In this document: positions 1-64,000 of the stretch, piece by piece | Layout of the letters: the number at the start of each line of letters is the position of its first letter | How positions within the stretch are numbered: position 1 is the first letter of the stretch | Assembly: GCF_024623785.1 (NCBI RefSeq) | Contig: NZ_JANKBZ010000003.1 | Coordinates: forward strand, 558,001 to 622,000 | Reading direction: 5' to 3' | From: Archangium lipolyticum | Lineage (GTDB): Bacteria; Myxococcota; Myxococcia; Myxococcales; Myxococcaceae | DNA: 64,000 bases | Notes under the pieces: generated by a model | Database searches by the model: none | What the model was told of the DNA's origin: nothing | Seen by the model: only the letters and a program-made list of their open reading frames with translations | Translations under genes and position numbers: made by a program

Positions 1-319
1 GAAACCACCCTCCCCGCTCCATCCAGATTCTTCTCAAATCGGGTTCGCATGAGCACGCGACAAGGTAGCTGCGAGGAACGCGAACGGTCGTCGTAGTGGA
101 AGGGGCGGGGCCCCAAATGCCGGATACCGCACCGAGGACGGGCGGCGGACGTCCCCCTGTGAACGGACGCCAGCTCGACGAGCGGGGGCTCATGGAGGAG
201 CGAGCATTCATGCGAGTGAGCGAGAGGAATCGGGTCATTGGCACCCCGCGTGATAGAGCGTGTCTCACCGCGAAGCGATCGCGGTGGACAACTGAAGACA
301 CACACACGAGAGGAGACCT
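1..319. other. Leader region without a supported gene
   Basis: No open frame here looks like a protein and no RNA gene is recognisable. The only clear signal is at its right edge, where GAGAGGAGA precedes the ATG at 320 and sets the start of the first gene. The rest is presumably the promoter and leader of that gene and the end of whatever lies to the left. Confidence 0.5.
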
Positions 320-2116
320 ATGTGGTTCCATGAACGCTGGCGTTTGGTGCTCGGGATTCTGGGAGTGATGCTCACGGGCATGATGCCCGGGCTCTCGGCG
401 GCTCAGAGCGGGAGCACCGGTCCGCGATACTTTGGCTACTACGCCAGTGCCGCGAGCTGGGTGGGCACCGGCAATTACACGGCGGCCACCAGCGACCATG
501 CCAACGTCACCTGGATCGCGTACCCTGGCCTGGGCGACAACACCGTGGCCGTGAACTGGCACCTCGAACGCCTGCGGGAAGCCCAGGGCTTCGGCATGGG
601 CGGTGTGCTCGACGTCACCGGCCTCTTCTTCGACCTGGGCAACACGACCAGAGCCCCCCGCTATCTCCGCTCCGACCACCTGACGCGCTGGCAGAACTAC
701 GCCAACCAGATCGCCCCCTACCTCGGGTCCGTGACGGCTTTCTACCTGCTCGACGAGCCCTATCTGCATGTCCGCGGTGACAAGGCCGGTATCCGCGACG
801 CCATCAACACGGTGGCCCGGGCCATCAAGGACCGGTTCCCCGGCAAGCCCGTCGCTACCATCTTCGACTACGCCTCCATCCAGGACGATGGCACCACGTA
901 TCCGTCCTTCGAGGCCGCGGGCCTTCCCTCGGAGATCGATTGGCTCGGCGTGGACTGCTACTACACCGGCTCCTCATTCGAGTCGTGCGGTGGCCGCTCA
1001 CTCGTCTGGTACACGAATCGGCTCAAGCAGAAGATGACGGCCTCGCAGCGGCTCATCCTCGTGCCCCAGGCCGCGTACTTCGGGACCCAGAACCAGCAGC
1101 CCACCGCCCTCGCCGCCCAGGCGACCCTGCTGTGCCGCATCGAGAAGGAAGTCGCCATGGCCCTGGGGGATCCCCGCTTCATCGGCATCTTTCCGTTCAC
1201 CTACCAGTCGCAGCACCTCGACTACGGTGGCGGCATCCGCGAGGACTGGATTGGCCCGGAGCACCTTCCGCTCGTCCGTCGCCAGTATGCCCGCATTGGC
1301 AATCACGTCCGTTCCGGCACGCCCCTGCGCGCCCATCCCTGCGCGGTGTCCGCATCCCAGACATACGCGGGCTCGGTGCCCGAGAACGTCGTCGATGGGG
1401 ACTCCAATACCGTCTGGAACGCGGGGGCGGGCGCCAACTCCGGGGCAGGACAGCGGCAGTGGATCGAACTGGACCTCGGGGATCGCACGACGGTGACCCG
1501 GCTGCGGCTTCAGGTCGAGCAGGCTCCCGCCGGACCCACCCACCACATCATCTATGGCGGTCCCACGCCCAATCCCCAGGCGGAGATCGGGCGCTTCCAA
1601 CAGTCCACCCAGGCACTGCAATGGCTGGAGCTGACGGGAACACTGCATGACATCCGCTACGTGCGAATCGTGACGGTGGACAGTCCGTCGTGGGTGTCCT
1701 GGCGGGAGATCGAGGTCTACCGCGCGGTGCCGCCGTCCCGGGTGTATGCCCTGCCCGTAACGGCCTCCCACAATGACAACCTGACCCTGCTCGATCTGGC
1801 GGACGCGAACCTCCAGACCCTCTGGCAGGGTGGAGGCTTCCCCGCGCGATGGGTGGAGTTGGACCTGGGCCAGGTCATCACCGCCCGGAAGATCCGCCTG
1901 CTCCCCGATCAGACGCCGAGCGGATACACCGTGCATGAGATTCGCGGAGGCGCCTCGCCCAACCCCACTACCCTGCTTGGCACCCTGAGTGGGACGACCT
2001 CAACGGGCCAGTGGATCGAGCTGAACAGCGGCGTCGGAGGCATCCGCTACCTGCGCGTGCTCACCACCATGAGCCCCTCCTGGGTGTCCTGGTGGGAGAT
2101 CGAGGTGTATCGCTAA
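320..2116 (+). CDS. Secreted glycoside-hydrolase-like protein with two discoidin (F5/8 type C) domains
   Basis: 598 aa, with a signal peptide ending near residue 28 (after LSAAQS). Residues ~30-335 look like a TIM-barrel glycosidase: the strand motif FYLLDEPYL carries a candidate acid, E146, and DWLGVDCYY follows. Two tandem discoidin-type modules occupy ~345-470 and ~475-598; each ends in the repeated phrase SWVSW.EIEVYR. Such modules bind carbohydrate surfaces, so the protein probably attacks or binds extracellular polysaccharide. The start has a strong RBS (GAGGAGA, 6 nt spacing). The glycosidase family is not identified, and the catalytic call is an inference. Confidence 0.7.
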   Translation: MWFHERWRLVLGILGVMLTGMMPGLSAAQSGSTGPRYFGYYASAASWVGTGNYTAATSDHANVTWIAYPGLGDNTVAVNWHLERLREAQGFGMGGVLDVTGLFFDLGNTTRAPRYLRSDHLTRWQNYANQIAPYLGSVTAFYLLDEPYLHVRGDKAGIRDAINTVARAIKDRFPGKPVATIFDYASIQDDGTTYPSFEAAGLPSEIDWLGVDCYYTGSSFESCGGRSLVWYTNRLKQKMTASQRLILVPQAAYFGTQNQQPTALAAQATLLCRIEKEVAMALGDPRFIGIFPFTYQSQHLDYGGGIREDWIGPEHLPLVRRQYARIGNHVRSGTPLRAHPCAVSASQTYAGSVPENVVDGDSNTVWNAGAGANSGAGQRQWIELDLGDRTTVTRLRLQVEQAPAGPTHHIIYGGPTPNPQAEIGRFQQSTQALQWLELTGTLHDIRYVRIVTVDSPSWVSWREIEVYRAVPPSRVYALPVTASHNDNLTLLDLADANLQTLWQGGGFPARWVELDLGQVITARKIRLLPDQTPSGYTVHEIRGGASPNPTTLLGTLSGTTSTGQWIELNSGVGGIRYLRVLTTMSPSWVSWWEIEVYR

Positions 2117-2294
2117 ATCGCGATGTTGAGCCATGAGGGCGCGTCGCGCCGGGTAATCCCCGGCGCGGTCAGGGGCAGTCTCCGCCGTCGCCGCACCTCC
2201 AAGTTTTCAATCTTAAACCATATATTCTTCACTTCCATACAATCCAGGTTCATGCCACCCTCACCGCTTCACCTACGTCCCCCCAGGAGGTTGC
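2117..2294. promoter_or_regulatory. Intergenic region with an AT-rich probable promoter
   Basis: The stretch from about 2205 to 2255 is markedly AT-rich against the high-GC background. It lies just upstream of the AGGAGG ribosome-binding site at 2284-2289, so it probably holds the promoter of the SGNH hydrolase gene. I could not fix a clear -35/-10 pair. Confidence 0.35.
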
Positions 2295-3740
2295 ATGAGG
2301 TCAGGTAGACACCGTCCGCACGCGGGATACGCGTCGCTGCTCGCATTGCTGTCCCTGGTGCTGCTCCCGCTGTCGGCCGCTGCTCAGCAGACGTCCACCG
2401 TGCTGCAGCTCGGAACGCCGAGCCTGTCCGCCTCGCCCGGGCAGAACGTGACGCTGGCGATGCGGTTCAACGCCGTGCCAATGGCCGAGGACTACTCCGT
2501 CTTCGTCCACTTCGTGGATTCGAACGGGACGAACCACTCCGGGCCTGACGCCGACCACCTGCCGCCGGTGGGCACCTCGAGGTGGAGTGGCGCCGTTGCG
2601 TACAACCACACCGTGACGCTCCCGGCCTCCATGCCGCATGGCACCTACTCCATCCGGGTCGGGCTCTTCCAGAACCACTCGCCGTGGGGCCGCGCCGCGC
2701 TGACGAGGGGAACCGGCGTCACCGTGGACGATCAGCTCCGCTATACCGTGGGGACGCTCACCGTGGGCAGCCAGCCTTCCACCACCTCCACGGTGCTGCG
2801 CTTGGGCAGCCCGAGCCTGTCCTCGCGGCCCGGACAGGCCGTGACGCTGGCCATGCGGTTCAACGCCGTGCCGATGGCCGAGGACTACTATGTCTTCGTC
2901 CACTTCGTGGATCAGAACGGCGTGCAGCACTCCACGCTCAATGCCGACCACCTGCCGCCCGTGGGCACCTCCCAGTGGAGCGGTGCCATTGCCTACAACA
3001 TCAGCAAGACCCTCCCCATCCAGCTCACGTCAGGGACGTACACCCTCCGCGTGGGGCTCTATTCCATGGCCGCCCCCAACAACCGCATCCCGCTGACACC
3101 CGGGAGCGGTGTCACGGCGGATGGCGAGGGCCGCTACATCGTCGGGACGCTCACCGTCACGTCCACGTCGGAGGTCGTCGATTACTACGGGGATTCGACG
3201 GTATGGGGCTACAAGACCGGCGTGGGAACCCGCGTCTCGAAGCCGGCCCCCGCGGCGTTCGCGGAAGCCCTGCCCCAGGTACAGGTGCGCAACGAAGGGG
3301 TCAGTGGCACGACCGCCTGTGGATTGCTCAATGGCACCGATGGCGTCCATCCCGCCTGGAGCACACAGATGTCCAACAGCAATGCCACGACCGTCATCAT
3401 CAACCACGCCATCAATGACCAGTGGACCTACAGCCTCGCCACCTACAAGTCGTGCCTGACGAGCCTGGCTCAGGGAGCGAAGAGCCGCGGGAAGAGGGTG
3501 ATCTTCGAGACGCCTAATCCCACGCGTGACAGTGGCGGCGGACTGGAGACGTATGTGGCGGCGATGAAGGAGGTCGCGGCACAGCAACAGCTCTCCGTCA
3601 TCGACCAGTACCAATACCTGCTCGACTACCTGAACGGTCGAAGCCCCTATGACATCTGTCCGGATGGTCTCCATCCCTCGGATGCGGTCTACGAGATGAA
3701 GGGAAGGTACGCAGCCGACGTATTCAAGACGCTTCCTTGA
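2295..3740 (+). CDS. Secreted SGNH/GDSL-family hydrolase with duplicated N-terminal domain
   Basis: 481 aa with a signal peptide (cleavage near residue 31). Residues ~33-157 and ~163-290 are two copies of one ~125-residue beta-rich domain; both contain the phrase NAVPMAEDY and a DADHLPPVGTS-type segment. The C-terminal third is an SGNH hydrolase: block I is YYGDST with nucleophile S301, and block V is DGLHPSD with D457 and H460. SGNH enzymes hydrolyse esters (lipids, acetylated sugars); the substrate is not predictable. AGGAGG six bases before the ATG fixes the start. The duplicated domain is not one I can name and may be a binding module. Confidence 0.8.
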   Translation: MRSGRHRPHAGYASLLALLSLVLLPLSAAAQQTSTVLQLGTPSLSASPGQNVTLAMRFNAVPMAEDYSVFVHFVDSNGTNHSGPDADHLPPVGTSRWSGAVAYNHTVTLPASMPHGTYSIRVGLFQNHSPWGRAALTRGTGVTVDDQLRYTVGTLTVGSQPSTTSTVLRLGSPSLSSRPGQAVTLAMRFNAVPMAEDYYVFVHFVDQNGVQHSTLNADHLPPVGTSQWSGAIAYNISKTLPIQLTSGTYTLRVGLYSMAAPNNRIPLTPGSGVTADGEGRYIVGTLTVTSTSEVVDYYGDSTVWGYKTGVGTRVSKPAPAAFAEALPQVQVRNEGVSGTTACGLLNGTDGVHPAWSTQMSNSNATTVIINHAINDQWTYSLATYKSCLTSLAQGAKSRGKRVIFETPNPTRDSGGGLETYVAAMKEVAAQQQLSVIDQYQYLLDYLNGRSPYDICPDGLHPSDAVYEMKGRYAADVFKTLP

Positions 3741-3864
3741 CGGTTGAGCGAAGCGCGCGGGCTCGAAGAAGTGTCCCCTCTCCGAGTTGCATCTACAATT
3801 CATATGCAATGAACGAGGACCGCCCCTATCCTCCCGGCCGGACAGCAACGCCGGGAGTGATGCC

Positions 3865-4995
3865 ATGAGACGAACGCCTCGAGGATGGGTGCCATACGCG
3901 GCCCGCTGGTATGGACTGATACTGATGATGATGCTGCCCCTGGCGGGTGCCGCTTCCGCCCAGGCCCCTCGCGGTGATTTCGCCCTCGGGCCCATCGTGG
4001 CCAGGCCGGGCACCGCGGCATCCGGCCAGCTGCCCATCCCGGATGGCGTGGACCCGGGAACCTTCATTCCCATCACCCTCCTCCACGGCGCGCGGCCGGG
4101 TCCCGTGCTGGCGCTGATCGCGGGTGTGCATGGCTCCGAGTACACGCCCATCCTGGCGCTCCAGCGCGTACGGCCCCGGATCGATCCCAGCCGGCTCGCG
4201 GGGACGGTCATCCTGGTGCACGCCGCCAATGTCCCGGCGTTCTTCGGGCGGACCGTCTACATCGGCCCGGTGGACGGGAAGAACCTGAACCGGAGCTTCC
4301 CGGGGAAGCCGGAGGGCACCATCACCGAACGCATCGCGCATGCGCTGACGGAGCAGATCCTCCGCCGCGCCGACTTCGTGGTGGACCTGCACGCCGGAGA
4401 CGCGAACGAGGCGCTCCACCCCTGGACCGGCTACTACGCGAAACACGGGACACCCGAGGTGATCGCCCGCTCGCGGCAGATGGCGATCGCCTTCGGAGTG
4501 GAGCACATCGTGATGTTTCCGATGGAGAACCTGAACATCGACCAGGCCCTCTACACGGGCGCGGCGGCGGTGGCGCTCGGCAAGCCCTCATTCGACGTGG
4601 AGGTGGGCGGGCTCGGACGGACGACCCCGGAGCAGCTCGCCCTCGTCGAGCGTGGCGTCCTCGGTCTGCTGAGGCACCTGAGAATGCTCGACGGCCCACC
4701 AGCCCCGGCGAAGAATCCGATCTTCATTGAGCGACGCGCGAACCTGAAGAGCGAGGTGGAAGGACTCTTCTACCCCACCGTCGAAGCCGGGCAACGGGTG
4801 AAAGCAGGCACACTCCTGGGCTACGTGACCGACTTCTTCGGCAACCGCATCGCCGAGCACCGGGCACCACACGGGGGTGTCGTCCTCGTCCTCTTCGGGA
4901 CGCCGCCCGTCCGCCCGGGTGAGACAGTCGCTGTCGTGGGCGAGGTGTCACCCGGAGCGCGGATGTCGACACCGTCGAAATCCACAACCGAATGA
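3865..4995 (+). CDS. Exported succinylglutamate desuccinylase/aspartoacylase-family protein (M14-like)
   Basis: 376 aa from the ATG at 3865, chosen because GGGAG precedes it and a signal peptide (to about residue 32, AASAQA) follows directly. The open frame extends 26 codons further without a plausible N-terminus. Zinc ligands of the M14/AspA fold are visible: H89 and E92 in GVHGSE, and H176 in VVDLHAGD. The C-terminal ~100 residues contain the beta-barrel segment typical of the family. Known members deacylate small acyl-amino acids. Export of this one suggests it acts on an extracellular substrate, which is an inference. Confidence 0.8.
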   Translation: MRRTPRGWVPYAARWYGLILMMMLPLAGAASAQAPRGDFALGPIVARPGTAASGQLPIPDGVDPGTFIPITLLHGARPGPVLALIAGVHGSEYTPILALQRVRPRIDPSRLAGTVILVHAANVPAFFGRTVYIGPVDGKNLNRSFPGKPEGTITERIAHALTEQILRRADFVVDLHAGDANEALHPWTGYYAKHGTPEVIARSRQMAIAFGVEHIVMFPMENLNIDQALYTGAAAVALGKPSFDVEVGGLGRTTPEQLALVERGVLGLLRHLRMLDGPPAPAKNPIFIERRANLKSEVEGLFYPTVEAGQRVKAGTLLGYVTDFFGNRIAEHRAPHGGVVLVLFGTPPVRPGETVAVVGEVSPGARMSTPSKSTTE

Positions 4996-5002
4996 AGTGT
5001 CA

Positions 5003-5037
5003 GCCTCGGGCCAGGGAATCAGCCCCTGACCCGAGGC
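5003..5037. terminator. Hairpin between convergent genes
   Basis: A stem of about 14 bp (GCCTCGGG then CAGGG, pairing with CCCTG then CCCGAGGC, one mismatch) lies between the convergent ends of the M14-like gene and the Ig-repeat gene. There is no T-run, so it is either a weak bidirectional terminator or an mRNA 3'-end stabiliser. Confidence 0.5.
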
Positions 5038-5108
5038 CGTCGCCATCACGGCGCCACGGTGAAGACGAGCGGAAGCTGGCGCGAGGTAGTCGCCCGATCC
5101 CCAGGCGA

Positions 5109-7694
5109 TTACCGCATCGTGCTCGCCTCGCCCACCGGACCGCTGTTGGAGACCTCGACGCTCACCCCAGGCGTCGTACTGCTGAGCCTTGCGTCCCAGG
5201 CCCGGGCCATGACGGAGTGCGTTCCATTCGCGACGCTCGCGGAGTTCCAATTGATCGAATAGGGGCTCGAGGTGTCGCTTCCGACGACGACTCCATCCAC
5301 GAGGAACTCGACCCGGGAGACCCTGAAATTGTCGGTGGCGGTCGCGCTCAGGGAGACAATCCCAGAGAGGGACGCACCTGCCGCCGGCCCGGTCAGCGAG
5401 ACCTCCGGCGGAGTCGAGTCGTTCCGGACGGTCACCACCACCGACGCCCACGCAATGTACCCGGCCGCGTCGTAGGCCCGCGCCTCCAGCAGTTTCGTCC
5501 CCTCCTCGAACAAGGTGGTATCCCAGGCGAATCCGTACGGCCCCGAGGTCTGGGTCAGGATCGGCACGCTATTGACGAAGAACTCGACCCGGGTCACCGC
5601 GCGATTGTCCGTGGCTGTCGCGGTGACCTGGATCGTCCCACTGACGATCGCGTTCGCGGCCGGGGCGGTCAGGGAGAGCACCGGCGCCGACCAGTCGTTG
5701 TCGACGGTGACGTTCGTCAGCGCGGAGGTGGTGACGTTCCCTGCCGCGTCATGGGCCCGCGCGCTCAGGCTCATCGGACCGTTGGAACCCGACGAGCGCG
5801 TGTTCCAGGCGATGCTCCACGGCTCGGTCGTGTCCGTCCCGAGAGGCTTCCCGTTCAACAGGAACTCGACCTTCGTGACTGCGCGGTTGTCGGAAGCGTT
5901 GGCGGTCACGGTGACGGTCCCCTCGACGAGGGAGCCCGCGGCGGGAGCGCTGATCTCGACGACCGGAGGGCTCACATCGTTGTCCACCACGATCTGAATG
6001 CTGTGGGTGGCGGTGTTGCCCTGGCTGTCGGTCGCGGTCGCGGTCAACGTATGCACGCCATTGGCGATCGAACGCGAATTCCAGCTGGCCCCGTACGGAG
6101 CAAAAGAGTCGAGCGCGATGGCCGAGCCATCCACCGAGAACTGGACTGACTGCAGTTTCATGTCGTCGAAAGCGGTGGCCGAGATTGCCACCGACTCCGC
6201 GACCACCTGCCCCTCCACCGGTGCGGTCAGACTCACCGTGGGCGGGGTGTTGTCGTTGAGAACGCTGACGGAAAGGGCCGAGTCGGCGAACCGGCCGGCG
6301 AGATCATACACACGTGCCCTCAACTTGACCGTCCGCGCATGGGGGCCACTCTGCAGCGGCCGCGTATCCCACGTGAGACTGTACGGGGCGGTCGAATCCG
6401 TCCCAAGAGGCACCTCGTCGGCGAAGAACTCCACCCGCTGCGTCTCCACGTCGTCGATCGCGTTCACGGTGATGTTCACGGTCTTGGAAACGAGCTGCGA
6501 GGAGACCGGGTGGGTGATGGCCACCTGCGGCGCCGCCGTGTCGTTGCGGATGGTGATGTTCGCATCCGAGGTGTTGCCGACGGCGTCGAACGCGCGCGCG
6601 GTGACGGTGTGGACACCATTGGTGGACAGGTCCGCTTCGTACGGTGCGGTCGTATCCGTGGCGCGAACCACCCCGCCAACGAGGAACTGCACCTGGGTCA
6701 CCGCCGCGTCATCGCTGGCGCCGGCGACCACGTGGAAGGTGTCGACGAAGAACGCGTTGGGTTCGGGCGAGATGAACCAGACGGAAGGCGCGATGTTCGA
6801 CTGGATGGAGACCGACGCCGAGGTGCTGACGTTTTCCGCCGTGTCGTACGCCTTGGCGTACAAGGTGTGCGGTCCGGGGCTCGTGTTCCAGACGAACGAG
6901 TACGGCGCCGTCGCGTCCGTTCCGACCCACACGCCGTCTCCGAAGAACTCGACCCGGGCCACGCCCATGTCGTCGGTGGCGTTCGCGGTCATCGAGATGG
7001 CCTGCGGCACGGTGGCACCCGCCACTGGAGACGTGAGCGAGACCGAAGGGGGGGTGGTATCGGAAGGTGCGGAGCTCACCGCGAACACGAGGTCATCGTG
7101 GTCGGTATATGAGCTCGAACCGCCCGAACAGGGTGACGGGTCACTGGAACGGTAGGAGAACCGGCCACGAATGGCCTGAAGCGAGCCCTCGGGCAGCGTG
7201 TAGATCGTGCTCACGCTCTGGTAGCCCGTGCGCGAACCGTAGAGCGTGGTGAGATAGGTCCAGGTCGGGCTGTTCGCGTTGGTGGCGTAGTACAGGTCGA
7301 GGCTGTCCCAGTAGGCGCTCGACACGTAGAATTCCGCGATGATCTGGACCGGTTTGTTCGTGGCCATTGGGGTCCCGTCGAGGGTGCCGACCGACAGGGA
7401 TTCCAACGACTCGCTGGTCGTGTAGGTGCCTGCGTTGCCGTCGATGCAGGAGCCGTTGATCGTGTTCGGCGCGTTGCGCTCCGGGCCAATCGAACCCCGG
7501 CCGTTGAGGAGCGAGCCAGAGGAACAGGAGCTCGAGATCGAGCCGCACCACGGGACTCGCAGCGTCGAGTTGTAGGTTGCTGTCAGCGCCGAATGGGCAG
7601 TCCCCATGGGGGGCTCGATGGGCGTTTCGGGCGTCTCTTCGGCGCACCCGGCAAGCACGGTCAGGCCGAACATCAAGAACAGGCGGCGGATCAC
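5109..7694 (-). CDS. Lipoprotein with seven bacterial Ig-like repeats
   Basis: 861 aa starting at GTG (7694), with GAGGGG upstream. The lipobox LAGC puts the lipidated Cys at residue 17. After an N-terminal beta-sandwich region (to ~residue 215) come seven repeats of about 90 residues, each with the pattern PPxVSLTxP...VTATATDN..V.RVEFxVDG...G.DT..PY...W. This is the Big_9 type of Ig-like domain. Such repeats act as spacers or adhesive rods on the cell surface. No enzymatic domain is visible. It faces the M14-like gene tail to tail. Confidence 0.85.
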   Translation of the reverse strand: MIRRLFLMFGLTVLAGCAEETPETPIEPPMGTAHSALTATYNSTLRVPWCGSISSSCSSGSLLNGRGSIGPERNAPNTINGSCIDGNAGTYTTSESLESLSVGTLDGTPMATNKPVQIIAEFYVSSAYWDSLDLYYATNANSPTWTYLTTLYGSRTGYQSVSTIYTLPEGSLQAIRGRFSYRSSDPSPCSGGSSSYTDHDDLVFAVSSAPSDTTPPSVSLTSPVAGATVPQAISMTANATDDMGVARVEFFGDGVWVGTDATAPYSFVWNTSPGPHTLYAKAYDTAENVSTSASVSIQSNIAPSVWFISPEPNAFFVDTFHVVAGASDDAAVTQVQFLVGGVVRATDTTAPYEADLSTNGVHTVTARAFDAVGNTSDANITIRNDTAAPQVAITHPVSSQLVSKTVNITVNAIDDVETQRVEFFADEVPLGTDSTAPYSLTWDTRPLQSGPHARTVKLRARVYDLAGRFADSALSVSVLNDNTPPTVSLTAPVEGQVVAESVAISATAFDDMKLQSVQFSVDGSAIALDSFAPYGASWNSRSIANGVHTLTATATDSQGNTATHSIQIVVDNDVSPPVVEISAPAAGSLVEGTVTVTANASDNRAVTKVEFLLNGKPLGTDTTEPWSIAWNTRSSGSNGPMSLSARAHDAAGNVTTSALTNVTVDNDWSAPVLSLTAPAANAIVSGTIQVTATATDNRAVTRVEFFVNSVPILTQTSGPYGFAWDTTLFEEGTKLLEARAYDAAGYIAWASVVVTVRNDSTPPEVSLTGPAAGASLSGIVSLSATATDNFRVSRVEFLVDGVVVGSDTSSPYSINWNSASVANGTHSVMARAWDARLSSTTPGVSVEVSNSGPVGEASTMR

Positions 7695-7814
7695 TTTGGG
7701 TTCCCCTCTTGGATGGGTAGGGGCCTATAGACCCTGACCAACAAAATTACTGACATTTTTTCCGCTGTGGGAAACACCGCATCAGCCGCCCCCTGTCCCG
7801 ATGCTCAGGTGATG

Positions 7815-9914
7815 TCAGGGCGTGTAGAGCATGATCGTGGCCACCGAGGAGGCGAGGCTCCCCGCCACCAGCACCTCTCCGGTGGGAAGCAGCGTCGCGG
7901 TGTGCTGCGAGTGGATGAACCCCGCATTCGCAGCGGGAGTCCACGTGCCCGTCTCCGGGTCATACAACTCCACGCTATGGGCGAGGGATGAACCGCCTCC
8001 CACCAGCAGCACCTTGCCCGAGGGCAGCACCGTCGTCGTGTATGCGCCGCCGTGGGATGCGACCATGGAGCCTGTCGGAGCCCACGTATCCGTCTCTGGA
8101 TCGTACAGCTCCGCATGCTGTGAGCCGGTGGCCAGGACCTTGCCCGAGGGCAGCACCGTCGCCTCGTAGATGAAGAACGACTCGAGCGTGTTGGCTGTCG
8201 GGGTCCATGTCCCCGTCTCCGGGTCGTACAACTCCGGCGTGTTCTGCCCATCTCCGGTGACCAGCACCTTGCCCGTGGGAAGCAGCGTCGCCGAGTGACT
8301 GGAGCGGGCCAGGGCCATGGAGCCCGTGGGGGTCCACGTGTTCGTCTCCGGGTCGTACAGCTCCGCCGTGTTCGTCACCTGCCCGAAATAGTCCCCGGTG
8401 AGACCTCCGGCCACCAACACCTTGCCCGAGGGCAGCAGCGTCGCTGTATGCCTGGAACGAACCATGGTCATCCCGGCCAGGTAGGTCCACCGTCCCGTTA
8501 CCGGATCGAACAGCTGCTGCGGGGGGGTGTAGAAATAGGATTCACCCCCCGCCACCAGCACCTTGCCCGAGGACAACAGCGTCGACGTATGCCCCTGGCG
8601 CTCGACCGTGTAACCCGCGGACATCCAGGTCCTCGTCACGGGGTCGTACAGCATCCCCCTGGCATCGAGGCCTCCGACCAGCAGGACCTGGCCCGAAGAC
8701 AGTCGCGTCGCCGTATAGGTGTAGCGGCTGCTGGTCCAGGCGACGGTGGAGCTGCTCCATTCCCCCGTCGCCAGGTCATACATCCGCACGCCGAAGCTGT
8801 CGGCCTCGCCTCCGGCGACCAGCACCTTGTTCGAGGGCAGCAGCGTCGCCGTGCCTCGGCTAGCGGCCGAGCCATTGAGCATCCAGGTTCCCGTCGCCGG
8901 GTCGTACAGCTCTCCCCTTTCGGAACCCGTGTACCGGTAATCGCGTCCTCCGGCGACCATCACCAGCCCCGAGGGCAGCACCAGCGTCGTGGCCGAGATG
9001 TGAGCGCGAGGACTGGCCATGGCCCCCGTCGAGGTCCACGTGCCCGCCGCCGGGTCATACACCCGCGCCGTCGCCAGTGCCTCACCGGCGACCTCCCCTC
9101 CCACCACCAGCACCGAGCCCGAAGGCAATAGCACCGACGCGTGCCAGGAGCGGGCGACGTCCAGGGCCGAGGTGGAGGTCCACGCTCCCGTCTGGGGCTC
9201 GTACAGCTCCACCGCCGTCGTCGCGCCCCCCGCCACCAGCACCTTGCCCGAGGGCAGCAGCGTCGCCGTGTGGGCCCGGTGCGGGGCGGCCAGGGTGCCC
9301 GCCGGGCTCCACGTGCCCGTCACCGGGTCGTACAGCTCCGCCGTCGCCGAACCCGCGCCTCCGAGTCCGTAACCGCCCACCACCAGCACCTTGCCCGAGG
9401 GCAGCAGCGTCGCCGTATGCGCGGAACGGACCTCGGCCATGGAGCCCGTCCGGGTCGACGTTCTCGTCTCCGGGTCATACAGCTCCGCCGAGGCCGTTGC
9501 GCCCCCCGCCACCAACACCTTGCCCGAGGGCAGCAGCGTGGCGGTGTGGAACGCGCGATCCCCCACCATCTCCACCAGCGGACCGCCGAGGAGGGAGAGC
9601 TTCGTCTCCGGGTCGAAGATCTCCGTTGCACTGCCCTCGCCAGGCCGGGGCGTCCCGCCAATCAGGAGCACCTTGCCCGAGGGCAGCAGCGTCGCCGTAT
9701 GGGACTCCCGGGCCCAGCTCAACCCGCCGATGACGCTCCACGAGTTGGAGGGCGCGGAGATGGATTGGAGGGAAGAACCCACCACCTCGCCGCGCCCGTC
9801 GCCCGACTGAATCGAACCACCCGGGTCGGCGGAATGCCGCGGCCCACAACCCGAGACAATCACCATCCACGCCGCCGCCAGCCAGGGTAGCGGTATGAAC
9901 CCCCTTTGATACAT
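7815..9914 (-). CDS. Kelch-repeat lipoprotein (beta-propeller)
   Basis: 699 aa from the ATG at 9914, which is preceded by AAAGGGGAAATTC; the open frame runs eight codons further but lacks an RBS there. A signal peptide ends in the lipobox VSGC. Most of the protein is built of a dozen or more ~50-residue Kelch-type repeats containing HTATLLPSGKVLVAGG and VELYDPETGTW. These should fold into one or two beta-propellers on the cell surface. The family is heavily expanded in myxobacteria; a binding role is likely but no ligand can be inferred. The DNA of the repeats is itself repetitive. Confidence 0.85.
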   Translation of the reverse strand: MYQRGFIPLPWLAAAWMVIVSGCGPRHSADPGGSIQSGDGRGEVVGSSLQSISAPSNSWSVIGGLSWARESHTATLLPSGKVLLIGGTPRPGEGSATEIFDPETKLSLLGGPLVEMVGDRAFHTATLLPSGKVLVAGGATASAELYDPETRTSTRTGSMAEVRSAHTATLLPSGKVLVVGGYGLGGAGSATAELYDPVTGTWSPAGTLAAPHRAHTATLLPSGKVLVAGGATTAVELYEPQTGAWTSTSALDVARSWHASVLLPSGSVLVVGGEVAGEALATARVYDPAAGTWTSTGAMASPRAHISATTLVLPSGLVMVAGGRDYRYTGSERGELYDPATGTWMLNGSAASRGTATLLPSNKVLVAGGEADSFGVRMYDLATGEWSSSTVAWTSSRYTYTATRLSSGQVLLVGGLDARGMLYDPVTRTWMSAGYTVERQGHTSTLLSSGKVLVAGGESYFYTPPQQLFDPVTGRWTYLAGMTMVRSRHTATLLPSGKVLVAGGLTGDYFGQVTNTAELYDPETNTWTPTGSMALARSSHSATLLPTGKVLVTGDGQNTPELYDPETGTWTPTANTLESFFIYEATVLPSGKVLATGSQHAELYDPETDTWAPTGSMVASHGGAYTTTVLPSGKVLLVGGGSSLAHSVELYDPETGTWTPAANAGFIHSQHTATLLPTGEVLVAGSLASSVATIMLYTP

Positions 9915-10084
9915 GAATTTCCCCTTTCGATAAGTCACACGCGAAGCGCGCGCGACGTGTACGCAATGTAATCGAAGAAGAAGAAGCGGATGCTGTTGAG
10001 GGTTTCAATTGCAGAATCTTGGAATCGAGGAGACGAGAGCCTCTGCAAGGGATTCTCGTTTATTCGCACCACGGGAATGACTGT

Positions 10085-11152
10085 TCAGGGGAGGCGGTGC
10101 AGCAAGCTGCCCTGTCCTCCCACGGCCCAGGCCTCTCCATCCGGCAGGACCCAGAGATCCATCGGCGTGGGTCCTGCATCCAGACGCACCAGCTGCCTCG
10201 TCTTTCCCTCCCAGTACAGCAGGGTGCGCGCGGAACCGCTGACTCCCCCGATGGCCCACATCTGCCCGGCCCCCGTCCCCGCGATGGCGCGAAGGGGCCC
10301 CACGTCCGCGTCATCGAGAACAACCTCCCACTGGACTCCATCCCAGTGGGCAACCTCTCCCGCGAAGTTCACGCCCCACACGTCATTGGCGGCAGGACCC
10401 CACATGCGGCCAGGCACGGAGGAGCTCCATGTGCCGGTGGAATGCTCGCGCCATGCCGCACCATCCCAGTGCAGAAGCTTGCCAAGGGAGCTGGCCCACA
10501 CATCCTTCGCGCTGCTTCCCCAGACATTCTCGAACCTGCTCACGTCCTCGAGCACCGTGTGGCTCCACCGCGTCCCGTCCCAGTGCGACACCACGCCCTT
10601 GGCGTTGTCGGACCTGCCCACCGCCCACACATCGGTGGCGCTCGAGCCCCACAACGCGCTCAGGTTGCCCATACATCTCTGGTCACCCGGATGCATCGGG
10701 TCTGGGGAACAGAACGGCGCCTCTGGAATCTCGGCGTACTGCCAGGCCTGACCGTCGAAGTGGAGGATGACGCCCGCCGTTCCCACCGCCCACACATCTC
10801 GAGCACCGCTGCCCCAGATGTCATGGAGCGTGAAGGCGAAGCCGGGGGGCACGCGCGTCTCCTTCTCCCACCGCTCGCCGTCCCAGTGGACGATGGAGCC
10901 TGACTCTCCCACCGCCCAGACATCCCTGGGCCCACTCCCCCACACGGCGTTCAGCGTCCCCACCCCCGCCATGGACAGGGCGCGCCAGTGGTCTGCCTCC
11001 CCCTCATGCTGTCCCCCATCCCCGGAACCCGCGTCGGGCTCTCCAGGCTTCGTTCCAGCATCCGGAACACCCGCGCCGCCATCCGGCGAGCCGCCTCCCG
11101 GCTCGCACGCCGCCAACACCAACATCGCCATCAAGCACCAGGCCTTCTTCAT
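10085..11152 (-). CDS. Lipoprotein with DVWAVG beta-propeller repeats
   Basis: 355 aa from the ATG at 11152 (RBS GAGGGAC). The signal peptide carries the lipobox LAAC. A Gly/Asp-rich linker (to ~residue 50) is followed by about seven repeats with the signature W..VWGSGxxDVWAVGxxG.I.HWDG..W, a propeller-like repeat common in myxobacterial lipoproteins. No catalytic residues are evident. It lies on the same strand as the Kelch protein, with a 170-bp gap, so it is probably a separate unit. Confidence 0.8.
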   Translation of the reverse strand: MKKAWCLMAMLVLAACEPGGGSPDGGAGVPDAGTKPGEPDAGSGDGGQHEGEADHWRALSMAGVGTLNAVWGSGPRDVWAVGESGSIVHWDGERWEKETRVPPGFAFTLHDIWGSGARDVWAVGTAGVILHFDGQAWQYAEIPEAPFCSPDPMHPGDQRCMGNLSALWGSSATDVWAVGRSDNAKGVVSHWDGTRWSHTVLEDVSRFENVWGSSAKDVWASSLGKLLHWDGAAWREHSTGTWSSSVPGRMWGPAANDVWGVNFAGEVAHWDGVQWEVVLDDADVGPLRAIAGTGAGQMWAIGGVSGSARTLLYWEGKTRQLVRLDAGPTPMDLWVLPDGEAWAVGGQGSLLHRLP

Positions 11153-11294
11153 GACGTCCCTCGCGCCTCGCGTCACCATGGCGATTCCGAGGGTTGTCCG
11201 GCCCGATCACATCCCCCCTCACCCGTGACGGCGCGGAACCTGACACCATCCGGTGAAGGTGTTCAAGAACATACGGTCCACCCAGGAAGCCACC

Positions 11295-13550
11295 TCATTT
11301 CCTGGGTTGGAGTGAAGGCACCTCGGTGGCAACTGTGACGGCGTTGTTCATCCCCATCACCCACCGCCCACCGATGAAGGCGATGGAGCGTACGGTGGAG
11401 GGCGTCTCGTGGCGCGCGAGCATGGACAGGTCGTCGGCACTCAAGGCGGCGACTCCGACCGGGGGCGAGTCGAGGGCCAACCAGGCCACGCTCCCGTCGA
11501 AGGCGAGGATGTGCGAGACGTCGAACGGGTCCGCGCTCCGCGACAGGTCCTTGTGCGCGAGGATGACGATGCGCTCCCCCTCGCGTCCCAGCACGTAGAC
11601 CTGCCGGCCGTTCTCGATGACCAGGGCCCTGTCCCGGGCGAGCGCCATCGCGGTGAACTGGTCGGTGGTGCCGGGTAGCTCGCCCCGGGCAACGGAGTCG
11701 ATGGACTCGCCGGAGAACCACGAGAGCATGAACCGGGCGCCGCCCGCCGAGAGGTCATAGAAGGCCTCGCCCAGCAGCAGGTCGCCCCGGTCGGCATCCG
11801 CCGCGAGCGTCCAGCCCGAGGGCGTCACGCCGTCCGGATGTCCACCCCGGACGAGGTCCTCGCGCTCCGGGGACAGCAGTGCCCCGTCACACTCGCGGGG
11901 CAGTTCGAAGCGCCGCACGCGGTACGAGCCCGAGGGCAGCAGGGCCACCTGGAAGAGCCGACCCCGCGCGGTGGCCAGCGCCGCCGGCCCATCCTCCACG
12001 CGCACGCTCCCGCGTTCCTCCAGGAAGCCGGTGAGGCCCGGCCGCAGGCAGCTCAGCCGCGCGGTGCCCGGCTCCTGCGACACACCTGGCTCTCCCACGG
12101 TCACCGTCGCCAGTTCCCACGTGTCGTCCTCTCCGGACCTGGGGAGCAACCGGAGCCGCTGCGCCCCAGGCGCGAGCGCCATGCCCCCGCTGACGACCAC
12201 CGGCCCATCCGAGGGCTCGATGGCAAGGCGGTGCACGGAAAAGGGGCCCAGCGCGGTGACACCCCCGCCCGCTCCCACCCACAGGCAATCCAGGGAGCCA
12301 TGCCCCACGCCCGTGAGGAAGTGCATCGCCCCGGATGGCTCCACCCCCAGCACGCGGCGCCACGGCTGCACGACGGCGTGGCGCCCGCGCCCCGTCATTG
12401 CCAGCGGCGAGACGTGGAGTCCCACCTCATCGCTCTCCCGGAGCAGCCGCGTGCTCCGCACCGGCGAGACGCCCGCATCCATCAGCTCATGGAAATCGAG
12501 CTCGTAGGCACGCGTGGAGCCTCGCACGCGGAACCACTCCACCAGCAACCCGGCGTCGTTCACCACGAACCCCACAGGGCTCTCCCAGACCTCCAGCGTG
12601 CTCCGCGGCGCGAAGGTCGCCACGGGCACGGGGTCCGCCGCGCCGTTCAGCTCCGCCGCACGGAAGACGTGGATGCGGCCCATGCCGCCATAGGGGACCA
12701 ACTCCTGGGCCAGCACGAGCGTGCCGTAGGCCCGCACCTGGAAGAACGGCTGCCGCGGGAAGTGCTGGCGGCCCATGACGGGCGGGGACTGGGACACGTC
12801 CACCGACACGAAGCCCCGCTGGGTGCCGACGAGCAGCCGGGTGCCGTCCGGCGAGAGGGCCAGCGAGCGACACACCGCCGGCAGCGCGAAGCTCCGCGAG
12901 GTGTCCGTGCTCAGCTCGTTGCCGGGCCCCACGCGCCAGGCCGTCACCCAGTAGCTGGAGCACGTCCAGAAGAGGTCCCCCCGGCCAGTACCGGAAAGGA
13001 TGCTGTCGCTGACGGGGGACAGCGCGTACCGCGATAGCGTCGTGAGGCGGTCCGCCCCCAGCCCCAGCAACTCCAGCCGCTGCCGGCTTCCGACGATGAC
13101 GGCGCGCTCCTCCCCCAGGGGAATGAAGAAGGTGGTGAACCGGTCCGACCAGTCCCAACTCCCGAAGAAGCGTTCCACGTACAGGTCCAGCACCCGCTGG
13201 TCCAGCGTGCGCAGCCCGTCCGGGCCCGCGCGGACCAGGGAGACGGACATGCCGGCCCCCTCCAGCCGCTCGCCAAAGAGGATGCGGTCGTCCGAGACGA
13301 GCTCCGCCAATCCTTCCAGCGGGGGGCGTCCTCCCTCGGCGGGGTCCGCCCCATAGCTGAGGACGGTGCCGGATGCCCAGGACGCCGGGACGGGCACGTC
13401 GGCCGCTCCCGCGTGCCGGGCGATGCCCCGCGCCCGTGGAGCTTCGTTGGTGGAAGGAGGCGCGCCCGCCAAGCACACGCAGGACAACATGCCCAGGAGG
13501 AGCACTCGGCGCCATGACCCCCCGGGCGTCACCACGTCGGACATGTTCAT
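11295..13550 (-). CDS. Exported beta-propeller-type protein, paralogue of the 819-aa lipoprotein upstream
   Basis: 751 aa with a signal peptide; the C-SCVC segment near residue 25 is an ambiguous lipobox. The mature part is clearly homologous to the protein encoded at 14666-17125. Both contain LDLYVERF.GSWDWSDRF, then QRLELLGL...LTTLSRYAL, then a second block with RHAVLQPWRRVL, and end in a GMN.A.TVAT segment. The pattern of short hydrophobic strands and SPDG turns suggests one or two beta-propellers. It is probably the last gene of the operon beginning with the subtilase (81-bp gap from the VWA gene). Its function is unknown. It lacks the Cys-rich N-terminal section of its paralogue. Confidence 0.7.
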   Translation of the reverse strand: MNMSDVVTPGGSWRRVLLLGMLSCVCLAGAPPSTNEAPRARGIARHAGAADVPVPASWASGTVLSYGADPAEGGRPPLEGLAELVSDDRILFGERLEGAGMSVSLVRAGPDGLRTLDQRVLDLYVERFFGSWDWSDRFTTFFIPLGEERAVIVGSRQRLELLGLGADRLTTLSRYALSPVSDSILSGTGRGDLFWTCSSYWVTAWRVGPGNELSTDTSRSFALPAVCRSLALSPDGTRLLVGTQRGFVSVDVSQSPPVMGRQHFPRQPFFQVRAYGTLVLAQELVPYGGMGRIHVFRAAELNGAADPVPVATFAPRSTLEVWESPVGFVVNDAGLLVEWFRVRGSTRAYELDFHELMDAGVSPVRSTRLLRESDEVGLHVSPLAMTGRGRHAVVQPWRRVLGVEPSGAMHFLTGVGHGSLDCLWVGAGGGVTALGPFSVHRLAIEPSDGPVVVSGGMALAPGAQRLRLLPRSGEDDTWELATVTVGEPGVSQEPGTARLSCLRPGLTGFLEERGSVRVEDGPAALATARGRLFQVALLPSGSYRVRRFELPRECDGALLSPEREDLVRGGHPDGVTPSGWTLAADADRGDLLLGEAFYDLSAGGARFMLSWFSGESIDSVARGELPGTTDQFTAMALARDRALVIENGRQVYVLGREGERIVILAHKDLSRSADPFDVSHILAFDGSVAWLALDSPPVGVAALSADDLSMLARHETPSTVRSIAFIGGRWVMGMNNAVTVATEVPSLQPRK

Positions 13551-13631
13551 GGATCCAATCGCCCTTCAGGCGAGCACACCCGCGGCCCAGGCAAGGGCAG
13601 CCATGCCCGGGCCGCGGTGCAACACTTCAGC

Positions 13632-14636
13632 CTACTTCGTGGTCGTCGTGCAGCCGCGGCCGAAGTTCTGGAGCACCGTGTTGTGGTCGTAGATGTTCAC
13701 AATGAGGTCGCGGTTGAAGTCCGTCGGCGTCCCCGCGGGCACCTGCTGGCCATACTGCGCGAGCACGGCCGTGCGGTCCGTGACGTTGACACAGCCGTCG
13801 CCGGTGGCATCACCCGGCACCGGGGTGGCCTGGGCCGGCGGCGTCGCCGGGGTGATGCTCGCGTAGCGGCCATTCGTCTCGCCGCTCAGCCCGCCGAAGA
13901 ACGCGGCGTCGTTGTTCGCTGCCATGGCCGCGGCGAAGCCACTCCGGGCGCGGGGATCCTCCAGTTCCTCGGTGAACGCGTTGGCCTGGAACGGGACGAA
14001 ATCATAGAGGTGGTCGATGTCCACGATGAGCGTCAGGCCCATGGGAGGGATGCCACCGGAGCAGGGGCCCGGGGCGGTCGCGCTGCCCGTGCACGCCTTG
14101 TTGCGCACCTTCCACTGCCAGCTGTTCGTCGCCAGTGTCGGGTAGGCCGTCGGGCTACTGAGACCATAGCACTGGTCCGTGGTCGGCGTGGCGTTCTCCT
14201 CACCGTCCGTCGCCATGTAGATGCGCTTGGCGTGGAACTCGTTGGGCAGATAGTTGATGAGCTCGTCCACCGCGGCGCACACGGAGTAGGCCAGCGGGGT
14301 GTTACCACCCAGGGTGGCCGCGTTCACCGCCGCCTTGACCTCCGCCGCCGTCTTGTTCTGGCTGAAATTGAAAACCTTGACGTAGCCCGTGCCCTCGAAG
14401 GTCCAGAAGGCATACTTCGTCGGCTGGGGCGGAACGATGTCCAGGAAGGCGTTGATGCGCTCCTTGGCGACCTGGAAGCGCGTCTTCCCGGGCACGGACT
14501 GGAGCGACATGCTACCGGTCCGGTCGAGCAGGACGAGCACGTGCTCGTCCGCGCTCGCCACACCGGAGGTCAATGCCGCCGCGCAGGCCACACCCATCGT
14601 GACCCGGGAAAATACTCGCTGAAACACAGTCTTCAT
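13632..14636 (-). CDS. Exported VWA-domain protein with dockerin-like C-terminus
   Basis: 334 aa from the ATG at 14636 (GGGGGG-rich RBS, signal peptide ending near VASA). The longer frame has no plausible N-terminus. Residues ~30-240 form a von Willebrand A domain with a MIDAS-like DRTGS motif (D38 to S42). The C-terminal ~60 residues hold two EF-hand-like calcium loops, D.TGDGCVNVTD and DFNRDLIVNIYD, followed by a GCTT tail. This is a dockerin-type module, and the subtilase three genes upstream ends in the same way. The gene sits 29 bp after the propeller lipoprotein. A role in extracellular protein-protein assembly is inferred. Confidence 0.8.
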   Translation of the reverse strand: MKTVFQRVFSRVTMGVACAAALTSGVASADEHVLVLLDRTGSMSLQSVPGKTRFQVAKERINAFLDIVPPQPTKYAFWTFEGTGYVKVFNFSQNKTAAEVKAAVNAATLGGNTPLAYSVCAAVDELINYLPNEFHAKRIYMATDGEENATPTTDQCYGLSSPTAYPTLATNSWQWKVRNKACTGSATAPGPCSGGIPPMGLTLIVDIDHLYDFVPFQANAFTEELEDPRARSGFAAAMAANNDAAFFGGLSGETNGRYASITPATPPAQATPVPGDATGDGCVNVTDRTAVLAQYGQQVPAGTPTDFNRDLIVNIYDHNTVLQNFGRGCTTTTK

Positions 14637-14665
14637 GTGGAACCCCCCATGCGTTGGATGTTCAT

Positions 14666-17125
14666 TCACTGCTTCGACTTCGCTTCGTTCACTGCCCACC
14701 GATTCTCTCCACAAACCGGCGTGGCCACGGTGAGTGCGTCGTTCATGCCCAGCACGAGCCACTCGCCGGAGAACACGAGTGAGCGCACGTCGCTGGGGGT
14801 GGGATAGCGCGCGAGCACGGAGAGGTCGCCCGTACCCAGGGCGATGACTCCGAAAGGAGGTGCCGCGAGGGCGAGGTAGGCCACCGCGCCGTCGAAGGCA
14901 AGGATGCTCCGCACGTCCAGCGGGACCGGAAGCTGGGACAGGTCCACGTGCTTCCGGGTGACGATGCGCGTGCCCTGGCGCTCCAGCAGGTGGACCTGGC
15001 GACCGTTCTCGATGATCAGGGCGAGCCCCTTCGCGAGCGCGAGGGCAGTGAATCGGTCCGTCGTCCCGGACAGCACTCCGGTGGCCACATCCCCTCCCGT
15101 CCAGGAGGACCAGTGCAGGGCCAGCCGCGAGGGCTTCGCGGGCTCTTCGAAGCGGACCTCGCCCATCAGCACCTCCGAGCGCTTCCCATCCACCGCGAAG
15201 GCCCAGTCCGTGCGCGTGCCCGCGCCGCCGTCCAACGTGAAGGTACGCTCGGCCGCGGGTACCAGCACGGCTCCCGTGCAGGTCGCGGGCAGCGTGAAGC
15301 GCCGCAGCCAGTAGCCGCCCTGCGACGTGGGCGACATCTGGAAGAGCTGCCCCTCCGCGGAGGCCAGGGCCGCCGGGCCTCCCACGACGCTCACGTGACC
15401 GGCCGTCTCCAGCAGCGCTCCAGCACCGGAGCGCAGGCAGCTCAGCACCGCGGTTCCCTCTTCCTGGTGCACGTTGGAGCCGCTCGTGGGCACCGTCACC
15501 AGCTCCAGGGGGCCCGGCCCCGAAACGGGCGGCGCGAGCCGCAGCCGCCGAGTGTCCGCGGGCAGTAGCATGCCACCCGCGGCGAGCAGGGGTTGCTCGG
15601 GGTTCGAGAGGTCTACGCGGTGGGATTCAAAGGGCCCCACGGCTTGGACGGTGCCATCCGCGGCGGCGCGCACGCGCACCAGGGCGCCATGGTGGACGCC
15701 GGTCTGGAAGTGCATCGCGCCGGAGTCCCCCAGCGTGAGCACGCGGCGCCAGGGCTGCAGCACGGCGTGCCGTCCCGCGCCGGTGAGCACCAGCGGGGAC
15801 AGGTGCAGCCCCACCTCCTCGCCCTCCCGCAGGAGGATGCTGCCCACCACCGGGGAGACGCCCTCCGCCGTCAGGGTGTGCCGCTCCACCGTGTACGAGC
15901 GCAGGGAGCCCCCCAGACGAAACCACTCGATCAGCAGCTCGCCGTCCAGCAGCACGAAGCCCAGGGGACGCTCCCAGCGCCCGACGCCCTCCATGGGCGC
16001 GAAGGTCTTCACGGGTGAGGGCGTCCCCGTTCTGGCCAGGTCCGCCGCGCGGTACACGAAGATGCGGCCCAGTTCCCCATAGCGGAGCAATTCGTGCGCC
16101 ACGACGAACGCGCCCCGGGCCTGCACGTGGAAGAAGGCCTGGGTCGTGAAGAGGGCGGTCCCGACGACCGGGCCCGACGGCGAGGACACATCCACCGGCA
16201 CGAGTCCCAGCGAGGTCGCGGCCCACAGCGTATTGCCGTCCGGGGAGAGGGCCAGCGAGCGGCAGGTACCCCCGGGAAGCTGGAAGTTGTGGACGGCGTC
16301 CTGGCTCAGGGAGTGATCCGCTCCGACGCGCCAGGCCGTCACCACGTAACCGGCACATGTCCAGAAGCGGTCTCCCCGCCCGGCACCGGAGAGGATGCTG
16401 TCGCTGTTGGAGGGGAGCGCGTACCGCGACAGCGTCGTGAGGCGGTCCCCCTCCAGCCCCAGCAACTCCAGGCGTTGCCGCGTCCCCACGACGACGACGC
16501 GGTCCGGTCCCAGGGGGACGAAGAAGGTAGTGAAGCGATCCGACCAGTCCCAGCTTCCGAGGAAGCGCTCGACGTACAGGTCCAGGGTGCGCTGGTCCAG
16601 CCGCACCAGCCCTTCTGGGCTCACGCGCACCAGGGACACCGACAATCCGCTTCCACCCAGACGCTCGCCGAACAGGATGCGGTCATCCGACACGGACTCC
16701 GCCAGGCCCGCCAGCGGTGGACCGCCCTGCTCCACCGGAGCCGCTCCGTGGCTCCACAGGGTGCCGAACGTCGCCGCGGGACGAGAGAGAGGCTCGCCCC
16801 GGCACGCTCCGCCCACGCAGCGATCCCCCGACGTGCACTGCTCGCCGTCATCACAGCCGGTGCCGTCTGGTGCGGCGGGGTAGACGCAGTGGCCCGACTC
16901 GTCGAGCTGCTCCACCGTACACGGGTCGTCGTCATGGCACGCTCCGGCATCGGGTTGCGAGGGACCGCCGTCCGGCTCCCCGGCATCGGGCTGTCCGGCG
17001 TCCACCGCTCCCGCATCCTGGGTGGACGCGTCACTGGGCGGAACGCCCGGCGCATCCCCGGCACACGCGACGAGCATCGCGACCAGGAGACAACCCGGTA
17101 CTCGCGACCAGCCTGGGGGCAACAT
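14666..17125 (-). CDS. Lipoprotein with Cys-rich segment and beta-propeller-like body
   Basis: 819 aa from the ATG at 17125 (RBS GGAAAGG). The lipobox is LVAC. An Asp/Gly/Pro linker leads to a Cys-rich module (about residues 58-115) with the spacing DDDPCTVEQL...C...GTGCDDGEQCTSGDRC..G.C, a repeat seen in many myxobacterial surface lipoproteins. The remaining ~700 residues are paralogous to the 751-aa protein at 11295-13550. It lies 69 bp downstream of the subtilase and 29 bp upstream of the VWA gene, so all four are probably co-transcribed. No catalytic motif is recognised. Confidence 0.7.
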   Translation of the reverse strand: MLPPGWSRVPGCLLVAMLVACAGDAPGVPPSDASTQDAGAVDAGQPDAGEPDGGPSQPDAGACHDDDPCTVEQLDESGHCVYPAAPDGTGCDDGEQCTSGDRCVGGACRGEPLSRPAATFGTLWSHGAAPVEQGGPPLAGLAESVSDDRILFGERLGGSGLSVSLVRVSPEGLVRLDQRTLDLYVERFLGSWDWSDRFTTFFVPLGPDRVVVVGTRQRLELLGLEGDRLTTLSRYALPSNSDSILSGAGRGDRFWTCAGYVVTAWRVGADHSLSQDAVHNFQLPGGTCRSLALSPDGNTLWAATSLGLVPVDVSSPSGPVVGTALFTTQAFFHVQARGAFVVAHELLRYGELGRIFVYRAADLARTGTPSPVKTFAPMEGVGRWERPLGFVLLDGELLIEWFRLGGSLRSYTVERHTLTAEGVSPVVGSILLREGEEVGLHLSPLVLTGAGRHAVLQPWRRVLTLGDSGAMHFQTGVHHGALVRVRAAADGTVQAVGPFESHRVDLSNPEQPLLAAGGMLLPADTRRLRLAPPVSGPGPLELVTVPTSGSNVHQEEGTAVLSCLRSGAGALLETAGHVSVVGGPAALASAEGQLFQMSPTSQGGYWLRRFTLPATCTGAVLVPAAERTFTLDGGAGTRTDWAFAVDGKRSEVLMGEVRFEEPAKPSRLALHWSSWTGGDVATGVLSGTTDRFTALALAKGLALIIENGRQVHLLERQGTRIVTRKHVDLSQLPVPLDVRSILAFDGAVAYLALAAPPFGVIALGTGDLSVLARYPTPSDVRSLVFSGEWLVLGMNDALTVATPVCGENRWAVNEAKSKQ

Positions 17126-17194
17126 GACACGAACCTTTCCGGACTCCGGTGCCGGCACCACAGGAGCCCGTCTGGGCGGTGGGAGCAGTGGGGG

Positions 17195-19684
17195 CTACTT
17201 CAGCGGGGTGGTGCAGCCCTTGCCGTAGTTCTGCAGGGCAATGTTGCGGTCGAAAACGTTGATGACGGCGTCGCCGTTGAGGTCGAGCGCGGGGGCGGCG
17301 GGGGGCACCGTCTGGCCCATGGCCGCGGTGATGAGGTTGATGTCGTCGGTATTCACGCAGCCGTTACCGTCGACATCGCCCACCACGATGACGCCGCCGC
17401 TGACCACCAGGCCGTAGTCCGCATCCAGCGCGGCCGTCTCCACATGGGCGTCCTGGACGATTTCGTCGCCCAGCACCTCCACCTTCCACTTACCGGCCAC
17501 GGGGTTCTGGATGAACACGTTCTCCACCGTGTCGATGGTGTTGGACGTTCCCCCCTGGGTGGAGAAGTTGCCCGCCGTCAGGCCGTGGTTGCCCCAGTAG
17601 ACGGTGCCGTTGGGAGCCGTCACGCGGAGCGACAGATCGTTGATGCGCGCCTGGGCCGCGCCGACGGTGCCCATCGGGTCGGTGAAGACGAGCGTGACGT
17701 TCAGTTCCGTCTCACCGGACAGGACGGTGACGTCGTACGTCTTGACACCCAGCGGAGTGAGGAGGTCCGTCTCGTCGATGACGCTCGTCTTCGGGGCGCG
17801 ATCGTAGAGGCGCCGGATGTCGGCGGTGCCCCAACCCTGTTTATAACGGTCGATGTCCGAGTTGGAGCCGCCGGCCAGCCAGTTGTAGCGCCAGGCGTTG
17901 TTGATCATCAGCGCCTTGGCGGTGGCCATCTGCGGGCGGCTGGCGAACACGTCCGCCTTGCCGCCGAAGCCACTCCAGACGCTCTCGTGCCACATCTGGA
18001 AGAGCAGGCCGAAGTGGCCCGCCGTTTGCGGTGTAGCGGAGCTGGTACCGCCGAACTGGGTGTAGTTGGTGTTGCCGCTGCCAGTCGCCGACTCGATGGA
18101 GTCGTAGAAGTAGGACAGGTCCGGCTTGATGCGGCCGTCCGCCGCGGGGCCGATGCTGCCGGTGTAGCCCCAGCGGTCATCCGCGCGGTTGGAGGTGTTC
18201 TGGTGCTGGAACGCGCCCACGGAGACGATGTTCTTCGCCCACGCCTGCGGGCGTGAGTTCCGGCTGCCCAGATTGCTCTGCGACTGCGTGCTGAGGATGG
18301 GATGCTTGAAGAGGTAGTCGTCCACCTCGGCGGAGAGGGTGGTGTAGGCGGTGCCCTGGGCGCTCCCCACGCTGGAGGTCTGGAACACGGCACGGTAGGG
18401 CCCGGCCGGATCGATGAGCTCCTTGTTGATGTCGTAGCGGGACCTGGTGCCACCGAACTGAGTGGACTCGCTGTAGCGGAAGAAGATGCCCTGACCGCTG
18501 GGAAGCATGCCACGCGCAGCCTGGTTCACGCCCCGGGCGAAGTTGTTACTGTAGCAACTGGTGCCGTGATAGCTGCTGCTCGTGGTGCCAGCGCTGTGGA
18601 TGATGGGTGCGGTGGCCCACTCCTGGTGGGTGGTGAGTAGCTCGGTGTCGAAGATTTCCCCGCGCACGCCCTGCCCCGTCCAGCCCTTGAGCCCCTCCAG
18701 GTAGTTGGCGCCGCCCAGGTTGCGGACGATGTCCATGTCCACGCCACCGGGGCCACCCCACCGGTCGATGAACTGCACCGCGTTGGAGCGAGCCACCTGG
18801 CGTAGCTGGTCCGCGTTGAGCGTGGCCTCCACGCGCAGGCCGCCCGGCTCGACGAGGTCCACCGTGCCACCGAGCCGCCGAACCAGGGCGGCCACCTGCC
18901 CCTGCCGCCCGGTGCCGCCCTCACCCAGCATGATGGAGTAGCGCTGCGGTGCCAATTCCGGCGCCAGCCCCATCAGGGAGTCCCGCAGCTCGCGCTCCAG
19001 CCGGTACTCGGGGTGGTAGGGCCCTACCCAGCGCACGTAGGGTAGTTCCGCCACGCGCTTCCGCGCGTCCGCGTCCATGTCCACCACGAAGGTGTGGTCC
19101 GTGAGAAAGCGCAGCACCTTGCCGCCCTGGCGCTGGATGGCCTCACGAAACTCCGGCAGCGGCGTCCCGAGAAACTGCACCAGGTGCAACGTGTTATCTG
19201 GATCCGCGGCGAGGAGACCGGTGGCCAGCGGCTGCGAGCCCTGGAGCGGATCGAACTGCGCCGCGTCCAGACGTACCAGGTAGCTTGTATCCCTGACACG
19301 GCCGAGCGTCTCCGTCCCGCCACGCGTATAGGCCGTGTAGGCCTGGTGTGTCCCGTTCGTTTGCAATTCCTGCCACGTATGCAGTTGGATGGCTGTGTCG
19401 GGAACCTGGCGGGAGCGCAGCGCCAAGACAGGCCTGTCGGTGTGGTGGAACACGAGCCCGGCCGGTGTAACGAGCGAGTAACCCCTGGCGCCACCCGCGG
19501 CGACATCCCGCGAACCCGTGACGAGCACCGCCGGAGGCAGCGAGACGCCGCGCACGGAGGCGGGCGGCTTCTTCGCGTCGGACGGGCCCGCGACGGCGGA
19601 CAGAGGGGCAACAAGGGCACAGCCCACCACCAGCGCCCCCATTGGGCGCACTCTGCCTGCAGGCCACGTGGACGACTTTCGCAT
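17195..19684 (-). CDS. Exported S8 subtilisin-family serine protease with dockerin-like C-terminus
   Basis: 829 aa; ATG with AGGAG upstream; signal peptide ending near VAG (residue 33). Residues ~45-310 form a long prodomain. The S8 triad is visible: D346 in GEIFDTELL (an atypical Asp box), H373 in SYHGTS, and S548 in GGTSSATP. A P/C-terminal beta-domain follows (~640-760). The last ~65 residues carry two calcium-loop repeats, DVDGNGCVNTDD and DLNGDAVINVFD, ending GCTTPLK. This matches the tail of the VWA protein in the same operon. It is likely a secreted or surface protease used in predation. It is the first gene of the probable four-gene unit. Confidence 0.9.
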   Translation of the reverse strand: MRKSSTWPAGRVRPMGALVVGCALVAPLSAVAGPSDAKKPPASVRGVSLPPAVLVTGSRDVAAGGARGYSLVTPAGLVFHHTDRPVLALRSRQVPDTAIQLHTWQELQTNGTHQAYTAYTRGGTETLGRVRDTSYLVRLDAAQFDPLQGSQPLATGLLAADPDNTLHLVQFLGTPLPEFREAIQRQGGKVLRFLTDHTFVVDMDADARKRVAELPYVRWVGPYHPEYRLERELRDSLMGLAPELAPQRYSIMLGEGGTGRQGQVAALVRRLGGTVDLVEPGGLRVEATLNADQLRQVARSNAVQFIDRWGGPGGVDMDIVRNLGGANYLEGLKGWTGQGVRGEIFDTELLTTHQEWATAPIIHSAGTTSSSYHGTSCYSNNFARGVNQAARGMLPSGQGIFFRYSESTQFGGTRSRYDINKELIDPAGPYRAVFQTSSVGSAQGTAYTTLSAEVDDYLFKHPILSTQSQSNLGSRNSRPQAWAKNIVSVGAFQHQNTSNRADDRWGYTGSIGPAADGRIKPDLSYFYDSIESATGSGNTNYTQFGGTSSATPQTAGHFGLLFQMWHESVWSGFGGKADVFASRPQMATAKALMINNAWRYNWLAGGSNSDIDRYKQGWGTADIRRLYDRAPKTSVIDETDLLTPLGVKTYDVTVLSGETELNVTLVFTDPMGTVGAAQARINDLSLRVTAPNGTVYWGNHGLTAGNFSTQGGTSNTIDTVENVFIQNPVAGKWKVEVLGDEIVQDAHVETAALDADYGLVVSGGVIVVGDVDGNGCVNTDDINLITAAMGQTVPPAAPALDLNGDAVINVFDRNIALQNYGKGCTTPLK

Positions 19685-19854
19685 GTGTCGGTGCTCCTGA
19701 TGTTGAGTGCCAGTGCGCGTCCGTCGACGATGCGCCGCCCTACCGCACTCGTGACACTGGCAACCACTACCGTCGAGCCAGCGCTCGCGAGCAACCCGTT
19801 GCGCTCTTCGTGCTACCGCACACTTTGATCTCGGAAGAGTCCAACAATCCGGTG

Positions 19855-20082
19855 CTAAGCGAGAAGGATTTCTAAAGCAGCTATTATATGCCTGTCAACT
19901 GATGCAACCATGTTCCATTCGTAGCGTGATTTTCTTCCCAGCCACCCCATATCCTCGCAACTCTTCTCGCAGGCACGGAGCTGTTCTTTCTCACCGGATT
20001 GGAACTTCAGGTACAGCACTTGTGTCGCGCCTGCTCCGTCTTTTTTGACGAACAGTTGCATGGCTTTGACATTGCCATTCAC
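19855..20082 (-). pseudogene. Remnant of an unidentified gene (C-terminal part only)
   Basis: The minus frame ending at 19855 encodes a plausible protein end of ~75 residues (MQLFVKKDGAG, LRACEKSCEDMGW, HIIAALEILLA). It has no RBS or clear start, and upstream it runs into the hydrolase remnant in another orientation. Base composition is clearly lower in GC than the neighbours, hinting at foreign origin. I do not recognise the family. It may be the tail of a small gene cut by the same rearrangement that damaged 20099-20728. The surrounding 19685-20098 stretch shows nothing else. Confidence 0.35.
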
Positions 20083-20098
20083 GCCAAAATCATTCCGT

Positions 20099-20728
20099 AT
20101 GCCACTCGATCCGCAGGCCCGGAACTTCCTCGCCACGGTCGCCGACATGCCCCGCTCGATACCCGCACCGTCGAGGAGAACCGGGCGCAGTTGGCAATGG
20201 TCGCGCCGTTGACCGGGACGGGACATTGCCCGCCATTCGGGGGCGGTGGTGGTGTCGGTCGACTACCGCCGTTCCCCAGAACACCCCTTCCTGGCGGCCT
20301 ACGAGGACTGACTGGCCGTCACGCGTGCCCTGCTGGACGGCGGCGCGAGGCTCGGCACGGACCGGACGCGGGTCGCCGTCGCGGGTGACAGTGCGGGCGG
20401 CAACCTCGCGGCGACCGTGGCCCAGGGCCTGCGGGGCACGTCCCCGGGACTCGTCCATCAGGTGCTCATCTATCCCCTCACCGATGCGCGCGTGGGCCGG
20501 ACGCCCAGCTACGCGGAGTTCAGCGAGGGTCACCTCATGACCCGCCGCCACATCGAGTATTTCCTGAAGGCCTACGCGGTGGCGCTGCGCGCAGCGGGCG
20601 TCCCGGCCGAGTACCGGTGCTTCGCGGGCCAGGTCCATCCGTTCGTCCTGCTGGCCGGTCTCATCGACGCCGCGCACGACGCCCGACGGCTGATGGGCGA
20701 GCGGCTGCGCGAGGCGTTCGGCGGCTGA
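20099..20728 (+). pseudogene. Degraded alpha/beta hydrolase (hormone-sensitive-lipase family)
   Basis: Pieces of one gene can be followed through three frames. MPLDPQARNFLATVADMP starts at 20099. PLDTRTVEENRAQLAMVAPLTG follows after a frameshift. Then comes VVVSVDYRRSPEHPFLAAYED, an in-frame TGA at 20309-20311, and LAVTRALLDGG...VAVAGDSAGGNLAATVA with the nucleophile-elbow Ser. The HGGG oxyanion region and the segment with the catalytic Asp (expected between FLKAY and AVALRAAG) are deleted; the His region (GQVHPFV) remains. At least one frameshift, one stop and two deletions mean it cannot make an active enzyme. Confidence 0.85.
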
Positions 20729-20731
20729 GAA

Positions 20732-20911
20732 TCAGAAGTCGAGGGTCGCGGTCTGTGCGCGCGAACAGTCCGTGACCTTCATCTTGACCGTCTTGACCAC
20801 CCCCTGCTCGGGCGTGGTGCCCGAGGCCGGCACATTGTTGAGCTCAACCTGGCTCATCTGGCTCCCCTGCCCCGGACATGCGCGCTGCGCGGGGCAAGGG
20901 AGCCGGTGCAA
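20732..20911 (-). other. Unidentified short in-frame extension after the LamG gene
   Basis: Directly after the stop codon of the LamG-like gene, the same frame stays open for about 58 codons and ends at 20732-20734, containing an internal ATG (at 20858) and the segment VVKTVKMKVTDC. It could be a small protein of 41 residues, the tail of a decayed gene, or chance. No good RBS is seen. I cannot assign a function. Confidence 0.2.
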
Positions 20912-23524
20912 TCAGGGAACGAACTTCCACGTCTGGGTCACCGCGGGCTTGAAGCAGTGGACGTGGACGGTGGTGGTGCTGGGCACCTCCTGGAGGACTC
21001 CCGCCCCGTAGCCACGCGACTGGCACCACTTGCTGACCTCCAGCCGCGACTCCGCGGAGGTGAGGTTGCCCGCGTTGGAGGCGGGCCCGAGCACCGACCG
21101 GGGAACGTCCTGCATGAGCCCCGAGTTGAAGCAGCCCACCCAGGGCCGGGAGGTCATCTCGAAGATCTGCCCGGTCGTCCAACCCAGGCCCTGGCACCAC
21201 CGGTGGGCGGCGGCGGAGCAGTCGGTGGACTGTGAGAACCGCTCATCCGTGCATCCCGAGTGACGGCGCGCCAGCTCCTCGAAGGTCACCCCCAGGCTCT
21301 GGTGCTGGATGGGAGCGCAGGCCACGTTGACCTCCGTGCTGGTGGCGGAGGCGGGAACGCCCAGCAGGGAGATGGGCGGGCGGTTGCCGATGACCTGCTG
21401 GAGGGTCTCGTAGAAGTTCGAGGCGCTGCTCAGCGCGTCATCGGCTCCGCGCTGGGCGCAGACGCGGTGCATGGACACGGCGCATGCCTGCGAGCCCAGC
21501 GCCGAGACACTGTTGCACGCGGGGTGCTGCTGATTCATGACGAACTGGCCTCCGGTGGGCTCCTCCTGGATGGCGGCCTCCTTGCAGTCCGCACCCATCG
21601 TCGTCAGGCAGATGCTGCGGTTGGAGCGCGCGTTGGTGAAGAAGCGCACCTCGTCGATGGCGCCCTTGAACGAGCCCTCCCCTGTCGCCGGGCAGCTCTG
21701 GGTGTCCAGGTTCGAGCCCGCGCCGATGAAGAGGGAGCCCGTGCCCAGCCGGAAGGAGCCGGGAGCGGTGGGCAGCGCGCGCCCCGTGGCCTTGCCGTTG
21801 ATGTACTCGCCGAACTGTCCGGTGACGCCATCCCAGGTATAGGCCAGGTGCGTCCACACGCCCTTGGGAAGAGGCTGACTGAACCCCAGGCGGACGCGCT
21901 GCCCGTTGATCACGAACGACATGTGCACCGCGCCGTTCGCCTCGTAGATGAGGTCCAGACCGCCGGGCTTCGCCAGGAGGTAGCGGTAGGGATTGCCCGT
22001 GCAACCCTGGTTGATGGCGGCGTCCGGGCGGATGGCGAGTTGCACGGTGAAGCCCCGCACGAGCGCCCCGACACCGGGAACGGTGCTGGAGGGGTCGGTC
22101 AGGTTCACGGTGGCGGCGCCTCCGCCGGCGAGCACCAGGGCCTTGCCCTTGCCGTGCGGCTCCCACAAGGAGCCCGAGGGCGGCTGCGTCACGTCGTTCT
22201 TCTCGGAGATCTGCGCCGCGCCCACGAGCGAGCCCGTGTAGAAGCGGCCCGAGCCATCGGGCGTGCGCGTCAGGTCATACGTTCCTCCCCGGGTGACCAT
22301 CTCATTCATGGGCAGGAAGAGCAGCTGGTAGGGATTGAGCAGCTCGCCCAGGTCGACCTCGTTGTAGTCCGCCGTGTTGCTGCCGAAGAGCGCGAGCACG
22401 TCGTGCGTCTTGGTGACGGGGAGGAAGCGGGTCTCGTTGCTCGAGCCCGGCGGGAAGTTCTGGGCGGGAGCGCGCTCCTGCTCGAAGTTCCACATGGGGC
22501 CCGAGTAGAAGAGGTGCGCGATGTCCTGCCGGTCGGTGTTGATGCTCCCGTCGATGTGATGGGCGATCCACCCCGTGTCCGCGCCAATCAGGCTCATCGC
22601 CTCGCGACGCCCGCCCGCGGCCCCGGTGAAGCCGACGGCGGCATAGAGGACGTTGCGGCCCTCGTGGTCCACCCAGGGATAGGCGGCACGGATCAGGTTG
22701 CCGCCCGCCACGGTGTCACCGAAGTCCTCGCCCGTGGCCGCCTTCATCCGCTGCCAGGCCATCGGGTAGCGCTTGAGGCCCGGGTTGGGGTCGTTGAACA
22801 TCATGGACAGGGGCCGGGGATCGCTCCAACCCGTGGCGGCGCAGGGGGTGGGGTTGTAGCTGTACATCAGGTGATCGATGGCGCCGTCGTTGCGGGGGCC
22901 GCCCTGGAAGAGGAACAGCCGCCCGTCGGAGGTCATCGTCGGCTCGATGCCCATGATGGGGGCACCCGAGACGGTCTTCAGCTCTTCCAGCGTCCCCGTG
23001 GAGAACGAGGCGATCTCCGCCTGGGCGGTGAAGGGCTGGCTGACCCGGACATCCGCGGTGCGGCGGCGGAAGCGGTTCGGGCCGTTGAACATCATCGAGT
23101 CGAAGATGAAGGGCTGGTAGACGGCGACGCCGCTGCTGAGCGTGTAGGGCTGCGCCGGGTTCGTGAAGCAGAAGGTCAGCGCGTTCTCCCCGTTCTTCAC
23201 CTGGAGGGTCTTTCCGGGGGAGAAGGCGCTCGAGAAGCCCGGCTTCCCCTCGGCGTCGTAGGTCACCGCCTCGGGCCGGAACACCCGGGCCCTCCAGGTG
23301 GTGGTCGTCGTCGCGTGATCCTCCCCCACGTTGCCGATGAAGATCCGGCCATCAATGGTCGAGGCGTGGCCGTTGGAGCCGAAGGGCGTCGAGATGCGCG
23401 TATTCACCAGCGAGGGCCGCGTCGCCGCGGCGGCCTCCGTCGCGGACAGGACGAGCCCGAGCAGGGGCACGAGGAAGCGCGACAGCGAGCGCGGAGGGGG
23501 CCAGGTACGGACGGGTGGGACCAT
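20912..23524 (-). CDS. Exported protein with LamG-like (concanavalin-type) domain
   Basis: 870 aa from the ATG at 23524 (RBS AAGGAG); the 15 extra upstream codons lack a signal sequence. The signal peptide ends around ATEAAAA. The N-terminal ~460 residues resemble a beta-propeller-like region with no catalytic residues I can recognise. Residues ~480-650 look like a LamG/concanavalin-like sandwich (FTVQLAIRPDA, WTHLAYTWDG, IDEVRFFT). The last ~220 residues contain several Cys-bearing segments that may form disulfides. It is probably a surface carbohydrate-binding protein. A strong palindrome sits just upstream of its RBS. Confidence 0.65.
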   Translation of the reverse strand: MVPPVRTWPPPRSLSRFLVPLLGLVLSATEAAAATRPSLVNTRISTPFGSNGHASTIDGRIFIGNVGEDHATTTTTWRARVFRPEAVTYDAEGKPGFSSAFSPGKTLQVKNGENALTFCFTNPAQPYTLSSGVAVYQPFIFDSMMFNGPNRFRRRTADVRVSQPFTAQAEIASFSTGTLEELKTVSGAPIMGIEPTMTSDGRLFLFQGGPRNDGAIDHLMYSYNPTPCAATGWSDPRPLSMMFNDPNPGLKRYPMAWQRMKAATGEDFGDTVAGGNLIRAAYPWVDHEGRNVLYAAVGFTGAAGGRREAMSLIGADTGWIAHHIDGSINTDRQDIAHLFYSGPMWNFEQERAPAQNFPPGSSNETRFLPVTKTHDVLALFGSNTADYNEVDLGELLNPYQLLFLPMNEMVTRGGTYDLTRTPDGSGRFYTGSLVGAAQISEKNDVTQPPSGSLWEPHGKGKALVLAGGGAATVNLTDPSSTVPGVGALVRGFTVQLAIRPDAAINQGCTGNPYRYLLAKPGGLDLIYEANGAVHMSFVINGQRVRLGFSQPLPKGVWTHLAYTWDGVTGQFGEYINGKATGRALPTAPGSFRLGTGSLFIGAGSNLDTQSCPATGEGSFKGAIDEVRFFTNARSNRSICLTTMGADCKEAAIQEEPTGGQFVMNQQHPACNSVSALGSQACAVSMHRVCAQRGADDALSSASNFYETLQQVIGNRPPISLLGVPASATSTEVNVACAPIQHQSLGVTFEELARRHSGCTDERFSQSTDCSAAAHRWCQGLGWTTGQIFEMTSRPWVGCFNSGLMQDVPRSVLGPASNAGNLTSAESRLEVSKWCQSRGYGAGVLQEVPSTTTVHVHCFKPAVTQTWKFVP

Positions 23525-23540
23525 GCGGGGCTCCTTGTCT

Positions 23541-23569
23541 TTGGAAAAGCCGCTATAGCAGTTTTCCAA
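23541..23569. promoter_or_regulatory. Nested palindrome upstream of the LamG-protein gene
   Basis: TTGGAAAA and TTTTCCAA form perfect 8-bp arms around a core that itself contains the palindrome GCTATAGC. The element ends about 17 bp before the start codon at 23524, immediately upstream of its AAGGAG site. It is either a repressor operator over the promoter or a 5' leader hairpin. Confidence 0.5.
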
Positions 23570-23587
23570 GACTAAAAGGAGTCACCT

Positions 23588-23612
23588 CCGCGAGGCGGGA
23601 CGCCTCGCCGCG
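23588..23612 (-). terminator. Hairpin downstream of the ion-channel gene
   Basis: GCGAGGCG and CGCCTCGC (8-bp perfect arms, GGA loop, with further flanking pairs) lie 16 bp beyond the channel stop codon. No T-run follows on the minus strand, so termination strength is uncertain. Confidence 0.45.
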
Positions 23613-23628
23613 GACCACCCATGATCCG

Positions 23629-24456
23629 TCAGAGGCGGGTGCCGCAGTACTTGCAGTGCACCGCGTCCACGTCATGGCCCTCGGCGCCACAACCGGGACA
23701 GGCCTCGGGGTTGAGGCCCTTCCGGCTGGCCGCCGCGAGCTCCACCGACACGATGCCCGTGGGGACCGCGAGGACTCCGTAGCCCAGGATCATCAGCACC
23801 GACGCGATGAATTGCCCGGGGACGGTCTTGGGAGTGATGTCGCCGAAACCCACCGTCGTCATGGTGACGATGGCCCAGTACATCCCGCGCGGGATGCTGT
23901 CGAAGCCGTTCTTCTCGCCCTCCACCATGTACATCACCGAGCCCATGATGACGACCGTGCTCAGCACCGCGCCGAGGAAGACGGTGATCTTCGGACGGCT
24001 CGCGCGCAGGGCGGTGAGGAGCACCTCCGCCTGCCCGAGGAAGCTCACCAGCTTGAGCACGCGGAAGACGCGCAACAGGCGGAGCACGCGGACCACCAGC
24101 AGCGACTGGGCCCCGGGCAGCAGCAGGCTCAGGTAGGTGGGCAGGATGGCCAGCAGATCCACCAGACCGAAGAAGCTGGACACGTAGAGCAGCGGGCGCC
24201 TCACGGACAGGAGCCGCAGCCCGTACTCCACGGTGAAGAGGATGGTGAAGACCCACTCCACGAAGCGGATGGCCTCCCCGTACCGCTCGCGGATGGGCGC
24301 CACGCTCTCCAACATCACCGCCAGGACGCTGAGGAGGATGGCACACAGCAGGGCCACGTCGAACGCCTTCCCCGCCGGGGTGTGCGACTCGAAGATGACC
24401 TCATGTAGCCGGGCGCGGGCTCCAGCGGGAGGACTCTGTTCGGAGGGGTGCGTCAC
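23629..24456 (-). CDS. Voltage-gated-type potassium channel with C-terminal zinc ribbon
   Basis: 275 aa from a GTG at 24456 that overlaps the stop of the DinB gene as GTGA, implying translational coupling. Six transmembrane segments are visible. S4 carries arginines at every third position (R123, R126, R129, R132). The pore loop has the K+ selectivity filter TVGFGD at residues 201-206. Unusually, the C-terminus ends in a small zinc ribbon, CPGC...CKYC (C253, C256, C268, C271), which could sense metal or redox state. It is the last gene of the P450-DinB-channel group. Confidence 0.9.
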   Translation of the reverse strand: MTHPSEQSPPAGARARLHEVIFESHTPAGKAFDVALLCAILLSVLAVMLESVAPIRERYGEAIRFVEWVFTILFTVEYGLRLLSVRRPLLYVSSFFGLVDLLAILPTYLSLLLPGAQSLLVVRVLRLLRVFRVLKLVSFLGQAEVLLTALRASRPKITVFLGAVLSTVVIMGSVMYMVEGEKNGFDSIPRGMYWAIVTMTTVGFGDITPKTVPGQFIASVLMILGYGVLAVPTGIVSVELAAASRKGLNPEACPGCGAEGHDVDAVHCKYCGTRL

Positions 24457-25001
24457 GCGCTCACTGTAGACGAGTTGCCCGAGGCGCGGACGGCGTAGAG
24501 GAAGCGTGCGTAGCCGATCTCGGCGGCGTTCTTCGTGAGCTCGATATTGACCCACGCGACGACATCGCCGAACGGACGGTCCTGCAAGGGCCATCGCGTC
24601 CGCTGTGCCGATCGCAGGTCATCGTCGGTGACCTGCTCGAGCACGGCTCGCCACTGAGTCTGGAGCTGGCCGATCCACTCGCGTACGCCGTCGGCGGTGC
24701 CAGGCCACGGAACGCTCTCGCGGGAGAGCGTCCCGTCGCCGGATGAGTGATCGAGCACCATGGACCACCAGAAGCCGAGGTGCCACGTCAGCCACGCGAT
24801 ACTCGACGGGCCGATGTCGTAGTCCTCGCGATCCGGCCAATCGGCGCGCCACCGCCCATCGGGGATTCGATGCACGTGCAATCCCTTCTGGGCGGGACGC
24901 CACAAACACTCCTCGGTGGTGAGTCCGTTGAAGTGGTAGCTGGTGAGCGCCCACGCCGTTTCGAACTGCCGGCTCAAGTAGTCACGAAGTTCGTTGGCCA
25001 T
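24453..25001 (-). CDS. DinB-superfamily protein
   Basis: 182 aa. The helical pattern, with SYHFNGL, AWLTWHLGFWW and the final NIELTKNAAEIGYARFLY, fits the DinB/YfiT four-helix metal-binding fold (His residues in helices 2 and 3, although the third usual His is not obvious). Members bind Zn or Ni and often act as thiol S-transferases; the substrate here is unknown. It starts 18 bp after the P450 stop with only a weak RBS and overlaps the channel gene by four bases, so the three genes are likely one transcript. Confidence 0.7.
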   Translation of the reverse strand: MANELRDYLSRQFETAWALTSYHFNGLTTEECLWRPAQKGLHVHRIPDGRWRADWPDREDYDIGPSSIAWLTWHLGFWWSMVLDHSSGDGTLSRESVPWPGTADGVREWIGQLQTQWRAVLEQVTDDDLRSAQRTRWPLQDRPFGDVVAWVNIELTKNAAEIGYARFLYAVRASGNSSTVSA

Positions 25002-25019
25002 GGGCGGAGTGTAGCCGGG

Positions 25020-26204
25020 TCAGGCCGGGATGAGCTCCACCGGCAGCACCCGCGGCCCGTGAATGGCGTAGCCGGGGAGCCATTCAACCTCTGGCGAGCG
25101 GAGCTTCAGCTCGCGGATCCTCGAAACGAGCGCCTCCAGCGCGAGCCGCGCCTCCATCCGGGCCAGCTGCGCGCCCAGGCAGAAGTGGCCGCCCTGCCCG
25201 AAGGTGAGGTGCTGGGTGCCCTTCTCGCGGCCGGGGAGGAACTGCTCCGGCTGCTCGAACACCCGCTCGTCGCGGTTGGCGGATACGATGAGGCCCAGCA
25301 CCAGGTTCCCCGCCGGTATCTTCGTGCCAGCCAGCTCCACGTCCGACAGGTTCATGCGGAAGGTGAGCTGGACGGGAGACTCGTACCGCAGCACCTCCTC
25401 GAGGAAACGAGGGATGTGCGCCTTGTCCGCCCGCGCCCGCTCGAGCTGCTCCGGGAAGCGGGCGAGGAGGATGGCCGCGTTGCCGATGAGCTGCGTCGTC
25501 GTCTCCATTCCCGCGGGCAGCAGCAGGAAGAGGAAGGACAGGATCTCGTCATCGGTGAGCTTCCGTCCCTCCACCTCCGCGCGGACGAGATCGCTCACCA
25601 TGTCCTCCCCTGGCTTGCGCCGGCGCTCGGCGATGACGGCCCCCAGGTACTCCTTCATCTCCCTCACCGTGGAGCGGATGCCCTCGTAATGCTCGGGGGC
25701 CGCGGAGGAGATGAGGCCCATGGAGACCGACCACCGCTTGAACTCCGAGAAGGTGCTCGGCTCCAGACCGAGCATGTAGCCGATGACGTTGCGGGGCAGG
25801 AGGAAGGAGAAGGCGTCCACGAGATCCACCTCGCGCTGGCGGACGGCGGCCTCGGCGAGCGACTCGGCCTCCCGGCGAACCACCGCCTCCAGCCGGGCCA
25901 GCCCCGTGGGGCCGAAGGCGCGGCTCACCAACGCGCGCAGCTGGGTATGGCGGGGTGGATCCTGCGACAGCAGCGAGTGGGCAACCGGGTTGCTCCCGAG
26001 CCAGGACGGCTCGGAGGTCACCGCGAGGGCCTCGGAGGAGAAGCGCTGTGCGTCCTTCTGGACGGCGAGGACGTCCTCGTAGCGAGACGCCGCATAGGCG
26101 CCAAAGGGCTCGACGCGGCAGAGCCCAGGCTCGCTCCGCATCTTGGCGAACATGGCATTGCGCTCGGAAGTCGTGGTAGGGGCGAACAGGTCGTACGTCT
26201 GCAG
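25020..26204 (-). CDS. Cytochrome P450
   Basis: 394 aa if translation begins at the CTG at 26204, which follows AAGGAGG by 5 nt and gives the normal P450 opening QTYDLFAPTT. The first in-frame ATG (26153) would remove 17 residues and has no RBS. Diagnostic motifs, numbered from CTG: I-helix AGMETT (~231-236), ExxR at E270-R273, and the heme loop FGQGGHFCLG with the Cys ligand at 342. It is a soluble bacterial class that needs separate ferredoxin/reductase partners, none of which are nearby. The substrate is unknown. It heads the P450-DinB-channel group. Confidence 0.85.
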   Translation of the reverse strand: MQTYDLFAPTTTSERNAMFAKMRSEPGLCRVEPFGAYAASRYEDVLAVQKDAQRFSSEALAVTSEPSWLGSNPVAHSLLSQDPPRHTQLRALVSRAFGPTGLARLEAVVRREAESLAEAAVRQREVDLVDAFSFLLPRNVIGYMLGLEPSTFSEFKRWSVSMGLISSAAPEHYEGIRSTVREMKEYLGAVIAERRRKPGEDMVSDLVRAEVEGRKLTDDEILSFLFLLLPAGMETTTQLIGNAAILLARFPEQLERARADKAHIPRFLEEVLRYESPVQLTFRMNLSDVELAGTKIPAGNLVLGLIVSANRDERVFEQPEQFLPGREKGTQHLTFGQGGHFCLGAQLARMEARLALEALVSRIRELKLRSPEVEWLPGYAIHGPRVLPVELIPA

Positions 26205-26312
26205 ATCATCCTCCTTGTAGGGAGGAGCGACGCTAGACCACCACTCCGACAGTCTCCATGGACCCCCGGCGAAGGGGGGCCGGTGGTGAAGATGAGAAGG
26301 GCCTGACCCGCT

Positions 26313-27347
26313 TCAAGAATTCAGGAAGGTATTGTTCTCGCTGAACCGCTGATGGTGCCAGTAGGGGTAGGCGGGGGGCGTGGTGCTCGCCGCGTCGAGC
26401 TTCGCCACCTGCTTCGGGGTGAGATTCCAGCCGATCGCGCCCAGGTTCTGGCGCAGTTGCTCCTCGTTGCGTGCGCCGATGATGACGTTGGCGACCGTCG
26501 GCCGCTGCAGCAGCCAGTTGATGGCCACCTGCGGCACCGTCTTGCCGGTCTCCGCCGCCACCTCGTCGAGCGCATCCACGACCCGGTAGAGGTACTCCTC
26601 GGGGATCTGGGGGCCGCCCGCGGCCGTCTGGGAGTTCTGGAGCCGGGTGCCCTCGGGTAGGGGCTGGCCGCGGCGGATCCTGCCCGTCAACCGGCCCCAA
26701 CCCAGCGGGCTCCAGGCGATCGCGCTGACCTTCTGGTCGAGCCCCAGAGGCATCAGCTCCCACTCGTAGTCGCGCCCGACGAGCGAGTAGTACGCCTGGT
26801 GGGCCACGTAGCGCGCGAGGTTGTGGTGCTCCGACACGGCCAGCGACTTCATGAGGTGCCAGCCCGGGAAGTTCGAGCAGCCGATGTAGCGGATCTTCCC
26901 GGCGCGCACGAGGTCGTCGAGCGTGTTGAGTGTCTCCTCGACGGGGGTGATGGGATCGAAGCCGTGGAGTTGGAAGAGATCGATGTAGTCGGTGCCCAGG
27001 CGGCGCAGGCTTCCCTCGACCGCGCGGTTCAGGTGGTAGCGCGACGAGCCCACGTCGTTGGGACCGGGGCCCGCGCGGAGGGTGGCCTTGGTGGAGATGA
27101 TCACCCGCTCACGGCGGCCCTTGATCGCCTGGCCGAGGATCTCCTCGGCCATTCCGCCCGAGTACACGTCGGCCGAGTCGAACATGTTCAGCCCGGAGTC
27201 GAGGGAGATGTCGACGAGCCGGGTGGCCTCCTTCACGTCGCTGCTGCCAAAGCCCTTGAAGAACTCGTTGCTGCCTCCGAATGTCCCCGTGCCGAGACTG
27301 AGGACGGGAACCTTGAAGCCCGAAGCGCCGAGTAGTCTGAATTCCAT
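26313..27347 (-). CDS. Aldo/keto reductase
   Basis: 344 aa, full length for the family. The catalytic tetrad is visible: Asp and Tyr in DSADVYSGG, Lys in VIISTKA and His in FQLHGFDP. The NADPH-binding C-terminal part includes VIIGARNEEQLRQN. It belongs to the large bacterial AKR group that reduces carbonyls of diverse metabolites; the substrate cannot be read from sequence. It is transcribed divergently from the alpha-2-macroglobulin gene, sharing a ~180-bp intergenic region. The RBS (AACAGG) is weak. Confidence 0.9.
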   Translation of the reverse strand: MEFRLLGASGFKVPVLSLGTGTFGGSNEFFKGFGSSDVKEATRLVDISLDSGLNMFDSADVYSGGMAEEILGQAIKGRRERVIISTKATLRAGPGPNDVGSSRYHLNRAVEGSLRRLGTDYIDLFQLHGFDPITPVEETLNTLDDLVRAGKIRYIGCSNFPGWHLMKSLAVSEHHNLARYVAHQAYYSLVGRDYEWELMPLGLDQKVSAIAWSPLGWGRLTGRIRRGQPLPEGTRLQNSQTAAGGPQIPEEYLYRVVDALDEVAAETGKTVPQVAINWLLQRPTVANVIIGARNEEQLRQNLGAIGWNLTPKQVAKLDAASTTPPAYPYWHHQRFSENNTFLNS

Positions 27348-27527
27348 GGAGTAGACCTGTTTGTTGGGGGCCCGCGTTGGTGCGGAGCGGCACCCAAGCT
27401 ACCCAAGCGAATGGGGAAGACTCCAGGGCACGGCGGCAGTCGCCCGTAAATCAGGAAGAATATCCAGGCAGACCTTTCGATACACCCATCCGTTCTCAAG
27501 CACCTATTCTCTGTCCCAGGGAATTTC

Positions 27528-30500
27528 ATGCTCGAACACGTCGTCCCGCGCGTCCTCCTCGCGCTCGCCACCGTTGGCCTCGTCCTTCCCCTGCCCCTCC
27601 ATCAGCAGGTACTGGCTGCCCGGGCGGACACGGCCTCACTCGGCGGGCCCGGCCGCTCTCTGACCTTCATCAGCACCGACAAGCCCCTCTACCGGCCCGG
27701 TGAGCAGGTGATGGCAAGAGGCCTCTTGCTCGACGCCCGCGGCCATACCCCCCTGGCGAACGCGGTGGGGGCCACCGTGGAGATCCGGGGTCCCAAGGGA
27801 GACGTCGTCACCTCCGCGAGCGTGGTGAGCCAGCACTCGGTCTGGGGCTACTCGTGGACCATTCCGCAGGACATGCCCGGGGGCGAGTACACGCTCCGCG
27901 TCTCCTCGTCCTGGACGGGTGATGCCCCCGCCGAGCGCAAGTTCGACGTGCGTGCCTACCGCGCTCCCCGGCTCAAGTCGCAGATCGAGTTCCTCCGCGA
28001 TGGTTACGGACCGGGGGACACGGTCACCGCCACGCTCGACGTGAAGCGTGCCGAGGGCGGTGTTCCCTCGGGCGCCCGGGTCACCGCCACCGCGCTCGTG
28101 GATGGTGTCACCGCGGCGCAGGTGACGGGCGTGGTCGACGCGCGGGGGTTGTGCACCGTCAGCTTCAAGCTGCCCACCCGGATCGAGCGGGGCGAGGGCT
28201 CTCTCGCCTTCGCCATCGAGGACGGTGGGGTGGTCGAGACGGCGGCCAAGACGATCCCCATCCTGCTGCAGACCCTCGATCTCACCCTGTATCCGGAGGG
28301 CGGCGACCTGGTGGCGGGACTGCCCTCGCGCGTCTATTTCCAGGCGCTGACGCCCGAGCAGAAGCCCGCGGACCTGTCCGGCGCGGTGATCGATCTGTCC
28401 ACGGGCCAGGTGGTGGCACCGGTGCGCTCGGAGCACGAGGGCCGGGGCCGCTTCGAGCTGACCCCGAAGGCCGGTGTGAAGTACGCGCTGCGCATCGACG
28501 AGCCCTCGGGCATCCGCAAGCCCTTCCCACTGCCCGAGGTGAAGGCCCGGGGCGCGGTCCTCCGCGCGAGCGAGGACGTCATCCCCGCCGGACAGCCCGT
28601 GGTGCTCACCGTGGGGCTGTCGGGGGTGAAGCAGGCGAAGCTGACCCTGAGCCAACGTGAGGTGGAGCTCGACTCGTCGCGGGTGGACCCGAACGAGAAG
28701 GTCATCCTCGACCCGAAGGACGCGGACGGAGTGCTCATCGCCACCGTGTGGGACGCCGACGGCCGTCCGCTCGCGGAGCGGCTGGTGTTCCGCCAGCCCG
28801 CGAAGACTCTGTCCATCGAGCTGAAGGCGAACAAGCCGCGCTATGTGCCGGGCGACCAGGTGGAGCTCACCGCCCGGACGACGCGCGGAGGCAAACCGGT
28901 CTCGGCGCTGGTGATGCTCACCGTGACGGACGACGCGGTGCTGGAGCTCATCGAGAAGCGGGATCAGGCGCCCCAGTTGCCGGTGATGGTGCTGCTCGAG
29001 CCCGAGGTGAAGGAGCTGGCCGACGCCCAGGTCTACTTCGACGAGAAGAACCCCAAGGCGAAGCTGGCGGTGGACCTGTTGCTGGGCACCCAGGGCTGGC
29101 GGCGGTTCGCATTGGCGGACACCGAGCGGTTCGTGGCCCAGCATGGCGATCCCGCCCGGCGCGCGCTCGCCGTGCGGATCCAGCTCCTGGACGAGCGGTT
29201 CGACGGGGTCCCCGCCTCCGCGGGGGCGCTGGTTCCCCAGGCCGCGCATGTCCCCCAGGAGGTGCCGGTCCCCCAGGCCGCGCCGCCCGCCGCCCCCCCA
29301 GTCCCATCCGCCAAGAAGCCCGTGGCGCCCAGGGGCATGGCGGAGGCGGAGCGCAGGGCCAAGAAGGAGGCCCCACGGCAACCGGGCATCGCCGCGCGGA
29401 GGCCACTGGCGGACAAGATGATGGCGGGGGTGGAGGTGGAGCCCGTGGTCTATTTCCGCGAGTACGCCCACACGGTGCGGCCCGGGCGCAAGCCGGGGGA
29501 CCGCGTGGACTTCACGGAGACGCTCTTCTGGAACGTGGGCGTGCGCACCGACCCGAAGACGGGGGAGGTCCGCGTCTCGTTTGGCCTGAACGACTCGGTC
29601 ACCAGCTTCAAGGCGTTCGCGGGGGCCGTGGGGGATGACGGCGCGCTCGGCTCGGCGGTGGCCACGCTCGAGTCGGTGCAGCCCTTCTATGTCGAGCCCA
29701 AGCTGCCGCTCGAGGTGACGTCCGGGGATGTGATCCAACTGCCGCTGGCGCTGGTGAATGGCACGTCCACGACGCTCCAGGGAGCGGCGGTGAAGGTGGG
29801 CCTGAGCGGTGACGTGAAGGCGTCCTCCCTCAGCGGGATGAACCTGGCCGCGAACGAGCGGGCCCGGCGCATCCTGGAGCTGAAGGTCGGTTCCCAGTCC
29901 AGACCCGTGGACGTGACGCTCACGGCGACCGCGGGCAGCTACGTGGATACGGTGAAGCGCACGCTGAGCATCAAGCCCAATGGCTTCCCCCTCCGTGCCT
30001 CGTTCGGCGGGCTGCTGTCGTCACGGCAGCCGGTGGTGCACCCGGTGACGCTGCCCGCCAACCATGTGCGCGGCAGCGTGAAGACCTCCATCGCGGTGTA
30101 CCCCTCGCCCCTGGCCAACATGACCGAGTCGCTGGCCCGGCTCATCCAGGAGCCCTCCGGCTGCTTCGAACAGACGAGCTCGACCACCTACCCGATGACG
30201 ATGGCGCAGCAGTACTTCCAGACGCACAGCGGAGTGAGCCCCGAGCTGGTGGCGTCGGCGCGCGAGAAGCTGGAGACGGGCTACAAGCGGCTGGTGGGCT
30301 TCGAGTGCCCGGAGAAGGGCTACGAGTGGTTCGGTGAGAATCCGGGCCACGAAGCCCTCACGGCGTTCGGGTTGATGCACTTCAGCGACATGAAGCAGGT
30401 GCGGGACGTGGACGCCGCCATGCTCGAGCGCACGCGGGCCTGGCTGCTCAAGCAGCGCGATGGAAAGGGAGGCTTCGAGCGGAAGCGGCGCGCGCTCCAC

Positions 30501-31592
30501 ACCTGGGTCGAGGACTCCGACACGTCCAATGCCTACATTCTCTGGGCCCTGCTGGAGAGCACGGACAAGCCGGCGGAGCAGGCCCGTGAGCTGTCCAAGG
30601 AGGTGGGCGCGCTGAAGGCGGCCGCCCTCGAGAGCCAGAACAGCTACGTGCTCGCACTCGCCGCGAACGTGATGGCGCTCGCGGGGGACGGGGCCGAGGC
30701 CCGCAAGCTCATGGAGCGGCTCGCCGCGAAGCAGGGGAAGACAGGGGTGGTGGAGGGAGGCACGCAGTCGATCGTCGGCAGCTCGGGCGGGACGCTCCAG
30801 ATCGAGACCACCGCGCTGGCGGTGCTGGCCTGGCTGAGGGAGCCCTCCCACCTGGTGAACGTGGAGCGCTCGATGCGGTTCCTGGCGGACTCGTGCGAGG
30901 GAGGCCGCTACGGCTCGACCCAGAGCACGGTGCTCGCGCTGCGAGCCATCGTCGCCTACGATCAGGCGCGCTCGGCGAAGCGGGCTCCAGGCTCGGTCCG
31001 CGTCTACGTCGACGGCCGGCCCGTGGGCGGCGCCGTGAAGTTCGATGGCGGGGCGCAGGAGGCGCTCAAGCTTCCGGACGTGTCCGAGCTGCTCACGGTG
31101 GGCGAGCGGAAGATCGAGCTGCGGATGGAAGGCGGCTCGGAGCTGCCCTACTCGATCGAGGTCACCTACAACGCCCTCGTGCCGGCCAGCTCGCCAGACA
31201 CCCGGGTGGACCTGGAAGTGGCGCTGGCGAAGACGGCCCTGACCGAGGGCGAGCCGACCGAGGCACGCGTCCGGGTGACGAACCGGAGCGACCAGAAGCT
31301 GTCCACCACGGTGGCGATCTTCGGTGTGCCGGGCGGTCTCGAGGTCCGGCATGACCAGCTCAAGGAGCTGGTGAAGAAGCACACGGTGGATGCCTACGAG
31401 GTGATCGGCCGCGACGTCGTCCTCTACTGGCGGGGCATGGAGCCGCGCAAGAAGCTGGAGGTGCCCTTGTCGCTGATCGCGGCGGTGCCGGGCACCTACA
31501 CGGGTCCGGCGAGCCGCGCGTACCTGTACTACGCGGACAATCACAAGGTCTGGCGCGACGGCCTCGAGGTGTCCATCGCTCCGAAGCAGTGA
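27528..31592 (+). CDS. Thioester-containing alpha-2-macroglobulin family protein
   Basis: 1354 aa with an N-terminal signal sequence (residues ~1-33) and no lipobox, so it is probably periplasmic or secreted. The MG2 domain begins near residue 45 (FISTDKPLYRPGEQV). A Pro/Lys-rich, low-complexity stretch lies at ~560-640. The internal thioester motif GCFEQ (C879, E881, Q882) is intact, followed by the alpha/alpha-toroid thioester domain and a C-terminal receptor-binding-like beta domain. These proteins trap proteases covalently. In a predatory bacterium it may protect the cell from its own or foreign proteases. No pbpC gene is adjacent, unlike the common bacterial arrangement. Confidence 0.93.
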   Translation: MLEHVVPRVLLALATVGLVLPLPLHQQVLAARADTASLGGPGRSLTFISTDKPLYRPGEQVMARGLLLDARGHTPLANAVGATVEIRGPKGDVVTSASVVSQHSVWGYSWTIPQDMPGGEYTLRVSSSWTGDAPAERKFDVRAYRAPRLKSQIEFLRDGYGPGDTVTATLDVKRAEGGVPSGARVTATALVDGVTAAQVTGVVDARGLCTVSFKLPTRIERGEGSLAFAIEDGGVVETAAKTIPILLQTLDLTLYPEGGDLVAGLPSRVYFQALTPEQKPADLSGAVIDLSTGQVVAPVRSEHEGRGRFELTPKAGVKYALRIDEPSGIRKPFPLPEVKARGAVLRASEDVIPAGQPVVLTVGLSGVKQAKLTLSQREVELDSSRVDPNEKVILDPKDADGVLIATVWDADGRPLAERLVFRQPAKTLSIELKANKPRYVPGDQVELTARTTRGGKPVSALVMLTVTDDAVLELIEKRDQAPQLPVMVLLEPEVKELADAQVYFDEKNPKAKLAVDLLLGTQGWRRFALADTERFVAQHGDPARRALAVRIQLLDERFDGVPASAGALVPQAAHVPQEVPVPQAAPPAAPPVPSAKKPVAPRGMAEAERRAKKEAPRQPGIAARRPLADKMMAGVEVEPVVYFREYAHTVRPGRKPGDRVDFTETLFWNVGVRTDPKTGEVRVSFGLNDSVTSFKAFAGAVGDDGALGSAVATLESVQPFYVEPKLPLEVTSGDVIQLPLALVNGTSTTLQGAAVKVGLSGDVKASSLSGMNLAANERARRILELKVGSQSRPVDVTLTATAGSYVDTVKRTLSIKPNGFPLRASFGGLLSSRQPVVHPVTLPANHVRGSVKTSIAVYPSPLANMTESLARLIQEPSGCFEQTSSTTYPMTMAQQYFQTHSGVSPELVASAREKLETGYKRLVGFECPEKGYEWFGENPGHEALTAFGLMHFSDMKQVRDVDAAMLERTRAWLLKQRDGKGGFERKRRALHTWVEDSDTSNAYILWALLESTDKPAEQARELSKEVGALKAAALESQNSYVLALAANVMALAGDGAEARKLMERLAAKQGKTGVVEGGTQSIVGSSGGTLQIETTALAVLAWLREPSHLVNVERSMRFLADSCEGGRYGSTQSTVLALRAIVAYDQARSAKRAPGSVRVYVDGRPVGGAVKFDGGAQEALKLPDVSELLTVGERKIELRMEGGSELPYSIEVTYNALVPASSPDTRVDLEVALAKTALTEGEPTEARVRVTNRSDQKLSTTVAIFGVPGGLEVRHDQLKELVKKHTVDAYEVIGRDVVLYWRGMEPRKKLEVPLSLIAAVPGTYTGPASRAYLYYADNHKVWRDGLEVSIAPKQ

Positions 31593-31616
31593 GCGGCGGC
31601 GAGAGAAGGGGTCCGT

Positions 31617-32621
31617 TCACCACTCGAGGCAGATCTTGCCGAAGTGGCGACCCGACTCCTGGCGGCGGAAGGCGTCGGCGATGCCTTCGAGCGGGAAGCT
31701 CGAGTCAATCACCGGTTTGATGCCGTTCGCCTCGATGGCGCGGATCATCGCGAGCTGATGCTCGCGAGAGCCAACGGTCAGTCCGCTGATCCGCACGTTG
31801 CCCGACATGATGGCGGCCGTCGGCACCTCGCCGACAAAGCCCGCCAACACGCCGATGAGCCCGATGTGGCCCCGCAGGCGGCAGGCCGCGATCGACTGCG
31901 TGAGCGTACCGGCGCCGCCAATCTCGACGACATGATCGACTCCGCGCCCGCCGGTCAGCCGCCTCGCGGTGGCACCCCAGGCTTCGTCTCGCTTGTAGTT
32001 GATGACATGGTCCGCACCCAGTGCGGTCAGCCGCTCGAGCTTCTCGTCGGAGGACGAGGTGGCGATGACGCGCGCGCCAGCGGCCTTGGCGAACTGCAGC
32101 GCGAAGATCGACACACCGCCCGTGCCTTGGACGAGCACTGTCTCACCGGGCATGAGCGTTGCTTCCACGAACAGTGCGCGCCAGGCGGTGAGCCCGGCGC
32201 AGGTGAGCGTCGCGGCCTCGGCGTGGCTGTAGCCGGCTGGCGCGCGGGTGAAGGCGGTCGCGGGCGCCACCACCTCCTCGCGCGCATAGCCGTCGTCCGC
32301 GTCGCCAGGCACCGAGGACAGACTTTCGAGCGTCGGCTCACCGCCCAGCCAGCGCGGGAAGAAGGTGCTGACGACGCGGTCGCCGGGCGCGAACCCGGTG
32401 ACCCCCTCCCCCACCTCGACTACCTCGCCGGCACCGTCTGACATCGGAATGCGGCCGTCGGGCGTCGGACCCCTGCCAGTCACGACGAAGTAGTCGTGGT
32501 AGTTGAGTGAGCTGGCGTGCAGCCGCACCCTGATCTCGCCTTTGCCCACTGGCGGTAGCTCCGCCGTTCCGAGCTCCAACCGCTCGAGCCCGCCAGGTTT
32601 CCTCAGCCTGATCGCACGCAT
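31617..32621 (-). CDS. Zinc-independent-looking MDR-family oxidoreductase (quinone reductase/alcohol dehydrogenase-like)
   Basis: 334 aa from the ATG at 32621 (RBS GGGAGGACAGG). The medium-chain dehydrogenase fold is clear: N-terminal GroES-like domain, then the Rossmann motif VQGTGGVSIFALQFAKAAGA and the segment GADHVINY. The usual structural-zinc cysteines are absent, which favours a quinone-oxidoreductase-like enzyme using NADPH. The physiological substrate is unknown. It converges with the alpha-2-macroglobulin gene with only 24 bp between them, and diverges from the small lipoprotein gene on the other side. Confidence 0.85.
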   Translation of the reverse strand: MRAIRLRKPGGLERLELGTAELPPVGKGEIRVRLHASSLNYHDYFVVTGRGPTPDGRIPMSDGAGEVVEVGEGVTGFAPGDRVVSTFFPRWLGGEPTLESLSSVPGDADDGYAREEVVAPATAFTRAPAGYSHAEAATLTCAGLTAWRALFVEATLMPGETVLVQGTGGVSIFALQFAKAAGARVIATSSSDEKLERLTALGADHVINYKRDEAWGATARRLTGGRGVDHVVEIGGAGTLTQSIAACRLRGHIGLIGVLAGFVGEVPTAAIMSGNVRISGLTVGSREHQLAMIRAIEANGIKPVIDSSFPLEGIADAFRRQESGRHFGKICLEW

Positions 32622-32822
32622 CCTGTCCTCCCTCGTTGGATTTAAAACACATCTCAACTCAATTTATCAATCGTTGCGATTCGACTTCACACTCCCGAGA
32701 CATTGAAACCGATACACATTACAGCGCAGCCACCCGAATACCGTATATTCAAGCATGTTTGCGTTTGAGCCGTTTCCTGCTTATTAGCGTCCAGCCGTCC
32801 AACCCCAAGAGGAGACACCCTC

Positions 32823-33158
32823 ATGATGAACGTGCGGATGCTTTGTGGTGCGGTGGGAATGTCGATGCTGCTCACCACGGGATGTGGCGGGCCCGAGCAG
32901 GTGGGTGGCGAGGAGTCCGCGGAGCAGCTCGGCGTCAGCAAGGCGGCGGTTGTCCGTTCGGTGTGCTGGCCCGCGCTCGGCGTTTACGCGGGGCCGGGGA
33001 CCCACTACACGCTCCTGACCACGCTGCACAGCGGCAGCGGCAACAACTTCGATACGACCAGCGACCCCTTCCCGGCCAATGGTTATTACTGGGTAAGCGG
33101 GTACACGACCCAGGGCGGAACCTTCGGCTACGTGCGCTGGGACGGGCTCTGCCACTAG
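32823..33158 (+). CDS. Small lipoprotein with SH3-like domain
   Basis: 111 aa; GAGGAGA upstream; lipobox LTTGC with Cys at 21. The mature ~70 residues (VYAGPGTHYTLLTTLHSGSG, then GYYWVSGY and FGYVRWDGLC) resemble a single bacterial SH3 domain with a Cys pair near the ends. Such domains bind peptidoglycan or act as prodomain-like modules. It is a stand-alone gene between a ~200-bp AT-richer promoter region and a terminator hairpin. Confidence 0.75.
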   Translation: MMNVRMLCGAVGMSMLLTTGCGGPEQVGGEESAEQLGVSKAAVVRSVCWPALGVYAGPGTHYTLLTTLHSGSGNNFDTTSDPFPANGYYWVSGYTTQGGTFGYVRWDGLCH

Positions 33159-33184
33159 GCAGACGTCTGTCCAAGTAATACATA

Positions 33185-33212
33185 CCGCCGGCTCCACGCA
33201 CGGAGCCGGCGG
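33185..33212. terminator. Strong hairpin between convergent units
   Basis: CCGCCGGCTCC and GGAGCCGGCGG are perfect 11-bp arms with a six-base loop. The hairpin sits between the SH3-like lipoprotein gene (+) and the end of the 12-gene motor operon (-). There is no T-run; it is likely bidirectional. Confidence 0.6.
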
Positions 33213-33230
33213 CGCGGTTCGAGCCCCTCG

Positions 33231-33878
33231 TCAGAACTCGATGACGATGCTGACCCGGCCAGGCAGGTCCTGCTTCTGCTCGGGCTTCAGCCGGTAGCCC
33301 GGGCTGGAGAGGACGCCCAGGACGCAGTCGCGTTGCTTCCCGCTCAGATCGCCGCCCGTTCCCACGAGCTCGAGCGCATGGTCGGAGACGGAGCCGCTCG
33401 CGGCGTTCACCGCGGCCGTCCAGCGCAAGGCGCCGGGTCGATCGGTCCCACTGAAGCACTGGGCCAGGCGCGGGCTGCGCGCCGCGACCTGAAGGCGGAA
33501 GTCGTCCAGCCAGCTCGGCGAGATCTGCGCCTCGTTCTGGTAGCTCCCCCGCCGCTGACGCTCCATCCGATCGCTGAAGGCCTTCGGCTTGCTCGCGGGC
33601 GGCGCGGGCTTCTTCGGCTTCACCTCCGGCGCGGGGTTCACCACCGGCTCCGGTGGCGGCGCGGACGGCGACGGCGCGCACTCACAGCGCACCAACATCG
33701 CCAGGAGCAGCAGCGCGGCGATCGTCACCGCTCGACGAATACGTCTCCGCCTCTTCTCGCGTCGAACGGATGGGACCTGCTCCACCCGCTCGCGTGCCGC
33801 CCGCCTCATGAGCTCCGCCGAGCGGCGCAGTTCCTTCTTGCGCCGGCGCAGCTCTTGCCGAAGCTCCCTGGGGGTCAT
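33231..33878 (-). CDS. TonB-like protein with AgmX/PglI-type C-terminal domain; last gene of motor operon
   Basis: 215 aa from the ATG at 33878, which overlaps the preceding stop as ATGA. A very basic cytoplasmic N-terminus (residues 1-48) precedes one transmembrane helix (~49-63), then a Pro/Lys-rich periplasmic linker (~70-100) of TonB type. The C-terminal ~90 residues contain the Cys pair (C141, C185) and the SGSVSDHALEL..TG pattern of the AgmX/PglI C-terminal domain known from gliding-motility protein AgmX (GltJ). It could link the inner-membrane motor to outer-membrane partners. That role is inferred from architecture and position. Confidence 0.75.
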   Translation of the reverse strand: MTPRELRQELRRRKKELRRSAELMRRAARERVEQVPSVRREKRRRRIRRAVTIAALLLLAMLVRCECAPSPSAPPPEPVVNPAPEVKPKKPAPPASKPKAFSDRMERQRRGSYQNEAQISPSWLDDFRLQVAARSPRLAQCFSGTDRPGALRWTAAVNAASGSVSDHALELVGTGGDLSGKQRDCVLGVLSSPGYRLKPEQKQDLPGRVSIVIEF

Positions 33879-35785
33879 TCGGTGAGCCTCCACCCGAAAA
33901 CGAGTGCGCCCTTCGCGTCCCGCCACTCCACCGGCTCGAGCACGATCGGCGTGAATACGGATGGCGCCTCGGGCTCGGGCGGCCTGAAGGGCCATGGCAG
34001 CGGATCGGCCGGCGCGAGGCGGATGCTCCCGGCAAAGGTCGAGCGCGTGGGTGACAGCGCCCGCGCGTTCCCGCTCACCGAGTCATCGAGGTGGCTCAGG
34101 CCGTCGAGGATCGACTGGGTCCGCTCCATGAGCTCTTCGGCCGTCCGGCTCTGCGACTTCACCGTTGTGGATTCGACGGTCAGGGGCCGGAGCACCACGA
34201 GCACGTGCTTGAGCGTCGGAACGTTGGCCCGGCGGACGTCCGCATCCTCCGCTTCGATGTTCTCGAGGAGCTGTCGCACGAACCTCAGCACCGACGAGGG
34301 CTCCTCGGGGAGCGCGTCGCGCAGCCGCGTCGCCATCTCTCCCGGCTTTCCCTGCGACAGCGGCCGGAGCCGCTCGAGCGTCGCATCGAAGGAGCCACCG
34401 CGCCGGGCGGTCCGGGTAATCCGCTCGAAGGAACGCTCGTCGGCGCGCAGCGCGGCGCGCCAGACCAGATCCTCGATGACCTGGTTGTACTCCTGCCGCG
34501 GAACCAGCGCCTTCAGCGTGGCGACGACCTCGTCGTTGGTCTCGTAGCGGGAGAGCACGTATGACAGCCATCGCCGTGCGAGCCCCAGGGTGACGGCCGC
34601 CTCGCGCGAGGTCTCGGCCTGCTGCATGGCGTACGCGAAGGAGCGCAGGGACTCCTGCAGCTCTCCCACTTCCAGGAAGCCCACGCCCCGGTGCAGCGCG
34701 ACGACGGATCGCTCGCGGAACCCGGTGCTCTCATCGAGCTCGAGGAGGCGCTTGCCACGTTCGCCCGAGGTCAGCGCGCCGCGCAGCTCCGTCGAGTCGC
34801 TCGCTCCCATGAAACCGATCCAGGCCTCGAGCTCCTTCCCGTCCTTGCGGCGGATCAGCTCGTCGATGATCCCGAGCATGAGCTTCTGGAGCGCGTCCGG
34901 CTCCTTCGACAGCGGCTGCGCCCGAGCGAACAGGAACAGCCGCCGCTCCCGGTTCAGCGCCAGCCACTCCTGAGGGGTCCAGGTCAGGCTTCGTCGAAGG
35001 AACGCCGCCTGCGGCGAGTCCTCGGGGAAGGTCTCCAGCTTGCGCCGGAGCTCCGCCGCGCCGGCCGCGGAGACGCCGACCCCCCGGGCCTGCTGCGCGA
35101 TATTCCGAGCGTCGCGACGCGCCTTGCGCGCCTCCAGGTCCGCGATCACCAGATCGAGATCGAAGATGCGCGCCTCCACCACCGACAGGTTCCGGACCTT
35201 CTCCCGCACCAGGGTGGCGCGCGACTTCACCAGCAGATCGCGCAGGAGCCAGCCCGCGTTCAGTCGATCCTTGAGGTCGAGGAACGGGGTCCGTCCGAAC
35301 CGCAGCGCCGTGGTGGCCGGCAGCAGGCAGTTGGTACGGAAGAAGGTCACGGAACGCAGCTCCTCCGCCGAGAGCACGTCCTGCAGCGAGATGAACCGCT
35401 GCTGGCGCCCGACCTCGAAGACGTCCCACGGAGCGGGCGTCGAGGGCGGCGGGCCTCTGCTGAGCCCGTGGACGATCATGTTGTGCAGCCCCAGCGGCCA
35501 AAGGCCCGCGCCCTCCCGCTCGTCATCCTCGAACCCGTCCTGGCACAGCCCGAGGCTCCCGAGCGCGGCCCACACCACGGAGCGGAATTCAGGATCCTCT
35601 CGCGGGCGCTCGCCCTGCTGGAGAAGGCTGTTGCGAAGCAGCCACAGCTTGAGCACGTCCTCCGGACGATGGTCCCGGAGCGCGAGGCGCGCGTTGTAGA
35701 AGACCACGGTCTGCTTGGACGCCGTCGCCTCCGCGGCCACGGCGCTCGACAAGAGGCCAGCGACGATGGCGACGACCCAGCGCAT
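33875..35785 (-). CDS. Exported helical-repeat protein of unknown function (motor operon)
   Basis: 636 aa from the ATG at 35785, sharing one base with the previous stop (TGATG). It has a signal peptide (AIVAGLLSSAVAAEA). The body is almost wholly alpha-helical, with many charged helices and weakly repeating ~35-residue pairs, suggesting a TPR-like or solenoid scaffold in the periplasm. No catalytic motifs are seen and I do not recognise a named family. Tight coupling to the barrel-like gene before it and the TonB-like gene after it suggests a structural part of the same complex. Confidence 0.6.
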   Translation of the reverse strand: MRWVVAIVAGLLSSAVAAEATASKQTVVFYNARLALRDHRPEDVLKLWLLRNSLLQQGERPREDPEFRSVVWAALGSLGLCQDGFEDDEREGAGLWPLGLHNMIVHGLSRGPPPSTPAPWDVFEVGRQQRFISLQDVLSAEELRSVTFFRTNCLLPATTALRFGRTPFLDLKDRLNAGWLLRDLLVKSRATLVREKVRNLSVVEARIFDLDLVIADLEARKARRDARNIAQQARGVGVSAAGAAELRRKLETFPEDSPQAAFLRRSLTWTPQEWLALNRERRLFLFARAQPLSKEPDALQKLMLGIIDELIRRKDGKELEAWIGFMGASDSTELRGALTSGERGKRLLELDESTGFRERSVVALHRGVGFLEVGELQESLRSFAYAMQQAETSREAAVTLGLARRWLSYVLSRYETNDEVVATLKALVPRQEYNQVIEDLVWRAALRADERSFERITRTARRGGSFDATLERLRPLSQGKPGEMATRLRDALPEEPSSVLRFVRQLLENIEAEDADVRRANVPTLKHVLVVLRPLTVESTTVKSQSRTAEELMERTQSILDGLSHLDDSVSGNARALSPTRSTFAGSIRLAPADPLPWPFRPPEPEAPSVFTPIVLEPVEWRDAKGALVFGWRLTE

Positions 35786-36600
35786 CAGAGTGTCCAGCCC
35801 AAGCCGAGCGAGAGCTCCCACCAGAGCCCCAGGCCCGTTCCGGTGACGCCGCCCAACAGCGGCACCGCCATCATCGCCCGCGGCGAAAGGAAGCCTCCGG
35901 ACCCGAAGTACACGTCCACGGAGAGCCCCGCGAGGAGGCCATACCGGGCAGGGTCGATCTGCATGCCACCCGGCCGCGAGGACTCGAGCTGCCCCAGCTC
36001 ATGGTCGGTGAGGCGCGGCGCGAGGATCGAGGTGGCGACCTGCTGGAACTTCATGCCGCCCATCGACCCCGGGTAGAAGAGATAGCGGAAGCCAGCGTTG
36101 GCCGAGAACACCAGCTGGGTCGCGGGGAAGAAACCGGGCAGCGCGGTCACCACGCCCTCCGCCAACGGGTACCCGACGTTGATGTCGAGCTCGAAGCGGC
36201 TGGGGCGGCCGTGTTGGCGGTACGGCGTGAGCGCCAGCTTCTCGGTGCTGTCGGTTCCCCACGTGAACGCGCGGGTAATGGCCACCTCCCCCACGAAGCT
36301 CCCGAACGGCTTGCGCGCCATGAGTCCAAGGCGGGTGCTGCCGAAGTTGTTCCGCTCGAGGAGCTCGCTGCCGATCAGCCCGAACCCGAGGGTGGACTTC
36401 CGCCAGTCGAAACGCACCGACTTCGAGGCCGCGCCGATCATCCGCTCGGTGAGCGCGTCGATCGGCGTGCGGAAGCCCTCCAGCGCGTCGTCGACCTTCT
36501 CGGGGTCGGCGGGGGGCGGTTCCGGGGCCTGCGCTTCCGCGGCCAGCACGGCGCGCGGCAACGACAGGAGGACGAAGAGGACGAGGAGGCTACGGATCAT
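35785..36600 (-). CDS. Putative outer-membrane beta-barrel protein (motor operon)
   Basis: 271 aa from the ATG at 36600 with a signal peptide (LSLPRAVLAAEA). After a Pro-rich segment the sequence alternates short amphipathic strands rich in Gly and aromatics (LGFGLIGSELL, FSANAGFRYLFY, GLGLWWELSLGLGWTL) and ends in a strand-like hydrophobic C-terminus, as outer-membrane barrels do. It overlaps the upstream lipoprotein gene by 11 bp and the downstream gene by one base. The exact family is not recognised. Confidence 0.55.
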   Translation of the reverse strand: MIRSLLVLFVLLSLPRAVLAAEAQAPEPPPADPEKVDDALEGFRTPIDALTERMIGAASKSVRFDWRKSTLGFGLIGSELLERNNFGSTRLGLMARKPFGSFVGEVAITRAFTWGTDSTEKLALTPYRQHGRPSRFELDINVGYPLAEGVVTALPGFFPATQLVFSANAGFRYLFYPGSMGGMKFQQVATSILAPRLTDHELGQLESSRPGGMQIDPARYGLLAGLSVDVYFGSGGFLSPRAMMAVPLLGGVTGTGLGLWWELSLGLGWTL

Positions 36601-38593
36601 GCGGGAAGCCTCCGTCACCCGGCCGCGGGAACATCGGGCGATAGCACTGCATGCGGTAGGCGTCCCGGAACAGCGCCTGTACGTTGTAGGTGACGCTCGT
36701 ATCGAACGTCGGGTGAGCGCAGAAGCGCGTGCATTGCGCCAGGATGTCGCCCACGGGGAACTCGCCCGTCGTCCACGTCTGGCTTGCCCAGGTCTCCTCG
36801 CGGGAGCTGACAATTCCGAACGGCACGGAGAACGAGTAGGCCGTCGCGGCTCCGGCGAGATAGCTCTCGTATTTCGCCTTCAACAGGAACGGGAAGTCCC
36901 AGAACAGCCCGAGCGCATACGCGGGCTGCGGGGCCGACTGGTGCAGTTCGGGAAGCAGCTCGAGCCCTACCGGCTCCGGCGTGCTCGGAGTGCGGAACAC
37001 AATCCTCCTCTTGTCCGCCTCCGGGCAATAGGAGAACGCATCGCCCGGCTCCGCCGTGATGAGCTCGTTGTTGTAGAAGGTCGCGGTCCCGAACTCTCCG
37101 ATCGGTACGTTGTCGGAGAGCGGCGTGTGCTCGGGAGCCCGGAACGACATCGAGGTCATCCTCCCCGCCTGGGCCTCCGAGTACTTCCCGATGAACCGGA
37201 GGTACTGCGCACGGGTCGTCAGGATCGGGATCTGATTGAAGCGGAACGGCCCGAGCTGGAGGTCGGGGATCTCCGACACCGCGGGGCAATTGCTCGACGC
37301 GTCCGCTGGGACCTCGCCGAGGTCGTCGACCGGGTGGTTGGGTGGGCACCACAACACCAGTCGCCGGAGCTCCGGGCGCCCGACGACGTGCACCACGCTG
37401 TCGTAGACGAAGGCACCGGTGACTCGCGGCGAGCTCTTGTCCCGCTCGAAGGGCAGCACTTTCTGGAGCGCCTCCTCGAGCACGGTGCCCAACCGGCCCG
37501 TCGTGTCGTCGTGATGGAGACCCAGCACGAGGACCATGTCCCGCCCCTGCATCCGCACCTGATCGATCCGCGTGCGGAACTGGGAGGCGAGCTCGTCGGC
37601 GAACCCGCGAACGTTCCAGTCGTCGATGCAGATCTCCGGAGCGTCCTCGAGAAAGAGGCGCTGCTCCTGCATCTTGTAATGCGGCGAGGAGATCGTCCGT
37701 CGGCACGGGCTCAACATGAACTTGACCGGGATGTTCTCGGTGATCGGGCTGCGCAGGACCGGGAAGGCCGGGCGGACCTGCGGGTTCTTTCGCGCCAGCG
37801 TCACCGCCTCGAAGGTGCCCCCCTGTGCATCGGTGACGGTCGAGCGCGCACAGACGACCGGGGACTCGGACGCCGACAGCGGAAGCGTGCCCACGTCGAA
37901 CACGGCCCGATCGGTGGTCTCCACCGGTCCGAAGTCCAGCGGCGGCAGCGCTCCCGGACAGCCCGGAACCGAACCGTAGCCGTACGGGTTCTGGCCGAAG
38001 TTCGCGGCGATGGCGCCGTGCCGCCGGTCGGAGATGGAGAAGTGGCGCCGCAGTCCGTACTTCTGCACGTCGTGGTTCCGCAGCGTCGGGAACTGGTGCC
38101 GGGCGCGCCATTGCACGTGCGTGTTGGTCTCGTCGAACACGCCGTACACCAGCAGGCTCCGGTTCGTGTGCGCCGGCCCCCTGCCGATGACGTTGAGGAC
38201 CACGCGCGCGTTCAGCGCCATCTCGCCGTCACGGTGGTAGCGCAGCCGCAACCTCACGTCGCGCGGCGGCTCGCCAAGCGCCAGGCTGGTGCTGCCGCAC
38301 ACGCTCTTGGGGCCGCAGTCGACCGGAACGTGGGTGTGAACCGTGCGGAGCTGTGACAGCGGCGTCCAGGGCAGCTCGAAGTGATCGGTGCGGACCGTGA
38401 GCTCGATCTGGCTCTCGGGCCCCAGCCCCTGCTCGGCGTTGGCCTGGTAGAAGACGAAGAGCGTGTCCTCCTCCTCGAACCAGGCCACGTCCGCGAGCGC
38501 GAAGCCCGCGTTGATGTCGACGATCGGCACCTTCTCGCAGGCGGCGACCGCGATGGCGATGATCCCGATGAGCAGCAGGCGCGCGCGGTCCAT
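36590..38593 (-). CDS. Large lipoprotein of unknown function (motor operon)
   Basis: 667 aa from the ATG at 38593 (RBS GGTGGACGGG); the longer frame upstream has no signal sequence. The lipobox is AVAAC (Cys about residue 19). The mature protein has mixed alpha/beta character with several Cys residues, but no family I can name. It is encoded 14 bp after the FliG-like gene and overlaps the next gene by 11 bp, so its synthesis is coupled to both. It is a candidate stationary or outer-membrane-anchored component. Confidence 0.55.
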   Translation of the reverse strand: MDRARLLLIGIIAIAVAACEKVPIVDINAGFALADVAWFEEEDTLFVFYQANAEQGLGPESQIELTVRTDHFELPWTPLSQLRTVHTHVPVDCGPKSVCGSTSLALGEPPRDVRLRLRYHRDGEMALNARVVLNVIGRGPAHTNRSLLVYGVFDETNTHVQWRARHQFPTLRNHDVQKYGLRRHFSISDRRHGAIAANFGQNPYGYGSVPGCPGALPPLDFGPVETTDRAVFDVGTLPLSASESPVVCARSTVTDAQGGTFEAVTLARKNPQVRPAFPVLRSPITENIPVKFMLSPCRRTISSPHYKMQEQRLFLEDAPEICIDDWNVRGFADELASQFRTRIDQVRMQGRDMVLVLGLHHDDTTGRLGTVLEEALQKVLPFERDKSSPRVTGAFVYDSVVHVVGRPELRRLVLWCPPNHPVDDLGEVPADASSNCPAVSEIPDLQLGPFRFNQIPILTTRAQYLRFIGKYSEAQAGRMTSMSFRAPEHTPLSDNVPIGEFGTATFYNNELITAEPGDAFSYCPEADKRRIVFRTPSTPEPVGLELLPELHQSAPQPAYALGLFWDFPFLLKAKYESYLAGAATAYSFSVPFGIVSSREETWASQTWTTGEFPVGDILAQCTRFCAHPTFDTSVTYNVQALFRDAYRMQCYRPMFPRPGDGGFPHDP

Positions 38594-38607
38594 CCCGTCC
38601 ACCTCAC

Positions 38608-40476
38608 CTAGGCGATGATCTCCGCGAAGGAGACCTTCCCTCGCGCGACCTGCTTCTTCACGGCCGAGATCAACTCGTTCTGGCCGCGCCGCGCGGCCCT
38701 GAGCTGCTCCTCGCGCGAGACGAACGACATGTTGGCGCGGATGGCGTTCTGCATCGTCGGCGCGAGCCGCGCGATGAAGCTCTCCTGCCACGCTGGCTGC
38801 TGCACCGAGGACCAGCCGGCGAGCCCCCGGACGTCGACGTCGAGCAGCAGGTCCCTCTGGAGCTCGTCGGGCAGCTTGAGCAGCATGTCGCCGTAGAGGA
38901 TGTCCTGGTACCAGAGCGGCAGCGTCCCGCCGGAGCGCCCCAGCGCGCGCGCGAACAGCTCACCGCGCGCGGAGGACTCGATCAGCGGCAACAGCACCGA
39001 GAGCGCGCCGGCGGCGTCGAACTGGCGACCCCGGTCCAGGATGCCCTGGGCCGGAGGAGCCGGGGGAAGCGGCTTCCCCGCGCGCGCGGCGTCGAGCACC
39101 TCGAACAGGTGGACCGTCTCCTCCTTCGAGATGCGGTTGGACGCGAGCAGCTCGTTGGCGATCCGCACCCGCAGCTCGGGCGACATGATCCGCGCCACGT
39201 CCTGCTGGCAATCGGTGGGCACGTGCCCGAACAGCAGCGCCCCATGACGTGGCGACAGGCTGTCGATCAGGTTCGCCACGCCGTTGGAGCCGAACTCCTC
39301 GCGGAGGCTGCGGTACACCTCGGCGTCCGCCTGGGCCATCAGCGTGGAGGAGATGGCGTGCTGGTTCAGCAAGCGGAAGAACTCCGCATCCGAGAGCAGC
39401 GCCTTCTCGTCCACCGTCTTCAGATACCCGGCGAACTCCACCTTGCGCACGGCGAGCTCACCGTCCGAGGTGAAGGCCAGGGACAGCCGATCGCCGAAGA
39501 CGAAGATGGCCTTGGCCAGCAGCTCGAACTCGCCGGCCTTCAGCCAGTCGCGCAGCAGCTCCACCACCATGCTGTCGCCCTTGGCCAGCTCGGCCTGGGC
39601 GATCCGGTCGTTCCACAACTGCTGCTGGGCCGTGACGAACGCGGTCTCCGCATCCCCTTCTGAAGGCGCCGGGTCCGCCCCGTCTGGAGACGGCTCCTCG
39701 GCGTCCGGGGGCGTCTTGGCCTCCGCCGCCTTGTCGAACGAACCCGCCGCGAGCTGCGCCGCCAGCGCCTTCTCCTCGAGCGTCTCTCGCCCAAGGCGAC
39801 GCAGGGCCCAGATGACGGTCAGCGCCGCCATCGTCAACATGACCAGCGCGATCATCCACGAGAAGTGCGGAAGCAGGCTGACCCAGAGCTCCCGCAGCGC
39901 GACGTTCGCTTCCCACGTCGTCGGCGCCGGCGGCTCCACCGGCTTCTCCTCGACCACCGGCGCTGGCGGCTTCGGGGGCTCGGGCGGAGGCGGAGACTCG
40001 CGCAGTCCCGGAGAGATCGGCTGGAGGATCTGCCGGCCGACCTTCACCTTGAGCCACCCCTTCGACAGCCGCTGCTCGAGGCGCCGGACCAGGGCCTGGA
40101 CGTCCTGGGTGGGGACCGACTTCTCGTGGGTGAACTCGCACTGAGCCTGCGTCAGGTACTCCTGCGACGGCACGCTGCCGGGGCCTTCGGTCTGGCCGAG
40201 CCCGGGCAGGGAGCTGGTGCGCGGCATGTCGACGGTGACGTGGTCGCGGTAGACACAGCCCTTGGAGAAGCAGCGCTCGGGGGCGCAGTCCTGTGCCAGC
40301 GCGAGATCGAACTGACTCTCGAGCGTGCGCAGCTCCAGGAGGACGGGCGCGGGGACATGGCTCTGCGGCACCGGCGCCGGCGCGTCAGGGAGGCTGGTGC
40401 CGGTCGGGGGTTGGGTCTGGGCCTCCGCCACGGCGCTCAACGCGACCCAGGCGACGAGGACGGCGAAACGTCTCAT
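38608..40476 (-). CDS. Membrane-anchored protein with FliG-like cytoplasmic region (putative rotor)
   Basis: 622 aa, starting one base inside the previous stop (TGATG). Residues 1-20 are a signal-like segment; ~20-200 are predicted periplasmic, with four Cys and a Pro-rich stretch (~161-187); one transmembrane helix lies at ~204-225; the rest is cytoplasmic. Residues ~402-455 match the FliG middle-domain pattern (LIDSLSPRHGALLFGHVP, then SPELRVRIANELL). Residues ~525-622 match the FliG C-domain pattern (GDMLLKLPDELQRDLLLDVD, a central NMSF, and RRGQNELI near the end). True FliG is soluble; a version fused to a membrane anchor is unusual. With the MotA/MotB-like genes next to it, a torque-receiving role is inferred. 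Confidence 0.7.
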   Translation of the reverse strand: MRRFAVLVAWVALSAVAEAQTQPPTGTSLPDAPAPVPQSHVPAPVLLELRTLESQFDLALAQDCAPERCFSKGCVYRDHVTVDMPRTSSLPGLGQTEGPGSVPSQEYLTQAQCEFTHEKSVPTQDVQALVRRLEQRLSKGWLKVKVGRQILQPISPGLRESPPPPEPPKPPAPVVEEKPVEPPAPTTWEANVALRELWVSLLPHFSWMIALVMLTMAALTVIWALRRLGRETLEEKALAAQLAAGSFDKAAEAKTPPDAEEPSPDGADPAPSEGDAETAFVTAQQQLWNDRIAQAELAKGDSMVVELLRDWLKAGEFELLAKAIFVFGDRLSLAFTSDGELAVRKVEFAGYLKTVDEKALLSDAEFFRLLNQHAISSTLMAQADAEVYRSLREEFGSNGVANLIDSLSPRHGALLFGHVPTDCQQDVARIMSPELRVRIANELLASNRISKEETVHLFEVLDAARAGKPLPPAPPAQGILDRGRQFDAAGALSVLLPLIESSARGELFARALGRSGGTLPLWYQDILYGDMLLKLPDELQRDLLLDVDVRGLAGWSSVQQPAWQESFIARLAPTMQNAIRANMSFVSREEQLRAARRGQNELISAVKKQVARGKVSFAEIIA

Positions 40477-41102
40477 CAGTAGATCCTCACGACGACACGG
40501 CGGTGCCGGGCCAGGCGCTCGTCTTCGCTCAGGCCCTTCAGCAGTTGCTCGGGGAGCGGCTTCGTCTCGGCGTAGCCCTCGACGCGGATGCGCGAGCGGT
40601 CGATCCCGACCTCCTCCAGCCGCTGCCGCACCATGATGGCGCGCGCGCTGGAGAGCTCCCAGTTGCTCGCGAACAGTCCACCACTCACGATCGGTGTCGA
40701 GTCGGTGTGCCCCTCGACCGCGAAGTTGTACTTCGACGAGTACGGCGAGAGCTCCTTCAGCATCGACGCCACGGTCTCCTCGAACTCCGGCCGGATCTTC
40801 GCCTTCCCCGAGTCGAACACGAGCCCGGAGTTGAGGGACACCTCCAGCCCCGCGTCGGTCACCGTGGTGGTCACGAGATCCTGCAGGTTCTTGGCGGCGA
40901 TCTGCGCCTCGATCTCCTTGCGGATCGACTCCAGGCTCTCCGGGCTCTGCTTGCCGGAGATGCTCTGGGCGATCTGCTGCATCTTCAGCTTGCTGAAGTT
41001 CGCCGCGGTCAACAGCACCACGAAGAACAGCAGCAGGTTGGTGATCAGATCGGCATAGCTGAGTAGCCAGCTCTCCTCATGCCCCGCTTTCCGTCTTTGC
41101 AT
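40476..41102 (-). CDS. MotB-like stator protein with OmpA-type peptidoglycan-binding domain
   Basis: 208 aa; RBS AAGGTGAG. The single N-terminal transmembrane segment carries the MotB signature ESWLLSYADLITNLLLFF, with the proton-binding Asp at position 18. The periplasmic C-terminal part (~90-208) is an OmpA-like domain with GHTD (D134), NWELSSARA and RHRRVVV, which anchors stators to peptidoglycan. It starts 9 bp after the MotA-like gene, the canonical stator gene order. No other flagellar stator context is present. Proton conduction is predicted from the intact Asp. Confidence 0.9.
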   Translation of the reverse strand: MQRRKAGHEESWLLSYADLITNLLLFFVVLLTAANFSKLKMQQIAQSISGKQSPESLESIRKEIEAQIAAKNLQDLVTTTVTDAGLEVSLNSGLVFDSGKAKIRPEFEETVASMLKELSPYSSKYNFAVEGHTDSTPIVSGGLFASNWELSSARAIMVRQRLEEVGIDRSRIRVEGYAETKPLPEQLLKGLSEDERLARHRRVVVRIY

Positions 41103-41111
41103 GGCTCACCT

Positions 41112-41819
41112 TCACCGCTCGCCACGGGAGACGATCTCGTTGACGCTCTTCTCGCACCGCTCGATCAACCCCAGGCGGTCGTCGAGCAACCCGTTGAGGT
41201 AGTGCCCGATCGGCCCGGCCACGCCGGCGCCGAACGCCACGCCGTACAGGGTCGCGAGCAGTGCCAGCGACATCGCCGCGCCGATGTTGAGGTTCTCCGA
41301 GCTCATGTTGCGGAAGAGCTGGATCATGCCGGTGATGGTGCCGACCATGCCGAACGCCGGCCCCAGCTTGGAGAGCATCTCCCAGTTGTGGATCGCCGGC
41401 TGCCACCGGCTGATCTCCTCATGCCGCAGCTCGGTGAAGGTCTTGTTGCTGGAGGCTTCGGTCGCCCGGTTCAGGATCAACTCCAGCATCTGCTTCACCG
41501 CGGGGAAGCGGCTGTTCGCGGCCAGATCGACCGCCTGGCTGCGCTTGCCATCGCGCCACAGTGCGGACAGCTGATCGCGCTCGGCCTCCATCGCCCGGGT
41601 GGTCCGACTGAACAGCGCCAGGCCGGGGATCAGCTCACGCAGGCACAGGATGGTGCGCCACGCGGTGGTGTGGCTGGAGCTCACCAGCACCGCCGAGCAC
41701 GACCCGACCAGCACCATCACCAGCGCGTGGGCGTCGAACGCGGAGATGACCGCGTCGCTGCGATCCTTGAACCCGTACCAGATGATGAAGCCCAACAACA
41801 CAAACCCGATGATCTGCAC
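41112..41819 (-). CDS. MotA-like proton-channel stator subunit
   Basis: 235 aa from a GTG at 41819, with AGGAGAAG upstream. The topology is that of MotA rather than TolQ/ExbB: two N-terminal helices (~1-17, ~31-48), a ~100-residue cytoplasmic loop, then two helices (~148-168, ~180-206). The last pair carries KLGPAFGMVGTITGMIQLF and AAMSLALLATLYG. The loop contains the charged stretch WRDGKRSQAVDLAA, the part that contacts FliG in flagella. Together with the MotB-like partner it should form a proton-driven stator ring in the inner membrane. Confidence 0.88.
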   Translation of the reverse strand: MQIIGFVLLGFIIWYGFKDRSDAVISAFDAHALVMVLVGSCSAVLVSSSHTTAWRTILCLRELIPGLALFSRTTRAMEAERDQLSALWRDGKRSQAVDLAANSRFPAVKQMLELILNRATEASSNKTFTELRHEEISRWQPAIHNWEMLSKLGPAFGMVGTITGMIQLFRNMSSENLNIGAAMSLALLATLYGVAFGAGVAGPIGHYLNGLLDDRLGLIERCEKSVNEIVSRGER

Positions 41820-41834
41820 GAGATGCTTCTCCTG

Positions 41835-42464
41835 TTACTGCTGGCGCTGGAGCTCTTCGAGCTTCTTGCGGACGCCAGGCTCACTCTCGATGGCTTCGAC
41901 CTGCTCGTAGATTTCGATGGCCTTCTCGCGCTCCCCCATCATCAGGAGCAGCGAGCCCTTGGCCCGAAGGAACTCGGGGTGCGACTTGTAGCGTGCCAAC
42001 ACGGTCTCACACCACTCGAGGGCCAGGTGGTAGTTGCCCTCGCGGGTGGCCTGCTCCATCAAGGTGCGCGCGCGGGTGATGCTCACCTCCGGCGCCTCTT
42101 CGTCGATGCGCAGGCCGCGCGCCCGGTAGGCCTCGATGAGCGCCTTGTCCGCCGCGGAGGGCGGCGGTGGCACCAACCGGCTGGCGGGGATGGTCTTCAC
42201 GTCGCCGTTGCCCGCGCCGTGCTCGATGACGATGCGCTGACCCGTGGCCAGCATGGGCACGTCGACCTCGGTCATCAGGTTGCCGTCGTTCCAGCGGACC
42301 TTCATCACCGTGGTCGATCCGAAGCCGAAGGGCCGCACCAGTGTCCCCTCCTCCTTGAGCGCCTCGGGCTTCTTCGGCGCCGGCTCGACCAGGTAATAGG
42401 TGTAGTTCCGCGTCGCGCAGGCGGAGGCCAGGAGCGGCAGCAGGATGAGCAGGATTCGGTTCAT
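41835..42464 (-). CDS. TPR-like lipoprotein (motor operon)
   Basis: 209 aa from the ATG at 42464, overlapping the upstream stop as ATGA. The lipobox is LASAC (Cys ~16). The N-terminal half is beta-rich; residues ~130-205 form two to three tetratricopeptide-like helix pairs (MEQATREGNYHLALEWCETV, then KAIEIYEQVEAIE). The arrangement suggests a periplasmic adaptor, comparable in position to TPR lipoproteins in other envelope machines. It ends 15 bp before the MotA-like gene. Confidence 0.7.
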   Translation of the reverse strand: MNRILLILLPLLASACATRNYTYYLVEPAPKKPEALKEEGTLVRPFGFGSTTVMKVRWNDGNLMTEVDVPMLATGQRIVIEHGAGNGDVKTIPASRLVPPPPSAADKALIEAYRARGLRIDEEAPEVSITRARTLMEQATREGNYHLALEWCETVLARYKSHPEFLRAKGSLLLMMGEREKAIEIYEQVEAIESEPGVRKKLEELQRQQ

Positions 42465-43423
42465 GGCAGGAAGGGCAGCGCGGTGATGTTCATGAGGGAG
42501 ATCCCGAAGCCGATTCTCCCGTTGGTGGATGCGGTGAACGTGACGCCGTAGTTCGAGCTGGCGATCGGCATGCGCACCACGAAGACACCGGTCAGCAGCG
42601 GGTCGATGACCTCGACCGACCCGCCGCTGATGCCGCTGGCGACGGCCGTGGGCACGCTCAGCAGGACCTTCGCGCCGACCATGATGTTCAGCGCGCTGGG
42701 GATGACGCGGTAGTAGGCGCCGCCCACCCCAATCAACGGGTCGTAGGCGGAGAGGGACAGGCCGGCGAGGTTCGCGTTGGTGTCGCCCCACTGCTCCGCC
42801 CAATCCAGGGAGATGTGCTGGCCGGGGTACATCGTCACGTCGAGGAACGTGTGGGTGAGGCTGTCTCCCCGCGCACGCCGCTCCAGCTCTTCAGTGAGGG
42901 TGAAGTTGCGGCGGGTGCGGGCCAGCTCGGTGAGCCCCGGGTCGAAGTTCTGCACGAACACGATGCGGCTGTTGTGCAGATCGATGATGCGCAACGAAAC
43001 GCCCTCCAGCGTCTCGTCGAGCCAGATCGCCACCCGGGCCGACGGGGCCCTTCCACGTGCGTTCTCGTCCAGCCGGATGATCTCCTCTGTTCCCAGCGAG
43101 GTCGTGAACTGCTCGAGCCGGCCCTCCTCCACGAACAGGCGCGACGCCATGCACGCCTCGCAGGAACGGAGCGAGGCGGAGCCGAACACGCGAACCAGGG
43201 ACTGCAACGCGGCGGTCGGGTACCAGGCTTTCGACTCCTCGAAAGCCGGCGAGACGCTCACCACGATGGCGGGAGTCACGTCCTTCAACGCGATCCCGCC
43301 CTGCTCCAGGCGCAGTGTGAGGGTCTCCTCCACCCGGGCGAGCGCCTCGCGCGAGGTGTCACGCTGGGCGAGGGCCACGGCCGGCAGCAACACGGCGAGG
43401 AGTGCGAGGTGCTTCAGAAGCAA
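42461..43423 (-). CDS. Exported protein, alpha/beta N-terminus plus barrel-like C-terminus (motor operon)
   Basis: 320 aa if started at the TTG at 43423, which follows GGAGGTG by 5 nt and opens directly into a signal peptide (LLAVLLPAVALAQR); no ATG serves. It overlaps the previous gene by 10 bp. The mature N-terminal part has an alpha/beta pattern with a CEAC motif (~residue 90). The C-terminal ~120 residues are Gly-rich amphipathic strands suggestive of a membrane-associated barrel. The same layout, including a CxxC, is seen in the next gene upstream, so the two may be distant paralogues. The family is not identified. Confidence 0.55.
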   Translation of the reverse strand: MLLKHLALLAVLLPAVALAQRDTSREALARVEETLTLRLEQGGIALKDVTPAIVVSVSPAFEESKAWYPTAALQSLVRVFGSASLRSCEACMASRLFVEEGRLEQFTTSLGTEEIIRLDENARGRAPSARVAIWLDETLEGVSLRIIDLHNSRIVFVQNFDPGLTELARTRRNFTLTEELERRARGDSLTHTFLDVTMYPGQHISLDWAEQWGDTNANLAGLSLSAYDPLIGVGGAYYRVIPSALNIMVGAKVLLSVPTAVASGISGGSVEVIDPLLTGVFVVRMPIASSNYGVTFTASTNGRIGFGISLMNITALPFLP

Positions 43424-44619
43424 AACGTCACCTCCGCGCCCACCGTGTGGAACTTCAGGAGATCGAGCAGGTTCAGGTGGGCACCGACCGAGGGCGCATT
43501 GTCGAGCGCCGGCGCGGACTCGAGGAACACCGAAGCCCCGATGCGATTCCCGACACGCAGCTCGAGCCCGATCGGAAACGCGGCGAAGGTGGCGTGGGGC
43601 TGGACGAGCAGCTGCGGGATGTTGGAGAGGACATCCTCCAGGTTCAGCACCTGGTTCTGGAACACCCGCGCGCCCTGCCCGTGGATGGAGATCACGGAGC
43701 CGCCCACGAAGACGTAGAGATCCGGCCGGGTGAGCGATGCGACCGAGCCGGTGAGCAGGCGGGAGATGCGCGCCTGCGCCATGAAGCCCGTGTGCAGCTG
43801 GGGCATCCAGGTGACGCCCGCCGAGAGGGTGCCGGTCCAGGCCCGCGCCTGGGTGAGCGCCACCTCGGTCCCGACCTGCAGCCAGATGAAGGGCATCGCC
43901 GCGACCGCGGTTCCGTTGGATGGCGGGGCGTAGCTCCGCACCGCGATGCGCATCGGCACGGTGAACACGCCGCGGCCCTGGAGGGCGTCGAGGTACTCCT
44001 TGCGTGCCTCGGCCGCGCTCTTGAGCTGGTCGCCCGAGCGCAGCAGCGCCGGCGACGACGTGGAGGTCGTGAGGGTCCGCGCGTGGATGATCGGAAGCGC
44101 CGGCTCCAGCGAGGTGATGCGGGCGCGCAGCACCAGCGCGCTGCCCTCCGCCTCGAAGTCGAGGAAGATCGCATGGCGCGCACCGGAGAGCGCGCCCGCG
44201 GCGGCCAGCGTTTCCGGCTGGTCCACGCCGCGGGAGACGATCGTCCCCTTCGCGCCCGAGTGCACCACCACTGCGGTGCACTGCGGGCAGTGCGCCAGGG
44301 TCAGCCGGGTGCGCGGGTTCTTCACCACCAGGTTGGCGAAGTGGTTCTCGATCAGGGCCGCCAGTCCACTGCCGAAGCCCACCGGTACGGTGACGTCGGC
44401 GAGCACCACCGGTGTCTCCAGCTCGAAGACCGGCTGCTGCGTCCAGCCGTAGACGAGCTCGTCGAGCAGGTCGTACGCCTGCAGCTGGATCTGCCCTGCC
44501 ACCTCCGCGCGGAGCTTCTCCATCTGCGCCCGCTGCGCCTCGGCGATCTCCGGGGCCACCGCCGCCCACGACGACGAGGAGACCAGCGCGAGCGTGAGTG
44601 CGAGAAGCGCCGGCCTCAT
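43414..44619 (-). CDS. Exported protein with CxxC and barrel-like C-terminus (motor operon)
   Basis: 401 aa from the ATG at 44619 (ATGA overlap with the upstream stop), signal peptide to ~19. Residues ~35-190 show an alpha/beta domain with a CPQC motif, reminiscent of the nucleotide-binding-like ABD fold of FlgO/CsgG-type envelope proteins; this resemblance is by pattern only. The C-terminal ~190 residues are alternating strands (FIWLQVGTEVAL, GTLSAGVTWMPQL) ending in the aromatic EVTFCF, as in outer-membrane proteins. It is probably paired with the 320-aa protein that follows. Confidence 0.55.
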   Translation of the reverse strand: MRPALLALTLALVSSSSWAAVAPEIAEAQRAQMEKLRAEVAGQIQLQAYDLLDELVYGWTQQPVFELETPVVLADVTVPVGFGSGLAALIENHFANLVVKNPRTRLTLAHCPQCTAVVVHSGAKGTIVSRGVDQPETLAAAGALSGARHAIFLDFEAEGSALVLRARITSLEPALPIIHARTLTTSTSSPALLRSGDQLKSAAEARKEYLDALQGRGVFTVPMRIAVRSYAPPSNGTAVAAMPFIWLQVGTEVALTQARAWTGTLSAGVTWMPQLHTGFMAQARISRLLTGSVASLTRPDLYVFVGGSVISIHGQGARVFQNQVLNLEDVLSNIPQLLVQPHATFAAFPIGLELRVGNRIGASVFLESAPALDNAPSVGAHLNLLDLLKFHTVGAEVTFCF

Positions 44620-45257
44620 CGCAGCCATCTCCACTCTCCATTCAGACACAGTCCGGCGTGGAGCTGCGTCTCCCGTTCGTCGATCAGCATGATCCCCAGG
44701 AACGCGTCGTTCTCGCCGAGCGCGCGTTGAGCGAAGTAGCGCTTGCACGCCAGCGGATAGGCATCCTTCGGCGCCATGCGGCCGAGCACCGCGATGTCGC
44801 CAGCGGCGAGGATCGGAACCTTGTCGGAGACCCTGCGTCCCTGCTCGGCGAGCTCGGTGCGCGCCGCCACCGAGATCTTCGCCGCCACCTCGGGCTGGGG
44901 ATAGAAGGCGTCGACGTGCCAGTTGAGCTCGCCCTGCCCCAGCGCGCTGGCGACCTCGGCGATCTCTCCCACCGACTCGCGCAACGAAGCGAGGATGACT
45001 TCGTCGCGCTCCGGCCGCTCTCCATTGCGCATGATGCGCCGGGTGCAGATGAGCGCCTCGGACTCCTGGTTCGCCATGCGCGCGAGCGGCGCGGGGATCT
45101 CGCCCGGGTGGAGCTCATGCGCCCGCTGCTGGCTCACGCGCGAGCAGTCGAGGTTACGCGCCTCTGACTTGTCGTGCCAGATGCCGGGCGCGGGGTCGTA
45201 CGGGCGCCCCGAGGACATCGAGAGTTGCACCAGGAGGAAAACCAGCAGGGTTTCCAT
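44616..45257 (-). CDS. Small exported protein of unknown function (motor operon)
   Basis: 213 aa; the ATG at 45257 shares a base with the previous stop (TAATG). A short signal-like N-terminus (METLLVFLLVQLSMSSG) is followed by a mostly helical mature part with scattered Cys residues (RNLDCS, ALICTRRI, LACKRYF, GLCLNGEW). No family is recognised. Its only clue is tight coupling to the neighbouring envelope genes. Confidence 0.5.
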   Translation of the reverse strand: METLLVFLLVQLSMSSGRPYDPAPGIWHDKSEARNLDCSRVSQQRAHELHPGEIPAPLARMANQESEALICTRRIMRNGERPERDEVILASLRESVGEIAEVASALGQGELNWHVDAFYPQPEVAAKISVAARTELAEQGRRVSDKVPILAAGDIAVLGRMAPKDAYPLACKRYFAQRALGENDAFLGIMLIDERETQLHAGLCLNGEWRWLR

Positions 45258-46000
45258 TATGGCTCCGTGCCCGTCTGGCGCTGTTCGCCCCCGGCCTGGG
45301 GACGGGGCTCGAACGAGCGCAGCACGTCGGATCGGACCCGCGCGTTGAAGGCGAGCTGGCTCAGCTGTGCGTAGAAGTCGCGCGAAAAGTCCCGCGCCGG
45401 CGCCTGGCCCGTGAGCTCCTCCTCCGTTGGGCGCACGAGGGCGTCGAGCACCCAGTTCACGCCCCATATTCCGGCGCCGAAGTACTCGATGAAGCGCGCC
45501 TTCAGGCTGTCGGATGCGAGCAGGAACCCGCTCGCGTCGCGAATGGTCACGTCCTGCGCGACGCTGTACTCCGTGAAGGCCGGCACGATCGTGAGGGAGA
45601 GGGCCGTGAGGGCCCACAGAGGGCCGCTGCCCTCCTTGTGGAGGAGCCGCGACGAGAGATCGACGACCAGGTCGGGCTGGGTGCCCTCTTCGAGGTTCCG
45701 CGACGATCTGCCATTGCGAGGCACGTCGGTTTCGACCTTCGCGCCCTGGTTTCGGAACAGCGCGCCGACCCTGCGGCAGAGGAGCTCGGCGTCTCTCGCC
45801 TTGATGTAGTCCCCCGGGACGCAGCGCACGAGCAGGCGCATGCCCTCGAGGTTCGCGAGCTGCGGATCGACGATCGCCGGGCGCTGCAATGAGCTGAGCG
45901 GCTGGTAGACGGTGACGCAGCCGGAGAGCAGCGCGCCCAACAGCAGCACCCGGCCCGCGTCACTCGCATTGCGCCTGAATTTCACAGCACGGCTCATCAT
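45257..46000 (-). CDS. Lipoprotein, first gene of the motor operon
   Basis: 247 aa from the ATG at 46000; a second ATG at 45997 is equally possible and the RBS is weak. The lipobox is LLSGC. The first half has an alpha/beta character (MRLLVRCVPGDYI, then RRVGALFRNQGAKVE) like small ABD-type envelope domains. The second half contains a hydrophobic stretch (LWALTALSLTIVPAF) and strands. The product is likely anchored to the inner leaflet of the outer membrane. Eleven further genes follow on the same strand with overlaps or gaps under 16 bp. Function unknown. Confidence 0.55.
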   Translation of the reverse strand: MMSRAVKFRRNASDAGRVLLLGALLSGCVTVYQPLSSLQRPAIVDPQLANLEGMRLLVRCVPGDYIKARDAELLCRRVGALFRNQGAKVETDVPRNGRSSRNLEEGTQPDLVVDLSSRLLHKEGSGPLWALTALSLTIVPAFTEYSVAQDVTIRDASGFLLASDSLKARFIEYFGAGIWGVNWVLDALVRPTEEELTGQAPARDFSRDFYAQLSQLAFNARVRSDVLRSFEPRPQAGGEQRQTGTEP

Positions 46001-46449
46001 GAGGTCGGCGGCCTCGTGCAACTGTTGCGCCGACGCCCTTCAGAGGGAGAACGAGGCGAGCTGTGCGATCCAGGACCAGAGATCCGCGACACGGATGTCG
46101 CATTTGCGTGCATGATCGGGCGCGACCATATCAGAATCCTGAACCCGGCGTGTTCCCCTCCTCACATCCCCGCGAAGACAGCGGATTCACTCCCCTGTGA
46201 CGCGACCAGCCCGCCGCCCGCCGCTACTCCATCTCCGGGTGGCGCTGGGCTCGGGTGAGCTGAGGCGGTATCCCGCCCGGGACCTCGGGGCCACCGGGGC
46301 GCCCCTTCCACCCCGAGACCCCCTCCCGGACGGGCCGGTTGGGGGCGTTTCCCCTCCCTTCGGCGGGGGCGATGCCGCGGCGTGGCTTGGTAGTTCCCGT
46401 CCGTTGCGGTTCGGACTGCAACGCTGATTTCTCCTGAGGAGGTCCAACC
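46001..46449. promoter_or_regulatory. Divergent intergenic region between motor operon and propeller gene
   Basis: About 450 bp without a supported gene. The half next to 46001-46190 is less GC-rich and should contain the promoter of the 12-gene operon, but no confident -35/-10 pair was found. The 46200-46400 part is very GC-rich. The right end carries GAGGAGG, the ribosome-binding site of the next gene. Confidence 0.4.
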
Positions 46450-47694
46450 ATGGGTACCCTGCAAGTGGGCGCGAGCCTGAGCCAATGGTGCGCTCGATCC
46501 GTTTCGTTGTTCGCCGCCGTATCGATGTGGGTCTCGTTCAGTGCCGCCGCCCAGACGCCGATGCGCGACGTCCTGCTGGTCGGCAACAACTGGGACGGGA
46601 CCGCCGACGTCATTGACGTGCGGACCTACCAGCGGCTGAAGCGCATCAACGTCATTCCGGACCACAGCGAGCGGATGACGGAAATCATGCTCGATCCCGC
46701 GCGCCTGACGTACTTCCTGCTCATCCGCGAGCAAGTGGGCGAGGGCCACGATCAGTTCGTGGATGACATGTTCGCCTCGAAGGACGGGCAGGTCATCTAC
46801 GTCTCGCGACCCAGCTTCGCGGACGTCGTTGCCATCAATCTGAGCACCGGGAAGATCCGCTGGCGGACGCGGGTCGACGGTCAGCGCGCCGACCACATGG
46901 CCATCTCGCCGGATGGTACCCGGCTCGCCGTCTCGGCCTCGACGGCGAATCGCGTGAACATCATCGACACCGCCACTGGGAACATCGTCGGCTCCTTCTC
47001 CGCGGGGGACAGCCCGCACGAGAACAACTACTCCCGCGACGGCAGCAAGATCTTCAATGCCAGCATCGGCTTCGTCTACACGCCGTTCGATACCCCGGAG
47101 CTGGACGGCACCAAGGGTAATCGCATCTTCCAGATCGTCGATGCGAACACGCTGCAGGTCCTCAAGAGGCTGAACATGCGCCAGAAGCTCGCCGAGCTCG
47201 GGATGCCCGACATGAGCCCGGCGGTCCGGCCGATGGCGCTGTCCCCCGACGAGCGGTTCCTCTACTTCCAGGTGTCGTTCTTCCACGGCTTCGTGGAGTA
47301 CGACCTGCAGGAGGATCGTGTGACGCGGCTTGCCCACCTGCCGGTCTCCGAGGAGGCTCAAGCGCTGCGCCGCGACCAGTACATCCTCGACTCCGCCCAC
47401 CACGGACTCGCGATGAGCGGCGATGGGACGAAGCTCTGCGTGGCGGGAACGATGTCCAACTACGCGGCGATCGTCTCACGCGAGACGCTCCGCTACCGCA
47501 TCCACCCGCTCGGCGCGCGGACCTACTGGGCGACAACCAGCGCCGACGGACACTACTGCTATGTCTCGGTGGCTGGCGACGACACGGTGTCGGTCCTCTC
47601 CTACGAGACCGAGCAGGAGGTTGCCCGCATCCCCGTCGGTGACCACCCGCAGCGCGCGCGCACCGCGAAGCTCGCGGCGTCACTCTTCCCCTGA
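46450..47694 (+). CDS. Exported YncE-like (YVTN-type) beta-propeller protein
   Basis: 414 aa; ATG with GAGGAGG nine bases upstream; signal peptide ending near SAAAQT. The repeating pattern LLVGNNWDGTADVIDV..., HMAISPDGTRLAVSAS..NRVNIIDTATGNIVGSF, and GHYCYVSVAGDDTVSVLSY is that of a seven-bladed propeller of the YncE/YVTN family. Such proteins sit in the periplasm or outside; ligands vary (DNA, proteins). It is read away from the motor operon and terminated by a strong hairpin. No enzymatic motif is visible. Confidence 0.8.
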   Translation: MGTLQVGASLSQWCARSVSLFAAVSMWVSFSAAAQTPMRDVLLVGNNWDGTADVIDVRTYQRLKRINVIPDHSERMTEIMLDPARLTYFLLIREQVGEGHDQFVDDMFASKDGQVIYVSRPSFADVVAINLSTGKIRWRTRVDGQRADHMAISPDGTRLAVSASTANRVNIIDTATGNIVGSFSAGDSPHENNYSRDGSKIFNASIGFVYTPFDTPELDGTKGNRIFQIVDANTLQVLKRLNMRQKLAELGMPDMSPAVRPMALSPDERFLYFQVSFFHGFVEYDLQEDRVTRLAHLPVSEEAQALRRDQYILDSAHHGLAMSGDGTKLCVAGTMSNYAAIVSRETLRYRIHPLGARTYWATTSADGHYCYVSVAGDDTVSVLSYETEQEVARIPVGDHPQRARTAKLAASLFP

Positions 47695-47745
47695 AGAACT
47701 GGCGGAAGAGGGCCCCGGACCTCATGGCCCGGGCCGGTCCAGAAG

Positions 47746-47780
47746 AAAACCCCGGCTCGCCTGATGGCACCCGGGGTTTT
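47746..47780. terminator. Bidirectional Rho-independent terminator
   Basis: AAAACCCCGG and CCGGGGTTTT form 10-bp arms with a ~15-base loop, with T-runs in both directions. It can end the propeller gene on the plus strand. On the minus strand it lies 10 bp beyond an RNA-gene-like 3' end (47791-47816), the usual distance for a tRNA or tmRNA terminator. Confidence 0.85.
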
Positions 47781-47790
47781 GCAGCATCCA

Positions 47791-47816
47791 GTGGAGGCGG
47801 CGGGAATCGAACCCGC
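47791..47816 (-). repeat. Left copy of a 26-bp tmRNA/tRNA 3'-end-like repeat (att-like)
   Basis: Read on the minus strand it contains GCGGGTTCGATTCCCGC (a perfect T-arm) followed by CGCCTCCA, the acceptor end typical of tmRNA. The 5' parts of a tmRNA or tRNA are not found in the adjacent sequence, so this is a fragment, not a gene. It matches 49917-49942 with one mismatch in 26. Confidence 0.75.
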
Positions 47817-48182
47817 GCCGGGCGGTGCGAAACTCCCAGCAGAATCGCGCCCTTATCTCGCAAGCGCCCGGAATGCCTGGGAGTCGATATCCCGCCGCGT
47901 CCCCTCCTGTCCCACCCCGTTCCAGCCCATTCCGCACGCTCCGGCGACATACGTGCAACATGGCGGGGGCTGCCCACCTCCCGTCTCGCGCCTGGGGCCT
48001 GCACCGTGTCCGAGCATGGGCTGCGCGCTGCGTTGGTGCTCACCATGGCCCGAGCTGCGACTGCTGCACCCTGGCCCCCTGCCGTGCCCCGGCGCTCGTT
48101 CGTGGCTGTCGGGGCGCGCCGCCATACTCCGAAAATCCTCACCAGGACCCATTAGGTACTATCCACAACGGAGGACCCGGCT

Positions 48183-49085
48183 ATTCGTCTCCGAGCGTGC
48201 ATCGCACTTCTGCTCTATGTCTCAGCCTGCGCTACGTCAGCGCCCAGCCCGAAAGAGCCAGCGGCCCGGGACCCGAGGCTCGCCAACCTCCAGCGAGCGG
48301 CGACACTGCCCTGGACGGATGGGGGGCGGTGTGCCGTTCAGGAGGCTTCCGAGCCCTGGCCCGTGTTGGCGGAGCGGTGCTTTTATGTCCTCGACCATGA
48401 CCGGGTTCGGTTTCGGGACATCACGGGCAGATGCGCCGTCGCCTCCGCAGGTGCGGCGGTGGGCGTCGGACTCTGTGTCTTGGCGGGGCCGGAGATCGTC
48501 GTGGGAGCGGTAATTGTCGCGGGCGTGGTGGTGGTGGGATTCGCCATCAAAGAGGCCCTGGATGCGTATGCGCTGGATATGGGCCGCCCCGAGGTAAGGC
48601 CCGTGCCTGAAACAGCTCCCGCCCCGCAGAAACCCTCGCCGAAAAAAAGGCCCAAGCCCGAGCCAAAAGGGCCGGACTTCCCTCCCGTGGGGCCAACCGA
48701 AGTCACGGAGCGAGATCGCCCCAGGTGCGAGCCCGTCCCAGTGCCGCACGAGGGCAAGGATGACGCGCATAACAAGTGCGCCGATCAGTTTCCGCCCAAC
48801 CGTTATCCCGGAATGGATGTACTAGTGGGCGGCGTGAGCTTCGATGCGCTGCAAGTCGGCGTGCGTGTGCTGTGGGAAATCAAGACCCATCAATTTGACA
48901 CGTACCCTGACTTTATCCGGAGGCGGGAAATTGAGAAGGAATTGGAGCAAATGCTAAGGGAGCGAACTGCTGCGGCGGCATGTGGATACGACTTCGTCGT
49001 TGGGGTGAGCACCCAAGCGCACAAAGACGCGCTGCTCGAAGCGGATTCCTCGCTTAACGTCGTCGTCACGGGGTGCAAACGATGA
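48183..49085 (+). CDS. DUF6310-like lipoprotein with nuclease-like C-terminus (putative toxin)
   Basis: 300 aa if translation starts at the ATT at 48183. GGAGGA lies nine bases upstream and the residues that follow (RLRACIALLLYVSACA) are a textbook lipoprotein signal, whereas the first ATG-like start further in would lose it. No ATG, GTG or TTG exists between the upstream stop at 48153 and this point. A hydrophobic pair of helices lies at ~95-130. The C-terminal ~90 residues (PNRYPGMDVLVGG, VLWEIKTHQFDT, ACGYDFVVGV) look like the myxobacterial DUF6310 family; the EIK is consistent with a PD-(D/E)xK-type nuclease core. The stop overlaps the next gene as ATGA. Confidence 0.65.
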   Translation: MRLRACIALLLYVSACATSAPSPKEPAARDPRLANLQRAATLPWTDGGRCAVQEASEPWPVLAERCFYVLDHDRVRFRDITGRCAVASAGAAVGVGLCVLAGPEIVVGAVIVAGVVVVGFAIKEALDAYALDMGRPEVRPVPETAPAPQKPSPKKRPKPEPKGPDFPPVGPTEVTERDRPRCEPVPVPHEGKDDAHNKCADQFPPNRYPGMDVLVGGVSFDALQVGVRVLWEIKTHQFDTYPDFIRRREIEKELEQMLRERTAAAACGYDFVVGVSTQAHKDALLEADSSLNVVVTGCKR

Positions 49086-49837
49086 CCAGGCGTAAAGCCC
49101 TCACCCTCATCGTCTACGCGCCTGCGCTTGTGGGCAACGACCGCCGCGCGCTCGATAGCGTCCATGGAATGGAAAAGGCGCTCCCCGGCTTGCGCCTGGA
49201 GTGGCGGCTCTCAGACGGCGGGCGCCCCATCGCATTGCCGCAGCGCGATGCGTGGCTCGCGGAAAGGACGCAGGACGGGAGATTCCCTCTTCTGTGCAAC
49301 GGGGACGAGAGTTACCCCGTGACGGTTAACGGGAGGGGAAGACCTGGACTCCTCAGCCCAGGCGGTCAGTCCCTGTCTGAAGTGCATGCAGAACTGCCAC
49401 TGGACGAGCCCGTGATCGCGGCAGCGGCGGCTTTGCTTGAGGGTGTGGCGGTGGGGGTGCGCTCGTTCTGGGGGCACGCGTCGCCGTATGGTCACGGCTC
49501 GGAAGTCGCGCAGCAGTTTCGCCGCTCGCCTCATGGACCAGAGTGTTCACCCCGTGGGCTTCCCATGCTCAACCTGCCAGAAAAGCTCCCCGCGCCTGAG
49601 ATTCCCTGGTTCCTTGGGTGGCTGAACTACTGGTCACCCGCTGCCGCAGAAGCCATCGGCTTTCCGGACCCTGCCCGCGACGCTGAGCTGCTGCCACGCT
49701 CACTGCGTACCGCGACGGGTGGGTGGGTCGTGCAGCTCACCGATGCGCCGCTCGACCTGGACAACCCCGCGCACCTGGACGCGCTCAAACGGGCCTACGA
49801 GCGCTTCCCGGAGATTGGCGGGCGCTCCACCCGTTGA
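49082..49837 (+). CDS. DUF5953-like protein (putative immunity partner)
   Basis: 251 aa from the ATG at 49082, overlapping the upstream stop by four bases. It resembles a family found in myxobacteria next to DUF6310 proteins (opening LTLIVYAPALVGNDRRALDSVHGMEKALPGL; later FLGWLNYWSPAAAEAIGFPD). There is no signal peptide and no catalytic motif; it is predicted cytoplasmic. The obligate coupling to the nuclease-like lipoprotein suggests an immunity or regulatory partner, which is an inference. A 7-bp-arm hairpin follows at 49844-49865. Confidence 0.65.
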   Translation: MTRRKALTLIVYAPALVGNDRRALDSVHGMEKALPGLRLEWRLSDGGRPIALPQRDAWLAERTQDGRFPLLCNGDESYPVTVNGRGRPGLLSPGGQSLSEVHAELPLDEPVIAAAAALLEGVAVGVRSFWGHASPYGHGSEVAQQFRRSPHGPECSPRGLPMLNLPEKLPAPEIPWFLGWLNYWSPAAAEAIGFPDPARDAELLPRSLRTATGGWVVQLTDAPLDLDNPAHLDALKRAYERFPEIGGRSTR

Positions 49838-49843
49838 GGCTCG

Positions 49844-49865
49844 GCACGGCTCGCGGTGGCCGTGC
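49844..49865 (+). terminator. Short hairpin after the DUF5953-like gene
   Basis: GCACGGC and GCCGTGC (7-bp arms, 8-base loop) begin seven bases after the stop codon. There is no T-run; a weak terminator at best. Confidence 0.35.
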
Positions 49866-49916
49866 TCAGGGCGCCGCCTGCTGGCTCACCGGGAAGGTGA
49901 CGTTCCCGAGGGGGGG

Positions 49917-49942
49917 GTGGAAGCGGCGGGAATCGAACCCGC
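49917..49942 (-). repeat. Right copy of the 26-bp tRNA-like repeat
   Basis: It carries the same T-arm and acceptor-like sequence as 47791-47816 with one substitution, in the same orientation. The remaining parts of a tRNA are missing. It abuts the broken TetR frame at 49947. Confidence 0.75.
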
Positions 49943-49946
49943 CGCT

Positions 49947-50050
49947 CTGCACGGAGAGGGTGTCTACGTCCTTCTCCCGCAGCAGCGCGAGCAACGCTTC
50001 GCGCAGCATGAGGCGGGTGCGGCGCACGCGCAGGCCGACTCGCGGCGCCG
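49947..50050 (-). pseudogene. N-terminal fragment of a TetR-family regulator
   Basis: The minus frame encodes RVRRTRLMLREALLALLREK followed by DVDTLSVQ, the first helix of a TetR DNA-binding domain. After the Gln at 49947 the family pattern (expected to continue with a helix-turn-helix) ends and the frame runs into the tRNA-like repeat. Less than a fifth of a TetR gene remains. Confidence 0.65.
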
Positions 50051-50139
50051 CGACGGCGGGAAGATACTCCAACGCTGTCGAGGAACACCGCTCCAGGGTG
50101 GGAATGCGGCCAGGCGGCCTTGCGCACGGCAGCCCGGGC

Positions 50140-50307
50140 TCCGGACGGCGACAGGAGCAGCGGCAGGGCCTTGAGGACCCGCAGTCCGATGGAGCCACGC
50201 CAGCGCAGCTGCTCCTCGGGCACGGCGAGCTTCATCTGGGGGAAGCGCCGCACCAGGTGCTGGAGCGCGATGGTGCCCTCCAGCCGCGCCAGCGGCGCCC
50301 GACGTCG
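50140..50307 (-). pseudogene. C-terminal fragment of a cytochrome P450
   Basis: The minus frame reads APLARLEGTIALQHLVRRFP, then KLAVPEEQLRWRGSIGLRVL and KALPLLL, which is the end of a P450 after the heme loop; the Cys-containing loop itself is gone. It is not similar enough to the intact P450 at 25020 to be a recent copy. Confidence 0.65.
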
Positions 50308-50447
50308 CGTTTCCAGCCCGGCATGGCCGCGATGTAGGCCTGCACAGGGGCGTCGCCGTCGGCCTTCGCAATCTGGGGGTTGCCGCCCGCGAGGAGGGCC
50401 GGCTTTGCGACCCTGCGCGACTGCGACTTCGGTGCTGTCTTTCTAGA
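50292..50447 (-). pseudogene. N-terminal fragment of a DUF1801 (YdhG-like) gene
   Basis: The minus frame gives AKPALLAGGNPQIAKADGDA, then PVQAYIAAMPGWKRDVGRR, the opening of DUF1801 proteins. Homology breaks off at the join with the P450 fragment. No start codon with an RBS is seen, so both ends are damaged. Confidence 0.6.
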
Positions 50448-50574
50448 ATCCTGCCCGAGGACAGTTCTGTGCCATCTCGACTTCCAGCTTCGTCCGGAGG
50501 GGGGTAGAACCGCCGTGGCCGAGACGCGCTCAGTCCACTCCACCCCACCCCTCAGGCATTCTCAAAGGGATGAT

Positions 50575-51258
50575 ATGTTGAAAGCAGTGATCTATGATCT
50601 CGACGATACGCTGTTTCCGCCGCGGAGCGTTCCCGAAGAAGCGGCCAGATCGCTGCTCGCCGCGCTGCGGGAAGTTCTCGAGGACAGCGGTGAATTGAAG
50701 GCAGCGCAGATCGCCGATATCATGAACATGGTATGGGAGCGACCGCTCGACGAGATCGCCAGGCTCCATGGTCTCTCAGCGGAAGTCCAGATCAGGGTCG
50801 GAGGTGTGTTCGCGGGATTTCGTTTGGACTGCGAGCTGATGCCCTATCCTGACATTCAAGTCATCAGGCAGATTCCCGGGTTGCGCTTCCTCGTCACGAC
50901 GGGATTCCGGCGCCTGCAAGAGAGCAAGATAGAGCGTCTTGGGATTGCACATTACTTCGACCGCATCATCGTCGATGCCCTCGATGAACCCGGGCGCAGA
51001 GGGAAGCAGACGATTTTCCGCGAGCTCCTCGAAGCATATCAATTGAGACCAGAGGAGGTCGTCGTTCTGGGAGACAACCCCAATTCGGAGATAGACGCCG
51101 GGAACAAACTGGGAATACCGACCGTACAAATCCTGCGGGGGCGGAAGCAGGCTGCGGCAGCTGCGTCGTTCCATGTGGAGGACCTGGCGAAGTTCCTGCG
51201 GTGGATCGAGACGCGCAGCATGTGCCCTCCTTCGTCGTCACCGAGCTCATCGACCTGA
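50575..51258 (+). CDS. HAD-superfamily hydrolase
   Basis: 227 aa from the ATG at 50575 (RBS AAAGGGA). HAD motif I is YDLDDT (nucleophile D8, acid D10); motif II is the FLVTTGF Thr; a Lys in RRGKQ and motif III VVLGDNPNSEIDAG complete the site. The helical cap between motifs I and II is of the C1 type, as in phosphoglycolate phosphatase and beta-phosphoglucomutase relatives. The Ser/Pro-rich last dozen residues are unlike the family and may result from a 3'-end frameshift. The substrate is unknown. It lies just right of the gene-fragment zone. Confidence 0.85.
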   Translation: MLKAVIYDLDDTLFPPRSVPEEAARSLLAALREVLEDSGELKAAQIADIMNMVWERPLDEIARLHGLSAEVQIRVGGVFAGFRLDCELMPYPDIQVIRQIPGLRFLVTTGFRRLQESKIERLGIAHYFDRIIVDALDEPGRRGKQTIFRELLEAYQLRPEEVVVLGDNPNSEIDAGNKLGIPTVQILRGRKQAAAAASFHVEDLAKFLRWIETRSMCPPSSSPSSST

Positions 51259-51327
51259 TGATCGACCTGGGGCGCGGAATGCCCCCTGCTCGAGGGTGAA
51301 GCCACGATCTGGCGCGACAAGCTCGAC

Positions 51328-51358
51328 CGACGTGTCAGCGGTGCTGGCTGACACGTCG
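51328..51358. terminator. Perfect 12-bp-arm hairpin after the HAD gene
   Basis: CGACGTGTCAGC and GCTGACACGTCG pair without mismatch around a seven-base loop, 70 bp past the HAD stop and 120 bp before the next gene. It lacks a T-run, so it might instead be a protein-binding palindrome or leader hairpin of the next gene. Confidence 0.5.
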
Positions 51359-51479
51359 AAGCCGTCCATGGGGACCATGGCCCGAACGGGTGTTTCCCTC
51401 TGGCCACGAAGGAAAAAGCACCTTGCCGCGAGCAGGCATGGTTGTTGCTGAACCCTCGTCCACACCCATGGAGATGACC

Positions 51480-52502
51480 ATGAAGAACACGAGGCGTTTT
51501 TCGGCTTCCCTCACGCTTTGCACCGGCATGCTGATGCTGGCGGCGGCCCCCGCGTGGGCGCAGAAGGAAGAACTCTGGCTCGACTCCCAGAGCGGCACCC
51601 CCATCCGTAGCGAGATGGTGCTCAAGCGGGGCACGCCGTATCTCGTCACGATGAAGGGGACCTATAGCGCGTGGGGGGGCATGGCCAACCCTGGCGCGAA
51701 TTCGGGCAAGGCGGATCCCGCGCCCATGTTCCCCAGCCCGAAGGGAGCGAACCAGCAGGTGGGCCTTGACCCCGAGTTCGTCTTCGCGTGGCCAAAGGGC
51801 TCCAGCCTGGAGAAGAGCCCGGAGCCCGCGCCCCGGAGAGGGAGCCTCATCGAGGTCAGCCTGGACGGGGGGAAGACGTGGAAGCACCCGTCCAGCACGG
51901 CGTCCTTCAATGCGACGGACCACGCGTACAACTACGAGCTGGCTGGAGACGACAACGCGCTGCAGGTACGCCTCGTCGACAGTCCCTACGCCGATAACTA
52001 CGGGCGCGTGCAGATCTCCGTGCTGCCCGCCGAGGAGCTGTGGCTCGACTCCCGGAGCAGCACCCCCATCCGCGGCGAGAGGGTGCTCGAGCGGGGCAAG
52101 CCCTATCGCCTCACGATGCAGGGGACCTATAGCGCGTGGGGGGGCATGGCCAACCCCGGCGCGAAGTCAGGCAAGGCGGAGCCCACGCCCATGTTCCCGA
52201 GCCCGAAGGGAGCGAACCAGCAGGTGGGCATCGACCCCGAGTTCGTCTTCGCGTGGCCAAAGGGCTCCGGCTTGGAGAAGAGCCCGGAGCCTGCTCCCCT
52301 GAGAGCTACCACCCTCGAGGTCAGCCTGGACGGGGGGAAGACGTGGAAGCACCCGTCCAGCACGGCGTCCTTCAACGCGACGGACCACAAATACACCTAT
52401 GAACTGATGGGGGACGGCAACGCGCTGCAGGTGCGCCTCGTCGACAAGCCCTACACCGACAACTACGGGCGCGTGCGGATCTTCGTGCTGCCCGGTGCCT
52501 AG
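51480..52502 (+). CDS. Exported protein of two tandem ~153-residue repeats
   Basis: 340 aa from the ATG at 51480, which has GGAG at the right spacing; two upstream in-frame ATGs (51468, 51474) lack this. The signal peptide ends at AAAPAWA (residue 27). Residues 31-183 and 186-338 are two copies of one domain (ELWLDS, TYSAWGGMANPGA, FPSPKGANQQVG, VSLDGGKTWKHPSSTASFN), about four-fifths identical by eye. The DNA copies (51570-52028, 52035-52493) are also very similar, so the duplication is recent. The domain is beta-rich; I do not recognise the family. Confidence 0.75.
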   Translation: MKNTRRFSASLTLCTGMLMLAAAPAWAQKEELWLDSQSGTPIRSEMVLKRGTPYLVTMKGTYSAWGGMANPGANSGKADPAPMFPSPKGANQQVGLDPEFVFAWPKGSSLEKSPEPAPRRGSLIEVSLDGGKTWKHPSSTASFNATDHAYNYELAGDDNALQVRLVDSPYADNYGRVQISVLPAEELWLDSRSSTPIRGERVLERGKPYRLTMQGTYSAWGGMANPGAKSGKAEPTPMFPSPKGANQQVGIDPEFVFAWPKGSGLEKSPEPAPLRATTLEVSLDGGKTWKHPSSTASFNATDHKYTYELMGDGNALQVRLVDKPYTDNYGRVRIFVLPGA

Positions 52503-52594
52503 TTGAAGGCAGTCCTTCACGTCCGGTAGCGCCGGGTGGGAGGCTCACGGGAATGTGCCGGCCCCCGAATGGAGGCCGGCTTGAGACAGATTCC

Positions 52595-54238
52595 TCAGTA
52601 CATCTTGAACGAGAACACCTGGTTGTTGACGGACGCGTTGCTCGAGTCCAGGCACTCCCACTGCTGGATGTTGGTGCCGTTCGTCGTGCCGCCACCCGCG
52701 ACGTCGATGCACTTCCCGGTGCGCGTGTTGATCATGTGGAACTTGTTCTGCCCGGGAAACTGCTCGAAGCGGAAGGTCTGGTTGGGGTTCGTCGCGTCGC
52801 ACTCCCAGAGCTGGATGTTGGTGCCGTTCGTCGTGCCACCGCCCGCGACGTCGAGGCACGTCCCCGCCTGCGAGCTCTTCACCAGGTAGACGTTCGGCGT
52901 CGAGGTCTCCCGCAGGGTGAAGTACTCGTTGTTGTTCCCGCTCGTGCAGTCCCAGATCTGCGCGTTCGTGCCGTTGGCCGGGTTGCCGTTGACGACGTCG
53001 ATGCACTTGCCGGTCTTCGCGTTCTGGAGCTGGACCTTCACGATGGAGGCGGACGACGTGGCCAGGAGGCCCCACGAGGAGATCATGTCGTTGAAGCTGA
53101 AGTCCTTCAGGTTGCTGACGACCGAGTTGTCGAGGAACGGGAACACGTTGACGAACGTGACCGCGCTGCCGCCGAAGTTGCTGTGCTGGTAGAAGGTGCC
53201 CGCCATCACGTTGGGGATGGTGAACGCGCTGATCTCATCGTTCCAGGTCGAGTCGTTGCCGTGGTTGTAGAGGTTGTAGGCATCCGAGAAGCCCGAGGCG
53301 TCGAGATTGCCGTTGATGGAGCCGTTGACACAGAAGGCCCAGCTCCCGCCCCAAGCAGTGGTGTACGAGTGCCGGTAGGCCTCGATGCAGTACTTGTCGC
53401 GCAGGGTCAGGAACGTGGACATGTGGTTGTAAACGGCCTGCGTCAGCGCGGGATAGACGTGATACTTCGTCGAGCCCGAGGTGCTACCGCCCATCAAGAC
53501 GCCGATGACGTAGTACTGGCCGTTTTGTTGGATGAGCAGTGGACCGCCCGAGTCGCCGCCCTCGGTGTAGGGCTGCGTCGAGGTGTCGGAGATGATGTTG
53601 AAGTACCCGTAGTCCGAGCCGTTGTTGGTGTTCGTCGTGGCGCTGATGGGGCGCGTGCCGTACGCCTTCGTCGTCTCCCCGCCGAACCCGACCATCGTCA
53701 CGGTGGTGCCGACCGTGGCCTGGTCGGTCTTGTAGACGAACGGCAGGTACTTGCTGAACGTCCGCTCGCCGAACTTCACGAGCGCGAGATCCCGCTTGTA
53801 CGTGCTCTCGCCCTGGGAGGTGCCGTAGTAGACGTTCGAGTACAGGTCCTTCGACATCACGATGTAGCTCGAGTACGACCCTTCGGTGCCGTTGTTGTCA
53901 CCGTCGGCGTTGTCGATCTTGACCCACTGCGCGACCTCGTTGCCCACCTTCACGCAGTGCGACGCGGTGAGGAGCGTGTCGTCGGAGATCGCCGTGGCGG
54001 TACAGGTGTAGTAGTTCCCGGTGGACGCGTAGTACGTCAGGATGCGCACGACCTCGGGGAAGAGGCTCGTCGTATAGGTGCCGTTGTTGAGCTCCTGCTG
54101 CTCGCTGCCGAGGGGCTCCTCCTGCCGAGGCGAGTCGCCGCTGCCCACGTTCCGCTCCTCCATGGTGCCGGTCATCACGTCTCCGCAGCCGGCCAACATG
54201 GTCATCGAGGCGAACAGCGTCATCGTCTTCTTCAGCAT
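52595..54238 (-). CDS. Trypsin-like (S1) serine protease lipoprotein with ricin-B lectin domain
   Basis: 547 aa from the ATG at 54238, with the lipobox LAGC (Cys 18). The S1 triad is complete: H94 in TASHC, D150 in KRDLALV, S230 in GGDSGGPL. The C-terminal ~140 residues are a ricin-B beta-trefoil with three QxW-type repeats (NAQIWDC, NIQLWEC, NIQQWEC) and repeated GKCIDV phrases. The lectin part should target the protease to glycans, fitting a role in prey degradation. A helical linker region separates the two. The stop lies about 90 bp from the convergent repeat-protein gene. Confidence 0.92.
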   Translation of the reverse strand: MLKKTMTLFASMTMLAGCGDVMTGTMEERNVGSGDSPRQEEPLGSEQQELNNGTYTTSLFPEVVRILTYYASTGNYYTCTATAISDDTLLTASHCVKVGNEVAQWVKIDNADGDNNGTEGSYSSYIVMSKDLYSNVYYGTSQGESTYKRDLALVKFGERTFSKYLPFVYKTDQATVGTTVTMVGFGGETTKAYGTRPISATTNTNNGSDYGYFNIISDTSTQPYTEGGDSGGPLLIQQNGQYYVIGVLMGGSTSGSTKYHVYPALTQAVYNHMSTFLTLRDKYCIEAYRHSYTTAWGGSWAFCVNGSINGNLDASGFSDAYNLYNHGNDSTWNDEISAFTIPNVMAGTFYQHSNFGGSAVTFVNVFPFLDNSVVSNLKDFSFNDMISSWGLLATSSASIVKVQLQNAKTGKCIDVVNGNPANGTNAQIWDCTSGNNNEYFTLRETSTPNVYLVKSSQAGTCLDVAGGGTTNGTNIQLWECDATNPNQTFRFEQFPGQNKFHMINTRTGKCIDVAGGGTTNGTNIQQWECLDSSNASVNNQVFSFKMY

Positions 54239-54500
54239 GGGTTGCGCTCCAGGGTGGGTGCTGGGTTTCTGCACCCTTGGACCCATGGCCCTTTTTTTTC
54301 GGGCAAGCGCACCCGAAGAAAACAGCAGGGCACAATCCACCCAGCCGAGCCACCAATAGGCGCGAGACTCCGGCCCCCAGGTGCAACAATCCAGGAGGAT
54401 AGGATGCAGGAAATCCAATCAGACAGGGGGGCGGCCCCCGCACCGGACCGCGAAATGACTCGCCCCGGCACCGATGCAGGGCGAGGCGGCCCTTGCAGGA

Positions 54501-55442
54501 CTAGTTGCCCGTCCAGGAGCTCCGCAGGGTCACGTCGTACTTGCCGCCCGAGTCGTCCTGGATGCGCGTCACGATGTCGGTGGTGCCTGTCCCGTAGTTG
54601 CAAGAGAACGAGAGGGTATTGGAAGCGGAGCCCCAATCATCCGCGCTCGAGTCGTCATCCTCGCGAACCTGGAAGTACGCTGGCAGTCTGTTGTACGACG
54701 AGGTCGGGACGGAGGCCGAGTACATGTAGACGCTCGGGTACTTCGTCTCGCCCACGGCGATCCTCATGTACCCGCCTGAAGTGGGCCAGTCGTTGACGAT
54801 GTTGCCGGAAGACGTCTGCAGGTTGGTGAAGAGCTCGACTTCGAGATCCCCCTCGGTGCCACCCTGGCCCGCCACCACCTTGATGGATACGAGATAGATG
54901 TTGTAGGTGCACATGCCGGCGAGGGTGCTCACGGAGGCATCGGAGTTCTTGACGGCGATGGTGAGCGGGATCTGCTGGACCTCACCGTCCACCTTCAGGG
55001 TGACGACCTGGTCGAGGAACGCGCCGGGCTCCACCGAGGAGAGGTCGATGTCGAGAGCGATCGACTGGCTCTCATGCGGGGTGACCCAGCCCTCCTGCAG
55101 CCGGGCTGTCACCCCCTTCAGCCCCTCCAGCTCGAGCGACCAGGGCACAGACTCCGACGTCTGGTTGGAGATGTCCGCGATCATCATGGAGTCCACGCGA
55201 GCCCCGGGCGCCAGCTCCAGGGACAGGCCTCCCCGCTCATCGTTCTTGACCAGGAACACGGTCACATCGCAGGCATCGGCAAGGCCATCCCCGTCATGAT
55301 CGTGCGCATCCGCGATGGCCGCCGGGCAGCTCCCGCTCATGTGGGGCTGCGCGGCGGAGCTCACGGGGGCCGCGTACGTGGCACCGGTGAAGGTGAGGGC
55401 GACGACTCCCGACAGAAGCGAGGTGATACAAGTCTTCTTCAT
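54501..55442 (-). CDS. Exported surface protein with calcium-binding loop
   Basis: 313 aa from the ATG at 55442 (RBS GAGGAG); signal peptide ending near ATYAA. Just after it comes DHDGDGLADACD, a thrombospondin-type-3-like calcium loop. Two beta-rich domains follow (~60-165 and ~175-313); the second carries a Cys pair (GMCTYN, FSCNYG) and resembles a pre-peptidase-like sandwich. No catalytic residues are seen. It lies upstream of the protease on the same strand, separated by 262 bp, so co-regulation is possible but not shown. Confidence 0.6.
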   Translation of the reverse strand: MKKTCITSLLSGVVALTFTGATYAAPVSSAAQPHMSGSCPAAIADAHDHDGDGLADACDVTVFLVKNDERGGLSLELAPGARVDSMMIADISNQTSESVPWSLELEGLKGVTARLQEGWVTPHESQSIALDIDLSSVEPGAFLDQVVTLKVDGEVQQIPLTIAVKNSDASVSTLAGMCTYNIYLVSIKVVAGQGGTEGDLEVELFTNLQTSSGNIVNDWPTSGGYMRIAVGETKYPSVYMYSASVPTSSYNRLPAYFQVREDDDSSADDWGSASNTLSFSCNYGTGTTDIVTRIQDDSGGKYDVTLRSSWTGN

Positions 55443-55647
55443 GACGAACTCCTCGTGTGGTGTTTCGTGGGAACACGAGCGCCGCGAGGGCTTGCCGTGC
55501 AGCCCCTCTGGCGTTCGCATGAAGAAGACGCGAAACCTCGGGATTGTTACCCACGCCGATATTCAGTCCGAAGATGCGTGGAAACGGAGGCCTCGGCCTC
55601 CCACCCCGCGACACCCAGGCACAACCCGGCCAGCGCGTGCCCCAGGC

Positions 55648-56301
55648 TCAGCCGGCGCGCGAGGATTTGCTCCGGCGCGACATGGCCGGGACGTCCTCCC
55701 CCGTCACCGCCCGGGCAATCCGCTCCGCGTCCGCGGTGGTGATGCCGAGCGAGGCGAAGACGCCGCTGACGAAGAGGCTGGCCACGCCCTGCGCCAGGGC
55801 ACGGCCTCGCAGCTGCTCCATCAGCGGATGTGAGGCGGGGAGCGCCTCGCCCGAGCGGACCAGCGCCGCCAGATCCGGCCAGAACGTCTCCATCGAGCGC
55901 TTGAGCGCCTCCGGTGCATCGGCATCCGACGACGTCGACGTGTAGTTGATGTACGCGGGATCCGTCGCGATGCGGTGAAGGGCCGGATTCTCCGCCGCCC
56001 AGCAGATGTAGGCCACTCCCGAGCGACGGAACGCCTCGCGCGGGTCGGCGCTCTTCCCCGCGACCGCCACGAGCGCCTCAACGAGCCGCCGTGTCCCCTC
56101 CTCGGCGATCGCACGCAACAGCGCCTGCCGGTCCGCGAAGTGTTTGTAGGGAGCGGCGGAGGACACGCCGATGCGGCGGCCGACCTCGGCCACGGTGAGC
56201 GCGTCCACGCCTTCCTCCTGGATGAGCTCGATGCTCGCCTCCACGAGTGCGCGCTTGAGGTCTCCGTGGTGGTAGGGACGCGTTCGCGTCTTTCGGGTCA
56301 T
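55648..56301 (-). CDS. TetR/AcrR-family transcriptional regulator (WHG type)
   Basis: 217 aa. The N-terminal helix-turn-helix domain begins with the diagnostic YHHGDLKRALVEA and includes ALTVAEVGRRIGVSSAAPYKHF. The C-terminal ligand domain is of the WHG type (AYICWAAENPALHRI). It is divergent from the radical SAM operon, and the 8-bp-arm palindrome at 56341-56363 lies between them, so it very likely represses that operon and itself. The inducer is unknown. Confidence 0.92.
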   Translation of the reverse strand: MTRKTRTRPYHHGDLKRALVEASIELIQEEGVDALTVAEVGRRIGVSSAAPYKHFADRQALLRAIAEEGTRRLVEALVAVAGKSADPREAFRRSGVAYICWAAENPALHRIATDPAYINYTSTSSDADAPEALKRSMETFWPDLAALVRSGEALPASHPLMEQLRGRALAQGVASLFVSGVFASLGITTADAERIARAVTGEDVPAMSRRSKSSRAG

Positions 56302-56315
56302 TGTGTGTCACCAGC

Positions 56316-56344
56316 TTGAAAGGAAACAAATTCCGTTGTAAAGT
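56316..56344 (+). promoter_or_regulatory. Predicted sigma-70-type promoter of the radical SAM operon
   Basis: TTGAAA at 56316-56321 and TAAAGT at 56339-56344 are separated by exactly 17 bp. The -10 box overlaps the left arm of the operator palindrome, which would allow repressor to block polymerase. Confidence 0.6.
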
Positions 56345-56363
56345 AAGTGAGATTAACTTACTT
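56341..56363. promoter_or_regulatory. Palindromic operator, probable TetR-regulator binding site
   Basis: AAGTAAGT and ACTTACTT are perfect 8-bp arms with a seven-base AT-rich centre. The position (40 bp from the TetR start, 97 bp from the radical SAM start, over the -10 box) is that of an autoregulated divergent operator. Confidence 0.8.
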
Positions 56364-56459
56364 GGGACTTCGACGTAGGTCCACACCTTTCCGAGGTGCA
56401 GCCGATGAGCCAGCAGAACGTTGCGAGCCCCCTCACTCTCCTCGAGCAAGGGCGATGAC

Positions 56460-57443
56460 ATGGATGAGCTGACACGCAAAGGACTGAAGCGGATTGCCAG
56501 GGAACTGGTGCCCATCAATGATTGGCGGGTTCACAAGCGGCTGAACCTGTACATCGACATCGGACCGCACTGTAACGCGGACTGCGGGTTTTGCGTCGCC
56601 AAGACCCGGGACCAGACGCACCGCATCCGCAACCTCTCCCGGATGCTGGAGAGCTCCGCCGCCATCCGCGAGTATTGCTACAGCGTGGAATTCGTGGGCG
56701 GCGAACCCCTGGTGTACATCAACAACGGTCTGAAAGAGCTGTTCGAGGTGTTTCGGGCCAACCGCAAGAAGATCATCACCACCAACGGACTGCGCCAACC
56801 GTTTCTGGCAAGCCTGGACTTCCTGGGCGAGTTCGAGCATGTGAACATCAGCCGCCATGCCGTCGCCGATGCGCACAACGAGCAGATCTTTCGCACCGGC
56901 AAGCTGCTCACCCTGGCCGACATCGGGGCGCTGCCCCCGTCCCTGAAGCAGAAGATCCGGATGAACACCACGTGTCATACGGACAAGGGCATCCACCAGT
57001 GGTCGTCCATGTGGGAGTTCATCCAGGCGTTCAACGACCAGGGCATTCAGCAGTTCATGTTCGCGAACCTGAACAAGCTCCCCGAGGGACAATACCAGGC
57101 GGAGATGGAGGCATTCACCACGGCCCACCGGCTCGATGATGGCTTCTTTGATGACGTTGAGCACAACCTGTGCCGCCAGGGGTACCACAAGATCCGCGAG
57201 ATGACTGGCTTTGGGTATGTTGTCCGGATTCTGCAGAACGGACCGACGACCGTGGTGCTCAAGGAAAATGACGACACCGCCATCCGGGATGTCTTGGATT
57301 CGGTCTATCAGCACAACCGCATGGTGCTGGATCTGATCTTGACCCCTTCAGGCAAGGTGTACACCGACTGGTTCTTGACCAACGAACTGCCCATCACCCC
57401 GGGGCCGCCGCAGAGCGGCGCCGCCGCATCCATCGAATCATGA
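56460..57443 (+). CDS. Radical SAM protein
   Basis: 327 aa from the ATG at 56460 (AAGGGCG upstream). The 4Fe-4S motif is CNADCGFC (C38, C42, C45: CxxxCxxC), and the SAM-binding GGEP lies at 80-83, with downstream strands ITTNGLR and VNISRHA completing the partial barrel. Further Cys residues occur in NTTCHTD and NLCRQG. It is not a viperin or QueE by its motif context. The reaction is unknown. It is the first gene of a three-gene operon; its stop overlaps an upstream ATG of the dGTPase-like frame as ATGA. Confidence 0.85.
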   Translation: MDELTRKGLKRIARELVPINDWRVHKRLNLYIDIGPHCNADCGFCVAKTRDQTHRIRNLSRMLESSAAIREYCYSVEFVGGEPLVYINNGLKELFEVFRANRKKIITTNGLRQPFLASLDFLGEFEHVNISRHAVADAHNEQIFRTGKLLTLADIGALPPSLKQKIRMNTTCHTDKGIHQWSSMWEFIQAFNDQGIQQFMFANLNKLPEGQYQAEMEAFTTAHRLDDGFFDDVEHNLCRQGYHKIREMTGFGYVVRILQNGPTTVVLKENDDTAIRDVLDSVYQHNRMVLDLILTPSGKVYTDWFLTNELPITPGPPQSGAAASIES

Positions 57444-57457
57444 CACCCAGGAGAGCC

Positions 57458-58477
57458 ATGCCCGGCATCGAGATCAGAACTTCCCCGACCCAAGCCATGC
57501 GCGAGCGCCAGGAGGCCATCGAGGCCGCAATCCTGCATCCGCGGGCTGCTCGGTCGGTCGAGTCGCGGGGGCGGGATGAGAGCGAGCCCGCGTGTCCGGT
57601 GCGTACGGAGTTCCAGCGCGACCGGGACCGGATGCTGCACAGCAAGGCCTTCCGCCGGCTCAAGCACAAGACCCAGGTCTTCATCGCCCCCGAGGGCGAC
57701 CACTACCGCACGCGGCTCACCCACACGCTGGAAGTCACGCAGATCTCCCGTACCGTGGCCCGCGCGCTGGGGCTGAACGAGGACCTGGTGGAGGCGATCG
57801 GGCTCGGGCACGACCTTGGCCACACGCCTTTCGGGAATGCGGGCGAGCACGTGCTCGACGAGCTGTGTCAGCCCGGCGGCTTCCGGCACAACGAGCAGAG
57901 CTTGCGCGTCGCGCAGACGCTCGAGCTCATGAACCTCACCTGGGAAGTGCGTGACGGCATCTTCCACCACACGAGCAGCGGCACGCCAACGACGCTCGAG
58001 GGGCAGATCGTGAAGATCTGCGACAGCGTCGCGTGCCTCAACCACGACCTCGAAGACGCCGTTCGGGCGGGCATCCTGCGCGAGGACGAGCTGCCGCCCT
58101 TCATCTCCCGGGTCTTCGGCCCGGAGAAGGGAGACCGGATCGCCACGATCATCCGTGACCTGGTCACGACCAGCTCGGCGGATTACGAGTTCATCCGCAT
58201 GAGCGAGGCGATCCACGAGCCCTTCCTCGAGCTGCGAGCCTTCGTGGTCAAGCGCGTCTACACGGGCTCGCGGGCCAGGGTCGAGGAGGACAAGGCGATG
58301 GAGGTTGTCGCCCGCCTCTACCGTCACTTCTGCCAGGACCGTGCGGGCCTGGAGGCGGGCCTCGGACGCGCCATCCTGGCCGAAGAGACACCCAAGGCCG
58401 TCGCCGACTACATCTCGGGGATGACCGACCGCTCCGCGATGGCCCTCTACCAGCGCCTGTTCCTGCCCACCTGCTAG
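57458..58477 (+). CDS. dgt: dGTP triphosphohydrolase-like HD-domain protein
   Basis: 339 aa from the ATG at 57458, chosen for AGGAGAG just upstream; the ATG at 57440 (overlapping the previous stop) would add six residues. Strong dGTPase-family features: RDRDRMLHSKAFRRLKHKTQ, RLTHTLEV with the first metal His, GLGHDLGHTPFGN with the HD pair, and later VKICDSVACLNHD. It is short, as in the dGTPase-like type-2 group. Known enzymes cleave dGTP to deoxyguanosine and triphosphate. In this operon it may supply or remove a nucleotide for the radical SAM enzyme, which is speculation. Confidence 0.88.
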   Translation: MPGIEIRTSPTQAMRERQEAIEAAILHPRAARSVESRGRDESEPACPVRTEFQRDRDRMLHSKAFRRLKHKTQVFIAPEGDHYRTRLTHTLEVTQISRTVARALGLNEDLVEAIGLGHDLGHTPFGNAGEHVLDELCQPGGFRHNEQSLRVAQTLELMNLTWEVRDGIFHHTSSGTPTTLEGQIVKICDSVACLNHDLEDAVRAGILREDELPPFISRVFGPEKGDRIATIIRDLVTTSSADYEFIRMSEAIHEPFLELRAFVVKRVYTGSRARVEEDKAMEVVARLYRHFCQDRAGLEAGLGRAILAEETPKAVADYISGMTDRSAMALYQRLFLPTC

Positions 58478-58488
58478 GGGGCGTCATC

Positions 58489-59085
58489 GTGAACGGCCCG
58501 ATTCACTCACAGCACAGTGCCCTGGTGATCGTCGATCTGCAGAACGACTTCTGCCACCCGGAGGGCGACAGCGTTCGGCGGCACGGTGTACCCGTGGGAA
58601 TGGAAGCGACCGCTCACGCAATCCAGTGCCTGGCTGAGGCCTGCCGCAAGGCAGCGATACCGGTCCTGTGGGTCGTGACCGAGCATGGACCTTGGACGGA
58701 CTCCCTTGCCTGGCGCTCGCGCAGCAAGGGGAAGGCGCCGAACTGTCATGCGGGCACCTGGGGAGCGGAGCTGTACGCAGTCACGCCAGCCCCCGAGGAT
58801 CGCTTTGTGACCAAGCATCGGTACAGCGCCTTCTACCAGACGAGCCTGGAGCTGATCCTACGGGCTCAGGGGGTTCAGACCCTCCTGGTGGGAGGCGTGC
58901 TCACCCAGGTCTGTGTCGAGACGACGGTTCGGGATGGGTTCATGCGTGATTTCGACATGGTCACCGTCCCCGAGCTCTGCGCCTCCACCGACCCGGACGC
59001 CCACGCCATGAGCCTGCGGAACATGGGGCGCTACTTCGGCCGGGTGCGGGTGTTGGCCGACGTGCTCGCCGACCTCGAAGCATAG
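58489..59085 (+). CDS. Isochorismatase-family cysteine hydrolase
   Basis: 198 aa starting at GTG (58489), 11 bp after the dGTPase-like stop, with GGGGGCG as RBS. The triad of the family is present: D16 in VDLQNDF, K109 in VTKHRYSAF, C142 in GVLTQVCVETT (with the expected cis-peptide region). Members hydrolyse nicotinamide, carbamates, ureido compounds or isochorismate; this sequence lacks obvious nicotinamidase zinc ligands. It is the last gene of the TetR-controlled operon. Confidence 0.88.
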   Translation: MNGPIHSQHSALVIVDLQNDFCHPEGDSVRRHGVPVGMEATAHAIQCLAEACRKAAIPVLWVVTEHGPWTDSLAWRSRSKGKAPNCHAGTWGAELYAVTPAPEDRFVTKHRYSAFYQTSLELILRAQGVQTLLVGGVLTQVCVETTVRDGFMRDFDMVTVPELCASTDPDAHAMSLRNMGRYFGRVRVLADVLADLEA

Positions 59086-59174
59086 GCGGGCGGGAGGAGA
59101 CGCCCCGTGCCTTCGGCACCAGCGTGAACTGCAACGTGCACACCGATGCGCCAGGGCGTGCACACCCGCGCCAC

Positions 59175-59888
59175 TCAGAACAGGCCGCTCAGCCCCAGCA
59201 CCGCGCCGCTCGGAGTGACGGCCAGCAGCGGCTGGAGCCTTCCCCCGCGCGCCGCCCACCGGCGCGGCTCCTGCTGGGACAGCTCGTACCCGACGACGCA
59301 GCCCGCCATGCCCAACATCGGCAGGCTGGCCACGGCCAGAGGTGAGAGCTCCCCTCCCTGATTCGAGGCCCGAGCCGCGGCGACGCCCAGCACCACCCCG
59401 CCCGCGATCGTTCCCACCAGGCCGCCCGCGAACGTGGCGAGCAGAGAGCCATTGCCGCCCACGACCTCCCCCGCCCACCACACGCCCAGGGGGAGGCCAA
59501 TCGACACGCCCAAGAGGGCACCCAGGCCGGCGGGAATGAGGCAGACGAGCCTGTCGATGTCGTCATTGGCGGAGCCTACGCAGAGCAGACCGCCCGTGAG
59601 CCCACCGGCGATCCCCAGGGCCGCCGAGGTGACCAGTCCTCCACCCACCTCCGCGAGGATGCGCACGCCCCGGGGGGCTCCCGAACGCACGGGCTCGCCC
59701 GAGTCGTCCTCGTCCCCCTCCTCCGTCATCAAGCGTCGCGGTGCATCATCCTGGGCCCCGGGAAGCTCGCGCTCCTCCGCCACGATGGGGAAAGCGGACT
59801 CCTCCTGGGCGGCCCGGCTCACACCGGGAAACACGAGCCCCATGCACAGCAACAGCGACACGCACCACCTGGAAGTCGGAAGGGTCAT
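59175..59888 (-). CDS. Exported or membrane glycine-rich protein
   Basis: 237 aa from the ATG at 59888 (GGGG three bases upstream); signal peptide ending near SRAAQE. After an acidic stretch, the C-terminal two-thirds has four or five Gly-rich hydrophobic segments (GGGLVTSAALGIAGGLTGGL, LIPAGLGALLGVSIGLPLGV, ATFAGGLVGTIAGGVVLGVA) like small-residue-packed transmembrane helices. It could be an inner- or outer-membrane protein. The family is not recognised. It converges with the isochorismatase gene. Confidence 0.6.
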   Translation of the reverse strand: MTLPTSRWCVSLLLCMGLVFPGVSRAAQEESAFPIVAEERELPGAQDDAPRRLMTEEGDEDDSGEPVRSGAPRGVRILAEVGGGLVTSAALGIAGGLTGGLLCVGSANDDIDRLVCLIPAGLGALLGVSIGLPLGVWWAGEVVGGNGSLLATFAGGLVGTIAGGVVLGVAAARASNQGGELSPLAVASLPMLGMAGCVVGYELSQQEPRRWAARGGRLQPLLAVTPSGAVLGLSGLF

Positions 59889-60019
59889 GGGCCCCAGCAT
59901 GGTGCAACGCCCACGCCAGACCGACGCCCCTACTTGTCCGGGACAGGGAACAAGGCACGGAGCGCGGCCAGGGCGGCCGGGTGGTCGATGGTGTCGTGGC
60001 CTCACGGAGCGGTGCGGCC

Positions 60020-60217
60020 TCAGTGAGCGGATTTTTCCAAAAGCCAGAAGAGGAGGAGCATGTTCCCTCCCGTGGCCATGCCCAGCTCCGCATCTCCGAG
60101 CTCCGCCCACGACGGGCCCGCGGGGTTCTCCGGTATCGTCGCACGCGCCTCCGTGGACAAGCTCGCCCGGTACTGCGGATCCTTCCAGGCTCGGATGATC
60201 ATTTCCTTGCTGCTCAT
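60020..60217 (-). CDS. Mersacidin/lichenicidin-type RiPP precursor peptide
   Basis: 65 aa with an excellent RBS (AAAGGAG, 7 nt). The leader has the hallmarks of type-2 lanthipeptide precursors: SSKEMIIRAWKDPQYRASLS, then PENPAG, then LGDAELGMATGG ending in a double-Gly cleavage site at residues 50-51. The predicted core is only NMLLLFWLLEKSAH, with no Cys and a single Ser, so no lanthionine ring is possible. No LanM, LanT or other modifying enzyme is encoded in the window. It could be an orphan precursor, a degenerate paralogue, or a hydrophobic GG-secreted peptide. Confidence 0.8.
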   Translation of the reverse strand: MSSKEMIIRAWKDPQYRASLSTEARATIPENPAGPSWAELGDAELGMATGGNMLLLFWLLEKSAH

Positions 60218-60499
60218 GGCTTTCTCCTTTGGTGCCCTCGAGTGGGCATCAAGGTAGAGCCTGCCTGCTCCATTTGTGAGGCCGCGAGGGGTGCCGAGCT
60301 GCTGGTGCAGGATGTTCGCGGTGAATGTCAGTCTGTGGGACCCGCGCACCACCGCGACGAATGAGGCGATGGAACGGGCGAGGACTTCCGGAGGCTGCGG
60401 GTCACAGATATGTGACGAATGATTGCGTTGCAGAAATTTGGCATACACGCGGCACCAGCCACTCTCTACCCTGCGCGCTTCATCCAAAACGGAGCGCTC

Positions 60500-61273
60500 A
60501 TGCACCTCACGCGCGCGGTCTCGGCAGTGGCCCTGGTCTCGATGTTCGGCATCGGTTGTGGCGAGTCACTTCCAGGGGCTGAGGGCAAGGTGGCACCGCA
60601 GGTGGCTCCGGAACTGTTGTCCCGGTCGAGCGCGCTCAGCACGGAAATCTACAACGGCTATGCGGTGACGGTATCGGGCGGGCTGGGCTCGGTGCAGAGC
60701 TTCCGCGTGGTGAATCCGGCGCCTGCGGCGAAGCTGAGCTTCACGCTCCGCGGTGGCAGCGGAGACGCGGACCTCTACGTGAAGCGGTTCGCCGAGCCCA
60801 CGTTCACCGACTACGACTGCTCGAGCGATGCGGCGGGTACCACGGAGAACTGCGTGTACACCACCGACGTTGAGGGCGATCAGCCCTACTACGTCCTTGT
60901 CTACGGCTACGAGCCGTTTTCCAACGTCACGCTGCACGCCTACTACAGCAACCCGCTGGCGCTTGCGACGCAGGTGCCCATCCAGGGCAACCAGCTGTCG
61001 CGGACGGTGTACGAGGTGGACGTGCCAGCCGGCTATGGCCGACTGCAGGTGACGGCCACCCAGCCGTTCGGACCGACAGGCCAGTTCAAGCTCTACGTGC
61101 GCCAGGGTGACGCGCCCGCGGTGCCGAGCGCGGTGGACTGCACACGGGACAGTTCCACGCTGCCGGCGGTCTGCACCATCATCAACCCCGTGGCGGGCAA
61201 GACCTACGTCATGGTCGAAGGTATGAGCAACTCCTATGCCTGCAATCTGCGCGTGGATGTGCTCAAGAAGTAA
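60500..61273 (+). CDS. Lipoprotein with pre-peptidase C-terminal (PPC)-type domains
   Basis: 257 aa from the ATG at 60500 (GGAG upstream); lipobox GIGC. Residues ~55-150 form a PPC-like beta-sandwich (SFRVVNPAPAAKLSFTLRGG, then SGDADLYVKRF), and the rest contains a second, weaker copy (LQVTATQPFG, FKLYVRQG). Two Cys pairs are likely disulfides. PPC domains usually accompany secreted proteases; here none is attached, so it may be a stand-alone surface or chaperone-like domain protein. Confidence 0.8.
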   Translation: MHLTRAVSAVALVSMFGIGCGESLPGAEGKVAPQVAPELLSRSSALSTEIYNGYAVTVSGGLGSVQSFRVVNPAPAAKLSFTLRGGSGDADLYVKRFAEPTFTDYDCSSDAAGTTENCVYTTDVEGDQPYYVLVYGYEPFSNVTLHAYYSNPLALATQVPIQGNQLSRTVYEVDVPAGYGRLQVTATQPFGPTGQFKLYVRQGDAPAVPSAVDCTRDSSTLPAVCTIINPVAGKTYVMVEGMSNSYACNLRVDVLKK

Positions 61274-61315
61274 ACGCCATTGGCGGACGCGCCGGGGGCT
61301 TCCGCCCGCCCGCGG

Positions 61316-61347
61316 AGTGGCGCGCGGGCCCATGGGCCCGCGCCACT
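61316..61347. terminator. Long hairpin between convergent genes
   Basis: AGTGGCG..CGGGCCC pairs with GGGCCCGCGCCACT across a two-base loop with a two-base bulge, about 14 bp of stem. It lies between the PPC lipoprotein and the amidohydrolase, whose 3' ends face each other. There is no T-run. Confidence 0.6.
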
Positions 61348-61367
61348 GAGCCAGGCGACTCCTCCAC

Positions 61368-63386
61368 TCAGGGCGCGATGCCCACCGAGCGGAACAGGGC
61401 CGCGCTCTCGTACAGGCGATCGCCACGGATGACGTGGCGCACCTTGCGCAGGTCGCTGATGAGCAGGGTCGGGTCGCCGTCCACCAGGATGAGGTCGGCG
61501 ACATAGCCGGGCAGCACGCGCCCGTACTCCTTGTCGCGCTTCACGACCTCGGCATTGCCCAGCGTGGCGATGCGCAGCACCTCCCTGGGCGGAATGCCGG
61601 CGGCGACGTAGAGCTCGAGTTCCCGCGGCAGGAACAGGCCGGAGAGGTTGTCCGTGCCCGAGACGATGCGCACGCCGCTTCGATGCAGGAGCCCCACGAG
61701 CTCGACGAGGCGAAGGAAGGAGTCGCGGTAGCGCTCGGGCTGCTTCGCCACATCCGGGAGCCCGCCGCCGCCCGAGCCCAGCCGCCGCTGCAGGGTGGGC
61801 GGCAGGCGGCCGAGAATCGGGCTCAGACCCGCGTTCCAGTGGCCGGGCTGGTCGTGGAACATGTCATCGAAGATGGACACCGTCGGGTCCACCACCACGC
61901 CCCGCTCGCGCAGCAGCGCGAGGAAGGCACGCACCTCGGGCGAGCCGAGATCCAACGTGGCGGCATGCTCTCCCACGGCGATGAAACGCGCGGGCGTGCG
62001 CGTATCCTGCACCCGGTCGAACAGGAAGTTGAGCGCCAGGAAGTTGATGTGCTGGATCTCATCGGCGCCAGCCTCGACGAACTGCCGCGCCGTCATGAAG
62101 GCCGGCACATGACCACTGAGCCGGAGGCCCTTCGCATGGGCCAGGCGCACGAGCGTCGGGACGAGCTCCGGCTTGATGGAGCTGTAGATCTTGATCTGCT
62201 CGTAACCCCCGGCCGCGTAGTTGTCGATGGCGGTGCGCGCCTCCTCCTCGTTGTCCACGAAGACCCGGGTCGGCCCCGAGTACGGACTACGGCCATCCAT
62301 GAAACCGGCCTTGATCACCCGTGGTCCGATGTCGTGACCGGCCTCGATCTCCTGGATGAGCGCCGTCAAAGTGCGGTCCTCGTTGGCGAGATCGCGCACC
62401 GTGGTCACCCCCCCCGCGAGGGCGAGCGGACCATCGGCCCCCTCCGTGATGTGAACGTGCATGTCCCAGAGGCCCGGCATGAGGAAGCGGCCCTGAGCAT
62501 CGAGGATCCGCGCGTCGCGAGGCACCACCAGCTTCGCCGAGGGGCCCACGGCCGAGATGCGGCCCTGGGTGACGAGCACGGTCTGGTCCTCTGCCACCGT
62601 GAGCGTTCCCGGGTCGAAGACGCGGGCATGCGTGATGGCGAGCGGACGGTCGAGCTTCGTCGTGAGGGCGCGCGCCCGCGCCCGCGCGAGACGGCGCTGC
62701 TCGGCCTCCTGGTATCCATCCAGCTGCTCCAGGGTATCCTCGAAGCCCTCGCGGACGACCTTCATCCAGCTCGAGACGCTGGCGAAGAAACGCTGCTGCT
62801 CATCGAGCCACACATAGCTCGGAGTGAGGTCCAGCCCGCTCAGGGAGTAGAGCCGCACGCGCCGGCTGCCGGCCTTGCCCTTGACGGTCAGGGAACCGAC
62901 AGCGGCGACCCGGGCCTCGCCCGAGGGCAGCAGGGCCATCCGTTGCCCGGGCGCCCGGAGCGCCGCGCGGATGAGCAGTACGGCCTCCTCGGGCGGGGAC
63001 TCGAGGCTCAGGTAGAAGACGGGCCCGGAGACCTCGCGCCGCACCTCCCCGGCCGAACTCTTCCAGTGGTGGGATGCGCCGGTGGCGGAGTAGCGCTCGT
63101 CGACGGGCGCCTTGAGATAGTCGACGCCACGGCTCTCGGCGGAAACCAGCGTGCCATTCGCGCTCACGTGGAACGTCGAATCGAGCACCGGTCCCCGCCC
63201 GCGATCGTTGAACTCGTAGTGGACCCTCACCTCTCCTTCGGGGAGGTACTCCACCTGCTGGTGCCCCGCGACGTTGCCCAGGAGCAACACGGTGCTGCGC
63301 TCGGTCGCGGCCCCCGCGCTCGTGGCCAGCGAGAGCCAGAGTCCCGCCAGCACCCAGGGCCCCAAGGCCCATGCCTTCTTCATCAT
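61368..63386 (-). CDS. Exported amidohydrolase-family metal enzyme
   Basis: 672 aa from the ATG at 63386 (GAGGGGACG upstream), signal peptide ending near SAGA. The N-terminal ~230 residues are a beta-rich domain seen in large exported relatives. The amidohydrolase domain follows: HVH in MPGLWDMHVHITEG, IKIYSS with a candidate bridging Lys, GHVPA and IQHINFL His ligands, and SGTDNLSG with the catalytic Asp. The C-terminus returns to the urease-like beta-sandwich (GYVADLILVDGDP). It is probably a peptidase- or lactonase-like hydrolase acting outside the cytoplasm; the substrate is not predictable. Confidence 0.88.
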   Translation of the reverse strand: MMKKAWALGPWVLAGLWLSLATSAGAATERSTVLLLGNVAGHQQVEYLPEGEVRVHYEFNDRGRGPVLDSTFHVSANGTLVSAESRGVDYLKAPVDERYSATGASHHWKSSAGEVRREVSGPVFYLSLESPPEEAVLLIRAALRAPGQRMALLPSGEARVAAVGSLTVKGKAGSRRVRLYSLSGLDLTPSYVWLDEQQRFFASVSSWMKVVREGFEDTLEQLDGYQEAEQRRLARARARALTTKLDRPLAITHARVFDPGTLTVAEDQTVLVTQGRISAVGPSAKLVVPRDARILDAQGRFLMPGLWDMHVHITEGADGPLALAGGVTTVRDLANEDRTLTALIQEIEAGHDIGPRVIKAGFMDGRSPYSGPTRVFVDNEEEARTAIDNYAAGGYEQIKIYSSIKPELVPTLVRLAHAKGLRLSGHVPAFMTARQFVEAGADEIQHINFLALNFLFDRVQDTRTPARFIAVGEHAATLDLGSPEVRAFLALLRERGVVVDPTVSIFDDMFHDQPGHWNAGLSPILGRLPPTLQRRLGSGGGGLPDVAKQPERYRDSFLRLVELVGLLHRSGVRIVSGTDNLSGLFLPRELELYVAAGIPPREVLRIATLGNAEVVKRDKEYGRVLPGYVADLILVDGDPTLLISDLRKVRHVIRGDRLYESAALFRSVGIAP

Positions 63387-63423
63387 CGTCCCCTCATCCC
63401 CAGCGGGCCTGATGGCTCCCGAG

Positions 63424-63873
63424 CTACCAGGGGTAGTGATAGCAACGGAACGTGGTGCTCTCGACCCCTGATTCCACGCCCGCGCTGTCACGGACCTTGA
63501 AATCGATGCGCACCACTTCGCTCGGTGAGGTGGTGTCGTCGTTCGCGATGTAGTTGCAGGGGAAGAGCTCCAACCACGGCCCCTCGCGCCAGCTGTCCGT
63601 CCACACGCGGCCATCCGGAGCAGTCACCGAGTACTGCCAAAGCGGCGTCAGTGCGCCAGAGCCACCACTGCCACTGGCCAGGCAAGAATAGGTATCCGTG
63701 ATGTGGCGGTCGCGCCTACAGGAGAGCGTGGTGACGGTGGGTGCCTCGGTGAGTCCGGCCGTGGTGGCCTGGGAGAGCGCTGCCGACATGGGCTCCGTGC
63801 CACCACAGGCACCGAGAAAGAGGACTGCGACGCCCCTGATGACGAACTGACCGCTGAAAACTTTCATGTTCAT
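63424..63873 (-). CDS. Small lipoprotein of unknown function
   Basis: 149 aa; AGGAG lies ~11 bases before the ATG at 63873; lipobox FLGAC. The mature part has four Cys (LSCRRD, YSCLAS, FPCNYI, FRCYHY) and an Ig-like strand pattern (WQYSVTAPDGRVW, RIDFKVRDSAGV). It is 37 bp upstream of the amidohydrolase gene on the same strand, so it could be co-transcribed. No named family is recognised. Confidence 0.6.
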   Translation of the reverse strand: MNMKVFSGQFVIRGVAVLFLGACGGTEPMSAALSQATTAGLTEAPTVTTLSCRRDRHITDTYSCLASGSGGSGALTPLWQYSVTAPDGRVWTDSWREGPWLELFPCNYIANDDTTSPSEVVRIDFKVRDSAGVESGVESTTFRCYHYPW

Positions 63874-63903
63874 GGATTTCGAGACTCCTGTTGGAGATAC
63901 CTG

Positions 63904-64000
63904 TCACGCCGGCTTGACGGCCGCGAGCAGAAGATAACCCAGCTTGTCGGTGTAGATGGCCGCGATCTTCAGCCAGAGGTCGAGCGTCATCGCTTGGAAA
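63904..64000 (-). CDS. C-terminal end of a gene running out of the window
   Basis: The minus frame entering at 64000 reads MTLDLWLKIAAIYTDKLGYL (Met internal or start) and ends LLLAAVKPA with a TGA at 63904-63906. Only ~31 residues are visible, so neither the start nor the family can be determined. Confidence 0.4.
   Translation of the reverse strand, partial: FQAMTLDLWLKIAAIYTDKLGYLLLAAVKPA

Follow-up and report, generated by a model that had tools for sequence, protein, structure and literature searches.

A run of twelve genes in Archangium lipolyticum (g1 to g12; minus strand, positions 33231-46000 of the window, by which we mean the whole 64,000-nucleotide stretch of DNA analyzed) probably builds a non-flagellar, ion-driven motor that would carry force outward from the inner membrane to proteins of the outer membrane, a reading to which we assign a probability of about 0.6. 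A separate motor is likely because a MotA/MotB pair lies next to a membrane protein with a predicted FliG-like fold in a block from which flagellar filament, rod, and export genes are absent. Stators that work without flagella are already known; in the open-licence PubMed Central literature, we found no described stator with its own FliG-type rotor but no flagellum. If the proposal is true, the block would encode the first FliG-type rotor shown to work with its own stator in a non-flagellar machine, a new source of force in bacteria whose gliding and predation are well known, and a possible outgroup for the assembly history of the flagellar motor. We also found a sister operon in Myxococcota, designated type III (genes tA to tI), which we compare with the twelve-gene operon (type I) and with a further architecture, type II.

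All 12 frames were present on the minus strand at the positions where the sequence-only reading had set twelve genes in a row (coordinates below are window positions on that strand). Third-position GC was 0.83 to 0.94 in 9 of the 12; the values of 0.67 to 0.77 for g2, g4, and g5 were measured on over-long frames and are therefore little informative. With the chosen starts, the successive junctions from g1 to g7 were overlaps of 1, 13, 10, and 4 bp followed by gaps of 15 and 9 bp, and those from g7 to g12 were an overlap of 1 bp, a gap of 14 bp, and overlaps of 11, 1, and 4 bp. A promoter scan of the locus found none, and three terminator-like sites were fewer than the mean of 4.7 in shuffled sequences, so that a single transcription unit is putative.

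The block is real and conserved. Carriers made up 27 of 195 genomes of the phylum and belonged to five families (scores from protein searches here are those among the matches listed). The complete set lay in one order on one contig in 17 of the 27 loci; contig ends interrupted the other 10, with no internal gene missing, and g2 was kept in 12 of the first 15 loci, the remaining three being ended by contig ends. One genome with a g8 profile match (G166; 8e-6, 106 residues) was excluded from the carriers, as the other eleven genes were absent there, and a contig profile search with g8 alone returned only two close relatives. Gene order was retained down to approximately 40% protein identity, while the flanks shared only four weak frame pairs (26 to 32% identity) between genera, indicating that the order is conserved above chance. 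Protein distances were correlated at 0.89 or higher (16 rows). The sequence-only reading depended on the stator and FliG-like genes traveling together, and these co-occurred in constant order in 27/27 loci as far as the contigs extend.

Profile searches bore out the proposed MotA-like and MotB-like stator. The g6 product (41112..41819; 235 aa, GTG start) belongs to the MotA family (PF01618; 1.2e-15 in Pfam) and matched flagellar MotA chains, two of which aligned across almost the full length. P154, T161, and P203 were kept in all 23 aligned rows and R93 in 22 of them, and the residue eight positions after R93 was E or D in 19/23 rows, the same spacing as that of the FliG-facing R90 and E98 of MotA. 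The g7 product (40476..41102; 208 aa) is a MotB-type subunit with a plug and an OmpA cell-wall domain, both above the Pfam cut-off (MotB_plug, 1.3e-14; OmpA, 8.2e-15), and it matched flagellar MotB-type models at 3.4e-35. A B subunit that carries both a plug and a cell-wall domain of the OmpA type is one mark of flagellar-type (FIT) stators, and g7 has both. Asp18 of g7 (codon 41049..41051) was identical in 23/23 rows and, by analogy with the MotB family, is likely the proton-binding residue.

The g7 product also matched ZorB models (best, 5.1e-19), as would be expected if the operon were a Zorya-like defence system. Zorya systems contain ZorA and further Zorya partner proteins. However, the flagellar MotB-type models scored better on g7, a PADLOC scan of g1 to g9 and g11 matched none of these 10 proteins except g7, with g6 among the 9 lacking a match, and lipoproteins and an outer-membrane barrel are out of keeping with such a system, leaving this explanation with scarcely any probability. 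Another explanation is that the stator acts alone in the manner of TolQR or ExbBD, ion flow through g6 and g7 driving a cyclic pull via g12 while g8 contributes, with its FliG-like part, only a regulator or a static scaffold built of helical repeats. Here, the g7 match to ExbD was under the cut-off (0.059, versus 1.3e-14 for MotB_plug), so g7 is not of the TolR/ExbD type, and the retention in g6 of R93 and the acidic residue at the R90/E98 spacing also argues against it.

The g8 product (38608..40476; 622 aa) is an anchored FliG-like protein and the likely rotor of the proposed motor. It consists of a periplasmic domain with a helix-strand-strand-helix-strand order that may resemble the FliF/SctJ ring-building motif (residues 43 to 151; 40024..40350), a membrane helix seen by hydropathy and in the model (residues 190 to 227; 39796..39909), and a cytoplasmic part that includes the FliG-like middle and C-terminal regions (residues 294 to 616; 38629..39597). 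A Foldseek search with the cytoplasmic model listed an entry for FliG or for the flagellar C-ring/motor in each of its top 13 rows (best E value, 2.7e-4), and FliG_C superposed on the model at 2.3 A over 87 of 88 residues. A profile chain linked g8 to tG (95.3%) and tG to FliG (94.2%). The Pfam search gave only a sub-cut-off MgtE_N match, and a PDB sequence search with the g8 profile yielded no relevant match. The cytoplasmic part is thus predicted to adopt the FliG middle and C-terminal fold; the earlier identification of g8 as FliG-like agrees with both the predicted structure and the two-step profile chain, whereas direct sequence search does not show it.

The positions of g8 that correspond to the FliG torque residues R281, D288, and D289 (574, 581, and 582) were uncharged in the aligned rows; because these charges are not kept, the clutch would not be simply flagellar. 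The EHPQ-type motif, through which the FliG middle domain binds FliM, was found in 0 of 28 g8 rows (three partial) versus 26 of 27 FliG rows. Conservation in g8 does mark a surface made up of W555, S557, Q559, and Q576. Both differences would suit a stator acting alone with g8 as a scaffold, as would the sub-cut-off match to MgtE_N, another helical domain, and the TonB-like character of g12, whose likely homologue tI is also the last gene of its operon. In contrast, the structural fit of FliG_C spans the whole domain in g8, and MotA is paired with proteins called FliG_C by Pfam in types II and III. On balance, we consider a static g8 unlikely and favor the motor with g8 as rotor.

Three lipoproteins had been proposed, and each has a lipobox-type Cys that is invariant in alignments: g1 (45257..46000; 247 aa, lipobox LSGC, Cys28 in 8 rows), g5 (41835..42464; 209 aa, Cys16 in 11 rows), and the Cys-rich g9 (36590..38593; 667 aa, 13 Cys, lipobox VAAC, Cys19 in 13 rows). 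The TPR-like character claimed for one of them is consistent with a weak, sub-cut-off Pfam TPR match in g5. Neither g1 nor g2 (44616..45257; 213 aa, exported as judged from its N terminus) had a Pfam or NCBIfam family, with no consistent Pfam match to g1 at E values up to 10 over eight aligned members; g9 had no match in Pfam, in NCBIfam, or, by profile, in the PDB. The signal peptides of g8, g2, g1, and g5 were assigned by eye, all being below the hydropathy threshold used. The exported proteins g10 (35785..36600; 271 aa, a possible barrel) and g11 (33875..35785; 636 aa) each have an N-terminal hydrophobic stretch, and no Pfam family was found for either.

Barrel-like ends had also been claimed for at least three exported proteins. 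The model of g3 (43414..44628; 404 aa; pLDDT 71.7) was assigned by Foldseek and VIA an LpoB-like domain and an 8-stranded barrel, so that g3 is predicted to join an LpoB-like periplasmic domain (residues 49 to 190; 44059..44484) to an outer-membrane barrel (residues 220 to 404; 43417..43971). Pfam scans of g3 at E values up to 10 yielded no consistent match (11 rows), and a PDB profile search gave no relevant match. Since both g3 (97.6%) and g4 (95.0%; 42461..43423; 320 aa, TTG start, exported) matched tC in profile comparisons, g4 is a relative of g3 through this common homologue. The g12 product (33231..33878; 215 aa) has a single membrane helix at residues 47 to 65, a Pro-rich stretch, and a small C-terminal domain, the known layout of TonB proteins; Pfam scans at E values up to 10 yielded no consistent match (12 rows). 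The TonB-like half of its earlier description as an AgmX/PglI-domain TonB-like protein is therefore retained. The AgmX/PglI half is rejected: NF033768 matched 0 of 12 g12 orthologues, and its 13 matches in the A. lipolyticum genome all lay outside the window.

That loss bears on whether the operon could belong, as a branch, to the Agl-Glt gliding system of Myxococcus, a machine from the same phylum that likewise joins an ion-driven stator to partners spanning the envelope; lipoproteins and a TonB-like protein alongside a stator would also fit a single envelope machine of that kind. However, in the excerpts of PMC12505986, AglRS is classed with non-flagellar stators without the plug and OmpA domain, both of which are present in g7, the twelve-gene operon has no AgmX/PglI domain, and a search of one Agl-Glt review for the word FliG gave 0 occurrences. 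We therefore regard an Agl-Glt branch as very improbable. A relic of a flagellum or type III secretion system is also highly improbable: the stator and the rotor-like components are of flagellar type, but twelve conserved genes keep a constant order, at least 12 of the 27 carriers have a full-strength FliG besides (E values of 7e-26 or better), and the YscJ- and FliMN_C-type genes of the A. lipolyticum genome sit on other contigs. Neither FliG_C nor Flagellin_N was found in this genome, with control genomes positive, which further distinguishes the system from a flagellum. None of the machines tested explains the whole gene set, consistent with the initial impression that it matches no described system.

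Like the flagellar motor, the proposed machine has a MotA/MotB stator with plug and OmpA domains, a predicted FliG-like middle and C-terminal fold, and its own membrane base. It differs in having one anchored protein, g8, instead of FliF plus FliG, in the absence from g8 of the torque charges and EHPQ-type motif, and in having its own outer-membrane barrels and lipoproteins. A natural precedent comes from excerpts of PMC4768692: in the non-flagellated Chlamydiaceae, a FliF-FliG fusion combines a periplasmic domain and a membrane helix with a FliG part; unlike g8, that fusion has only the FliG middle domain.

We infer rotation, the delivery of force to the surface, and the purpose served. In the model, g6 and g7 would assemble as MotA5MotB2, fixed to the cell wall by g7 and turning as ions flow, and the stator would push with its cytoplasmic face against the FliG-like end of g8. 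As g8 carries its own membrane anchor, base and rotor would be united in this one protein, much as in a FliF/FliG fusion. From the periplasmic domain of g8, acting together with g5 and the TonB-like g12, torque or a cyclic pull would reach the barrels of g3/g4 and the lipoproteins g1 and g9. The operon has no switch genes, so running would be one way, and surface force or surface-protein movement is our first guess for the output. Of the dedicated rotary or force-transmitting complex envisaged by the sequence-only reading, the stator, the rotor-like protein, and the outer-membrane parts are thus supported by profiles and predicted structures, and the AgmX/PglI label has been dropped.

A wider family outside the flagellum is about evenly balanced in our view: three or more operon architectures in Myxococcota would each encode a dedicated MotAB stator and a self-anchored FliF/FliG-like rotor driven by it, and the torque would cross the periplasm to reach outer-membrane barrels and lipoproteins. 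The sister operon, type III, has homologues of g3/g4, g5, g6, g7, g8, and g12, and the order g3/g4-g5-g6-g7-g8 matches tC-tD-tE-tF-tG; g5 paired with tD at 95.7% and g12 with tI at 81.5%. For tE and tF, the profiles came from phmmer hits to the type III references; type II sequences are present in both, and the tE profile also has two flagellar MotA sequences, so that the g6-tE and g7-tF matches are not clean evidence of kinship with type III. Type III differs from the twelve-gene operon in that g1, g2, g9, g10, and g11 are not detectable: we sought partners for g9 in tH, g10 in tA, g11 in tB, and g1 and g2 in any gene and found none.

In types II and III, as in the twelve-gene operon, MotA-MotB adjoin an anchored protein, in their case one called FliG_C by Pfam; type II carries two MotB genes, and the FliG_C of its anchored protein is unmistakable and follows a weak match to FliF_C. 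In a MotA tree with 10 type I rows (candidates L153 and L154 omitted), types I and III fell beside, not within, flagellar MotA, with deep support of 82/79 and long branches; neither T3 nor T3b forms a clean clade, the 98-residue fragment GIT_L008 lies among type III, and six of the eight GIT rows occupy less than half of the columns. The N-terminal domain of g8 showed no link to that of tG (0.2%), nor was a link found between g8 and type II (2.2%). A putative LPGL-type motif recurs in the periplasmic domains of both type I and type II.

The twelve genes g1 to g12, numbered in transcription order, occupy positions 46000 to 33231 on the minus strand of a 12.6-Mb genome, with junctions ranging from a 13-base overlap to a 15-base gap. 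Pfam, applied to all twelve proteins, assigned g6 to MotA and g7 to MotB, and flagellar stators are the best solved relatives of both. In the same scan, g5 gave a weak TPR match and g8 an MgtE_N match below the cut-off, with no family at E values up to 1 for the other eight proteins; NCBIfam, run on ten proteins (g1 to g9 and g12), added nothing further for g1 to g4 and g9. Lipobox-type cysteines are present in g1, g5, and g9, and g8 carries a membrane helix. Structural models and profile chains predict a FliG-like fold for g8 and an outer membrane barrel for g3. We propose, with a probability of roughly 0.6, that an ion-driven g6/g7 stator acts on the FliG-like end of membrane-anchored g8, from which force would pass through the periplasm to g3, g4, and the lipoproteins. 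We infer that the putative machine may form a ring, rotate, and transmit force along this path to an output.

A published account (PMC12505986) gives R90/D288-D289 and E98/R281 as MotA-FliG contacts in E. coli. In g6, R93 is kept in 22 of 23 rows. Eight residues later, 19 of the 23 have an acidic residue (E or D), and the remaining four rows, all Archangium and including that of the window, have A or G. The main rival to a stator acting on g8 is that the stator works alone and g8 is a scaffold. At the aligned FliG torque positions, g8 differs from flagellar FliG in carrying chiefly T/S, A, and N/S, and the EHPQ-type motif of the FliG middle domain occurs in 26 of 27 FliG rows but in 0 of 28 g8 rows. 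Near-constant g8 residues include W555 (27 of 27 rows), S557 (25), Q559 (26), and Q576 (26 of 27). A push of g6 on g8, if real, would run through chemistry other than flagellar.

Neither FliG_C nor flagellin is present in the window's own genome. Full-strength FliG is additionally present in at least 12 of the 27 operon carriers; therefore, the operon is not the remnant of a lost flagellum in those genomes. Two YscJ-type and two FliMN_C-type genes lie paired on two contigs other than the window's (C7:395696-402943 and C31:66023-68513), both types close together in a type III secretion-like arrangement. The AgmX/PglI model NF033768 matches 13 places in the genome, none inside the window, and it matches none of 12 orthologues of TonB-like g12, which the sequence-only reading had taken for an AgmX/PglI-domain protein. 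With PADLOC (ten proteins scanned), Zorya was reduced to ZorB-like similarity in g7 only, weaker than that to flagellar MotB-type models. Because the flagellum, Agl-Glt, Tol/Ton, and Zorya each have at least one tested feature that the operon system fails, and because no description of such a system was found in the open-licence literature searched, we consider it a new kind.

In a MotA tree, the twelve-gene operon (type I) groups weakly (support 82/79) with a nine-gene sister operon (type III), and type II clusters with the flagellar sequences. Of the eight ExbB/TolQ-type proteins from the own genome, seven stand apart in this tree. Type III (L117, L119-L121, L124-L130, L132) has g3-, g5-, MotA-, MotB-, FliG-, and TonB-like genes, and Archangium lansinium (L117) holds both it and the twelve-gene operon. 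Type II (L110, L111, L113-L116) is smaller: MotA, two MotB genes, and one additional gene accompany an anchored protein in which FliG_C is clear and the FliF_C match weak. Other frames of 500 to 590 residues, in L118 (6589-8352) and L122 (3-1571), gave weak, oddly ordered FliG matches, with no MotA or MotB seen beside them.

A search of 5.8 billion proteins returned at least 355 g8 relatives. Among the best 120, those with names are called "hypothetical protein" and come from Archangium, Hyalangium, Cystobacter, Myxococcaceae, and similar taxa; for one of the matches listed, the UniRef label names the C-terminal domain of FliG. A second search, with a distant member as query, returned at least 93; the source bin of one is labelled Alphaproteobacteria.

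Searches with g8 gave matches in 16 of 78 relatives and, with a profile, in 28 of 195 genomes of the phylum; G166, matched by the profile, was removed from the carriers because the other operon genes are absent there. Neighbourhoods of 26 carriers (own genome excluded) were retrieved as 27 loci. The complete set lies in one order and a single piece in 17 of these; contig ends cut the other 10, and no gene is missing inside the covered part of any locus. Carriers span families f1, f3, f17, f24, and f25. The own genome and G001 share one genus, and one of six genomes of genus g1 (G002) lacks a g8 match. Protein identity between the taxon genus g5 and the window is about 40% for genes g1 and g12 and 68 to 71% for g6 and g7. 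Strong matches between flanking frames are confined to that taxon; across genera, the flanks give four weak pairs (26 to 32% identity). Since the flanks are barely kept across genera, genes g1 and g12 delimit the unit. For all twelve proteins, the distances over 16 rows correlate at 0.89 or above, as expected under joint inheritance.

Overlapping genes at 48363-49837 (plus strand) of the window strongly match DUF6310 and DUF5953, both families without assigned function. In Archangium violaceum Cb vi76 (L030, 9464-9541), g8 lies in two frames with a break near residue 25, either a sequencing error or a real break, and L034 has a second, partial g11-like stretch past the operon end (913-1482). 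A bacterial alpha-2-macroglobulin gene lies downstream of the operon in the window (27528-31592, plus strand) and also adjoins it in one other Archangium (L028).
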